A DNA stretch of 46,154 bases from a virus. The notes under the pieces are model-generated. The model saw nothing but the letters and a program-made list of their open reading frames with translations, made no database searches and was not told the origin of the DNA. The stretch is from positions 1 to 46,154 of the IMG/VR virus record IMGVR_UViG_3300008110_007300, one strand, 5' to 3'. Both the position numbers and the translations under genes were made by a program. Of the stretch, positions 1-46,154 are shown piece by piece; the stretch's first letter is position 1; each line of letters opens with the position of its first letter.

Positions 1-1
1 G

Positions 2-1855
2 AAAAAAATTCTAGGAATTGATTTAGGAACCACAAATTCGTGTGTTGCCGTAATGGAAGGGAATGAGGCCGTTATCATTCCAAACAGTGAAGGAAAAAGA
101 ACAACTCCATCAATCGTCGCATTTATTAAAGACGGAGAAAGAAAAGTTGGAGATCCCGCAAAAAGACAAGCGGTAACAAATCCAACAAAAACAATTTCAT
201 CGATTAAAAGGTTTATGGGAGAATCTTTTGATAAAGTTGGTAAGGAAGCAAAAAGAGTCCCATACTCCGTTGTTAAAGGAGATAACAATACCGCCAGAGT
301 TAATATTGACGACAGGAAATACACACCCCAAGAAATCTCGGCAATGGTATTACAAAAAATGAAAAAAACCGCAGAAGACTATTTGGGACAAGAAGTTACC
401 GAAGCGGTTATTACCGTACCAGCATACTTCAACGACTCACAAAGACAAGCAACAAAAGAAGCTGGTGAAATTGCGGGACTTAAAGTTCTTCGTATTATAA
501 ACGAACCAACGGCCGCGGCACTTGCATATGGTTTGGACAAGAAAGACCAAGATATGAAAGTTGCTGTATTCGACTTAGGTGGTGGAACATTTGATATTTC
601 GATCCTTGAATTAGGTGATGGAATTTTTGAAGTTAAGTCCACTAATGGTGATACACATTTGGGCGGAGATGATTTTGACCAAGTAATTGTTGATTGGTTA
701 GCAGAAGAATTCCTTAAAGAAGAAGGAATTGATTTGAGAAAAGATCCAATGGCAATGCAAAGATTGAGAGAATCGGCAGAAAAAGCAAAGATCGAACTTT
801 CAAGTTCATCTCAAACTGAAATCAATCTTCCTTATATTATGCCAGTTGATGGTGTTCCAAAACACTTGGTTAAAACTTTGACTAGATCTCACTTTGAAAA
901 GTTATCTGACACTTTAATTCAAAGGGCTCTTGAACCTTGTAAGAAGGCTCTTAAAGACGCCAAACTCAAAGTTCAAGATATTGATGAGGTTATTTTAGTT
1001 GGAGGATCAACAAGAATCCCCGCAATTCAACAAATTGTTGAAAAATTTTTTGGAAAGAAACCATCAAAAGGTGTTAATCCTGATGAGGTAGTGGCGCTCG
1101 GTGCGGCAATTCAAGGAGGAGTATTGGCAGGTGATGTTAAAGATGTTCTTCTTTTAGATGTAACACCTCTTTCATTGGGTATTGAAACAATGGGAGGAGT
1201 GTTTACAAAACTAATTGAGTCAAACACAACCATACCAACCAAGAAGACTGAAACTTTCTCGACCGCAGCTGATAACCAACCATCAGTTGAGATCCACATT
1301 TTACAAGGAGAAAGACCAATGGCAAGAGACAATAGAACTATTGGTAGGTTTCACCTAGATGGAATCCCACCATCAATGAGAGGAGTTCCAAAAATTGAAG
1401 TAACATTCGATATTGATGCAAATGGTATCTTGTCTGTGACGGCAAAAGATCAAGCAACTGGAAAATCTCAGAACATTCGAATTGAAGCGTCTTCAGGATT
1501 AAGTGACGAAGAAATCAAAAGAATGAAAGAAGAAGCCGAAGCAAATGCTGATTCTGACAAAAAGGTAAAAGAAGACGCTGATAAAATTAATCAAGCTGAC
1601 TCCACAATTTTCCAAACTGAAAAACAACTTAAGGAAATGGAAGACAAGATTCCGTCCGATAAAAAAGAAGTTATAGAAAAAGCTTTGGAAAAGTTGAAAT
1701 CCGCACATTCTTCTCGTAATATTGAAGAAATTGATTCCTCAATGAATGAACTTATGATGACTTGGCAAACAATAACCCAAGACCTATATTCTCAAGTTCA
1801 GGACACAATGGATAGTCAATCACAAGATGTCGAATTCGAAGAAGTGAATAAGTGA
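2..1855 (+). CDS. dnaK: Hsp70 chaperone DnaK (5' end cut by window edge)
   Basis: ATP-dependent Hsp70 chaperone that binds exposed hydrophobic segments of unfolded proteins, normally together with DnaJ and GrpE in the cytoplasm. The frame is open from base 2 and begins in [15 protein letters not shown], so only a few residues are missing. Visible length is about 617 residues, close to a full DnaK. The nucleotide-binding domain (to about residue 370) shows [23 protein letters not shown] and [13 protein letters not shown]. The substrate-binding domain follows ([17 protein letters not shown]), then a helical lid with [18 protein letters not shown] and an EFEEVNK tail. The lid wording resembles Bacteroidota DnaK, which suggests capture from a host. 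The stop overlaps the next start (GTGA), so the gene is physically linked to the phage exonuclease. No DnaJ or GrpE gene is visible here. Family assignment is near certain; a role in phage protein folding is inferred. Confidence 0.97.
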
Positions 1856-2865
1856 GAAAAACTTTATTAGTAGATGCCAATAATCTCCTTCACATCGGAC
1901 AACACGGTGTGAAGGAGTTTTTTCATAAAGGTGAGCATGTTGGCGGAATTTTTCATTTTTTAAACACACTCAGAAAACTTATTGAAGAATATAACTTCGA
2001 TAAGGTTTTGGTTATGTGGGATGGTGATCACAATTCATCTGTTAGAAAACTTATATATCCAAAATATAAACTTAATCGTAGAGAACGAGACGATGAGTTT
2101 AAGAAAGATTCATTTTATAAACAAAAAGAAAGAATAAAATTATATCTTGAGGAATGTTTTGTTCGTCAAATTGAAGTTGAAGAAAATGAATCGGATGATC
2201 TTATGAGTTATTATTGTAAAATCTCATTAGACGAGCATAAGACGATTCTAACGACAGATAAAGATTTGACACAACTCATATCAGAGAGTGTGTCGATATA
2301 CTCCCCAATCTCAAAAAACACCTATAAAAACGGGGATAAAATTAAATTCTACAACTATGAAATACCACATCACAATGTTAAAACTTTTAAGATCATATCG
2401 GGAGACAAAAGCGACAATATTGATGGAATTTATTTTTTGGGTGAAAAAACATTTATTAAATTTTTTCCTGAGATTCTTGAAAATAAGATAACTTTTAAGG
2501 ATATTTTAACAAAGGCAGAAAAGTTATTACAAGAAGATAAGGACAACTCAGTTTTAAAAAATCTTTTATCAGGGAAAACAAAGGATGGAATTTTTGGTGA
2601 TGAATTTTTTGAAATTAATGAAAAGATAATCGATCTTGAAAATCCCTTAATAACAGATGAAGCCAAACAAATTGTTGAACAATATTATTTAGAAACACTC
2701 GACCCCGAAGGGAGGGGTTACAAAAACCTAATGAAGTTAATGATTGAAGACGGGTTCTTCAAATTTTTACCCAAACAAGATGATGCTTGGGTGGACTTTA
2801 TCAAACCATTTATGAAATTAACAAGAAAAGAAAAAAAATTATTTAAAAACAAAAAAAACAATTAA
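1852..2865 (+). CDS. 5'-3' exonuclease (T4 RNase H / FEN-like)
   Basis: Probable 5' flap/RNA-primer exonuclease of the PIN/FEN superfamily, which removes primers during lagging-strand synthesis as T4 RNase H does. The acidic metal-binding residues are present: D8 in LLVDANN, D57/D59 in MWDGD, a cluster around residues 111-116 (ENESDD), D136/D138 in TTDKDLTQL, and [10 protein letters not shown] at 184-192 where the helix-3-turn-helix DNA-binding region begins. Length (337 aa) is close to T4 RNase H (305 aa). The GTG start is chosen because it overlaps the dnaK stop as GTGA and because the essential N-terminal Asp lies only seven residues in; any later ATG would remove it. A strong hairpin with a T tract lies in codons 12-24. 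The Lys-rich C-terminus is probably unstructured. Confidence 0.9.
1885..1923 (+). terminator. Intragenic terminator-like hairpin after dnaK
   Basis: A perfect 10-bp inverted repeat, CTCCTTCACA (1885-1894) and TGTGAAGGAG (1908-1917), encloses a 13-nt loop and is followed directly by six T residues (1918-1923). This is the form of a Rho-independent terminator, but it sits inside the first 25 codons of the exonuclease gene. It could end most dnaK transcripts (attenuation) or act as an RNA structure affecting translation of the second gene. The structure is seen; its activity is inferred. Confidence 0.6.
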
Positions 2866-2875
2866 AAAACAAAGT

Positions 2876-3328
2876 ATGAAAAACCAAGAATTAACAAAGT
2901 TGGAATTCCTTCTAACAGTAAACGACAACATCATTGTTCAGCGTTTTTTCAATGTAAAAAGTTACAATGAAAAAGCAAGAAACTCAGAAGAGTTTTATTA
3001 TTATGTTCGGCACATTCAAAGTCTTATTCAAGACGATTTGAAGCGTAGAACCGCAACATATATGCTCGACAACAAATTTGAAATTTTTGACAATCCACAA
3101 GTTATGGAGACATCCATTACCGATGGTCCTGAAAGATTTAATATTTATATAAAATCTACAGAAAAAGTATTGACTCATCGGGTTTTTGATGCTAAAATTT
3201 ATCCCCCGAAAGTTCGTTATACGGTAGATCTTCGTCCCCACTTGAAGGAAATTTTGTCAGACTTAACTGACATATTTTCCGACGAAAATTTATCTTATGA
3301 ATACCTCGGCCTTACTCTAAATGTTTAG
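2876..3328 (+). CDS. Hypothetical protein, replication cluster
   Basis: A 150-residue protein that I do not recognise. It is soluble in character, rich in charged and aromatic residues, with no signal peptide or membrane segment. The N-terminal part (FYYYVRHIQSLIQDDLKRR) looks helical; the second half (VRYTVDLRPHLKEILSDL) alternates strand-like and helical stretches. It starts 10 bases after the exonuclease stop with an A-rich leader and ends 30 bases before the helicase, so it belongs to the replication group. A helicase-loading or single-strand-binding accessory role is possible from position alone, but no motif supports it. Confidence 0.75.
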   Translation: MKNQELTKLEFLLTVNDNIIVQRFFNVKSYNEKARNSEEFYYYVRHIQSLIQDDLKRRTATYMLDNKFEIFDNPQVMETSITDGPERFNIYIKSTEKVLTHRVFDAKIYPPKVRYTVDLRPHLKEILSDLTDIFSDENLSYEYLGLTLNV

Positions 3329-3335
3329 TATTTAT
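3329..3335 (+). promoter_or_regulatory. TATTTAT motif before helicase
   Basis: TATTTAT followed by an A/T-rich stretch, 23 bases before the helicase ATG and immediately after the previous stop. It matches the core of the element found before several tail genes, but this is a replication gene and a 7-mer of A and T can occur by chance. Confidence 0.3.
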
Positions 3336-3358
3336 TTTTAAAACCACTCTAATTTCGT

Positions 3359-4741
3359 ATGTCAAAAGACAAAAACTTTGAATATCTTGGAACCACATTC
3401 CAACTCCAACTATTGAACCAGATAGTTCTGGATAGGAATTTTGGTAACTCCATCCTTGAGGTTTTAGAACCGACATACTTCGAAAACAAGTATTTTAAGA
3501 TCATTGTTCAGATGGTGAAAGAACACTACAAAAAGTATGAACACACACCATCTTATGATACATTGGAGCAAATTGCAAAGAGTGAATTTACCCAAGAAAC
3601 AACCTGTAAAATAATCCTCGATACGATCAAAAATATTCAAGAGGCACCAACCGATGGATATAGTTTTGTTCAAGAAAAAGCCCTGAAGTTTTGTAAACAA
3701 CAAGAACTTCAAAAGGTGATGAAAAAAGCCCAAAAAATCATCGATTCGGGTGAATTTGAAAACTATGATACCCTTGAAGAAATGGTTAAAACCGCCCTTC
3801 AAGTTGGTGAAGTTGAAAGAGGACTTATGGATGTCTTCTCAGGACTTGATGAAGTATTGAATGATGATTATCGACATCCAATCCCAATGGGAATACCAGG
3901 AATTGACAAGTTGTTAAAAGGTGGTTTGGCAAAAGGTGAGATCGGTGTTATATTGGCACCCACAGGTGTTGGTAAATCAACCGTTCTTACCAAAATGGCC
4001 AATAACGCTTTCAATTTAGGTTATAATGTTTTACAAATTTTCTTTGAGGACAACCCAAAGATCATTCAAAGAAAACATTTCACATTATGGACTGAAATTG
4101 CCCCTGATAGATTATCTGAAAACAAAGAGAAGGTAATTCAAACGGTTCAAGAAATCAGGGAAAAAATGCCAAATCAACTGATCCTTGAAAAACTTCCATC
4201 GGACACATTAACCATTGGTCATATAAAAAATAAAATCAGAAAGATGATTGCCGATGGTAAGAAAATTGATATGATAGTTTTGGATTATATTGATTGTGTT
4301 TTACCTGAGAAACAAATGGAAGATGAATGGAAAAGTGAAGGATCGGTAATGAGACAGTTTGAAGCAATGTGTCACGAAATGGAACTAGTTGGTTGGACAG
4401 CAACTCAAGGAAACCGTAGTAGTATTTCCTCTGAAGTTGTGACCACAGACCAAATGGGTGGATCAATCAAAAAAGCACAAGTTGGGCATGTGATTATATC
4501 AATTGCTAAAACTCTACAACAAAAGGAAATGAAACTTGCAACCATCGCAATTACAAAATCAAGGATTGGTAGCGATGGAGTTATTTTTGAGAACTGCAAA
4601 TTTGACAATGAGATGATAGTTATTGACACTGAAAGTTCGGTAACATTCTTAGGATTCGAAGAAAACAAGGAAGAAAAAAATCGCCAAAGGTTAAAAGACC
4701 TTATGGACAAAAGACAACAAAAACAAAATAATTTACAATAA
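3359..4741 (+). CDS. dnaB: Replicative DNA helicase, DnaB/T4 gp41-like
   Basis: Hexameric RecA-fold helicase expected to unwind DNA 5'-3' at the phage fork and to work with the primase at 36976. The 460 residues split into an N-terminal helical domain (about 1-155, starting with the TTFQLQLLNQIVLDRNF segment typical of DnaB N domains) and a C-terminal ATPase. Walker A is APTGVGKST (200-208), Walker B is MIVLDY (305-310), and the sensor-like ATQGNR motif lies at 348-353. Length is close to DnaB (471) and T4 gp41 (475). It is followed 14 bases later by the reductase gene. Assignment is firm; which loader it uses cannot be told from this window. Confidence 0.95.
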   Translation: MSKDKNFEYLGTTFQLQLLNQIVLDRNFGNSILEVLEPTYFENKYFKIIVQMVKEHYKKYEHTPSYDTLEQIAKSEFTQETTCKIILDTIKNIQEAPTDGYSFVQEKALKFCKQQELQKVMKKAQKIIDSGEFENYDTLEEMVKTALQVGEVERGLMDVFSGLDEVLNDDYRHPIPMGIPGIDKLLKGGLAKGEIGVILAPTGVGKSTVLTKMANNAFNLGYNVLQIFFEDNPKIIQRKHFTLWTEIAPDRLSENKEKVIQTVQEIREKMPNQLILEKLPSDTLTIGHIKNKIRKMIADGKKIDMIVLDYIDCVLPEKQMEDEWKSEGSVMRQFEAMCHEMELVGWTATQGNRSSISSEVVTTDQMGGSIKKAQVGHVIISIAKTLQQKEMKLATIAITKSRIGSDGVIFENCKFDNEMIVIDTESSVTFLGFEENKEEKNRQRLKDLMDKRQQKQNNLQ

Positions 4742-4755
4742 TTTAAAAATTAACT

Positions 4756-6615
4756 ATGGACAAATCACAAAGAATTTTATCCGACATTACCGTATATATG
4801 AAATACGCGAAATATGTCCCCGAGCTACAAAGAAGAGAGACTTGGGAAGAATTGGTTACAAGAAACAGGGACATGCACATTAAAAAGTATCCCCAACTTG
4901 AATCCGAAATTAAAAGTGTATACCAAATGGTATATGATAAAAAGGTATTACCATCGATGAGATCACTTCAATTCGGAGGAAAGCCAATTGAAATGAGTCC
5001 AAATAGGATCTACAATTGCGCTTATCTCCCAATTGATCACATTGATAGTTTTTCTGAAGTTATGTTTCTACTATTGGGAGGAACAGGTGTTGGATACTCA
5101 GTTCAAAAACATCACATTGATAAGTTACCTGAGGTTAGAAAACCAAACCCAAGTAGAACTCGTAGATATTTGATTGGGGACTCTATTGAAGGATGGGCAG
5201 ACGCTATCAAAGTTCTTATGAAGTCTTACTTCGGAGAAACAACATCAACTCCTATATTTGATTATTCAGACATTAGACCAAAAGGGGCAAGACTTATTAC
5301 ATCAGGTGGAAAAGCACCAGGTCCACAACCATTAAAAGATTGTATTCACAACATTAAGAAAGTTCTTGATGATATTGAAGAAGGTAGTAAGGCAAGCCCA
5401 ATTCAAGTTCACGATATCGTTTGTCATATTGCTGACGCGGTACTAGCAGGAGGGATCCGCCGCGCGGCACTCATATCCTTATTCAGTGCTGATGATGATG
5501 AAATGATTGCTTGTAAGTCAGGAAATTGGTGGGAACTTAACGCACAAAGAGGTAGGGCTAACAACTCAGCGGCGCTTGTTCGTCACAAAATCACAGAAGA
5601 TTTCTTTATGAATCTTTGGAAGAGAGTTGAAGCTTCAGGGGCTGGTGAACCAGGTATCTATTTCACAAATGACAAAGATTGGGGAACAAATCCTTGTTGT
5701 GAAATTGCTCTTCGCCCTTATCAGTTCTGTAACTTGTGTGAGGTAAATGTTTCTAACATTGAGTCACAAGAAGATTTGAACGAAAGGGTTAAAGCCGCAA
5801 CATTCATCGGAACACTTCAAGCGGGATATACTGACTTCCACTATCTTCGTGATGTATGGAGAAGAACTACCGAGAAAGACGCTCTTATCGGTGTTGGTAT
5901 GACTGGTATCGGATCAGGAACAATTCTTGGATATGATATGAAAGAAGCGGCTGAAGTTTGTAAGGAAGAAAATGAAAGAATTGCAAACCTTATCGGAATC
6001 AATAAAGCGGCAAGAACAACAACTGTTAAACCATCAGGAACTTCTTCTCTTGTATTGGGAACATCTTCAGGTATTCACGCTTGGCACAATGACTACTATA
6101 TTCGTCGAGTTCGTGTTGGTAAAAATGAGTCCATCTATCAACATCTATCTGTTTTCCATCCTGAGCTTATTGAAGATGAATATTTCAGACCCCACGATAC
6201 GGCAGTTATTTCTGTCCCACAAAAAGCTCCAGATGGTGCCATTATGAGAACTGAATCAGCGTTCCAACTTCTTGAAAGAGTTAAAAAAGTTAGTATGGAT
6301 TGGATTAAAACAGGTCACAGAACAGGAAATAACACACACAATGTATCGGCAACTATTTCAGTTAAAGAAAATGATTGGGAACTTGTTGGTAAGTGGATGT
6401 GGGAAAATCGTCAATATTACAATGGATTATCAGTATTACCATACGATGGAGGAACTTATATCCAAGCCCCATTTGAAGATTGCACTGAAGAACATTATAA
6501 TAAAATGATGGAATCATTAACAAATGTAGATTTGACAAAAGTTATTGAAATGACCGATGAAACAAATCTTATGGGTGAAATAGCCTGTGGAGCCGCTGGA
6601 TGTGAAGTAAAGTGA
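4756..6615 (+). CDS. nrdJ: Adenosylcobalamin-dependent (class II) ribonucleotide reductase
   Basis: Monomeric B12-dependent ribonucleotide reductase related to Lactobacillus leichmannii RTPR; it makes deoxyribonucleotides through a cobalamin-generated thiyl radical and needs no NrdB subunit or oxygen. All expected catalytic residues are present by spacing: C88 in NCAYLPI and C325 in FCNLCEV as the active-site disulfide pair, N312, radical C314 and E316 in NPCCE (11 residues between C314 and C325, as between C408 and C419 of RTPR), and the C-terminal shuttle pair C611/C616 in CGAAGC (spacing 5, as in RTPR). The substrate-phosphate loop KPSGTSSLVLGTSSG is also present. At 619 residues it is shorter than RTPR (739). 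The stop overlaps the start of the following small Cys protein. The host must make or import cobalamin for it to work. Confidence 0.95.
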   Translation: MDKSQRILSDITVYMKYAKYVPELQRRETWEELVTRNRDMHIKKYPQLESEIKSVYQMVYDKKVLPSMRSLQFGGKPIEMSPNRIYNCAYLPIDHIDSFSEVMFLLLGGTGVGYSVQKHHIDKLPEVRKPNPSRTRRYLIGDSIEGWADAIKVLMKSYFGETTSTPIFDYSDIRPKGARLITSGGKAPGPQPLKDCIHNIKKVLDDIEEGSKASPIQVHDIVCHIADAVLAGGIRRAALISLFSADDDEMIACKSGNWWELNAQRGRANNSAALVRHKITEDFFMNLWKRVEASGAGEPGIYFTNDKDWGTNPCCEIALRPYQFCNLCEVNVSNIESQEDLNERVKAATFIGTLQAGYTDFHYLRDVWRRTTEKDALIGVGMTGIGSGTILGYDMKEAAEVCKEENERIANLIGINKAARTTTVKPSGTSSLVLGTSSGIHAWHNDYYIRRVRVGKNESIYQHLSVFHPELIEDEYFRPHDTAVISVPQKAPDGAIMRTESAFQLLERVKKVSMDWIKTGHRTGNNTHNVSATISVKENDWELVGKWMWENRQYYNGLSVLPYDGGTYIQAPFEDCTEEHYNKMMESLTNVDLTKVIEMTDETNLMGEIACGAAGCEVK

Positions 6616-6824
6616 TGAGATCAGATTGGATACAAGAGTTATATGTCAAAGAAGTTCTAATGAGACAAGAACCTGACTTTTATATGGAAAACGGAAAAAA
6701 AGTAATGACCGAATCCTATCATTTAAAAAGAGGTTTTTGTTGTGGTAGTAATTGTAGACATTGTCCTTATGATCCAATTCACGAAAAATACTCAATAAAG
6801 GTTAAAATAAAGAATCCCGACTAG
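6615..6824 (+). CDS. Small cysteine protein (CCGxxCRHCPY family, probably DUF5522)
   Basis: A 69-residue protein with the motif RGFCCGSNCRHCPYDP in its second half. Short proteins with CCGxxCRHCPY are common in bacteria and, from memory, are classed as DUF5522; their function is unknown. The four clustered Cys and the His could bind a metal or act in redox chemistry. ATG at 6615 is chosen over an in-frame GTG three bases earlier because it forms a TGATG overlap with the reductase stop, implying translational coupling. That coupling makes an accessory role with the ribonucleotide reductase worth considering, but this is inference only. The stop codon lies in the loop of the following terminator. 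Confidence 0.85.
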   Translation: MRSDWIQELYVKEVLMRQEPDFYMENGKKVMTESYHLKRGFCCGSNCRHCPYDPIHEKYSIKVKIKNPD

Positions 6825-6837
6825 TTCGGGATTTTTT
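6813..6837 (+). terminator. Rho-independent terminator after the reductase operon
   Basis: AATCCCGA (6813-6820) pairs with TCGGGATT (6826-6833) around a 5-nt loop, followed by T residues to 6837. The stop codon of the small Cys protein is in the loop. It separates the replication/metabolism group from the tail module. Confidence 0.88.
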
Positions 6838-6855
6838 ATTAAAAATACTATATCC

Positions 6856-6865
6856 AATATTTATA
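6856..6865 (+). promoter_or_regulatory. Candidate late promoter element AATATTTATA
   Basis: AATATTTATA lies between the terminator and the first tail gene, ending 3 bases before its ATG. The same core occurs before several other structural genes. Because the ATG is so close, a transcript starting here would be almost leaderless, or a different start is used. Promoter function is inferred. Confidence 0.5.
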
Positions 6866-6868
6866 GAT

Positions 6869-7333
6869 ATGGCAAATGGAAAAACATATGGATTAACATT
6901 CCCTTTTAGAGACAGTTTTGATGGAAAATATTTGGATCTAACCGACACTTCAGATGAAGAAATTAGGAGTGATTTAATTCATTTATTATTAACAAGAAAA
7001 GGATCAAGATATTTTCTTCCTGATTTTGGAAGTAGAATATATGAATACATATTTGAGCCTTTAGATGGGCCAACATTTTCAGAAATAGAATCAGAGATAA
7101 GGGAAGCGGTAGACGCTTACATACCAAATTTAATCATTAATAAAATATCGATAACTCCGGCTGAGGAAGATGAACAAGGATTTGAACAAGTTAATAGAGA
7201 TCCAAATTTAGATTCAAGAGTATATCGAGTACCGGGTCAAGAAGAAATACCTTATACTGCTGTAGTTAGAATTGATTATACCATTACCGACTCTACATTT
7301 AACACAAGAGATTTCATAATTCTGAATATTTAA
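6869..7333 (+). CDS. Baseplate wedge protein, gp25-like (GPW_gp25)
   Basis: Lysozyme-like baseplate wedge subunit that, in T4, nucleates the contractile sheath at the baseplate. The 154 residues contain the family's hallmark segment, LLLTRKGSRYFLPDFGSR followed by IYEYIFEPLD (about residues 48-75), then a helix (EIESEIREAVDAYIP) and a C-terminal strand region (VRIDYTITDST). Length is typical (T4 gp25 has 132). The gene opens the tail module and is followed 4 bases later by the gp6-like gene, the usual order in contractile-tailed phages. A contractile tail is therefore expected. Confidence 0.92.
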   Translation: MANGKTYGLTFPFRDSFDGKYLDLTDTSDEEIRSDLIHLLLTRKGSRYFLPDFGSRIYEYIFEPLDGPTFSEIESEIREAVDAYIPNLIINKISITPAEEDEQGFEQVNRDPNLDSRVYRVPGQEEIPYTAVVRIDYTITDSTFNTRDFIILNI

Positions 7334-7337
7334 AAAT

Positions 7338-9176
7338 ATGGCAAACAATAAGATTTCATACACACCTAGGGATTTTCAAGGACTTAGAACAGAATTAATT
7401 AATTATACAAGAACTTATTATCCTGATCTTATTGATAATTTTAATGATGCAGGTGTTTTTTCGGTAATGATCGATTTAAATGCTGCGATTTCAGACAACT
7501 TACATTTTCATATAGATAGAAGTATACAAGAAACTGTACTTCAATACGCCCAACAAAGATCATCAATTTATAATATTGCTAGAACTTATGGTCTCAAAAT
7601 ACCAGGACAAAGACCATCTGTTGCTTTATGTGATTTCTCAATAACCGTACCTGCGTATGGGGATAAGGAAGATTTGAGATATTGTGGTATAATAAGAAGA
7701 GGAGGTCAAGTAAACGGAACAGGTCAAGTTTTCGAATCCGTTTATGATATTGATTTTTCTTCACCATTTAATGCCGAGGGTTTTCCTAATAGACTAAAAA
7801 TACCAAACTTTGATGCAAATAATAGACTTCTAAATTATACTATTGTTAAAAGAGAAGTTGTTGTTAATGGTATTACAAAAGTGTTTAAAAGAACTGTAAC
7901 GGCAATTGATGTAAGACCATTTCTTGAAATATTTTTACCTGAAAAAAATGTTTTGGGTGTGACAAGTGTGTTACTCAAAGACGGGTCAAATTATGCAAAT
8001 GTTCCATCAGCACAAGAATTCTTGGGGGCTGAAAATAGATGGTATGAAGTTTATGCTTTGGCAGAAGACAGGATATTTGTTGAAGATCCAACCAAACCAT
8101 CTGACAGACCCGGACTTAAAGTTGGAAAATACATACAAACAAGTAGTAAGTTTGTAACCGAATATACTCCTGAAGGATTTTTTAAAATGACTTTTGGCGG
8201 TGGAACTGTATCTGCTGACGAACAACTAAGAGAGTTTGCAAGAACAGGTAATGCGATGAATATTCAAAAATATTCAAATAATCTTGGTCTTGGATCTGCA
8301 TTAAAAGCAAACACAACTTTATTTGTACAATATAGAATAGGCGGAGGAACCGCAACCAATTTGGGTGTTAATGTAATTAATCAAATTGGTAATGTGGATT
8401 TTTATGTGAATGGACCTAATGATAACATTAATAGTAATGTAATTAACTCCTTAACCTGTACAAATACAACAGCAGCAATTGGTGGAGCGGATTATCCATC
8501 GGTAGAAGAAGTTAGAAATTATGTTAGTTTCAATTTTGCAGCACAAAGAAGAGCGGTTACAATAAATGACTATGAAGCTCTTATTAGGAATATGCCATCA
8601 CAATTCGGAGCACCGGCAAAAGTGGCTATTACCGAAAATGATAACAAGATAAAAATTCAAATTCTATCTTACGATGAGACAGGTAGATTAACAACGGAAA
8701 TATCAAATACTTTAAAAAATAATATTGCCGTTTATCTATCAAACTATAGAATGATGAACGATTATATATCTGTTGAAAACGCTCAAGTCATTGATCTATC
8801 AATGGAAATATCTGTTGTGTTAGACGCAACACAAAATCAAGGAGCGGTTATCTCAAGTATTATTAATAAAATTTCAGATTATTTTGATCCATCACAAAGA
8901 CAAATGGGTGAGAATGTGTATGTTTCGGCTTTGAGAAAGTTAATCCAAGAAGAAAATGGTGTTATAAGTTTGGCCGACATTTCAATATTCAACCAAGTCG
9001 GAGGTCAATACTCTTCAAACCAAACATCACAACAATATTTGGATCCTGTTACAAAACAAATAAAATTGATTGATGAAACAATTTTTGCTCAACCAAACCA
9101 AATCTACCAAATTAGATTTTCTGGTAGAGACATCAGTGTAAGAGTTAAGAACCTTACCTCCGTCAACTTTTCTTGA
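7338..9176 (+). CDS. Baseplate wedge protein, T4 gp6 / baseplate J-like
   Basis: Expected to form the dimeric wedge ring of the baseplate with gp25. The 612-residue protein begins with ISYTPRDFQGLRTELINYT and a helical segment (HFHIDRSIQETVLQYAQQRS) that matches the N-terminus of gp6-type proteins, and its C-terminal half has the baseplate-J character (PSVEEVRNYVSFNFAAQRRA, then VTINDYEALIRNMP at about 400-430). T4 gp6 is 660 residues, so the length fits. A GAATATTTAA sequence overlaps the previous stop just before the start, similar to the candidate late element elsewhere. Confidence 0.88.
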   Translation: MANNKISYTPRDFQGLRTELINYTRTYYPDLIDNFNDAGVFSVMIDLNAAISDNLHFHIDRSIQETVLQYAQQRSSIYNIARTYGLKIPGQRPSVALCDFSITVPAYGDKEDLRYCGIIRRGGQVNGTGQVFESVYDIDFSSPFNAEGFPNRLKIPNFDANNRLLNYTIVKREVVVNGITKVFKRTVTAIDVRPFLEIFLPEKNVLGVTSVLLKDGSNYANVPSAQEFLGAENRWYEVYALAEDRIFVEDPTKPSDRPGLKVGKYIQTSSKFVTEYTPEGFFKMTFGGGTVSADEQLREFARTGNAMNIQKYSNNLGLGSALKANTTLFVQYRIGGGTATNLGVNVINQIGNVDFYVNGPNDNINSNVINSLTCTNTTAAIGGADYPSVEEVRNYVSFNFAAQRRAVTINDYEALIRNMPSQFGAPAKVAITENDNKIKIQILSYDETGRLTTEISNTLKNNIAVYLSNYRMMNDYISVENAQVIDLSMEISVVLDATQNQGAVISSIINKISDYFDPSQRQMGENVYVSALRKLIQEENGVISLADISIFNQVGGQYSSNQTSQQYLDPVTKQIKLIDETIFAQPNQIYQIRFSGRDISVRVKNLTSVNFS

Positions 9177-9225
9177 TAATTTACATTTAAAATTTTTGGT
9201 CTACCATTAAAAATGGTGAATAAAC

Positions 9226-9232
9226 TATTTAT
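9226..9232 (+). promoter_or_regulatory. Candidate late promoter element TATTTAT
   Basis: TATTTAT followed by TTTAAAA, 17 bases before the ATG of the 2111-codon gene, in the 73-base gap after the gp6-like gene. A small hairpin (ACCATT/AATGGT, 9203-9217) lies just upstream but has no T tract. Confidence 0.45.
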
Positions 9233-9249
9233 TTTAAAACCCTTTTTTA

Positions 9250-12200
9250 ATGCCAAAATCAATAAGAGTACTAACCGAAATAGGTAAAGACAAAAGTGTT
9301 CAAGTCGATCTAAACCAAGAATTTGACCATTTACAGATTCTATCATTACAATTTACACAAAGTGAATTATATCAGAGAAGATGTTCTGATTATGGTGTTG
9401 TTGTTGGTAGAGTAAGTGTAAATAACGGATACGGATTACCAAACACTAAACTTTCGATTTTTATTCCTCTTACAGATGAAGATGCGGAAGATCCAATTAT
9501 TTCAGAATTATATCCATACAGGTCTTTGACAAGTACAAATGATGCTGGTTATCAATATAATCTTTTACCACAAACTCAATCATATTCTAATCACACACCA
9601 ACAGGATCATTTCCAACTAAGGAACAAATAATGAAAGATCCAGGTTGGAAAAAAGTTTTTGACAAATATTATAAATTCAGTGTTACCACAAATCAAAGTG
9701 GGGACTTTATGATATTCGGAGTACCAGTTGGAGAACACAAATTGGTAATGAATATTGACTTATCGGACATTGGTGAATTTTCTTTAACACCACAAGATAT
9801 GATAAGAATGGGTTTGGCCGTGGAGGCAGAACTTGATGGTGTTAGATTTAAATCATCACCAAACTTTAAAGTTCTTCCTCAAATTGTCACATCAATAAAA
9901 GACATAAGTGTTTTACCACTTTGGGGTGATGAAGACTTATGTCAATCATCAATCAATAGAACCGATTTTGATCTAAGTGCTGATAGTGGAAAAAATATTG
10001 TTATTCAACCGACCGCAATTTTTATGGGATCTATGATCTCAACATTGGATAAATATGCGTTAAAAAGATATAAAGGTAATGATCAATTTTGTAGAGTAAA
10101 ACTTAAAATGGGTGAGTTGTGTAAAATGACAACAGGTCCTGGTGAAATTTTAGCAATTAGACACACAATAGAACAAGATTCTTTGGGTAGACCAATTTTA
10201 GAACAATTCTTTTTGGAAAGTAATGGTAAAGTAATCGATGGTGACGGTACTTGGTTAATTGATGTACCAATGAACTTAAATTATGTGATTACAGATCAAT
10301 TTGGTAATCAAGTACCATCTTTAGATGCGAGCGCGGGTATTCCCACAACCGCAAGGTATAGATTTAAAATAAAATGGCAACAACCCGATAATTTTGATCA
10401 AGATGTCAAACGAGGTTATTTTCTTGTACCAAATGTTAAAGAGTGGGGATGGACTACAACTATAGATCCAAACCCAAATCTTTCTGGCGGATTACCAACT
10501 GCAGCAGATCTTATAACTAAATCATATACATTCAGTTTGGATTGGGACGATTATGGGAATTCAACCGCAGAGGGACAACAAATGATACAGGACGCTATAC
10601 TATGTGATGATAGATTTTATGAATTCTATTATAATAAAGTATATACGGTATCACAACTTGTTGATCAATATAGAGGTGGTAAACTAAATAGAAGATACAA
10701 TTCAATTAAAAATATTCTAGATGAGGAATGTGAATCAGACACATTAAGATTTCCAACAAATGATGCACAATGGAGACCTGATTTTTTATATTTACTATTC
10801 AGTATTTTTCTTAGGGTTATCACACCAGTATTAATTATATTATTAGTTGTATTACACATTATTGGATTTCTTTTATGGTTTTTGGCACCAATTTTAACAA
10901 TCATAATGTGTATTATATTCTACATTGTATATGTCATATGTATAATTATTAATAGTATCAGAAGACTATTTGGCGGATCTCCTCCCGATTGTGTAAGTCC
11001 AGGGGCTCAATGTTCTGCAACCAAAAGAGGTTTTGATAAAATGATAAACGACCTCAGATACTTCCCATTACCAAATTTAACATATCCAGATTGTGAGATG
11101 TGTAATTGTACGGTTGAAAAAGCTGAAAGTAACGCAACTTCAGCAACCGTTGAGGCGGAAAATCTTTTGAGCACATATTCTTTTACCCAATTAAGTGATT
11201 GGACAAGTGCATCTTTTTATGACATAACAACAGATACTTCTTCTGATTTCACAAGATATTCATCTAGAGTTAATACCGCCTCAAGAGATGAAATAGGATA
11301 TGATAGACCATTGATTATTAATGATTTATATGAATCTTTACCAACATTATCTAGTTTTCCATTTGCATTAGCAGGAGTTTTAGCAGGAGTTTCACCAGTT
11401 GATACTACAGGTTTTACTGTAACATTAGACGCTTTTTGTCCTTTATATAATGCAAAAGATTTAAAACTTTTAGGTTGGGCATTTCCGAGAAAATATTTTT
11501 CTAGCCATCTAACAATGGCTGGTAGATTGAACTTGTTTAACACAAAATCAAAATATTTTAATAATGAAATAGGTTCTTTAGAAAACCCAAGTCAAATAGG
11601 TCCGGTAGGATTTGGAGATTTCAGTGGGGTTAAACAAGGTCCAAACCAAATAAAAGTTTCATTCAATTATACCGCAACAACAAACACAAATAAATTTCAC
11701 TATGATAATGTATTCTTGATAAGTTGTGATGATGGAAGCAAGGCAGAATTTTTACCCGGGAGAATAGTCACATTTCAAGATGTTAATTTAAGTACAGATG
11801 TAAATGCTTTGAGTGCTTCAACAAATAACGATGAAGGAATTCCTTGTATAACAGGTACAACTAGATCCACAAATCCAATAACAGGTCAATACGGTATAAC
11901 CAATGTAAATGTTAAATTTGCAAGTCCTTTGACATCCACAAACGGATCAAATGTCACAAGTTATGATATTGTGTATAATACTGGTGACACAGAATATCAC
12001 AGATGGCCAATCGATGTAGAATATTTCCAAGTCATCACCGCAATGACAATTTCAGAGTATGAATCTAATTGTTCTATAGAATATACAACAAATAATAAAT
12101 GTTATCCGCCAGAGAGAATTTTTATTGGTAATACAATTCCAGGTTGGGAGTATACTATGAGAAATTCTCTAAATAATAGATTTATTTTTAATAATAACCT

Positions 12201-15200
12201 TATTAGAACTTTTGGAAATTGGAATATACAAAGACCCGATTTTTGGGTTTATCAAGACTTTCAAAATTGCTACCCAATTTGGGGAAGGTATAATAGTGAT
12301 GGGGCGGCCAGAACTTATAAAACTCTATCTAGAAATAATATTAACCCCAATGTACTATGGGAAGTGCAATCACCGGTAGAAGGGTCAAGTTTAAGTAGAA
12401 AACAAGTTTTAGTATTTTTAGTAAGAGGTGTTGATCCTTACTCTACAAGAAATTTTAACTCGTATGATCTTAGTATTTTATTTGGAAAAGGTTACGGTAA
12501 AGGACCAATTATAACTGGTAATTACAAACTAAACATTCCTATACAAGAAGGGTCTATAATACCAAGACATAATAATATAACATCAAATTTTGGTTCAGGA
12601 TCATTAGACCCTACAACCAATAGAGGTATCTATTATCAAAATTTTAGTTATCAACCTAGCTCTGATTTTAGCGGGTTTACATCTTATATGCATAGATTTT
12701 ATTCTTGTATTGATTTAACAAATCATCAAACCCAATTTGCTTTTTATGGGTCAAGTATGTCAAGAGTAAATTCTGTTGGTAATGATGGTTTTGACGCAAC
12801 AACAACAGAACCTAATACAGATTTAACATTTCGAATAAATTCACCAAGACATAGTTTGAACAGTACTAGATCTAATATTAGTAATGTTTGGTTTGGAGGT
12901 GATAATGCTAAATATGGTATTGGAGTTGATAACCGATTATTAGCTCCCAAAAAAAATACTTTTGTAGGTAATTTATTTTGTACAACTTTTGATTTTCATA
13001 TGGGAATTGCAACAACTAATTGGAGTCAATCGACCCCCTCAAATTGTCCCACATATAATAGTAACAATAAAGGCCCAAATATTGACCCATCTAGATACCC
13101 ACAAGAAATATTTAACCAGTCTCAACAGAATTGTGGTAATTGCGGAGAACCCGGAAATGATAATATATGGAATGGTTATCCATTTATCGGTAGGATGGCG
13201 TTTACCATTGGTAAATTTGGAGTTATAGGATCAGAACCTTCAGGTCCAGTTCCTGGAGGTGTTAGACCTGATTGGACGGTAGAAGGGTCAAAATGGAGTC
13301 CTCAATGTCAGATGGGATTTTGGGTGAGACACGGAGGATTCGAACCTGATGGATATTTTATGCCAAGACTTAATAGTAATGTCGGTAATACATTAGGATT
13401 TACCGATAAACAAACTATAATACCTAAAGATTACCAAAACAGCAAAGGTTATTATCCTTTCGAATCAATAGAGGGAGGAGAAGTTTTTGCTTTCAGGTTG
13501 AAAGGTAGTAATAAAAGATTATCAAATAAAACTAGTCCATTACCATACGGATTAGGTTCATCAGATTATAATTTGAGATGGAGTAATGAGGACCAATCAA
13601 ATCGAATTATAACATATAACGGTTGGACACTTTACTATGGATATTGTAATAATGGTTTGATATTTAATAACGATATTGATGGAACTTATTACCCAACAAT
13701 GAGACTATTTTGTGGAATATACCAACTTCCAAACATACCTAATCCATATAATCCTGGTGTTACAATAAATAATAATACCAATGTAACAATGTTTAACGGA
13801 ATTCAATTTGATTCCACAACGGTTGGTAGAACACATACGGTAATGAGAACCGACAGATTACCATCATCATCAAGACCATTTGAAAGTAGAGATTATAATA
13901 ATGGAGATGTTACAAGTCTTAGTTATTTATTACATAATAATCCTAATTTTGCAATTTACACATTTGATGATGACGGAGTTGTTCTTAGCGGACCACCAAT
14001 AGTGACAGGTCAAAATTTCCCTGCAGATACGAGTGTTTCAGGAGATACCCCACCGCAGTTTGCTACTATAATTGAAACAACAAATGAGTGTAATAAAATG
14101 TTACCCTTAAGGTGTTATTATAATGAAGAGGTTCAAGCCTCCGGAGTTGATTACTATACAATTTTAACAGATCCAAACAGACCTTGGAGAGATGGTAGTT
14201 GTACCTCACAAGATATAAGTGGATTGGGTGATAGAATGATATTTGATACAGATACTGGTTGTTATCAATTAGCATCTAGATTCATTTTAAGTCTTAGAGT
14301 TGATATAGAATTATTATTAGAATGGAAATCAAGACTTGATATAACCTTTGGTGCGTGTAGAAATGTATTTTCTCACCTATTTACCAACCAATGGGTAAAC
14401 GGAGTTTTATACGCATACGCATTTAAAAACGATAAATCAATTGATAGAACAAACCAAGTTACAGGTTATCGATATTGTTATGATACACTTTTTTTACATC
14501 CAGTAACTAATAGTTATTTCTATAGGTCATCACCTTGGAAATATGATGTATCCGCACCGAATAATGGAATATTCGTTGGTAAAGATGGAGATCCAAATAA
14601 TGATGGTGGAAATAAAAAATATTTAAATAACCCTACCACAATAATGGACCTTGGTCCTAAAACAGATTTTTTACAACAAATAGTACAGAATGATAATTTT
14701 GATGGGTATATAATGAAAGATTTAAGAGATTCTACCTTTGGTGATACAAGCGATATTTTGAATTTTTTCATTCTAAGTAGATTGTTAAATACAAATTTTT
14801 TTGATCAATTATTTGGAACTAAAGGGGCTGGTATATTGGGAATGTTTACAAGAGTCCCAAGACAATTATTAGTACAACCACCCAAACAGAAAAATTTTAT
14901 TGATGCTGATGTAGCACAAATGTTTTCAATAAATTCTGAAATAGGTGTGGATGAATTTGAAGTTTCAAACTATCCATTTGCCGATGCTATGTATTATAAT
15001 CCTGGTGACAATGCTGATGAAACAGTGATCGGTGTATTTTTCTCTTCAAGTCAACAAGTGAGAGACTTTTTAACACCAAGAAGAACAATCTTCAATCCAA
15101 ATACAACTCAGGCTTTTTGGTCAACTTCCTTTGGGTATATACCTCGAACTAAAACACAATATGTTCCATTTTATAACTGGAAATTGAAACCGGTAAATAC

Positions 15201-15585
15201 TGGATTGGGTCTTGACATTTTTGGATCGCAACAAAATGATTGGTCAACAAATGAAATAACTGCCTATGATTATCAGTCACTTGATAGGTTAAATGTCACA
15301 CAACTATCAAATTATATGTCGCAAATACCATCAGTTGCAGGAGTTACATCAAATCTTTTTAGAGGTTTCATTTTTGGATATGATCCGGCCGTGAATCTTT
15401 ATGATGCAGATCTACAAAATACTAATCCATACACTTTAGGTGATTATCAAAATAATGGAAACACAATACCTAAAGAAGTTATAACTCACGGAGCTCCATT
15501 CCATTTTTATTTTGGTCTAAAAAAAGGTAAAACCGCATTGGATAGATTCTTAACCAAATATACACAAGACACAGATCTGATATGA
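9250..15585 (+). CDS. Very large tail/baseplate structural protein with internal membrane-like segment
   Basis: A 2111-residue protein directly after the gp6-like wedge gene, most likely a baseplate or tail-tip structural component; I cannot name a family. The N-terminal region (about 40-200) looks like a beta-sandwich of the carboxypeptidase-regulatory type with inserts (GVVVGRVSVNNGYGLPN, then FMIFGVPVGEHKLVMNI). Residues about 512-571 are strikingly hydrophobic, enough for two or three membrane helices (VITPVLIILLVVLHIIGFLL, then further Ile/Val-rich stretches), followed by a Cys-rich patch (CVSPGAQC, CEMCNC). The rest is long, Asn/Thr/Ser/Tyr-rich and beta-like, as in receptor-binding or tail-tip proteins. 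The stop overlaps the next start (ATGA). No tape-measure-like coiled coil is seen. Confidence 0.85.
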   Translation: MPKSIRVLTEIGKDKSVQVDLNQEFDHLQILSLQFTQSELYQRRCSDYGVVVGRVSVNNGYGLPNTKLSIFIPLTDEDAEDPIISELYPYRSLTSTNDAGYQYNLLPQTQSYSNHTPTGSFPTKEQIMKDPGWKKVFDKYYKFSVTTNQSGDFMIFGVPVGEHKLVMNIDLSDIGEFSLTPQDMIRMGLAVEAELDGVRFKSSPNFKVLPQIVTSIKDISVLPLWGDEDLCQSSINRTDFDLSADSGKNIVIQPTAIFMGSMISTLDKYALKRYKGNDQFCRVKLKMGELCKMTTGPGEILAIRHTIEQDSLGRPILEQFFLESNGKVIDGDGTWLIDVPMNLNYVITDQFGNQVPSLDASAGIPTTARYRFKIKWQQPDNFDQDVKRGYFLVPNVKEWGWTTTIDPNPNLSGGLPTAADLITKSYTFSLDWDDYGNSTAEGQQMIQDAILCDDRFYEFYYNKVYTVSQLVDQYRGGKLNRRYNSIKNILDEECESDTLRFPTNDAQWRPDFLYLLFSIFLRVITPVLIILLVVLHIIGFLLWFLAPILTIIMCIIFYIVYVICIIINSIRRLFGGSPPDCVSPGAQCSATKRGFDKMINDLRYFPLPNLTYPDCEMCNCTVEKAESNATSATVEAENLLSTYSFTQLSDWTSASFYDITTDTSSDFTRYSSRVNTASRDEIGYDRPLIINDLYESLPTLSSFPFALAGVLAGVSPVDTTGFTVTLDAFCPLYNAKDLKLLGWAFPRKYFSSHLTMAGRLNLFNTKSKYFNNEIGSLENPSQIGPVGFGDFSGVKQGPNQIKVSFNYTATTNTNKFHYDNVFLISCDDGSKAEFLPGRIVTFQDVNLSTDVNALSASTNNDEGIPCITGTTRSTNPITGQYGITNVNVKFASPLTSTNGSNVTSYDIVYNTGDTEYHRWPIDVEYFQVITAMTISEYESNCSIEYTTNNKCYPPERIFIGNTIPGWEYTMRNSLNNRFIFNNNLIRTFGNWNIQRPDFWVYQDFQNCYPIWGRYNSDGAARTYKTLSRNNINPNVLWEVQSPVEGSSLSRKQVLVFLVRGVDPYSTRNFNSYDLSILFGKGYGKGPIITGNYKLNIPIQEGSIIPRHNNITSNFGSGSLDPTTNRGIYYQNFSYQPSSDFSGFTSYMHRFYSCIDLTNHQTQFAFYGSSMSRVNSVGNDGFDATTTEPNTDLTFRINSPRHSLNSTRSNISNVWFGGDNAKYGIGVDNRLLAPKKNTFVGNLFCTTFDFHMGIATTNWSQSTPSNCPTYNSNNKGPNIDPSRYPQEIFNQSQQNCGNCGEPGNDNIWNGYPFIGRMAFTIGKFGVIGSEPSGPVPGGVRPDWTVEGSKWSPQCQMGFWVRHGGFEPDGYFMPRLNSNVGNTLGFTDKQTIIPKDYQNSKGYYPFESIEGGEVFAFRLKGSNKRLSNKTSPLPYGLGSSDYNLRWSNEDQSNRIITYNGWTLYYGYCNNGLIFNNDIDGTYYPTMRLFCGIYQLPNIPNPYNPGVTINNNTNVTMFNGIQFDSTTVGRTHTVMRTDRLPSSSRPFESRDYNNGDVTSLSYLLHNNPNFAIYTFDDDGVVLSGPPIVTGQNFPADTSVSGDTPPQFATIIETTNECNKMLPLRCYYNEEVQASGVDYYTILTDPNRPWRDGSCTSQDISGLGDRMIFDTDTGCYQLASRFILSLRVDIELLLEWKSRLDITFGACRNVFSHLFTNQWVNGVLYAYAFKNDKSIDRTNQVTGYRYCYDTLFLHPVTNSYFYRSSPWKYDVSAPNNGIFVGKDGDPNNDGGNKKYLNNPTTIMDLGPKTDFLQQIVQNDNFDGYIMKDLRDSTFGDTSDILNFFILSRLLNTNFFDQLFGTKGAGILGMFTRVPRQLLVQPPKQKNFIDADVAQMFSINSEIGVDEFEVSNYPFADAMYYNPGDNADETVIGVFFSSSQQVRDFLTPRRTIFNPNTTQAFWSTSFGYIPRTKTQYVPFYNWKLKPVNTGLGLDIFGSQQNDWSTNEITAYDYQSLDRLNVTQLSNYMSQIPSVAGVTSNLFRGFIFGYDPAVNLYDADLQNTNPYTLGDYQNNGNTIPKEVITHGAPFHFYFGLKKGKTALDRFLTKYTQDTDLI

Positions 15586-17363
15586 CAACTCGTATAATAA
15601 AAGGTAGTTTAAGATATAAGTCTTCACCAGATGTTGATTCATCTATTGACATCAATTTGGAAAACAAACAAAAAGAACAAATTGAAAACGATAGAAATGT
15701 TAATATCGACAAACAAATACTATTTGACGAAGAAAGACAAAGATCAACTTTATTTAGACCAAGCGCAAAACTAACTTTTGTTTTTAGAAATATTCTAACA
15801 GGATCTACAGATTATACACCTTTTAGAAATAATTTATACTTCGAAGACTTCGAGGCAAACGCGTCATTGTTTCCTCCTGTCTATGTAGGATATCCACAAT
15901 TTAGTGAATTTGATTTTATTAGAACAGATGTTAATGTCCCTGGTTATACACAACCACCAAACGAACACATTAAATTCATAAGTCAAAGCGCGTCATCATA
16001 CAATTGGGGTATGTATATTTCGTATGTTTATTTAAATGATAACACATCTAAAATACAATACACACCAGAACCAGTCCCTGGCACAACAACAACTTCAGTT
16101 TCTTGGTCTCCAAGCCAAGGAATTCCATATGTGATTAAAAATTTAAATTTTGAAGGTGAAAATTTAATTTCATTCAGATGTCCTGTAAAACATAATCTAA
16201 ATGTTGGGGATTATGTTAAACTTAATATTGTAATTGGTGGAACAAACTATTTTCAAATATATTCATTTGGTGACGGTGGATATAATTCAGAGTTTTATGT
16301 ATTTAATATCTTAAACTTTGGGTTTGCCGGATTTGTCGACGGAGATCAAGGGTTCTTCAAAAGAATTGCCAACATAGATAACCCAATAGAAAGTGAGTCT
16401 CAATATTATGTAAGGAAACATAAAATATTAACACAACTAACAGACTCACAAGTCAATAAGGCTGGATTTGAAAACTTAATATATGGAACTAAGTTCTTTT
16501 TTGAGACAAGTGCTTTAACCCCTGACAATCAAAGTAAAAGTGTATCTAAAGAAAGTAGCCAATCATATACCGTAAATTTTTCTAAAGATATTGACATAAG
16601 ACCACTTTTGGATAATCAAAAAAGACCAATATCTGAACTTTATTTAACTATATTTCATCGTGGGTATTTTGGGTGGTTTTACCCAAGGTCAACAAACGGA
16701 ACACAAATACCATTAAAGCAAGGTTTGGAATTCAATTTATTTTTGAATCCAAATACACTTGCTCTTTCAACACCACTTCCAGATTCTTGGTGGGGAACAA
16801 CACTATCGAATATACCCAATATGGTAACTAATAGTTACACAAGAACAATTGGTCTTAACACTTTTACATTTAATTATTCAGAACCAATACCTGTAGGATT
16901 TATATTCGATGGGGATTTTTGTGAATGGAATAATTACGATCAACAAGAATATGTGTTATCTGATAGATATCACAAAATATCATATAACAGAGGAACGCCA
17001 ACTGCAAAAATTTTTGAAACAACACAAAATACACTTCTTTGGAATAACCCATATGGATTTTATTATAAACCATTATATAAATTCACATTAAGAGATTATT
17101 CCCCATATGTTGAAGAAGGTGATAAGAATAACGCGGATCAAGTTCCGAATTATGCCTTTTATTCACCAATAAACGAAGCGTTTAGATGGAGAGATCTATA
17201 TACTTATGGATATATAGATTCCGAAGGTGTTGGTGTTGATTATCCATTTCTCAATGGTTCTCATTATCCATATGAAAACTTCATATTTAGATTGATACCC
17301 GAAGGATCTAACTATCAAAATTTAGGAATAATAACCGACCCAACAATTGACGGATGTGAATAA
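15582..17363 (+). CDS. Hypothetical tail structural protein
   Basis: A 593-residue protein coupled to the giant upstream gene by an ATGA overlap. After a charged N-terminal stretch (residues 1-55, ending near NVNIDKQILFDEERQRST) it becomes Asn/Tyr/Phe/Gly-rich with many short strand-like segments, as in tail and baseplate proteins. No enzyme motif, signal peptide or membrane segment is visible. I do not recognise the family. Its place between the gp6-like/giant pair and the PKD-domain protein suggests a baseplate or fiber-attachment component. Confidence 0.78.
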   Translation: MTTRIIKGSLRYKSSPDVDSSIDINLENKQKEQIENDRNVNIDKQILFDEERQRSTLFRPSAKLTFVFRNILTGSTDYTPFRNNLYFEDFEANASLFPPVYVGYPQFSEFDFIRTDVNVPGYTQPPNEHIKFISQSASSYNWGMYISYVYLNDNTSKIQYTPEPVPGTTTTSVSWSPSQGIPYVIKNLNFEGENLISFRCPVKHNLNVGDYVKLNIVIGGTNYFQIYSFGDGGYNSEFYVFNILNFGFAGFVDGDQGFFKRIANIDNPIESESQYYVRKHKILTQLTDSQVNKAGFENLIYGTKFFFETSALTPDNQSKSVSKESSQSYTVNFSKDIDIRPLLDNQKRPISELYLTIFHRGYFGWFYPRSTNGTQIPLKQGLEFNLFLNPNTLALSTPLPDSWWGTTLSNIPNMVTNSYTRTIGLNTFTFNYSEPIPVGFIFDGDFCEWNNYDQQEYVLSDRYHKISYNRGTPTAKIFETTQNTLLWNNPYGFYYKPLYKFTLRDYSPYVEEGDKNNADQVPNYAFYSPINEAFRWRDLYTYGYIDSEGVGVDYPFLNGSHYPYENFIFRLIPEGSNYQNLGIITDPTIDGCE

Positions 17364-19062
17364 GTTTAGATTTAAAATATCAAATAACCAACAATACATC
17401 AACATACCTGTACAAGTTGATTTCAATCACTATGGACAAGATGAGGACATTGATGTTTTTGAACAAAAAACAAAAGAGGAAATAGTTGGAACACCACCTG
17501 ATTTTGATGTTAACCGATATGGACATTCAGGATATACAGATTCAAATGGATATTTGGCAACAAGTATAAACTATCAGTTTTATTTTTATGATAGAGTCTT
17601 ATTTGGTACAAATCCACCAAGTTTTTCAACAGCCGCAGCTTGGAAAAATTCCTATGTTCAGACCAATACATTTAGTGACAGAGATTTATACTATTATTTA
17701 AATCCATTCACAAAATCATTTTTTAAACTTGACCTATACGATTCACCGTATGAAAGGGATCAAAAGATATATTTGACAATCATAATACCGACCCAACAAG
17801 GAAACACAGAATTTATTTCTGCTTCTTCATTTAGTTATGCGGTTGTAAATTTTGATGTAAAAAAACCAGATTTTATTTTGGATTCTGTTGGTGCCGACAA
17901 AGAAGGATATTATTTATATTGGTTAAGAAGTCAAAAAATTTATGACATAGATACTTTCTATATGTCCATAAAATTTTTTAATGGTAGAACGGGAGAGTTT
18001 GTTAGAATGATGAAAAAAGGACAATTTACTTTGAGCGGAAGTTATACCGACTTTAATCCCGAAGTATATTTTTACGATAAAGTGGTTTTAGACCATAATG
18101 GTATGAGTTATATATTATCTGGTGGAACGGGAGGATCTTCAATTTTAACAGGATTAACAATACCCATAGTTTTAAACCAAACCTGTATTGATATTGGGTA
18201 CTACTCTGTAACTGACGGAGATATTTTACAGAAAGAAGTTATGAATAATTTCATATTTTCCGCTTCAACAGGGTCTCCATACACTTTTTATTTTACCAAC
18301 ACATCTGATTTAAGAACAAAAAAATATTTGGAACAAACTGATTTTATCTTAGATTGGGGAGATGGAACTTTTCCTGTTATTATCGGTAGTGGAGGACTTA
18401 TATCTCACAATTATCCACCTGGTAATTTCACAATTACATTAACCGCAGATAGTCCTTGGGGTAAAACAATAACACAAAAAAATATACAAGTTCCGTTCAC
18501 AATACCACCAATAACAAATCCCGAAGGAAATTTAGTTTTTCCTGTTTCAGAAGGTAATTGGACTGCAACTCCAACATCATATAACTTCATATATTCTGGA
18601 GACGCTGACTGTGATGCACAAACCATAAGACCTGCAGGAACTACACCAATTACAATAACAGGTTATACAAAATCTAATCTATATGATATGAAATCATATG
18701 GTGGAGGATTTAGAACTATCGGACAAGTGTTCACTGGTAGTACTGGAATCGTGGGTCAATATATTGGACAAGGACCAAATAATGAACAAGCTTATATTAT
18801 AAATGATATTTTATATATTGATTTTGAAGATGGAACAACCATATTCAGCGTTCAGTCGTCAGGGCTTACTTTATTGGATTGTCAGATTATAACAAAGGAT
18901 GAAACTTTGATGAATATTATCGAACAGCCTCAAGTCTATTCGAATGTGTTTATAGAAAGAGGAAAAAACTCTGTTTTGGAGTATATGAACAGGGTTGGGG
19001 AGGTAGATAACATAGGTGATATGCAAAAATACGGTTATGGGTTTTTTAATATTAAAGAATAG
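17356..19062 (+). CDS. Tail structural protein with PKD-like domain
   Basis: Unrecognised structural protein of about 568 residues with one PKD/Ig-like domain near residues 330-385: DFILDWGDGTFPVIIG, a HNYPPGNFTITLTA strand pair, then SPWGKTITQKNI. The WGDG turn and HxYxxxGxFxxxLT strand are the PKD signature; such domains mediate protein or carbohydrate contacts. The GTG at 17356 is preferred because it lies against the upstream stop (GTGAATAA); an in-frame TTG nine bases earlier is the alternative. Other regions are Tyr/Phe/Asp-rich and beta-like. The final residues (NRVGEVDNIGDMQKYGYGFF) look like a conserved C-terminal tail. A 46-base gap with a late-type motif follows. Confidence 0.78.
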   Translation: MNKFRFKISNNQQYINIPVQVDFNHYGQDEDIDVFEQKTKEEIVGTPPDFDVNRYGHSGYTDSNGYLATSINYQFYFYDRVLFGTNPPSFSTAAAWKNSYVQTNTFSDRDLYYYLNPFTKSFFKLDLYDSPYERDQKIYLTIIIPTQQGNTEFISASSFSYAVVNFDVKKPDFILDSVGADKEGYYLYWLRSQKIYDIDTFYMSIKFFNGRTGEFVRMMKKGQFTLSGSYTDFNPEVYFYDKVVLDHNGMSYILSGGTGGSSILTGLTIPIVLNQTCIDIGYYSVTDGDILQKEVMNNFIFSASTGSPYTFYFTNTSDLRTKKYLEQTDFILDWGDGTFPVIIGSGGLISHNYPPGNFTITLTADSPWGKTITQKNIQVPFTIPPITNPEGNLVFPVSEGNWTATPTSYNFIYSGDADCDAQTIRPAGTTPITITGYTKSNLYDMKSYGGGFRTIGQVFTGSTGIVGQYIGQGPNNEQAYIINDILYIDFEDGTTIFSVQSSGLTLLDCQIITKDETLMNIIEQPQVYSNVFIERGKNSVLEYMNRVGEVDNIGDMQKYGYGFFNIKE

Positions 19063-19069
19063 AAAATTC

Positions 19070-19079
19070 AATATTTATA
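19070..19079 (+). promoter_or_regulatory. Candidate late promoter element AATATTTATA
   Basis: AATATTTATA with an A-rich downstream run, 29 bases before the ATG of the next structural gene. Identical over 10 bases to the element at 6856-6865, which is the best sign that the motif is real. Confidence 0.5.
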
Positions 19080-19108
19080 AAAAAGATAAAACAATAAATT
19101 AACACAAG

Positions 19109-20017
19109 ATGAGTACGGGAACATATGGAACAATAAGACCGGCAGATGTCAGTCCCGAGGATGCAGAAATAATTCTTCACTACACACCAACAAGAGATGA
19201 AACAAATAATTTCACTCTTAAATCTTTGAACGCTCCGAATTTATTAAGACCATATTTCCACAATAGTGATACTGGAGGAAATACAGGTGTTGAGATTTTA
19301 GGAGGACTTTATAGTCTTTCATTACCATCAACTGAGTTTAACGCTTTAGGGTTTTACACAATATACATCAGACCTGTACAAATCAGAACCACAATAACCG
19401 ATTGCGGTGTTTTATCTTCACTACCGAATGTAAAAGGAATATTAATTGATCTTAATAATGTACCAAGTCAGTTCAGAAATAAATTTGTTAACCAAGGATT
19501 GGTAGGATATAGAATTGAATATTTAAATTCTGATGGAACAAAAATCCCAAACTTCTATAGGATTGTAACTTCTTGTTTCTTCTGTGAACCAGTTGTAACA
19601 AACCTTGTTAATACAAACCAAAAAGATATTAGATATAGATATGTTGATGGTGTAACAAACTTATTATTTATAACTCTTACACCGTCTTCATCTCCTTTAA
19701 CAAAACCAAACGCAACTCCATTTATTGGGCAACCAAACCAAAATATTATTTTCACAAATACATTTTTCAATCCTGTTACCGTAGAAGTTGAAATCGCGGA
19801 ACACGACTTCGATACATTGGCAATTGCTCTTTATGGTAATCAGACCAAATCTATCGACGATGGGATCTATACAATTTATGATAAGAACAACAACATCTAT
19901 CAGCAGTATAACCTTTATGAAATTAGAAATGAGTTTAACGAACTTCTTTATGAGGTTAGGTCAAATAGAAATAATAATATTGATTTCAGTAAAAACTTTA
20001 TAAACATAACAAGCTGA
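19109..20017 (+). CDS. Hypothetical tail structural protein
   Basis: A 302-residue protein with no family that I recognise. It starts MSTGTYGTIRPADVSPEDAE and has a beta-rich body with a pair of close cysteines (CFFCEP near 152-157). The C-terminus carries YTIYDKNNNIYQQYNLYEIR, suggesting a beta-strand repeat. It begins a new transcription segment after a candidate late element and ends one base before the next start codon, so it is probably co-expressed with the frameshifted gene that follows. A neck, tail-completion or baseplate role is possible from location only. Confidence 0.75.
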   Translation: MSTGTYGTIRPADVSPEDAEIILHYTPTRDETNNFTLKSLNAPNLLRPYFHNSDTGGNTGVEILGGLYSLSLPSTEFNALGFYTIYIRPVQIRTTITDCGVLSSLPNVKGILIDLNNVPSQFRNKFVNQGLVGYRIEYLNSDGTKIPNFYRIVTSCFFCEPVVTNLVNTNQKDIRYRYVDGVTNLLFITLTPSSSPLTKPNATPFIGQPNQNIIFTNTFFNPVTVEVEIAEHDFDTLAIALYGNQTKSIDDGIYTIYDKNNNIYQQYNLYEIRNEFNELLYEVRSNRNNNIDFSKNFINITS

Positions 20018-20018
20018 T

Positions 20019-21164
20019 ATGGCAAAAAAGTATACCTGTCCACCACAATCAGCAACAGGAGCTGGTACATTTTCTGATGATCTTGTAGGGTTTCAACTCG
20101 TACAAGGTGGAGGACTTACGCAAGGTAATTTTGAGTTTACTCAAGCCATTGTTGAAAAGACAAATAGAAATTTTGAAGTCGGAACATTTTCTAGTCCGAT
20201 TACATTAGATACTTTACAAATAGATTCAATTGAAGAGTCTAAAAGAATTGTTGCCAAAAATTATCAAGTATATCCAAACTTTGATTTAACTGATGTTACA
20301 AATTTTACTTTATATGGTTCTTTAACCAAAAGAATTTCCACATCGGTTCAAAAAATAATAAACTTCTTTCCGGCATCCTTTGAGTCCAATTTGTTTAGAC
20401 CAAATTTTGGATCTGGTGAAACTGCTTATAATATCACATATGATCAAATTGTTGATGAAACAACATTTGATATTGATGTAGTTAACTTGTTTAATCCGTT
20501 TAGTGTTGATTATAGTGAGAACGCATTTAACAATCTACAGGCTAGAGAGATATCGGTGTCGGGTTTAAGAAACTTCACCTCAGAATACCTCAAATATATT
20601 TTAAAAACTACTGGTGGAACCTACGATGTTGTATTCATTGTTCCATCCTCAGGATTAACAGGTGGGGTTTTGAATATAACAATAAAAGGTAATCCATTCT
20701 CGGGTCAATCCATTGTTTATGAAAATTTACAATTTAGACCAAATGATTATGAAGTAGAAGTTGTATTTCAAGATCAATTCGACGAGGTTGAGAAGTTCTT
20801 AACAAATAGATTAATCTCACCACCATATACAGCAATATTCCAAGTTCCTCAAGAAAATGAACAAGGACTCTTTTATACTCAGAAAAAGTCTGTCACTTGG
20901 CCGTTAGACGGATCTTGGAATTTAGACATAAGAAGTGTTTTATTTTCAAATTATCTTGAGACATTATCTCAGATTACAACACAAGTTGATGAATATAAAA
21001 CAAATTTAATTTCAAGATTTTTAACAACAGGATCTTTGAAAGACTTTGATACCGTAGATCAAAAGGCGGAAAAAATGTTTCAGATTTATGGTAGAAGTTT
21101 TGATGAGACCAAAAAATTTATGAGTTTCCTGGTTATTCAAAACCTCTTACACCAAATGAGTTAA
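20019..21164 (+). CDS. Structural protein, N-terminal part (frameshifted)
   Basis: First 381 codons of what is probably one gene of about 940 codons ending at 22855. The protein is a beta-rich tail component beginning MAKKYTCPPQSATGAG. Coding character continues through QIYGRSFDETKKF (codons up to 21119), after which this frame runs only 15 more codons to a stop. The -1 frame is open from 21107 and continues without a stop as EFPGYSKPLTPNELNYQYYR into the next listed part. The change of frame falls at or soon after the run ACC AAA AAA TTT (21108-21119). It could be a programmed -1 shift, a true mutation, or one missing A in the assembly. I do not recognise the family. Confidence 0.8.
   Translation: MAKKYTCPPQSATGAGTFSDDLVGFQLVQGGGLTQGNFEFTQAIVEKTNRNFEVGTFSSPITLDTLQIDSIEESKRIVAKNYQVYPNFDLTDVTNFTLYGSLTKRISTSVQKIINFFPASFESNLFRPNFGSGETAYNITYDQIVDETTFDIDVVNLFNPFSVDYSENAFNNLQAREISVSGLRNFTSEYLKYILKTTGGTYDVVFIVPSSGLTGGVLNITIKGNPFSGQSIVYENLQFRPNDYEVEVVFQDQFDEVEKFLTNRLISPPYTAIFQVPQENEQGLFYTQKKSVTWPLDGSWNLDIRSVLFSNYLETLSQITTQVDEYKTNLISRFLTTGSLKDFDTVDQKAEKMFQIYGRSFDETKKFMSFLVIQNLLHQMS
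21107..21164 (+). other. Frameshift window (-1) between two parts of one gene
   Basis: Frame 0 (from 20019) and the -1 frame (into 22855) are both open only between 21107 and 21164. An A6 run (21111-21116) followed by T3 lies at the left end and is the most likely slip or error site. Translation across it would read DETKK, then YEFPGYSKPLTP. Confidence 0.75.
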
Positions 21165-21247
21165 ATTATCAGTATTATAGAAATTTAATACTTAACTCCG
21201 CATTTTTATTCAAATCCAAAGGAACAAGAAAATCGGTTGAATCATTA

Positions 21248-22855
21248 ATGAGATTGATAGGGGCGCCTGAAGCTCTTGTCGAATTTAATGAAAATGTTTA
21301 TTTGGCTGACCAAGTAATCAATATGAATAGGTTCGAAAATTTCTTTGCCGCAATCAGCGGAGGAACCTACGCTAAACAATCACCAACACTCAATCCTGCT
21401 GTAACATATTCCATCAGAGGTGTGGTTTATACTGGATATACATCAGTATATTCGTATCAAAGTGTCAATTTAACAATTGATGATTATCCTGTTGATGATA
21501 ACGGATATCCTATGGCACCCGAAGATAATGAAGATTATTTCTTCCAAAAAGGGGCAGGGTGGTTTGAGGTAACAACACAACATAGAAGTCCTGAATACAT
21601 TGATCAAACAGCATCTGTGTTTACAGGATCGAATCCATCTGTACAAACAGGACTAGAACCATTTACATATGGTCAAAAATACTTGGACAGATATAGAATT
21701 TTCCCCTATATGGAAGAAGGGTTTAAATTAATTAGAGTCCCTGATAACAGAAAGAGTTGGACAATTAGAGACAATGGTCTTAGAAGATATTCCGACGGTG
21801 GGTTTAATTCTTATTACTATAACTATGATGACAGATTGGTATTGAATGTTAAAAATGTGGATCTCTTTTTGAATCCAGCACAAGGACTTGCATATGATGT
21901 ATGGTCAATGTCAAACAAATACGATTACCCAATTCCACAATCTGGTATGTCAGCGCCTTACCCAACACCAGGATTAATTGATTGGACAACAGTAAACCCC
22001 CAACCAAAAAAATTAACATTCTTTGAATTTGCCCAAACCTTTTGGAGAAATTTAATCAATGTTAGAGATAGACAATTTAATACAGATGGAAAAACAAGTG
22101 GATATCCGACTTTACAATCCATATGGTGGTTATACCTCAATTCAGGTTCGGCAATAAATGTTCCAAATGACAACTTCAACTACCAGACAATGATCAAGTA
22201 TGTTGAAGGTTTGGGTGATTATTGGATTAGGTTGGTAGAACAAATGATACCGGCAACAACAATATGGAACGGAGGTTATAAATATGAAAATTCAATATTC
22301 CATAGACAAAAATTTGTTTGGAAAAGACAAGCCGGATGTCAAGTAGTGTTTATTCCTTGTGTCCCTTGTGAACTTACCGCACCATTGTTTACACAAGATT
22401 GTCAAACACAATTTGTCAATTGTAGTAGTTTGTATCCTTGGCAAGTTAACAGTGCTGTTCAAAACTTCGAGATATTATTGACCAATACGATAACAAATTA
22501 CTTAGCAACACAGAGTTTAACATTGAATGATTGTGTTGCCGGTACTGTAACATCAAATTGGTATTTAGATTTATACAGTGGAAATACAGGAGGAACACAA
22601 GTACAAATATCTCATTACAAGTTCTTCCAAGGGTTTGGATTAGGATATCCAGGATCAAGTTCTCCTGACCCACAATCAGATTATATAACAGGAATCAATA
22701 ACGCATTTTTCTTGTTATATTCTTACGGTTTGTATTATTATATTGATTCAATAAATAATAAGATTATTTTCTTCACAATAGATTGTTCCGCGGATGACCC
22801 AACCGACACATTAACATTTAATATATCAATAGATTTTAATATCGGATGTAATTAA
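21248..22855 (+). CDS. Structural protein, C-terminal part (frameshifted)
   Basis: The 535 codons from the first ATG in this frame; the frame is open and coding-like back to 21107, so the ATG at 21248 falls inside a continuous domain (LFKSKGTRKSVESLMRLIGA) and is unlikely to be a natural start. The sequence is Tyr/Asn/Trp-rich and ends in a Cys-rich section (CQVVFIPCVPCELTAP, near residues 360-375). It includes DYWIRLVEQMIPATTIWNGG, which looks like a conserved phage structural motif, though I cannot name the family. It probably forms one roughly 940-residue tail protein with the upstream part. The next gene starts 12 bases later. Confidence 0.8.
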   Translation: MRLIGAPEALVEFNENVYLADQVINMNRFENFFAAISGGTYAKQSPTLNPAVTYSIRGVVYTGYTSVYSYQSVNLTIDDYPVDDNGYPMAPEDNEDYFFQKGAGWFEVTTQHRSPEYIDQTASVFTGSNPSVQTGLEPFTYGQKYLDRYRIFPYMEEGFKLIRVPDNRKSWTIRDNGLRRYSDGGFNSYYYNYDDRLVLNVKNVDLFLNPAQGLAYDVWSMSNKYDYPIPQSGMSAPYPTPGLIDWTTVNPQPKKLTFFEFAQTFWRNLINVRDRQFNTDGKTSGYPTLQSIWWLYLNSGSAINVPNDNFNYQTMIKYVEGLGDYWIRLVEQMIPATTIWNGGYKYENSIFHRQKFVWKRQAGCQVVFIPCVPCELTAPLFTQDCQTQFVNCSSLYPWQVNSAVQNFEILLTNTITNYLATQSLTLNDCVAGTVTSNWYLDLYSGNTGGTQVQISHYKFFQGFGLGYPGSSSPDPQSDYITGINNAFFLLYSYGLYYYIDSINNKIIFFTIDCSADDPTDTLTFNISIDFNIGCN

Positions 22856-22866
22856 TATATAGAGAG

Positions 22867-24909
22867 ATGTCATTTACAAATATCACATATACAATAATCG
22901 GAGACCCAAATAATACAAGTTCGGGTCAGATAGTTGTAAACTTTCAAAATGATAATCCACCAACATTATTGGTATGGGTTGACCCAAATTATCCCGCGGT
23001 AAACCTTAATAATGATACGGGATTTATTGTTAGTGGGTTAAGCGGTGGATCTTATGCGTTCTATTTACAAGATTTTGCAACACCATCAGAACAAACTCAA
23101 ATAATTACATTTTTTATATCAACAGGAACTTGTGTATCAATTACAAATGTTGTAAATACAACTTGTGGTCAAAATAATGGAATTATATACGCAAGTACAT
23201 CATCCGTATTAGGACCCCAATCTTATATTCTTTATGATTCGAGTAATAATTCTATTGATAGTAATAGTATTGGTGTTTTTTCTAATTTATCATCTGGCTT
23301 ATATTATGTTATTGCGGATGATGGTGGTGGGGTAACAGGTAGATCACAAAACTGTTTAGTAAAAGATTCTTCTCCTTTGGAATTTGATCTTTATGTGGTT
23401 AATAACTCAAGTTGTACAAATAATTTAGGAAAAATATATGTAACAAATTTAAATGGTACTCAACCTTTTACATACACTTGGTCTAATGGCGTCACTGGTG
23501 TTGATTTTATAACAGGACTGACCACTAATTACTATACTCTAACAGTTACTGACTATTATGGGTGTAGTCTAACCAAAACCGCTTTTGTTGAATTTGATCC
23601 ACCAATAGGTACGGGTATTTTAACAGTAACTCAACCAACTTGTTTTAGTGCCGACGGTATTGTTAACCTTACGATAACAGGAGGAACACAACCTTATTAT
23701 TATTCAGGAAGTAATGGATATTCAGAAATTTCATTTTTACAACAAATTACTTTTACAGGATTACCGGCAGGAAACTTTAGTATAGAAGTTACCGATGCGG
23801 GATTTTGTAAATTTAATACATCAACATTTTTAGTTACACCATCATCCTTTATTGTTGATAACATATCTTTAAGCCCATCAAGATGTGGTGGAACAGGAGG
23901 AACAATTACTGCAACCATTTTAAACAATGGAAGTCCGGCAACATACACATATCAAATATTCGGACCCAACTCAAATCTTATTGAAACAAAAAATACAGGA
24001 GCTCTTAGTTATACCTTTTCGGGATTGTCTTCGAATACTTATACAATTCAAATTAATGATAATGTAACTTCTTGTGTGTATCTGCAAACTGTGAATTTGG
24101 TAAACAATGAACCATTCAATATTGTAACAAATACAACTGGTACTACTTGTAATTTGGCTAACGGATCAATTTATGTTGAGGTAACACAATATCTGACAAA
24201 TCCATTATTTCCACCATTCACAATCTCTATATTAGGGCCAAATAATATTACCAATTCAACAATAGCTGCTTCATCAACAACATTTTCATTTTTACAAGGA
24301 GGAAATTATATTGTATCTGTTAAGGATGGATTGAATTGTACAAAAACCACTAATGTCTTTATTGATAATAGTGTAATTGTGGATTTTGTAATGATTGCAA
24401 ATCCATCAGTGGTTCCAAACCAAAACTCTATAACAACATTTATAACACAAGGTGAACCTCCATTTACAATAAATTGGGTTACAAATAATGTTGGGGGACA
24501 AACAACTGCGAGTGTAAATAACTTAAGTGCTGGAACATACACATTACAAATAACAGATGCTGATAATTGTGTTAGAACCAAGAGTGTACTAATTGAAGAT
24601 GTGACTTTTTACTCATCATCAGGAAACTTTACAATATGTAATTCATCACTGGGACCTGTCAATTATACCAAAAAAGGTTTATTACAGATGTTAATGCAAG
24701 GGTTTGATCAATTAACACCTGGTGGTGTGGGTTGTGTTATAACATCGGCAACATTCACGGCAGAAGTTATAGTAAACGGAACATCATATACAAATTTGTT
24801 CCATTCGACAACAAATTTTAGCAATGTACCTACAGACAATGCTTGGGCGGACACAATCAGAAACTTACTTCTAACAGTTTATGGTGTGGGACAATACCAT
24901 AACAATTAA
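22867..24909 (+). CDS. Tail-region adhesin with SprB-like repeats
   Basis: A 680-residue protein made of about six or seven repeats of 70-85 residues, from around residue 20 to 590. Each runs: a Cys after a TxxxC or SxxC strand, an NG/DG turn, GIIY or GKIYV-type strands, GTQPFTYTWSNG or GTQPYYYSGSNG, then GLxxGxYxxxVTDxxGC. This is the SprB-repeat pattern known from the Flavobacterium gliding adhesin SprB and other large Bacteroidota surface proteins. The C-terminal 90 residues differ (KKGLLQMLMQGFDQLTPGG). It lies in the tail module, so a receptor- or surface-binding role is inferred. The end overlaps the next small frame by 29 bases and may continue into it by a +1 shift. Confidence 0.85.
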   Translation: MSFTNITYTIIGDPNNTSSGQIVVNFQNDNPPTLLVWVDPNYPAVNLNNDTGFIVSGLSGGSYAFYLQDFATPSEQTQIITFFISTGTCVSITNVVNTTCGQNNGIIYASTSSVLGPQSYILYDSSNNSIDSNSIGVFSNLSSGLYYVIADDGGGVTGRSQNCLVKDSSPLEFDLYVVNNSSCTNNLGKIYVTNLNGTQPFTYTWSNGVTGVDFITGLTTNYYTLTVTDYYGCSLTKTAFVEFDPPIGTGILTVTQPTCFSADGIVNLTITGGTQPYYYSGSNGYSEISFLQQITFTGLPAGNFSIEVTDAGFCKFNTSTFLVTPSSFIVDNISLSPSRCGGTGGTITATILNNGSPATYTYQIFGPNSNLIETKNTGALSYTFSGLSSNTYTIQINDNVTSCVYLQTVNLVNNEPFNIVTNTTGTTCNLANGSIYVEVTQYLTNPLFPPFTISILGPNNITNSTIAASSTTFSFLQGGNYIVSVKDGLNCTKTTNVFIDNSVIVDFVMIANPSVVPNQNSITTFITQGEPPFTINWVTNNVGGQTTASVNNLSAGTYTLQITDADNCVRTKSVLIEDVTFYSSSGNFTICNSSLGPVNYTKKGLLQMLMQGFDQLTPGGVGCVITSATFTAEVIVNGTSYTNLFHSTTNFSNVPTDNAWADTIRNLLLTVYGVGQYHNN

Positions 24910-25129
24910 AACAGATTGTAGTCTTCCTGGTAATATTTTGGCTGGAGCAATAATTAAGATGAACTTGTTAATTGATTATGGAATAGCATGTATTTCATCA
25001 GACGCTTGTTGTGGTATAATATCTGAAGATGGAAATGTACCACCTGAAGGTCCTAACTATTGTATTATCGTCGAAAGTGGAAATGCGGGAATTGCTGGAT
25101 TCCAAATAGTAATTGAGACAGATTACTAA
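24881..25129 (+). CDS. Small Cys-rich protein or shifted C-terminus of the SprB-like adhesin
   Basis: An 82-codon frame overlapping the end of the SprB-like gene by 29 bases in the +1 frame. The product (TITIKTDCSLPGNILAGAII, then ACISSDACCGIISEDG) has no initiation features and an unusually long overlap compared with the 1-4 base overlaps common here. The frame is open from 24875. It may be a separate small gene, or the natural C-terminus of the upstream protein reached by a +1 shift or separated by an indel in the assembly. The coding character after 24909 is convincing, since the frame stays open and protein-like to 25129. Confidence 0.6.
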   Translation: MVWDNTITIKTDCSLPGNILAGAIIKMNLLIDYGIACISSDACCGIISEDGNVPPEGPNYCIIVESGNAGIAGFQIVIETDY

Positions 25130-25131
25130 TT

Positions 25132-25144
25132 TATAAATATTTAT
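25132..25144 (+). promoter_or_regulatory. Candidate late promoter element (AT palindrome)
   Basis: TATAAATATTTAT, containing the 12-base palindrome ATAAATATTTAT (25133-25144), 13 bases before the next ATG. It carries the AATATTTAT core seen before other structural genes, and on the same strand also TATAAATA, the T4 late promoter sequence. Confidence 0.45.
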
Positions 25145-25157
25145 TTAAAAATACAAC

Positions 25158-27032
25158 ATGCCAACTACAGTTAAAATAAGTGACTTACCACCATACGGTT
25201 CTCCACAGTCAACAGATGTTGTACCAATAGTGGATGGGACTTGTACTTATAAAATATCACTCAGTACCTTGTCATCTTTTTTTACTGGGTCATCATACAC
25301 AATTCCTGTCACAACAGGTGTAACATATACTAATTCTACAGGTACTTTAACAATAGGAAACTCAACAGGAGGAACCGTGTCAACCACCTCTTTCAATTTT
25401 GTAACAGGAGGAACATATTCTGCCGGAACGATAACCCTTGGAACAAATACAGGTGCCACAACGACAATTACAGGGCTTTATACAGGTGAAACAATTTATT
25501 GGACTGCCGGAACAATAGGTACTTGTAGTATAAGAACAAATAATGGTAGTGGTGTTGATTCACAAGGTAATTACGCAATTGCCGGTGGACAAAACAATCT
25601 TGCAATTGGAACAAACTCTGTTGTATTAGGTGGAGCGTCAAATAGTGCCGATACAGGATCGAATTGTGCTAGTGTTTTAGGTGGAAGATCAAATTGTACG
25701 AACGCTAATTATACTTTCATCGGTGGTGGTTGTGGTAATTTAGCTTTAGGCGCAAGTTCATTAATTGTTGGAGGAATGGGAAACTGTGCAACAAATACTT
25801 GTTCTATAGTTCTTGGTGGTGTTACAAACAAAGCCACAGGTGCTCAAAGTAGTGTTTTAGTTGGTTTGTCTAACTCAGCAACAACAAGTCTATCTTTAGT
25901 GGTTGGTGGAGAATTAAACCAATCAAATTGTACACGAAGTGCGGTGGTCGGGGGATGTCAAAATACAATTAATGGTAGTAATGCATTTATTGGTGCAGGG
26001 TTATCAAATTGTATTGTACAAGGAGGTAGTACATTTATCGGTGGTGGTAGAGAAAATAGTATATCGGGTGAGTGCTCATCAATAGTAGGCGGACAATGTA
26101 ATCAAATAACAGGAACTTGTTCCACGATTGTTGCGGGTAGACAAAATAACATAACTTCTAATTTTACAAGTATATTAGGTGGATGTTTAAGCACTGCTAG
26201 CGGAACATATTCAGTGATAGTTGGTGGTAGATTAAATAATGTTTGCGGTAACTACTCAACAATTGTTAACGGAAGCACAAATTCGATTGATGGTAATTCG
26301 TCAAAATCGTTCATTTCTGGTGGTGACAACCAAGTAATTTCTTGTGGTAATTATAATTCAATTTTAGGTGGAAGAGATAATTGTAATTTAGGAACTAATT
26401 CCACAATTGCAGGTGGAGTTACAAACTATATTGAAGACGGATTATTTAATTCGTCTATTGCAGGTGGTAAAGATAATTGTATTCTAAGTGGAAGTTCTTC
26501 TACAATTGCCGGTGGAACAGGAAATACAATTTGTGGTGGTCTTAGTTTTGTCGGTGGTGGTTCGAATAATAGTATAGTTGGTTATAACTCAGTATTAGTT
26601 GGTGGAACAGGAAATACAATAGATGATTCTTCAGATTCTTCTGTAATAGTTGGTGGAAAAAATCATAACATTATCACATCTCCTAGAGGAACAATAAGTG
26701 GGGGTTATATGAATGTTATATCCGCCGCAACAGGATCAACAATAGTTGCTGGAGATTGTAATACAATTATAGGTGGAACATATTCATTTATCGGATCAGG
26801 AGCTAGAAATTGTATAAATTCCCAACAATCAGCAATACTTGGAGGATCAGATAACTATACTAATGGGTTAAGTTGTGTATTCATAATGGGGCAAAGTATA
26901 ACTGCGGAAACTGCCAATATGGCATATGTTAATAGATTAGCAATTACAAATTTACCAGCAAGTTCAGGTTCTTCCTGTTCAGGAACCCTTTGGTATTGTA
27001 CCTCTAATAATATAGTTTATTATGTTCCGTAA
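25158..27032 (+). CDS. Tail fiber with YadA-head-like beta-roll repeats
   Basis: A 624-residue probable fiber or adhesin. The N-terminus (VKISDLPPYGSPQSTDVVPI, then VDGTCTYKISLSTL) is of a type common at the start of phage fiber proteins. From about residue 134 to 578 it consists of roughly 29 repeats averaging 16 residues with the pattern SxIxGGxxNxI, giving a stacked beta-roll like the head of YadA-type trimeric adhesins. Many turns carry Cys (SNC, DNC, GEC). The short C-terminal region (YVNRLAITNLPASSG, then NNIVYYVP) looks like a conserved end motif. A trimeric receptor-binding fiber is inferred. No intramolecular chaperone or peptidase S74 domain is seen. Confidence 0.85.
   Translation: MPTTVKISDLPPYGSPQSTDVVPIVDGTCTYKISLSTLSSFFTGSSYTIPVTTGVTYTNSTGTLTIGNSTGGTVSTTSFNFVTGGTYSAGTITLGTNTGATTTITGLYTGETIYWTAGTIGTCSIRTNNGSGVDSQGNYAIAGGQNNLAIGTNSVVLGGASNSADTGSNCASVLGGRSNCTNANYTFIGGGCGNLALGASSLIVGGMGNCATNTCSIVLGGVTNKATGAQSSVLVGLSNSATTSLSLVVGGELNQSNCTRSAVVGGCQNTINGSNAFIGAGLSNCIVQGGSTFIGGGRENSISGECSSIVGGQCNQITGTCSTIVAGRQNNITSNFTSILGGCLSTASGTYSVIVGGRLNNVCGNYSTIVNGSTNSIDGNSSKSFISGGDNQVISCGNYNSILGGRDNCNLGTNSTIAGGVTNYIEDGLFNSSIAGGKDNCILSGSSSTIAGGTGNTICGGLSFVGGGSNNSIVGYNSVLVGGTGNTIDDSSDSSVIVGGKNHNIITSPRGTISGGYMNVISAATGSTIVAGDCNTIIGGTYSFIGSGARNCINSQQSAILGGSDNYTNGLSCVFIMGQSITAETANMAYVNRLAITNLPASSGSSCSGTLWYCTSNNIVYYVP
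25559..26890 (+). repeat. About 29 degenerate coding repeats of roughly 48 bp
   Basis: In-frame degenerate tandem repeats encoding SxIxGGxxNxI units. Spacing varies from about 14 to 18 codons and the DNA identity is low, so this is an old protein repeat rather than a recent DNA duplication. Confidence 0.8.
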
Positions 27033-27038
27033 TGTTTG

Positions 27039-28814
27039 ATGAAATCAATAGAATTAACAAGTATTACAGGAATTACACCACCATTTGTGGTAGAAGTGTG
27101 TAATGTTTTTATTGAAAATTGTGTTTTTATTTATCAATCACCACCTTCGATTACAGTCCCACCAAACATATATTTCAACTCATTACCAATAATATTTGAA
27201 ACAGCACCTGTTGTTTTGTTGAAAATAACAGATAGTAGAGGTTGTGTTGTAACACAAGTCAAATATTGTGTAGAAAATATTGTACCACCACTTTATCCTT
27301 ATTGCGATAACTGTGGAAGTGTTGAAGGGTTTGTAAGCAACACTTTTGGTGATGGGTATTACGCAGATGACTTCAGTCCATATTTGTATTTGTATTCAAG
27401 CGGAACATTTGGAAATTTATTAGAACAAGAAAGTGTAGGGACAATGCCTACTGCCGCGGCGGGAACAAGTAGGGCTTATACAAATGGTAAAATGTTTGTT
27501 TCATACGGAATTCCTTTCCCATCTTCTAGTGCAGATACCGGTATTGTGGTATTTGATTCTGGTGGAACTTTAGTTACCACATTTACTCTTGGAGCAGTCG
27601 CGGTTGGGGGTATATCATACGATTCTAGTGTTAATAAAATATTTTTTACTTATAACCCACCACCATATAGTGATAGAAGGATAGGATATTTTGATCCGAA
27701 TACTTATTCGATTACATTGGATGTTGCCGCTAATTGGAGCGCGGGTTTTTATTTTCCTGGGGGAATAAAAACTAATCCGATAACATATGAAAAATATGTT
27801 AAAACATCAGATGGGTATTTTTATATTTTTGGTGCTGGAACAACATCACCGATACCTTTGAAAAAAACTTTAACAGGTGCCACATATACTTTCTTTTTTA
27901 GTTCTGGAGGACAACCTCTGAGTAATGTATTTAATACTCAAACAGGGGAGTTTTGGATGACAACACCAAGAACAGGTAGTACACAAGATATTGTAATAGT
28001 TGAACCTTACACTTATGCCTTAACAGTTGTTAACCAATCGTGTTTAGGGACTTCATATCGAGTAAACGATGCTTACCAAGCAATTACATATTATCCTGGT
28101 GATGGATCACCAAATTCTTCCAAAATGTTTGTAGTGTATAGAAATAATGCGGGAACCAATTATAAAATTGTACAATTTGATACCTCACCACCATATAACA
28201 ATTCTATATTTTACAACATACCAGGAGTAACCTCACAACAAAATTTAATTTATTCTTCGGTTTATAGTAAACTAATTCATAATTCAGGTGGTAATATAAA
28301 TGCTTTTGACCCAACAAGTTCTGTTGTGGATTATTGTCCGACTTTGACATCAATTTACACTATGTCACAACCACTTGAAGATATTGATAGTAAGCAAATT
28401 TTTTATCTCACATCAATAAACAATGTTTTTTGGTTAGGATTGAACGAAGTAAATGCAATTGAATGTCAAGAAAAAGTAATAGATTATTACTCAACAAATC
28501 AAGGCCCATATAAATTTAATGTTACAACATTGAATTGGGAGTCAATGTGTACCACAAATGTATCATATAATACACCAACGACTAATAAGTTTACAATAGA
28601 TGCTCAAATAGGTAATTTCGCAACAGAAGCTTATTTGTCATATTCATCAACATCTGTTAATAATTGGACTCCCATACCAAACATTGCGGGAGATGTTGTA
28701 ATTTCAGCAATTAGTTGGAACACGGGATTAATTTATGATGACCCTGATTCTTCGTTTATTTTGAGAGTCACATTTGTAAGTGGTAGTTGTGAATTATACG
28801 GACCAGTAATCTAA
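27039..28814 (+). CDS. Tail adhesin, N-terminal module shared with 36704-36925
   Basis: A 591-residue protein. Residues 1-75 (IELTSITGITPPFVVEVC, ending LLKITDSRGCVV) are paralogous to the whole 73-residue minus-strand protein at 36704-36925. The rest holds repeated strand units with Asp/Gly turns (GKMFVSYGIPF, NKIFFTYNPPPYSDRRIGYF, SKMFVVYRNNAG), which suggests a beta-propeller-like fold. It ends in a strand-rich domain (FILRVTFVSGSCELYGPV). ATG 27039 is chosen over an in-frame TTG directly before it; the start is 6 bases after the previous stop. A binding role on the virion surface is inferred; the fold is uncertain. Confidence 0.8.
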   Translation: MKSIELTSITGITPPFVVEVCNVFIENCVFIYQSPPSITVPPNIYFNSLPIIFETAPVVLLKITDSRGCVVTQVKYCVENIVPPLYPYCDNCGSVEGFVSNTFGDGYYADDFSPYLYLYSSGTFGNLLEQESVGTMPTAAAGTSRAYTNGKMFVSYGIPFPSSSADTGIVVFDSGGTLVTTFTLGAVAVGGISYDSSVNKIFFTYNPPPYSDRRIGYFDPNTYSITLDVAANWSAGFYFPGGIKTNPITYEKYVKTSDGYFYIFGAGTTSPIPLKKTLTGATYTFFFSSGGQPLSNVFNTQTGEFWMTTPRTGSTQDIVIVEPYTYALTVVNQSCLGTSYRVNDAYQAITYYPGDGSPNSSKMFVVYRNNAGTNYKIVQFDTSPPYNNSIFYNIPGVTSQQNLIYSSVYSKLIHNSGGNINAFDPTSSVVDYCPTLTSIYTMSQPLEDIDSKQIFYLTSINNVFWLGLNEVNAIECQEKVIDYYSTNQGPYKFNVTTLNWESMCTTNVSYNTPTTNKFTIDAQIGNFATEAYLSYSSTSVNNWTPIPNIAGDVVISAISWNTGLIYDDPDSSFILRVTFVSGSCELYGPVI

Positions 28815-28868
28815 TGACTTATTTATTTATATCAAAACATAATTACTTTTCTAAAAACCATTTTTTGG

Positions 28869-28876
28869 TATTTATA
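28869..28876 (+). promoter_or_regulatory. Candidate late promoter element TATTTATA
   Basis: TATTTATA followed by TAAAATAA, 20 bases before the ATG of the Thr-Pro adhesin, in an 82-base gap. Two further overlapping TATTTAT copies lie upstream at 28820-28830. Confidence 0.45.
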
Positions 28877-28896
28877 TAAAATAAGAATCATTTCTA

Positions 28897-31677
28897 ATGT
28901 CGGGTTTATATTATTATGTTTTTAAAGAGTGTTGTGCACCATTTAACTTATATCAATTTGAGGTAAATGCAATACTAACAATTGGTACGGTTTATTCTGC
29001 CAATACACCATCTTTTACAGGATGTGCAACAGTTGTAAGTGCAACAACCTCGGGCGTTTCTGGTGGTACATTCATTGGATCTTATAGCGATTGTACAGAA
29101 TGCGGACAAGTATGCGTAACACCAACCCCCACACCAACAGCAACAAATACACCGACACCAAGTGTAACCAAAACACCCACCCCAAGTCCAACCGTAACTA
29201 GAACACCTACAAAAACACCAACACAGACTCCAACACAGACAGCCACAAATACGCCTACGAACACCCAAACGGCGACAAATACGCCAACGATTACGGCTTC
29301 ACCAACATTCACACCAACACCAACACAAACATCTGTCACACCAACTCCAACACCAACAATTACACCAACCAAGACAAGTTATCCGTCTTCAGCGACTACT
29401 GGTATATTTCAAATACTAACAGGTAGTAATGAATGTATAGTGTTTACAGTTTTACCAATGGGGGTTAGTTGTCAATCAACACCACCTTCATCTCCGACAG
29501 CAAATGATGGGACAGTTCAAATTTTCATAACAGGTGGGACCGCACCATATGATATCGAATGGACATATGAAATAATAACACCATCATCTTTGATAGGTGG
29601 TAGAATTGGTGATCCATCCCCGATTGATGAAAATGTTTTAATACCACCTCCAGGACCAATTTGGTCAGGAATTCCTAATGGTTATTATACCGCGACCGTC
29701 AGTGATTTTTATGGTGATTTTGTTGTTTCAGTAACTTGTGTAGTTTTATATGTAACACCAACACCAACACCAACCCCAACAAAGAATATACAACCAACAC
29801 CAACAGAAAAACCATTTTGTTTATATTTCTCGCCAATAGGTAGAAATCTAACACTAATACCTTATCAATCTCAATTCGTTCATTTTGGTTCATATGTGAA
29901 TGGAAAACCATTATATGTTTGCACTACTAATAATGCGTTGAGCGGTTGGACAATAAGTTATGATACCACAACCTCAGTATGGGTTCTCACAGACCCACTG
30001 GCGGTAAACTCAATACAATATAGCACATTAGGTAATCAAACTAATGTAAACACAACACATATTGGTACAACACCTATAGGATATTGGTCTCAAATAAGTA
30101 CAATATATACCGTAAGAACAGAACAAGGTAATTGTCCAAATCAATTAGTACCATCTTTAACCCCAACCCAAACACCAACACCAACACCAAGTGTAACATC
30201 AGGATATACTTATCCTACACCAACACCAACACCTACGCAAACACCAACAATTGCTGTTATAACGGGTAAAAGATATTTGTTCTTAAAATGTGGATCTCAA
30301 TATGAATTCATAAATCAAGGAACATTACCTCAAATACCAATTATTGATTCAACTAATCCCGGCAATGTTTGTAACATAAATGACGATACCTTATCAGGGC
30401 CTTGTTGGGGTGTTGGTGGAGGTTGCGGAAGTGTTACAACATTTGTACCCAATACAATATATAATCCAAGTTGTCCTGAAATAGGACCTATTGCTCCTGG
30501 AAATACTTTTGGATGGAAAAACCCATTAGGAACTTGGGAATCTTGGACATATTTGGGTGTTTTGGCGAATCAAACAGACGCAATAAATTATTTATTACCA
30601 TATTCTGCAGATCCAGGATTTTCTGTTGTAACAACTAACTCAAACTATTTTACAAATTATGGATCATTTACATTAGATAAAACTAATACTCTTTCGCCTT
30701 TGTTGTCATATTTCACAACTACAACACCATCAGGTCAAGATAGTACATTATCTTATTATAATTTTACTTTTGGATTCCCAACTTGTGAAAGTTGTGATGA
30801 TGCAATAACCGCATATCAAAATTATTTAGGTGGAACCAACCCAACAACATTATCCGTTTCTACAAATATATCACAACCTGATTGCGGATGTGATGGAAGT
30901 ATTTTTGTGACAACAAATGGAACACCACCAATACAATATTCAATAAATGGCGGAATAACAACAACATTGAATCCTTTATTTGCAGGACTATGTCCAAACA
31001 CATACTCACTATATATTGTTGATAGTTTAGGTAATAACTTTAATCAAAATGTGGTTTTAACTGACATTTCTCCAAACCCTGTCTATACATTATCTCTCAA
31101 TGGTAATGTATCAACAATATTCGATGGAACTGTTTCCTTTAAAAGAATAAGAACAAAAAAATTAAATTGGACTTTGAATATTTCACAACAATTAAATGCC
31201 AATCAAACAATAACAATTACTTTTAAACATACAAGAATTTATAATCAAACACCATACAACTTTACAACAAACGATTCCCCCGCTAGTACAATTGTTATAA
31301 CAAAGTTATATGAAAATAATATTTCAATAAACAGTGTTTTATCACCATCAATAATTGCTTCGACCAATCCAACATTATTTGGGTGTACTTATAATACGAC
31401 ATATCCATCACCGATTTCAGGAAAAACAACAACTGAATCTGAAATATGGTCATTGGTTTTAACCGCTGGAGATATCGTTAATGGATATATACAAAGTGAG
31501 GTAAATTATCAGAGCAATCAATTTGATCCTAATTGTATAATATCCCAATCATCACATTATTTTGAAATTCTTTCTGCCAATATACAAGGTTGTGATTGTG
31601 GGTGTAATGTGTCAATAGGAGAACCAATATATTTTGTAAACAATTTAGGACCAAACCCTATATTAATAGGGGGTTAA
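28897..31677 (+). CDS. Modular adhesin with Thr-Pro linkers and SprB-like units
   Basis: A 926-residue modular protein. Order: an N-terminal Cys-containing module ([12 protein letters not shown] to [10 protein letters not shown], residues 1-74); a long TPTPT-type linker (about 75-161); a domain with SprB-like character ([37 protein letters not shown]); a second short TP linker (about 286-305); a module starting [12 protein letters not shown]; a third TP linker (about 421-452); a module [13 protein letters not shown] to NYFTNYGSF that is paralogous to one in the minus-strand adhesin; then an SprB-like unit ([19 protein letters not shown]) and a beta-rich C-terminus with CDCGC. Thr-Pro linkers form extended stalks. 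Host-surface binding is inferred. No signal peptide is seen, as expected for a virion protein. Confidence 0.83.
29119..29377 (+). repeat. Thr-Pro coding repeat (ACACCA-type)
   Basis: Low-complexity 6-base-like repeat (ACACCA/ACNCCN) encoding TP, TPT and TxTP units. Shorter copies follow at about 29754-29810 and 30157-30250 in the same gene, and inverted copies occur in the minus-strand adhesin near 35311-35400, 35700-35740, 35788-35858 and 35905-35930. Confidence 0.8.
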
Positions 31678-31689
31678 AACTTAAGTTTG

Positions 31690-31700
31690 AATATTTAATA
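31690..31700 (+). promoter_or_regulatory. Variant late promoter-like element AATATTTAATA
   Basis: AATATTTAATA ends 4 bases before the ATG of the next structural gene. It differs from the consensus at the seventh core base and resembles GAATATTTAA before the gp6-like gene (7324-7333). Confidence 0.35.
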
Positions 31701-31704
31701 AAAG

Positions 31705-32073
31705 ATGGCATACATTTTAAAAAATACAACAGGTTTAATTAATACAAGAGTTACTGATACTGGAAGACAAAAAATGTCCGAAGGAAATTTTAACATTGCT
31801 TATTTTCAAATTGGTGATAGTGAAATATGTTATAATTGTATTAATGGATATGATCAAACAAACAACTATATTCTTGAGCCAAATTTCAATTCACAAAATT
31901 CTACAAGAACACCATATTCAAACAAACAAAATGTAAAATACCCAATGTATGTCCAAGGAGTATCAGGAAATACATATGGAATACCATTTATGGCATCGAC
32001 ATTTGATTCTGTTTATAATACGGCCTTGGAATGTCTTGACAACTACCGCATACACAATATCATCCGATTATAA
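31705..32073 (+). CDS. Fiber-like structural protein, N-terminal part (frameshifted)
   Basis: The start of what is probably one gene of about 750 codons ending at 33958. It opens with MAYILKNTTGLINTRVTDTG and continues with GNFNIAYFQIGDSEICYNC, a strongly protein-like N-terminus. Coding sense continues to about FMASTFDSVYNTALEC (near 32035); the last dozen codons (DNYRIHNIIRL) look out of frame. The continuing sequence, LTTTAYTISSDYKVDTFSF, is in the +1 frame. An inserted base near 32030-32040, or a +1 shift at TGT CTT GAC, would join the two. I do not recognise the family of the N-terminal domain. Confidence 0.78.
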   Translation: MAYILKNTTGLINTRVTDTGRQKMSEGNFNIAYFQIGDSEICYNCINGYDQTNNYILEPNFNSQNSTRTPYSNKQNVKYPMYVQGVSGNTYGIPFMASTFDSVYNTALECLDNYRIHNIIRL

Positions 32074-33958
32074 AGTTGATACATTTTCATTTGCGGGAGG
32101 AAACCAAATATCACTGGTATCTGATCCTTGTAATGCTAATGGAACAATATCTGTTGGTGACTTTATTACTTTATTTATAGATGAAACTGCAGTCTGCGGT
32201 GATGCTCTTAGTTGTTATCCTGTTTTAACATTTAGAATAACAGGAATAACCGCAGGACCTGTTTATGAATTAGATAGAAACCTACCTATTTTATCCACAA
32301 TCGGAACCTATGCCAGAGCTTTGGTTTACCCTTCGGGAATGACTGTTTTGTATGACACTTATACTCCACAACCACACTGGTATACAGATGTGATTGATTT
32401 TGAAAGTGTCTGTACAACAGATGCCTTCGATGTTGATATATGGAATATGAATATTCCTTGGACTGAAACACCGGCAGGAATTAACACGGCAAATTATGTT
32501 GGTTACGATGGTTTCGGATCAATTCAATATATTGGGACAAAGGATTATTTGGGATACAACTCACAATCTGGTCAAACAGATAGTGGGGGTGCATATTATT
32601 TCAATTCTTTTGGGGAAAGAGTTTACACAGTAATCCCATTACCATTATCAACAACTGACACCACAACATCCAATATAAATGGTCCTGGAGGAAGAAATAG
32701 TTTGGTAAGTCAATACCCTTTACCAACAGGATCTACAGTTGGAGATATTCAAAAAACTATAGCAATTGTTCATTATACAAACAATACTATAGATTATTTC
32801 TATGGGGAAAAATTCGCAACAGAACCATACGATTCAACAAATCCAAATAACACACAAGGATTGGCCAGAAATTTCCAAGTATCATTACCTTGGCTTTCTT
32901 GGCATAAATCACCAACTTGTACTTGTTCAGGTCAAACATTTTACATTGACCCCCAAGGATTTGACGATTTTAATCTATTTCAGATCAATTATGTTTATTC
33001 AAATAGGAATGAAGATATGAACGATCCTGGTATTAGATATTATAATTTGTGGGACACAAATCCTAATATTAATGGTTTTCCAAACAGAGTAGGTAAAGTA
33101 TTCCCTGACCAAAAAATTATAGTTTTTGATGATGAAGAGATTGTTGCGGCAATGTCTTACAAATCAAATAGAAGTTGGACATTACCCGCACCAAAAATAT
33201 CTTTGATAACACCTAATGTTTGTGAAGGGTCAACAGGAGGCTCAACAGGGGTGTTAAGTGCTGATACTGAATACCTTTATGTTACATATAGATTAGAAGA
33301 TAGTGGAACAACATTTAATACATTACATTGTAATTATTACCAAGTAATTTCGGGACCATCATCAGGGTGCTCAACCACTGACCAATGTGTATCTGTAAGA
33401 TTTGGAAATGAGTTCCCTTGTTTACATACAAATGTTGGTACAACCCTTTCAGGTTTTACCGCAAACAGATTTTCAGTTATATGTCAAAAAGTGGTTGGTG
33501 AATCAAGACCGAATCCATATGGTTGGAAAGAAATTGATTTCACATCTCAATTATCATTAGTGGGTGGACAGATTTCTGCTTCGGCACTTACTTCTACAAC
33601 ATTTGTTGTTTGTACTGAAAATTATAACTCAGCACCACTTTACGACTTGTCAAATTATATTAATTTAACACAACTTGGAACAACAGGTTCTAGCCTAAAT
33701 TTTGGTGATGAATATTATTTTTACGGTACAATTGATACTGATATTACTGCAACAATCTATGAAATGAAGTATCTCATTAATATGGGATCAAATCAATATA
33801 CATACTCAAGTAACCCGACTTGGACTCCAGGTCAATCTATTTACTTTACCGAGATAGGACTATATGATTCTAACAAGGATCTTTTGGTGGTAAGTAAGTT
33901 TCAATCACCCGTAAAGAGATTAGGAGTACAACAAGCGTTGGTTAAATTTGATTTTTAA
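31949..33958 (+). CDS. Fiber-like structural protein, C-terminal part (frameshifted)
   Basis: This frame has an ATG at 31949, but its first codons (to about 32034) overlap the upstream part and give an improbable His/Tyr/Trp-rich sequence; true coding in this frame starts near LTTTAYTISSDYKVD (about 32036). The body is beta-rich with scattered Cys, and the C-terminus has WTPGQSIYFTEIGLYDSNKD and LLVVSKFQSPVKRLGV, a motif like the ends of phage tail-collar/fiber-connector domains (TEIGLYD...LLAVAKF). The joined protein of about 750 residues is likely a tail fiber or fiber-connector. The RuvC-like gene starts 3 bases after the stop. Confidence 0.8.
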   Translation: MSKEYQEIHMEYHLWHRHLILFIIRPWNVLTTTAYTISSDYKVDTFSFAGGNQISLVSDPCNANGTISVGDFITLFIDETAVCGDALSCYPVLTFRITGITAGPVYELDRNLPILSTIGTYARALVYPSGMTVLYDTYTPQPHWYTDVIDFESVCTTDAFDVDIWNMNIPWTETPAGINTANYVGYDGFGSIQYIGTKDYLGYNSQSGQTDSGGAYYFNSFGERVYTVIPLPLSTTDTTTSNINGPGGRNSLVSQYPLPTGSTVGDIQKTIAIVHYTNNTIDYFYGEKFATEPYDSTNPNNTQGLARNFQVSLPWLSWHKSPTCTCSGQTFYIDPQGFDDFNLFQINYVYSNRNEDMNDPGIRYYNLWDTNPNINGFPNRVGKVFPDQKIIVFDDEEIVAAMSYKSNRSWTLPAPKISLITPNVCEGSTGGSTGVLSADTEYLYVTYRLEDSGTTFNTLHCNYYQVISGPSSGCSTTDQCVSVRFGNEFPCLHTNVGTTLSGFTANRFSVICQKVVGESRPNPYGWKEIDFTSQLSLVGGQISASALTSTTFVVCTENYNSAPLYDLSNYINLTQLGTTGSSLNFGDEYYFYGTIDTDITATIYEMKYLINMGSNQYTYSSNPTWTPGQSIYFTEIGLYDSNKDLLVVSKFQSPVKRLGVQQALVKFDF

Positions 33959-33961
33959 TTT

Positions 33962-34561
33962 ATGAGAAAAACATTGAAGAATAGCCCAAAGGTTTTGGGA
34001 CTTGATGTGTCAACTAAAACTATAGGATGGGCATTGTTCGATTGGTCAAATAAAGAACTTTTGGAATTAACACACATTTCACCAAAACCAAAATTACCAG
34101 ATGACAATAAGTTTCACGAATTATTAGAAAAATCTAATTTGTTTAAACATAAAGTTTTACAATATAAGAATTTAGGTATTGTTAAAGTTATTATTGAGGA
34201 ACCACTTTTGAATTCAAATAATGTATATACAATAGGAACTTTACTAAGATATAACACATTAATATCAAAAGAAATATACGATGTTTTAGGTATAGTACCT
34301 GAATATATATCCACTTACAATGCTAGAAGATACGCTTTTCCTGAACTTGTTCAGAAAAATGACAAGAACAAGTTTGTACTCTTTGGTGGATTACCAAAAG
34401 ATATTGACAAGAAGAATATTATTTGGGAACAAGTTGCAAAGATAGAGCCACAGATTACTTGGCAGTATACAAAAAACAATACTCTGAAAAAGGAAAATTT
34501 TGATATGTCAGATGCATATACCGCAGTTAGAGGTTATATGAAACTAAACAATTATTGGTAA
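33962..34561 (+). CDS. ruvC: RuvC-like Holliday-junction resolvase
   Basis: A 199-residue RNase H-fold nuclease. The four acidic residues expected for RuvC-type catalysis are visible: D15 in VLGLDVSTKTIGWALF, E79/E80 in KVIIEEPLL, and D181/D184 in NFDMSDAYTAVRGY. Length is close to RuvC (173). It would cleave branched DNA during phage recombination or before packaging, the role T4 endonuclease VII plays with a different fold. It sits alone between the tail genes and the inverted adhesin cassette, away from the recombination cluster. It is followed by a bidirectional terminator. Confidence 0.88.
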   Translation: MRKTLKNSPKVLGLDVSTKTIGWALFDWSNKELLELTHISPKPKLPDDNKFHELLEKSNLFKHKVLQYKNLGIVKVIIEEPLLNSNNVYTIGTLLRYNTLISKEIYDVLGIVPEYISTYNARRYAFPELVQKNDKNKFVLFGGLPKDIDKKNIIWEQVAKIEPQITWQYTKNNTLKKENFDMSDAYTAVRGYMKLNNYW

Positions 34562-34584
34562 TAAATTTTTTTTAAAAAAATAAT

Positions 34585-34611
34585 AAAAAATACCCTTTAT
34601 GGGTATTTTTT
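34585..34611. terminator. Bidirectional Rho-independent terminator
   Basis: AAAAAATACCC (34585-34595) pairs with GGGTATTTTTT (34601-34611) around a 5-nt loop. With an A run on one side and a T run on the other, it can end both the + strand RuvC transcript and the minus-strand adhesin transcript, whose stop codon begins in the stem. Confidence 0.88.
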
Positions 34612-36704
34612 TATGCACAATCGGCACACCCACCTAAAGGACCACCAATTCCTGATTGATCAAAGAAGTAATCACCATATGGATGATTAACCCAAACATA
34701 AGGAGGATATGGACCGCTCGGCCAACTTGTAAGAGCTGGTTTACTACCTGACAATACGCCATAAACAATACTATCCAAACTCCAACAATTAGACGCTGCG
34801 GGAGAAGCAAATGAAACAAATAAGTTCGGATTATATTTTACCGTGTCACCAACTTGTAATTGATAATTACCTACAAACGCTGGTCCATATTGTAAGATGG
34901 CCTCATCAGTATTACAATTTTTGAATACATATATCGGGTAATTAGATGGTGCTAAATTAAGGTTTGAGTTACATTTAACAGGTGTTGATGGTACATAATT
35001 TAAACCATTGTCAGTAAAATAATCACCATCATATGTTAAGTATCCTTGAGTTAGACCAAATGTTGTTTGTATATAGTTTTTCAAATCAAGCTCAGTTCCC
35101 ACAAAAATTTCTCTATATACATAATCATACCACTCGATCGGAGAAGAAGGGTTAGTATAACCTAAGGTTCCCACATTTACACCAAATGATACAACTTGAC
35201 TAGCATTTGGAATCAAATTAGGGTAAGGTATACTTTGTGCAATTATTGGTATTGTAGGAGGAACTTTACTACATACTCTATATATATGATATGTTTGGAA
35301 TATTGGATCTGGTGTTCCACTAGGTGTTGGAGTCATTGTTTGTGTCGGAGTAGGTGTCGGAGTCAGAGTTGATGAAGGTGTAGGGGTAGGACTTGGAACA
35401 ACTAAGCTACAGAAAGAACAATCAATACCGGCATACTCTTTAAGTTCTATAAATGTATTCACGCTTCCATCAGTTACGCCCGAGAATCTTACACAACTTG
35501 GAGTACCACCAATCAAGGCAAAGAATGTATCGCCTGTTACATAAGGACCACCACTAAATGGAACCTGTGTTGTATAATATAATGATCCACTATCACAATC
35601 TACCCAAATAGAAACCTGATTTCCACAAATCATATTACCCTCAAATGTATTGAATATCGCACTTCCCGAAATGAAACAATCAAAAGGTGGTGTATATGGT
35701 GCTGGTGTTTGGGATGGTGTAGGTGTTGGTGTTGGAGTAAAAGAATTTACGGTAAAAAATACATCTGTTAAATTACACGGATTGATCGTCGGTGTTGGAG
35801 TCGGTGTTGGAGTCGGTGAAGAGGTTACCGTAGGGGTTGGAGTCGGAGTTGGTATTACATCACAATCAAATAGTGCAGTAAAATCATTTAAAGAACAATT
35901 TACTGTAGGGCTTGGCGTTGGTGTAGGACATATATTACCACCAAACAATTCATCACAAATATCAGGACATTGACTATAACAAGGTTTTGCTCCAAATAAA
36001 TCACAACTTCCACCTAAAGATGTGGATAAACACCAAGAAGTATCGCCTGTTGAGTAATAAATGTAACCAGGGTCAGATCCTCCTGTAAAGTAAGAATATC
36101 CATCAAAAGTTCCCGCTGACACATAATTTCCGTCATACCCTGAAAACGGTCCGTATTCAGTATAAAGACAAAAGCTATCATAACAACATCCTGAGTTGAC
36201 ATCAAAACAAGGATCAACTGTATGGGTAATTCCGGTACATTCAATACAAGTGCCGGCTAAAACAGGATCTCTTTCATAACTACTGTAAAAGTAATTTGTA
36301 TTTGTGCCTCCGGTACTTAAGACCTCAAAACATCCTTGTAATCTGCATGGGTAAAAAGTTGTAATTTGGGAAACATTAGTTAGCGCTGAGAAATAGTATG
36401 AATTTGGAGGTATACCAGTCAGATCAAAACTTGTAGAGTCACCAAACACCGAAACAGTGTCAGTTATATTGTTATCAGGACAACAAGCAGAAAAAGTATA
36501 GACAATTGGTTCTGTGGTTACCAATTCATATAGACCACTATAAACATTAATACTTACTGAGTTACCAGTACAATGTGACACATAATATATTGATCCATCA
36601 GGAACCGCGACACTATCACTATCACAACTTATAGCGTTTTCGAAATATACAACACAATTCGTAACACCGGTAACCCTATATAATACACTATCTATTAGAC
36701 TCAT
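34611..36704 (-). CDS. Cys-rich modular adhesin with Thr-Pro linkers
   Basis: A 697-residue modular protein on the otherwise unused strand. It has several Cys-rich modules: VLYRVTGVTNCVVYFENAIS at the start, GCCYDSFCLYTEYGPF leading to DTSWCLSTSLGGSCDLFG, and PCYSQCPDICDELFGGNICP. TP linkers separate them ([20 protein letters not shown] and others). A module after the last long linker (TYHIYRVCSKVP to DYFTDNGLNYV) is paralogous to the one in the + strand adhesin, and the C-terminal module begins YVFKNCN, like the N-terminal YVFKECC of that protein. It ends GGCADCA. The ATG overlaps the stop of the small upstream minus-strand gene (ATGA). Host-surface binding is inferred. An alternative receptor-binding or decoration protein fits equally well. 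Confidence 0.83.
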   Translation of the reverse strand: MSLIDSVLYRVTGVTNCVVYFENAISCDSDSVAVPDGSIYYVSHCTGNSVSINVYSGLYELVTTEPIVYTFSACCPDNNITDTVSVFGDSTSFDLTGIPPNSYYFSALTNVSQITTFYPCRLQGCFEVLSTGGTNTNYFYSSYERDPVLAGTCIECTGITHTVDPCFDVNSGCCYDSFCLYTEYGPFSGYDGNYVSAGTFDGYSYFTGGSDPGYIYYSTGDTSWCLSTSLGGSCDLFGAKPCYSQCPDICDELFGGNICPTPTPSPTVNCSLNDFTALFDCDVIPTPTPTPTVTSSPTPTPTPTPTINPCNLTDVFFTVNSFTPTPTPTPSQTPAPYTPPFDCFISGSAIFNTFEGNMICGNQVSIWVDCDSGSLYYTTQVPFSGGPYVTGDTFFALIGGTPSCVRFSGVTDGSVNTFIELKEYAGIDCSFCSLVVPSPTPTPSSTLTPTPTPTQTMTPTPSGTPDPIFQTYHIYRVCSKVPPTIPIIAQSIPYPNLIPNASQVVSFGVNVGTLGYTNPSSPIEWYDYVYREIFVGTELDLKNYIQTTFGLTQGYLTYDGDYFTDNGLNYVPSTPVKCNSNLNLAPSNYPIYVFKNCNTDEAILQYGPAFVGNYQLQVGDTVKYNPNLFVSFASPAASNCWSLDSIVYGVLSGSKPALTSWPSGPYPPYVWVNHPYGDYFFDQSGIGGPLGGCADCA
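35311..35400 (-). repeat. Thr-Pro coding repeat, inverted relative to 29119-30250
   Basis: On the minus strand this encodes a TP-rich linker ([17 protein letters not shown] and neighbours). The + strand reads GGTGTNGGAGT-type repeats. It precedes a domain paralogous to the one that follows the TP linker at 30157-30250, so linker plus domain together form a long-range inverted, diverged repeat. Confidence 0.7.
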
Positions 36705-36925
36705 CAGAAACTAAAATTCTTTAAAATTATACAACCATTATCGTCCACAACCTTTAAAACCTGATTAGTATTGTTTATCAATAGACTTGGGACTGAAAAT
36801 GTATAAGTTAAATCTCCAGTCGTGATGGTATCAATGTAAACACAACTTGTGAATCCTGTATCACATAGATAAATGTCAAACGGAGAGGTTCCTGAAATAG
36901 CGGTAATATCGAGATTGACAGGCAT
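36704..36925 (-). CDS. Small single-module adhesin-like protein
   Basis: A 73-residue protein equivalent to one module found at the N-terminus of the 27039 gene product. Shared features: a LDITAISGTSPFDIYLC start against IELTSITGITPPFVVEVC, a following CVYI/CVFI strand, and a VLKVVDDNGCIIL end against LLKITDSRGCVV. It is coupled to the large minus-strand adhesin by an ATGA overlap and is the first gene of that two-gene operon, 20 bases after a minus-strand late-type element. It may cap or pair with the large adhesin, or be a leftover of a split protein. Function inferred from paralogy and context only. Confidence 0.75.
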   Translation of the reverse strand: MPVNLDITAISGTSPFDIYLCDTGFTSCVYIDTITTGDLTYTFSVPSLLINNTNQVLKVVDDNGCIILKNFSF

Positions 36926-36944
36926 TGATTTTTAACTTATATTT

Positions 36945-36954
36945 CATAAATATA
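36945..36954 (-). promoter_or_regulatory. Candidate late promoter element, minus strand
   Basis: On the minus strand this reads TATATTTATG, with the TATTTAT core at 36952-36946, placed 20 bases before the ATG of the minus-strand operon. Finding the motif in the correct orientation before the only sizeable reversed operon supports a directional element. The same divergent 50-base gap also holds TTG (36915-36917), 20 bases, TATATTTC (36938-36945) on the + strand, a weak host-type promoter candidate for the primase. Confidence 0.45.
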
Positions 36955-36975
36955 GATAATACCAAAAGTTTTTAA

Positions 36976-37905
36976 ATGGGAAAAGATTTCAATAATATTG
37001 ATGAAGAATCAAATGAAGAGTTAGTAGATTTATTGAGAGAACTTTTTGGTAAGGAAAAAAATTATTACTCAAACAAAGGTCAAATATCTTTCAATTGCCC
37101 CTACTGTGATGATGGAAGAGGTAAAGGAAATCTTGAGATTAATATATTCAAGGAAGCATACCATTGTTGGAGTTGTGGAGACAGCGAAGGAACCCACGGA
37201 CACTTAGGAAAACTTATAGATTTAATTGGTAAAAAGAAACACAAGAAACTTTATAATCTATTAAGGAATGAAGGGGAATCAACAACAATAACACCAAAAA
37301 AGAAAACCCTAAAGTTACCTGAAAGTTTTACAAAGTTCAAAGACTCAAATCCAATATACCCAATTTACAAACAAGCTAAGAACTATTTGTTAAATCGAGG
37401 AATTACAGATGAAATAATTGATAAGTATAGTATTGGTTTTTGTGATAAAGGATCTCATATCGGTAGAATCATAGTTCCATCCTTTAGTAAAGAAGGTGAA
37501 CTCAATTATTATATTGCAAGAAGTTGGGATCCCCACACCAAGATGAAATATAAGAATCCCGAAGCTGAGAAAGACCAAATAATATTCAATGAGAACCTAA
37601 TAGATTGGAAAAAAGACATATACTTGGTAGAAGGAGTCTTTGATGGATTTTTCTTGGAAAATAGTATACCCATGCTTGGAAAACACTTGAGTCAACTTCT
37701 TTTTGACACAATATATGAAAAGGCTAAGAAAAATATTATAATTTGTCTTGATGGGGATGCTTACGAAAATGGACTTAAATTATACCACGAACTTAATGGG
37801 GGAAGATTGTTTGGTAAAATAAAAATCGTTAAATTACCTCAAGACAAAGATGTTTGTGATCTTAAAGGTCAAATAAATGAATATTTCGTAACAATTAAAG
37901 ATTAA
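36976..37905 (+). CDS. DNA primase (DnaG/T4 gp61-like)
   Basis: Makes RNA primers for lagging-strand synthesis with the DnaB-type helicase at 3359. The 309 residues show an N-terminal zinc-binding domain with CPYC (41-44) and CWSC (64-67), a linker region (TPKKKTLKLPESF), and a TOPRIM catalytic domain with E219 and D223 in LVEGVFDGFF and D259/D261 in IICLDGDA, which bind the catalytic metals. Length is close to T4 gp61 (342) and shorter than cellular DnaG, which has a C-terminal helicase-binding domain lacking here. It opens the second replication/recombination block, divergent from the inverted adhesin cassette. Its stop overlaps the nuclease start by one base (TAATG). Confidence 0.93.
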   Translation: MGKDFNNIDEESNEELVDLLRELFGKEKNYYSNKGQISFNCPYCDDGRGKGNLEINIFKEAYHCWSCGDSEGTHGHLGKLIDLIGKKKHKKLYNLLRNEGESTTITPKKKTLKLPESFTKFKDSNPIYPIYKQAKNYLLNRGITDEIIDKYSIGFCDKGSHIGRIIVPSFSKEGELNYYIARSWDPHTKMKYKNPEAEKDQIIFNENLIDWKKDIYLVEGVFDGFFLENSIPMLGKHLSQLLFDTIYEKAKKNIIICLDGDAYENGLKLYHELNGGRLFGKIKIVKLPQDKDVCDLKGQINEYFVTIKD

Positions 37906-38675
37906 TGAATTTCGATATACTACTAGAACTAAATAAATTTAACCACATTAAGTATTTTGATGAACCACACCAATACTTTTTTGATGGTAGGGAACTAACC
38001 AGTGCCACAAAATTCATTGGTAAGTTTAAACCAAAGTTTGATACTCAAACCATTGCCGAGGAATATGCTCAAAAGCGTGGATTGAAAACTGAAGATGTAA
38101 TAAGTGATTGGGATTATAAAAGGGATTTTAGCACAGTAAAGGGAAGTGCGGTTCACAAATACGCTGAGGATTATTGGGGTAATAAAGTGTTTCCTTATGA
38201 TGCATCAATAGCAATTAAAAAGTTTGGTATTGATAGTGTTAAAGATCCTTATAATAAATGTAGAGAGTTGTTTTTACAGTTCTATAATCATGCAAAAGAA
38301 AATCTTGTTCCTGTTAAAATGGAACTTGTTGTTGGTGATATTGATTTGAATATTGCAGGAATGGTGGATTGTTTGTTTTATAATAAAAAGTCTGATATGC
38401 TTGAAATATATGACTACAAGACAAACAAGGCAATCAAAACCAAAGATGACTTTGGTAATAAGTTCGCAAAACCTATCTCACATTTGGATGTATGTGAAAT
38501 GAACACTTATAGTCTTCAACTATCACTTTACAAATACATTATAGAAAAAAACACAAACTTACAAATTGGTAATATGTATTTGGTTTGGATTAATGAAGTG
38601 AACGATAAATACAAGATCATCCCTTGTAAGGATATGAAGGCTGAGATAATAACAATGATTGATTATCACAAGTAA
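37905..38675 (+). CDS. PD-(D/E)XK nuclease, RecB-like
   Basis: A 256-residue protein with a Cas4/RecB-type nuclease core. Motifs in order: H84 in KGSAVHKYAE, D155 in IAGMVDCLF, E167/D170/K172 in LEIYDYKTNK, and QLSLYKY (Q205 to Y209), the QxxxY motif of the RecB family. It would degrade or process DNA ends in recombination or genome maturation. No Cas4-style cysteine cluster for an iron-sulfur centre is seen. It is coupled to the primase by the TAATG overlap. Family assignment is firm; the substrate is unknown. Confidence 0.88.
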   Translation: MNFDILLELNKFNHIKYFDEPHQYFFDGRELTSATKFIGKFKPKFDTQTIAEEYAQKRGLKTEDVISDWDYKRDFSTVKGSAVHKYAEDYWGNKVFPYDASIAIKKFGIDSVKDPYNKCRELFLQFYNHAKENLVPVKMELVVGDIDLNIAGMVDCLFYNKKSDMLEIYDYKTNKAIKTKDDFGNKFAKPISHLDVCEMNTYSLQLSLYKYIIEKNTNLQIGNMYLVWINEVNDKYKIIPCKDMKAEIITMIDYHK

Positions 38676-38715
38676 TATTCTTATTATTATAAAATAAAAC
38701 AAAAAATTTAATACA

Positions 38716-38946
38716 ATGTCAGACTTTACTCCAAAAATTAACATCAGGGATACAGAAACCATTAAGTGTGAAAGTTGTGAAGCAACACAATTCAGAGAAG
38801 TTTTTATTCTAAAAAAAGTATCCAAACTCCTAACCGGAACATCAGAAGACACTATTGTTCCAATCCCAATGTGGGCTTGCACTCATTGTGGTAATATTTT
38901 GAAAGAGTCTAACCCTCTTGAAAAAATTCAAGATAATGACGAATAA
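38716..38946 (+). CDS. Small zinc-ribbon protein
   Basis: A 76-residue protein with two Cys pairs, CESC-type (IKCESCEATQFREVF, residues 16-19) and CTHC (WACTHCGNIL, near 56-59), the layout of a zinc ribbon. Function is unknown; small zinc ribbons in phages are often RNA polymerase- or DNA-binding, but nothing here decides. It starts after a 40-base A/T-rich gap and its 3' end overlaps the next gene by 11 bases. Confidence 0.8.
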   Translation: MSDFTPKINIRDTETIKCESCEATQFREVFILKKVSKLLTGTSEDTIVPIPMWACTHCGNILKESNPLEKIQDNDE

Positions 38947-39163
38947 GGAATTTATTTGGTGGTTGAAAGGTTATGTTGAAGGAAAATCCTGTTTAACACC
39001 ACAAGAAACCGAAAAAATCAAAGATGCTTTGGTTGCGGTTGAAGAAGTTGAGATAAAAAACTATTATAGAACAATTACACCAACCATAGACCTAACTGAT
39101 TTGGAAAAACCAAAAGGTCCAAAAATTATTTGTGAAGATGATCAACAAGATAGTCCATTTTAG
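38936..39163 (+). CDS. Small hypothetical protein
   Basis: A 75-residue acidic protein starting MTNKEFIWWLKGYVEGK, a helical N-terminus with a Trp pair. The C-terminal part is Asp/Glu/Pro-rich and probably disordered. ATG 38936 is preferred over an in-frame TTG 18 bases earlier because it gives the FIWWLKGYVE start with a short overlap. I recall similar short starts in other large phages but cannot assign a function. It overlaps the SbcD gene by 26 bases, suggesting coupled translation. Confidence 0.7.
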   Translation: MTNKEFIWWLKGYVEGKSCLTPQETEKIKDALVAVEEVEIKNYYRTITPTIDLTDLEKPKGPKIICEDDQQDSPF

Positions 39164-39917
39164 TGATTTACATCTTAGGTTATTTAAAGACCACGACTTA
39201 TATAAAAGTATCCTTGTTCAAGCTTTAGATCAGTGGAAAGAATTAAATCCTGATAGAATAATTTTTACAGGTGACTTGGTTCATTCAAAAAATCAACTGA
39301 CACCAGAACTTATACAGATTGTATCGTGGTTGATGACTGAATGTGCAAAAATATCTAAGACAATTATAATCTTGGGTAATCACGATCTTATTGAAAACAA
39401 TTTGGAAAGACTCGATGCTCTATCACCAATTATTGACTCACTAAACAATCCCAACATTGTATTTCTAACCAAGTCAGAACTTGTTGAGGATGAGAATATC
39501 AGATATGCGGTTTATGCTATCTCAGAACATAATAAACCACCAGTGTTCGATGATCAAAAGATTTTCACAATTGGTTTATTCCACGGACCAATCTCGGGAC
39601 TTAAAACTGATTTGGGATTTGAGTTTGGTGAGGAATCATATAATGTTGAAAAATTCAAAGGATGTGACATAGTGTTGTGTGGAGATATACACAAAAGATC
39701 AGTTTTCAACTACCCTGGGGGAAAAGGATATATGATTGGATCTACCATACAACAAAACTACGGTGAGACTTTAAACAAACACGGATATGGTATATACACC
39801 ATTTCTGAAGATAAATATGAGTTTATAGATTTGGAAAATCCAAAACCATTCCTATCATTCAAGATCAAAAATTTCGAAGACATCTTCAATGGATCAGAAA
39901 AACTCGCTAATATATGA
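39138..39917 (+). CDS. sbcD: SbcD/Mre11-like nuclease (T4 gp47-like)
   Basis: Metallophosphoesterase nuclease that works with the SbcC-like ATPase at 41382 to process DNA ends. Phosphoesterase motifs are visible in order: D10/H12 in HFSDLHLR, D46 in IFTGDLVHS, N81-H82-D83 in ILGNHDL, H in LFHGPI (near 150) and CGDIHKR (near 184). At 259 residues it is shorter than T4 gp47 (339) and E. coli SbcD (400), with a reduced C-terminal capping region. ATG 39138 is chosen over a GTG six bases before. It overlaps neighbours on both sides (26 and 29 bases). Confidence 0.92.
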   Translation: MINKIVHFSDLHLRLFKDHDLYKSILVQALDQWKELNPDRIIFTGDLVHSKNQLTPELIQIVSWLMTECAKISKTIIILGNHDLIENNLERLDALSPIIDSLNNPNIVFLTKSELVEDENIRYAVYAISEHNKPPVFDDQKIFTIGLFHGPISGLKTDLGFEFGEESYNVEKFKGCDIVLCGDIHKRSVFNYPGGKGYMIGSTIQQNYGETLNKHGYGIYTISEDKYEFIDLENPKPFLSFKIKNFEDIFNGSEKLANI

Positions 39918-40554
39918 CATACCCAAAAAAGTTTACGAAGAGGTAGAAAAATATTGTAAACTTAATCAGATTGAAAACATAAATGATTTTATGTTTCAAT
40001 GTTTTAAACAAGGGTTTGATATAAAAAAATACGGTTTATTAGGTGATGATTCAGGAAAAACTGGTGTAATTCAGGAAAAAATTGTGGAAGTTGAGGTTAT
40101 TCGTGAAAAACGGGTGGAAGTCCCCATTGAAGTCATAAAGGAAGTTATTGTTGAAAAAGAAATACCGATTGAGATTATAACAGAAAAGGTTGTAGAAAAA
40201 ATTGTTGAAGTTCCTGTTGAAAAAATAGTAGTAAAGACTGAATACATAACTGATGATTCCAAAGTTACAGAATTACTTGATATGATTAAAAGTCTTGAAT
40301 CTGAAATTGAAAATAAGAATCAACAACTCATCGAGATTACAAAACAACTTGAAGAAAAGTCAAACCAACCAGTAAAGACTGATAAGTCTCATTTATTACA
40401 AGAAACAATACAGAAATTAAAAAAACAAAACATTGATCTTGAAAATCAAGTCAAGGAACTCAAAGAAAAATTAAAACAGGTTGACACATTTGACAATCAA
40501 AAAAAAGTTGTTTATCATAATGGTTCAGATATAAATAAAGATTTAATAAAATAA
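39889..40554 (+). CDS. Coiled-coil protein with alveolin-like EKxVEVP repeats
   Basis: A 221-residue protein of three parts. Residues 1-52 (IYDIPKKVYEEVEKYCKLNQ, then INDFMFQCFKQGFDIKKYG) look like a small helical domain. Residues about 60-120 are a charged Val/Ile repeat (KRVEVPIEVIKEVIVEKEI, KVVEKIVEVPVEKIVVK) with alternating hydrophobic and charged residues, similar in style to alveolin repeats of eukaryotic cytoskeletal proteins. Residues about 130-205 form a clear coiled coil (SLESEIENKNQQLIEITKQL). It lies between SbcD and a membrane protein, overlapping SbcD by 29 bases. A filament-forming or scaffolding role is conceivable but unproven. Confidence 0.8.
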   Translation: MDQKNSLIYDIPKKVYEEVEKYCKLNQIENINDFMFQCFKQGFDIKKYGLLGDDSGKTGVIQEKIVEVEVIREKRVEVPIEVIKEVIVEKEIPIEIITEKVVEKIVEVPVEKIVVKTEYITDDSKVTELLDMIKSLESEIENKNQQLIEITKQLEEKSNQPVKTDKSHLLQETIQKLKKQNIDLENQVKELKEKLKQVDTFDNQKKVVYHNGSDINKDLIK

Positions 40555-40558
40555 AACT

Positions 40559-40909
40559 ATGGAAATTTTAATTTGGTTTATTACCGCCTACGGACTCACT
40601 AACATATTGGTTTACGGGTCAATCTTACAATCAACAAGAGACAGCATTAGAATTATCGGAGAGACGGGATTTCCTGTTTTGAGCCCTGTTTGTAGTTTCA
40701 TATCGGATATGTTGTCCTGTATGATGTGTTGTTCTACTTGGGTTGGATTTTTATTCTCGTTCTTGGTGTTCTCACCTATCAATCAGTATTTTGGAGTTTC
40801 ACCATACTTTGCTTGGTTCTTGGATGGAATGTTGGCATCAGGGGCAGTTTGGGCAATCAACTCTATCATTGAGTATTTCGAAGAAAACAGAATTCAAAAA
40901 AATAACTAA
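40559..40909 (+). CDS. Small integral membrane protein with Cys motif
   Basis: A 116-residue protein with about three membrane segments: residues 3-22, about 52-75 (MLSCMMCCSTWVGFLFSFLV) and 84-105 (FAWFLDGMLASGAVWAINSI). The SCMMCCSTWVGF motif at the start of the second segment resembles the CxxC-x-W-G pattern of DUF1360-type small membrane proteins; this is from memory and tentative. The C-terminus is charged and probably cytoplasmic. The leader AAATAAAACT before the ATG matches that of the gene at 41210. Role unknown; an inner-membrane function during infection is likely. Confidence 0.78.
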   Translation: MEILIWFITAYGLTNILVYGSILQSTRDSIRIIGETGFPVLSPVCSFISDMLSCMMCCSTWVGFLFSFLVFSPINQYFGVSPYFAWFLDGMLASGAVWAINSIIEYFEENRIQKNN

Positions 40910-40913
40910 AAAA

Positions 40914-41198
40914 ATGACAAAAAAGAAAACAGAAACTACGGAAAATGTATCGGTGGATGTCTATTTGATGGACTCGCATGTATACACTTGTTGGAGAGGA
41001 CCAATTAGAGTAAATGCTGAAACTCATCCAGAACTTAAAGGAATGACCGAACAGGAAATGAAAGATTATGTTTCCAAAAACGCGAGTGAAATGACATCAA
41101 TCGATTCCGATTATTATGATAATCTTTATGATCAACTTATTGATGCTGATTACGGTAAGGATAAAATTACTGGAGAAGAATACGAAATAACATTCTAA
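40914..41198 (+). CDS. Small acidic hypothetical protein
   Basis: A 94-residue protein beginning MTKKKTETTENVSVDVYLMD. ATG 40914 is chosen because it follows the previous stop by 4 bases in an A-rich leader; the same frame is open further upstream (to 40743) but only as an overlap with the membrane-protein gene. The body (CWRGPIRVNAETHPELKGMT) is followed by an acidic helical region (YYDNLYDQLIDADYGKDKI). No known motif is recognised. Confidence 0.72.
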   Translation: MTKKKTETTENVSVDVYLMDSHVYTCWRGPIRVNAETHPELKGMTEQEMKDYVSKNASEMTSIDSDYYDNLYDQLIDADYGKDKITGEEYEITF

Positions 41199-41209
41199 AA
41201 AATAAAACT

Positions 41210-41407
41210 ATGCCCGTTTCAAGACAAAGAAAAAAACACAAAGAAAAGTCTCACAAAAGGACTCAAATGATTGATCAAACTCGTCGAACTTATGAAAAGT
41301 TGATGAAAGAAGCTATGGAAAAACAAATCGAAGAACTCAGAAAAAAATTCGATGAAGAAAGTTCAGGGGTGACATTTGGTAATGGCAATTCAGATAACAA
41401 TATTTGA
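41210..41407 (+). CDS. Small basic helical protein
   Basis: A 65-residue protein with a very basic N-terminus (SRQRKKHKEKSHKRT) and a long amphipathic helix (YEKLMKEAMEKQIEELRKKF). It is likely nucleic-acid or protein binding, but no family is recognised. The leader AAATAAAACT precedes the ATG. The 3' end overlaps the SbcC start by 26 bases, so it may be translationally coupled to SbcC. Confidence 0.7.
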   Translation: MPVSRQRKKHKEKSHKRTQMIDQTRRTYEKLMKEAMEKQIEELRKKFDEESSGVTFGNGNSDNNI

Positions 41408-43760
41408 TAATATCTTGGAGGATAAAATTAGGATGAAGTCAGATTTAGATATAACAAAATATGAAAATCCTGCAATACAAGTTGTTTGGGAAGACACACC
41501 CGAGAACTTTACCCAGGAAAGAATAAAAAGTGTTAAGTCATATTTTCAAAAAAAGTATAACTCTTTAAATGTAAATGTTCTTACAAAAGTTAAACTTGTT
41601 GAGAAAAAAGACGAATCTATTGATGTATCAGCCAATATTTTAGACACCAATTATCAATCTGAACTCCTTAAGGATTTTCTTAGATCAAAAAGTTATGATA
41701 AACATCTTAATGATGTTTTAAATATAGATAAATCAGTTCAAAATAAACTGATTCAAGACAATCCCGAAGTAACAACTTTCAAAAAGTGGTATATCAGAAG
41801 TGTTGAATTCTCAAACTTCCTATGTTTTGGTGAGAATCAAAAGATTAACTATGATAACCACAATGGTATAACAGTAATAGAGTCAAATCCACCAAACTTC
41901 GGAGGTAAAACCACCGCAGTGGTGGATTTGCTCTTGTTTTTATTCTTCAATCAAACCACGAAAACAAGTAAAGCCGAGGAAATATTCAACAGGTTTACCA
42001 CAAAAGATAAGGTAAGTGTTACCGGTGAAATTACAATTGATGGTGAAGATTATGTTATATCAAGAAATATAGAAAGAAAAAAAGCTAAGTCAGGAGAGTG
42101 GAATGTAAAAACAGAGTTGGATTTCTTCAAAAAGATGTCTGATGGATCATTACAGAACTTTACAGGTGAACAAAGAAGAGAGACAGAGAACTTCATCAAA
42201 TCCTCAATTGGAACGGTAGAAGATTTTCTTATGACCATCTTGACCACAGCCTCAAACCTTGAGGATCTCCTTGATACCAAACCAACGGCAAGAGGACAAA
42301 TACTTGGAAAGTTTTTGGGTTTGGAAGTCCTTAGAAAAAAAGAAGATATTGCAAAAGAATTCTACTCAGACTTCTCCAAAAAAATGTATTCTAATGTCTA
42401 TAATCGTGAGACGCTTAAAAACGAAATAGATCAGGGTAATATTGATATTACAGATTATGAGTCCAAGATATTAGATTGTGATAATAAGATTAAAGAAGCT
42501 GATGATAGACTTAAAAAAGGGACAGATTACAAAGAAGATCTTATCAATAAAAAATATACAGATATTGACCAACAAATCTTGATATTAAATCCTGATGACT
42601 TGGCAAATCAAATTAAAGATCTTGATGGTAAAATATTATCAACGACCAAACTTATGAATGAGGTTAAAGTTGTTGAACCATCAGATTTTTATCACGAAGA
42701 AGACCACGATCAAATTAAGGAACAATATAATACCGCCTATAAGAAAAACTTACAGATCGAAAATAAAATTAACGAACTTAATGAGTTAAAGAGCTCGGTC
42801 AGTGATGGTATCAAGTGTGAACACTGCGGTATCGAATTGATGAATGCTGCGATTACCCAATCAAAATTGTCAGAACTTGATGGACAACTTGAATTGAACA
42901 AATCAATGAAAGATCTTCTGAATGAACTTACAACCAAAGAAAGGTCTTTCACCCAACTCAAAAAGGAATTCGATGAATATGAAAAGAATAAGTTGATTCG
43001 TGAAAAGTATGAGGTTAGTGTGGAATCTTTTGAGTTAAAAAAACAACAAGTTCAAGACAAGGTTAAAAGATATAATAGGGATCAAGAAAAAATTGTTAAG
43101 AACAAACAGATTGATGAACAGATCTTAAAAGCTAAGATTAGATTAGAGTCAATAATATTAGAGAAAGATAATATCTTACAAGATAAAACCAGATTTGAAC
43201 TCACTATTAAGAATATTAAGGAAAAGATTGTTAAGAACACCGACTTGATATCTAAAATCATTGAGGAGTCTGAAAAGGAAAAAATCTATAAAATATATTT
43301 GGAATGTTTTGGTAAGAACGGAATATCAAAATTAATTTTGAGAACAATGTTACCACACATTAACTCCGAACTTGAAAGGTTGTTACAGGATAGTGCAATG
43401 TTCAAGTTAGATATCAGGGTTTCAGACAAGAATGAAGTAGAATTTTGGATGATCGATAATAATACAGGTATTGAGAAACTAATGATATCTGGATCTGGAT
43501 ATGAGAGAACCATATCATCTTTGGCTCTACGAGCAGTTCTCAGTAAGGTTTGTTCTTTACCCAAACCAAATATAATAGTAATGGATGAAATTTTTGGAAA
43601 AATTTCAAATGAAAACCTTGATATGGTTGGTGAATTCTTTGTTAAGATTAAAGATTATTTTGAGAAAATATTTGTTGTTACCCACAATCCATTGGTTAGT
43701 CAGTGGGCAAACAATTCAATCAAGATCAAGAAAGACGATAACATTAGTTATATTCAATAA
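41382..43760 (+). CDS. sbcC: SbcC/Rad50-like ATPase (T4 gp46-like) with N-terminal extension
   Basis: SMC-type ATPase partner of the SbcD-like nuclease. The ABC domain starts only at about residue 136 (WYIRSVEFSNFLCFGENQ); residues 1-135 are an added domain not usual in SbcC. The P loop is NPPNFGGKTTAV (169-180), with the first Walker A glycine replaced. Two coiled-coil arms flank a zinc hook CEHCG (near 480). The C-terminal half carries the signature region SGSGYERTISSLALRA, Walker B NIIVMDEIFGKI and the H-loop VVTHNP. The total of 792 residues exceeds T4 gp46 (560). ATG 41382 is preferred over an in-frame TTG six bases earlier. It is separated from sbcD by four small genes. Confidence 0.92.
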   Translation: MAIQITIFDNILEDKIRMKSDLDITKYENPAIQVVWEDTPENFTQERIKSVKSYFQKKYNSLNVNVLTKVKLVEKKDESIDVSANILDTNYQSELLKDFLRSKSYDKHLNDVLNIDKSVQNKLIQDNPEVTTFKKWYIRSVEFSNFLCFGENQKINYDNHNGITVIESNPPNFGGKTTAVVDLLLFLFFNQTTKTSKAEEIFNRFTTKDKVSVTGEITIDGEDYVISRNIERKKAKSGEWNVKTELDFFKKMSDGSLQNFTGEQRRETENFIKSSIGTVEDFLMTILTTASNLEDLLDTKPTARGQILGKFLGLEVLRKKEDIAKEFYSDFSKKMYSNVYNRETLKNEIDQGNIDITDYESKILDCDNKIKEADDRLKKGTDYKEDLINKKYTDIDQQILILNPDDLANQIKDLDGKILSTTKLMNEVKVVEPSDFYHEEDHDQIKEQYNTAYKKNLQIENKINELNELKSSVSDGIKCEHCGIELMNAAITQSKLSELDGQLELNKSMKDLLNELTTKERSFTQLKKEFDEYEKNKLIREKYEVSVESFELKKQQVQDKVKRYNRDQEKIVKNKQIDEQILKAKIRLESIILEKDNILQDKTRFELTIKNIKEKIVKNTDLISKIIEESEKEKIYKIYLECFGKNGISKLILRTMLPHINSELERLLQDSAMFKLDIRVSDKNEVEFWMIDNNTGIEKLMISGSGYERTISSLALRAVLSKVCSLPKPNIIVMDEIFGKISNENLDMVGEFFVKIKDYFEKIFVVTHNPLVSQWANNSIKIKKDDNISYIQ

Positions 43761-43781
43761 TTATTTTTTAATTTTTTCGCA

Positions 43782-43807
43782 TTGTGTCGAAAATTATATT
43801 ATCTTTG
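43782..43807 (+). promoter_or_regulatory. Bacteroidota-type promoter (TTG / TAnnTTTG)
   Basis: TATCTTTG (43800-43807) matches the Bacteroidota -7 element TAnnTTTG exactly. A TTG (43782-43784) lies 15 bases upstream, somewhat closer than usual for the -33 element. It stands 20 bases before the first gene of the sigma-factor operon, so that operon is probably read by host RNA polymerase early in infection. Confidence 0.65.
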
Positions 43808-43827
43808 TAATCTAAATCGAAAAGAAA

Positions 43828-44376
43828 ATGAAATATCTAATCTTTGCCTATGGTGAATACAAGAACAATAATAAAATTGTCAAAGGTATTGTGAATCAAT
43901 TGATTCCAATTGCCTCAGATGTGAACCTCAAGTATAGTTACGGAGATCAAAGTATGATTGTGGCTTTTGATAGTGATTTAGATTTTGAACACATAAAAAA
44001 GTATGTTACATTTGTCATTAGTCAGACCTCAGCAATGTACTTTTTAATGCCTTGTACTGACAAAATGTCATACTCCGTACCCGATGATATGATGGAACTA
44101 TTTTTTGGTGAAAATGAAGAATTATTGTCAAAATATGTGGATGAGGTATCAGAAAATGACATCGATAACATTTTCAATAACCTAACTGAAAATGATTTTG
44201 AAGATACATATGAAGAAGAAGATACTTTGGAACAGATTTTGAAGCAGTCCAAACAAATCAAAAAAACAGAAGTTTCACCAACTTTGGATGAAATACTTGA
44301 CAAGATTTCAGAAAATGGCGTATCTTCGTTGACAACAAAAGAAAGACAAGTGTTAGATTCATACTCAAAACAATAA
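43828..44376 (+). CDS. Acidic hypothetical protein upstream of sigma factor
   Basis: A 182-residue protein. Residues 1-95 form a compact alpha/beta domain (MKYLIFAYGEYKNNNKIVKG, then VNLKYSYGDQSMIVAFDSDL); the middle is very acidic (NDFEDTYEEEDTLEQIL); the C-terminus, TLDEILDKISENGVSSLTTK followed by ERQVLDSYSK, is a short helical motif seen at the ends of some Bacteroidota proteins. It is the first gene after the host-type promoter and lies 6 bases before the sigma factor. Function unknown; a sigma- or polymerase-related partner role is inferred from operon position only. Confidence 0.78.
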   Translation: MKYLIFAYGEYKNNNKIVKGIVNQLIPIASDVNLKYSYGDQSMIVAFDSDLDFEHIKKYVTFVISQTSAMYFLMPCTDKMSYSVPDDMMELFFGENEELLSKYVDEVSENDIDNIFNNLTENDFEDTYEEEDTLEQILKQSKQIKKTEVSPTLDEILDKISENGVSSLTTKERQVLDSYSKQ

Positions 44377-44382
44377 AAGATA

Positions 44383-45180
44383 ATGAAGGAAAAAGCATCA
44401 ATACCAATTAACCAAGAGGAAATCCAATCCTATCTAAAGGATATTAGGAAGATAAAAGTAATGACTCCCGAGAGAGAGAAAGAACTGGCTAAGATTATGA
44501 CATCTCCCAGTGTAAGTGACGAGTCTCGTAAAGAGATTAACAAGGAGATTCTCGAAGGTAACCTACGATTTGTTATTACAATTGCAAAACAATACCAAAA
44601 TCAAGGATTAGACTTTCCTGATTTAATTGCGGAAGGTAACTTGGGTCTTATGAAGGCAATTGATAACTTTGATTGGACAAAGAATCTACGATTCATATCA
44701 TATGCTGTGTGGTGGGTTCGACAATCAATTTTACAATCCCTAAATGATAATTCTCGAACAATTAGGTTACCCGTCAATATTGTTCAGGATCTACAAAAGG
44801 CGAAGAAATCTATTGAACAAACTGGTGGTGAACTTGAAGATCGATTCGTTTATTTACCAAGCATAACACCAATCGATATGCACATTAATGATGATGGTGA
44901 TACCCTAATCGATGTAATCAGTAATGAAAACGCTGATATGCCTGATCAGGTATTTAACTCCAAGAAAGAATTAAAAGAAAAATTGTTCGAGATACTAAGA
45001 AAATTGGATGATCGTGAAAAGGTAATTGTTGAAGATTATTTTGGTCTTAGTGGAACACCAAGAACACTTGAAGAAATAGGTGAAGACTTCTCACTCACTA
45101 AAGAAAGGGTTCGTCAAATCAAAGAAAAGGCTCTTAGAAAACTCAGAAACGAAAGTTCAATCTTATTTGATTACTTATAA
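44383..45180 (+). CDS. Sigma-70 family RNA polymerase sigma factor (RpoD-like, reduced region 3)
   Basis: Directs RNA polymerase to promoters. The 265 residues contain region 1.2 (EEIQSYLKDIRKIKVMTPER), region 2 with core-binding and -10 recognition segments (DFPDLIAEGNLGLMKAIDNF, FISYAVWWVRQSI, residues 60-128), and region 4 with a helix-turn-helix (TLEEIGEDFSLTKERVRQIK, about 228-247). It resembles the short primary sigma factor of Bacteroidota. Region 3 is cut down: between RLPVNIVQDLQ and the DTLIDVISNE segment there are only about 30 residues, and the usual conserved region 3 helices are not evident. This suggests altered promoter specificity. It could read the AATATTTAT-type elements before the tail genes, an inference. 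The stop overlaps the next start (TAATG). Confidence 0.93.
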   Translation: MKEKASIPINQEEIQSYLKDIRKIKVMTPEREKELAKIMTSPSVSDESRKEINKEILEGNLRFVITIAKQYQNQGLDFPDLIAEGNLGLMKAIDNFDWTKNLRFISYAVWWVRQSILQSLNDNSRTIRLPVNIVQDLQKAKKSIEQTGGELEDRFVYLPSITPIDMHINDDGDTLIDVISNENADMPDQVFNSKKELKEKLFEILRKLDDREKVIVEDYFGLSGTPRTLEEIGEDFSLTKERVRQIKEKALRKLRNESSILFDYL

Positions 45181-45863
45181 TGAAAACCTACAAAAAATTA
45201 CCAATACCTAAGAAATCTGCTTGGGATAGAAAATCCTATGATCCATTCGTGTGGTTATACAAAAAGTTAGGAAATCCCGAACATTTGGAAGGAATGTTTG
45301 ACATATACTTTATCCCAAAAGAATTTATATTAAAAGTTTATGCCTACCTAAAGAATGTCGTAAAATGGACACCAACACTTTGGAGTGATAGGAATTGGGA
45401 TGGACATTTTATATATGAAATTCTTAAAAAGAAATTAGAATTCCAAAGAGAAGAACTTGTAAGGTCAAATCGACATAGTGATGTTTGGCGACAAAATAGA
45501 GATATAACAATATGTTTAAATCTAATTGAGAGATCTCAGAATGATTTCTATGAGTTGGAGTATATGGATTATTATGAGAACAGACATTGGTTTGAACCAA
45601 TCAATGAAAAGGACGATGATGGGAGAGCTCTATATGAAATGAAGTCGATAAATGTTGTTGACAATCTTTCATTATATCTTCAGAAATACCATTTGGATGT
45701 TAAACAAGTTTTGAATAATTCAAATAAAAGTTTTGATGGATATGAAGATGATTACAAAATAAAAGAAAGGTTATGTTTGTATGTTTCATCATATCGGGCA
45801 GAAAAAGCAAGAAAACTTCTTTTTAGTATAATTTCAGAAAGACTTGAATGGTGGTGGGACTAG
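45180..45863 (+). CDS. Hypothetical protein, sigma operon
   Basis: A 227-residue, Trp/Tyr/charged-rich, probably helical protein coupled to the sigma factor by a TAATG overlap. Notable segments are WSDRNWDGHFIYEILKKKLE and HSDVWRQNRDITICLNLIER. No family that I can name, no membrane segment and no catalytic motif. It ends EWWWD. It is the last gene before a strong terminator; its stop overlaps that of the converging minus-strand gene by a few bases. Co-expression with the sigma factor suggests an early role. Confidence 0.77.
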   Translation: MKTYKKLPIPKKSAWDRKSYDPFVWLYKKLGNPEHLEGMFDIYFIPKEFILKVYAYLKNVVKWTPTLWSDRNWDGHFIYEILKKKLEFQREELVRSNRHSDVWRQNRDITICLNLIERSQNDFYELEYMDYYENRHWFEPINEKDDDGRALYEMKSINVVDNLSLYLQKYHLDVKQVLNNSNKSFDGYEDDYKIKERLCLYVSSYRAEKARKLLFSIISERLEWWWD

Positions 45864-46150
45864 TAATTAAAAATGAAATGACTTAAAGCATTGATCGCAA
45901 CCAACACAAAACCAATTGCTAAAATTTGTAAGAGGGTTCCCAATATCGGGTGACCCTCTTTTTTATAGTTTTTGATACCAGCAAAAATGTAACAGAATGT
46001 ATAAGTTAACATATATGTAAAACTGAAAAATGTTAACCACATTATTACTGGATTAAAAAAAATTGTGTTTAAAATTGAAAAAATAATCAAAAGAGACAAA
46101 CCTGTGACCCCTTTATACTTGAAGTTTTTATACCATTCTATAATTTTCAT
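45860..46150 (-). CDS. Small membrane protein, minus strand
   Basis: A 96-residue protein with three likely membrane helices: about residues 15-33 (VTGLSLLIIFSILNTIFF), 36-58 (IMWLTFFSFTYMLTYTFCYI) and 72-92 (LGTLLQILAIGFVLVAINAL), with a basic N-terminus (KIIEWYKNFKYK). It converges on the sigma operon and shares a few bases at its stop. The + strand terminator lies inside it, which raises a little doubt, but the hydrophobic pattern is too regular to be chance. Function unknown. Its upstream region is outside the window. Confidence 0.65.
   Translation of the reverse strand: MKIIEWYKNFKYKGVTGLSLLIIFSILNTIFFNPVIMWLTFFSFTYMLTYTFCYIFAGIKNYKKEGHPILGTLLQILAIGFVLVAINALSHFIFNY
45930..45964 (+). terminator. 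Rho-independent terminator of the sigma operon
   Basis: AAGAGGGT (45930-45937) pairs with ACCCTCTT (45953-45960), with an inner CCC/GGG stem (45939-45941 with 45948-45950), followed by T residues to 45964. It lies 67 bases after the last + strand stop and inside the converging minus-strand coding frame. Confidence 0.85.
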
Positions 46151-46154
46151 TATA

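Follow-up and report, generated by a model that had tools for sequence, protein, structure and literature searches.

The tail-fibre region analysed here very probably contains a self-contained, rearrangement-prone fibre cassette that inverts on an evolutionary time scale and does not act as a population-level switch. The window, i.e., the whole stretch of DNA under study, is a 46,154-bp IMG/VR virus record and represents a genome fragment with a G+C content of 33%, in which no tRNA genes were found. Its genes are numbered g1 to g38 along the sequence, and g15 to g25 form the region of interest. Matches to PHROG families comprise gp25- and gp6-type baseplate wedge proteins, a DnaB-like helicase, and an SbcCD (gp46-47)-like nuclease, and judged by these matches the phage is a T4-like myovirus. 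Further PHROG matches apply to a ribonucleotide reductase, a sigma factor, a primase, and an exonuclease. The host is probably a member of the Bacteroidota, because g15 carries SprB repeats and the nearest isolate by primase is a Flavobacterium phage (30% identity).

A preliminary description of this DNA had pointed out two oppositely oriented adhesins with ACACCA-type Thr-Pro linkers, and had proposed that recombination between them inverts the intervening segment and exchanges their C-terminal halves. Both large open reading frames (ORFs) and their linkers were confirmed, and the minus-strand pair g24-g23 is indeed the only sizeable reversed block within the window. The features of the region are as follows.

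22867..24909, plus strand: g15, SprB-repeat fibre-like protein, fixed left flank (PF13573, 1.6e-7)
25132..25139, plus strand: TATAAATA, T4-late-promoter-like motif at the upstream end of the cassette (sequence scan; 26 nt before the g17 ATG, start to start)
25158..34561, plus strand: fibre cassette in window orientation, comprising g17, g18, g19, g20/g21, and g22 (ORFs and comparison with relatives)
27036..28814, plus strand: g18, fibre-like protein, N-terminal residues 4-74 paralogous to g24 (E = 4e-4; profile 2e-14)
28897..31677, plus strand: g19, Thr-Pro-linker adhesin/fibre of 926 aa (ORF)
29119..30255, plus strand: low-complexity Thr-Pro (ACACCA-type) linkers of g19 (approximately 29119-29373, 29752-29811, and 30157-30255)
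31705..33958, plus strand: g20/g21, conserved fibre-region protein (31705-32073 and 31949-33958; a single ORF in 188 of 189 relatives)
33962..34561, plus strand: g22, RuvC-like Holliday-junction resolvase, last gene of the block (phrog_159, 2e-7)
34585..34611, no strand assigned: bidirectional terminator hairpin between g22 and g23
34611..36704, minus strand: g23, Thr-Pro-linker adhesin/fibre of 697 aa (ORF; conserved core at residues ~180-410)
35310..35935, minus strand: Thr-Pro linkers of g23 (approximately 35310-35402, 35697-35738, 35779-35859, and 35899-35935)
36704..36925, minus strand: g24, 73 aa, first gene of the minus-strand operon, with a domain that also forms the N-terminus of many large fibre ORFs
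36926..36975, no strand assigned: divergent intergenic gap of 50 bp between g24 (minus) and the primase gene (plus)
36976..37905, plus strand: g25, DNA primase, fixed right flank (phrog_47, 2e-43)

To collect relatives, IMG/VR was scanned with g22, g25, and the g22 genes of two relatives, revealing 223 loci, some of which share a contig. None of the contigs in this collection was near-identical to the window (best g22 identity 76%), and both orientations are thus seen only across relatives. Four arrangements were distinguished. Arrangement A corresponds to the window, with g15, the fibre genes, g19, g20/21, and g22 on the plus strand, followed by g23 and g24 on the minus strand and g25 on the plus strand. 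In arrangement B, g15 on the plus strand is followed by g22, g20/21, g19, and a fibre gene, all on the minus strand, and then by g23 and g24 (minus) and g25 (plus). In arrangement C, the fibre block keeps its orientation and the g23-g25 side is reversed, and in arrangement D all genes are codirectional. After removal of same-contig loci, 83 distinct contigs showed arrangement A, 64 B, 42 D, and 4 C; two loci labelled D (L010 and L058) nevertheless have g23 in the same orientation as in A. The search for both orientations in related phages was therefore positive for the fibre block that adjoins the minus-strand adhesins, and the inverting unit consists of one or more fibre genes together with g19, g20/21, and g22. 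Arrangement C was found in L082-L085 and L149-L152, where the reversed segment is the primase side (g25 with g24/g23), and its closest A relative is L148 (g22 88.6% identical). A large D clade (L099-L136) has a wholly codirectional fibre region with g23/g24-type genes upstream of g19; this order may be near ancestral.

Orientation was mapped onto a FastTree phylogeny of g21 and g22, two genes inside the block (136 rows). The tree required seven changes between A and B, or six when branches under 95% support were collapsed, and shuffled orientation labels gave a mean of 30.9 changes and a minimum of 24. Among contig pairs with g22 DNA at least 90% identical, 259 agreed in orientation and none differed, with the reservation that same-site contigs are not independent and that rare population variants would escape assembly. 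Orientation differences start at a g22 identity of 88.6% for A/C and 84.2% for A/B. Within the reach of the assembled contigs, inversion is thus a recurrent event between species, with a single orientation fixed in each, because all 259 close pairs agree. The proposed host-range switch is not borne out by these data; as no orientation difference was found at or above 90% g22 identity, the block shows no switch-like behaviour.

The breakpoints coincide with gene boundaries, i.e., they follow g15 or a fibre gene upstream of the block on one side and lie at the terminator behind g22 on the other, and the adhesins remain whole. In both A and B, g22 is located at the convergent breakpoint. In 36 B loci, it lies tail-to-tail with g15, separated from it by 0-147 bp in the listed examples. 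Comparison of L139 (A) with L011 and L090 (B) revealed a four-gene block inverted as a unit, with g15, g23, g24, and g25 in place. Amino acid identities within this block were 70% for the accessory protein, 55-56% for g19, 73-77% for g20/21, and 82-86% for g22, and those of the flanking g15, g23, g24, and g25 were 58-84%, i.e., divergence is similar within the block and in its flanks. The flip that distinguishes L188 and L039 shares the g22 breakpoint and leaves a g24-like gene behind in L039; because its left breakpoint differs from that of the other flip, it represents a separate event. An exchange of adhesin C-terminal halves is contradicted by the most closely studied A/B pair, in which the g19 orthologue aligns end to end and the g23 orthologue has not lost its core to another gene. 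A full-length g19 orthologue in both A and B would not be expected after recombination inside the adhesins.

Profile searches for serine (PF00239) and tyrosine (PF00589) recombinases returned no match in the window, itself a genome fragment, which agrees with the earlier remark that no invertase gene is visible. Likewise, 13 of 14 relatives of 194-322 kb contained no serine or tyrosine recombinase over the family cut-off, and a further relative gave one weak tyrosine-recombinase match below it. The exception is the contig of L141, where serine and tyrosine recombinase genes (L225 and L226) lie side by side at ~19.7-21.3 kb, approximately 80 kb or more from the fibre locus. Exact inverted matches between the block ends reached 10 bp in the window and 0-15 bp in four A-type relatives, in a search that a degenerate site could escape. 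No exact repeat above 15 bp emerged there that could serve as a crossover site.

The domains behind the linkers of g19 and g23 had been regarded as paralogous, and the regions containing them as long-range inverted repeats. Local alignment of the two domains gave a score of 52, compared to 39.4 ± 6.8 for shuffled sequences, 28 of 500 of which reached 52. With linkers removed, whole g19 and g23 scored 56, below the shuffle mean of 58.7. BLASTP yielded no pair below E = 0.2, a linker-masked all-against-all comparison of the window proteins did not return g19 and g23 as a credible pair, and phmmer searches with both post-linker domains against all ORFs of the relatives gave no match even at E < 10. 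Alignment of the post-linker regions at the DNA level, which had been suggested as a check, was at chance level (score 25 versus 24.5 for shuffles). Structure prediction without an alignment resulted in mean pLDDT values of 41 and 33 for the two domains, too low to lend the paralogy any support. Homology of the post-linker domains was rejected, since their similarity does not exceed that of shuffled sequence and they show no DNA similarity outside the linkers. The supposed inverted repeats are matches of linker to linker, the longest exact one comprising 17 bp (30220 / 35719-35735); two further 17-bp inverted matches occur elsewhere in the window. As parts of fibre proteins, the Thr-Pro linkers are spacers of the usual extended kind, and they are not recombination sites. 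Residues ~160-400 and ~650-905 of g19 are also found in relatives, in most cases immediately upstream of g20, which is not true of its post-linker domain (~465-605). Close relatives of g19 or g23 were not confirmed in viral contigs, and neither g23 nor g9 had a match among phage records. The preliminary description is hence partly confirmed: the anatomy holds, and the paralogy fails. Its idea of an inversion is partly supported: inversion has taken place among the relatives, but by another mechanism, at other breakpoints, and at a slower tempo than proposed.

In many relatives, the block appears to carry its own late-type promoter. A conserved gene of 58 aa, divergent from the block, is located at its upstream end in 46 loci (28 B, 16 A, and 2 D), and its position relative to g22 is the same in all of them, whether A or B. 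Examples are L090:7512-7688 and L139 (~4600-4790), where it travels with the inverting block; it does not occur in the window. The intergenic stretch beside the gene is strongly conserved: among 26 distinct sequences, all contain WATAAATA directed towards the block, compared to 11% of shuffles. This motif matches the T4 late promoter TATAAATA. In the window, a copy of the latter precedes g17, the first fibre gene, whose start codon is at 25158. With 11 copies found versus 8.3 expected, the motif is not enriched in the window and was rejected as a general promoter map, so that the promoter case rests on the relatives. At the other end of the block, the bidirectional terminator of the preliminary description was recovered as a hairpin with T-runs on both strands (−12.3 and −12.0 kcal/mol, equalled by 5 and 7 of 200 shuffles), as was the divergent gap beside the minus-strand pair. 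Most relatives have a terminator hairpin with T-runs after g22 in either block orientation, and some g22 genes directly abut the opposing stop codon. The block should thus be expressible in either orientation, and either would be tolerable because it brings its own promoter and terminator and no gene is broken.

We therefore favour an arrangement in which two late operons of a large T4-like phage would converge within the tail-fibre region and meet at the bidirectional terminator. The left operon would come from the baseplate side (g14, g15, the fibre genes, g19, g20/21, and g22), and the right one from the gap beside the primase gene (g24 and g23). The comparison shows that the block ending with g22 was inverted repeatedly between species, and its membership of the left or the right operon varies from species to species accordingly. 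As neither an invertase nor a shared crossover site was found, these inversions probably occurred by rare illegitimate or short-homology recombination.

Other explanations have to be weighed against this one. Exchange of the cassette between phages by horizontal transfer, with occasional insertion in reverse instead of a flip in place, is unlikely, but has several points in its favour: the block is self-contained in terms of promoter and terminator, the surrounding fibre genes vary in number and content, and a reversed transfer would look like a flip on a tree of two block genes. Fibre modules of phages are, moreover, known to be exchanged. However, the block and its flanks have diverged to a similar degree, with 86% identity for g22 and 84% for g25 between L139 and L011, which argues against a reversed import there, and with 89% for g22, 80% for g25, and 82% for g26 between L188 and L039. 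That g19 and g23 recombine through their linkers or post-linker domains, inverting a 5-kb segment, swapping the adhesin C-terminal halves, and switching host range, is hardly credible. This reading could draw on Thr-Pro linkers that lie inverted to each other and share up to 17 identical bp in a row, and on the neighbouring block occurring in both orientations among relatives. Yet the post-linker domains lack detectable homology in protein or DNA, the B-type adhesins are whole, there is usually no room for a hybrid gene between g15 and g22, close relatives have the same orientation, and no recombinase was found. Errors of metagenome assembly come next to negligible as a source of the orientation differences. 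All contigs are assemblies, and repeats can cause chimaeras, but the orientations are common to independent assemblies from many samples and form clades (seven changes versus 30.9 expected), and the junctions are clean convergent genes, mostly with terminators.

An active inversion of low frequency, mediated by the host or involving the RuvC-like g22 and too rare to appear in assembled contigs, is highly improbable. It would fit the g22-terminator breakpoint shared by repeated flips and the RuvC-like g22 that always adjoins it, but the block ends lack sizeable inverted repeats (0-15 bp), and none of the 259 close pairs differ. RuvC-like enzymes cut Holliday junctions and are not known to act as inversion enzymes. 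Similarly, we give only a slim chance to the g22-terminator end being a recombination hot spot, at which the cassette would flip in living populations at low frequency via the replication/recombination machinery of the phage (perhaps the RuvC-like g22) and without a dedicated invertase. If so, flips would reassign fibre genes between the two operons.

The closest known counterparts are the G segment of Mu (Gin) and the C segment of P1 (Cin), where a serine invertase acts on inverted crossover sites, flips occur within populations, and the fibre C-terminus is changed. The cassette resembles them in that a fibre block occurs in two orientations beside fixed flanks and receptor-binding genes are affected. 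It differs in that no invertase or crossover site was found, whole genes flip with breakpoints at gene ends and without exchange of C-termini, and orientation is constant among close relatives. Apart from a general remark on moraphages, our literature search on tail-fibre inversion returned only invertase-based cases. Moraphages, jumbo phages of Bacteroidota, show several inversions and rearrangements alongside conserved virion and replication blocks (PMC12619734). The window phage shares with them the features of large aquatic phages, gp25/gp6-type baseplate genes, and predicted Bacteroidota hosts. The passages on the moraphage inversions describe them generally and do not name a fibre/RuvC block, its breakpoints, or its recurrence (PMC12619734). 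The order of baseplate wedge, fibres/spikes, DNA primase, and exonuclease is also found in Flavobacterium phage vB_FspM_immuto (MW353176), which has distant homologues of g7, g8, g21, and g25 (only 25-30% identity). Unlike in the window, all of these genes lie on one strand in vB_FspM_immuto, without a minus-strand adhesin block. The cassette shows how a phage lineage can turn a fibre block repeatedly without a detectable recombinase and with its genes whole, and it cautions against reading a phase-variable host-range switch from the mere presence of two repeat-rich adhesins in inverted orientation.

Regarding individual genes, g22 was not confirmed in GTDB genome contigs and was not found in phage records. 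In the window, g20/g21 is split by an apparent frameshift near 32040, apparently an assembly error or a real lesion. A Cys-containing ORF, g16 (24881-25129), overlaps the end of g15 in a different frame and had no match among relatives; it is perhaps a frameshifted continuation of g15. The only credible paralogy among the linker-masked window proteins links the N-terminus of g18 (27036-27250) with g24 (E = 4e-4). Across relatives and window, 176 small ORFs consist of this ~70-aa module alone, and 68 large ORFs begin with it. Because it occurs both standalone and at the N-terminus of large fibre ORFs, it may be a virion attachment or assembly domain.
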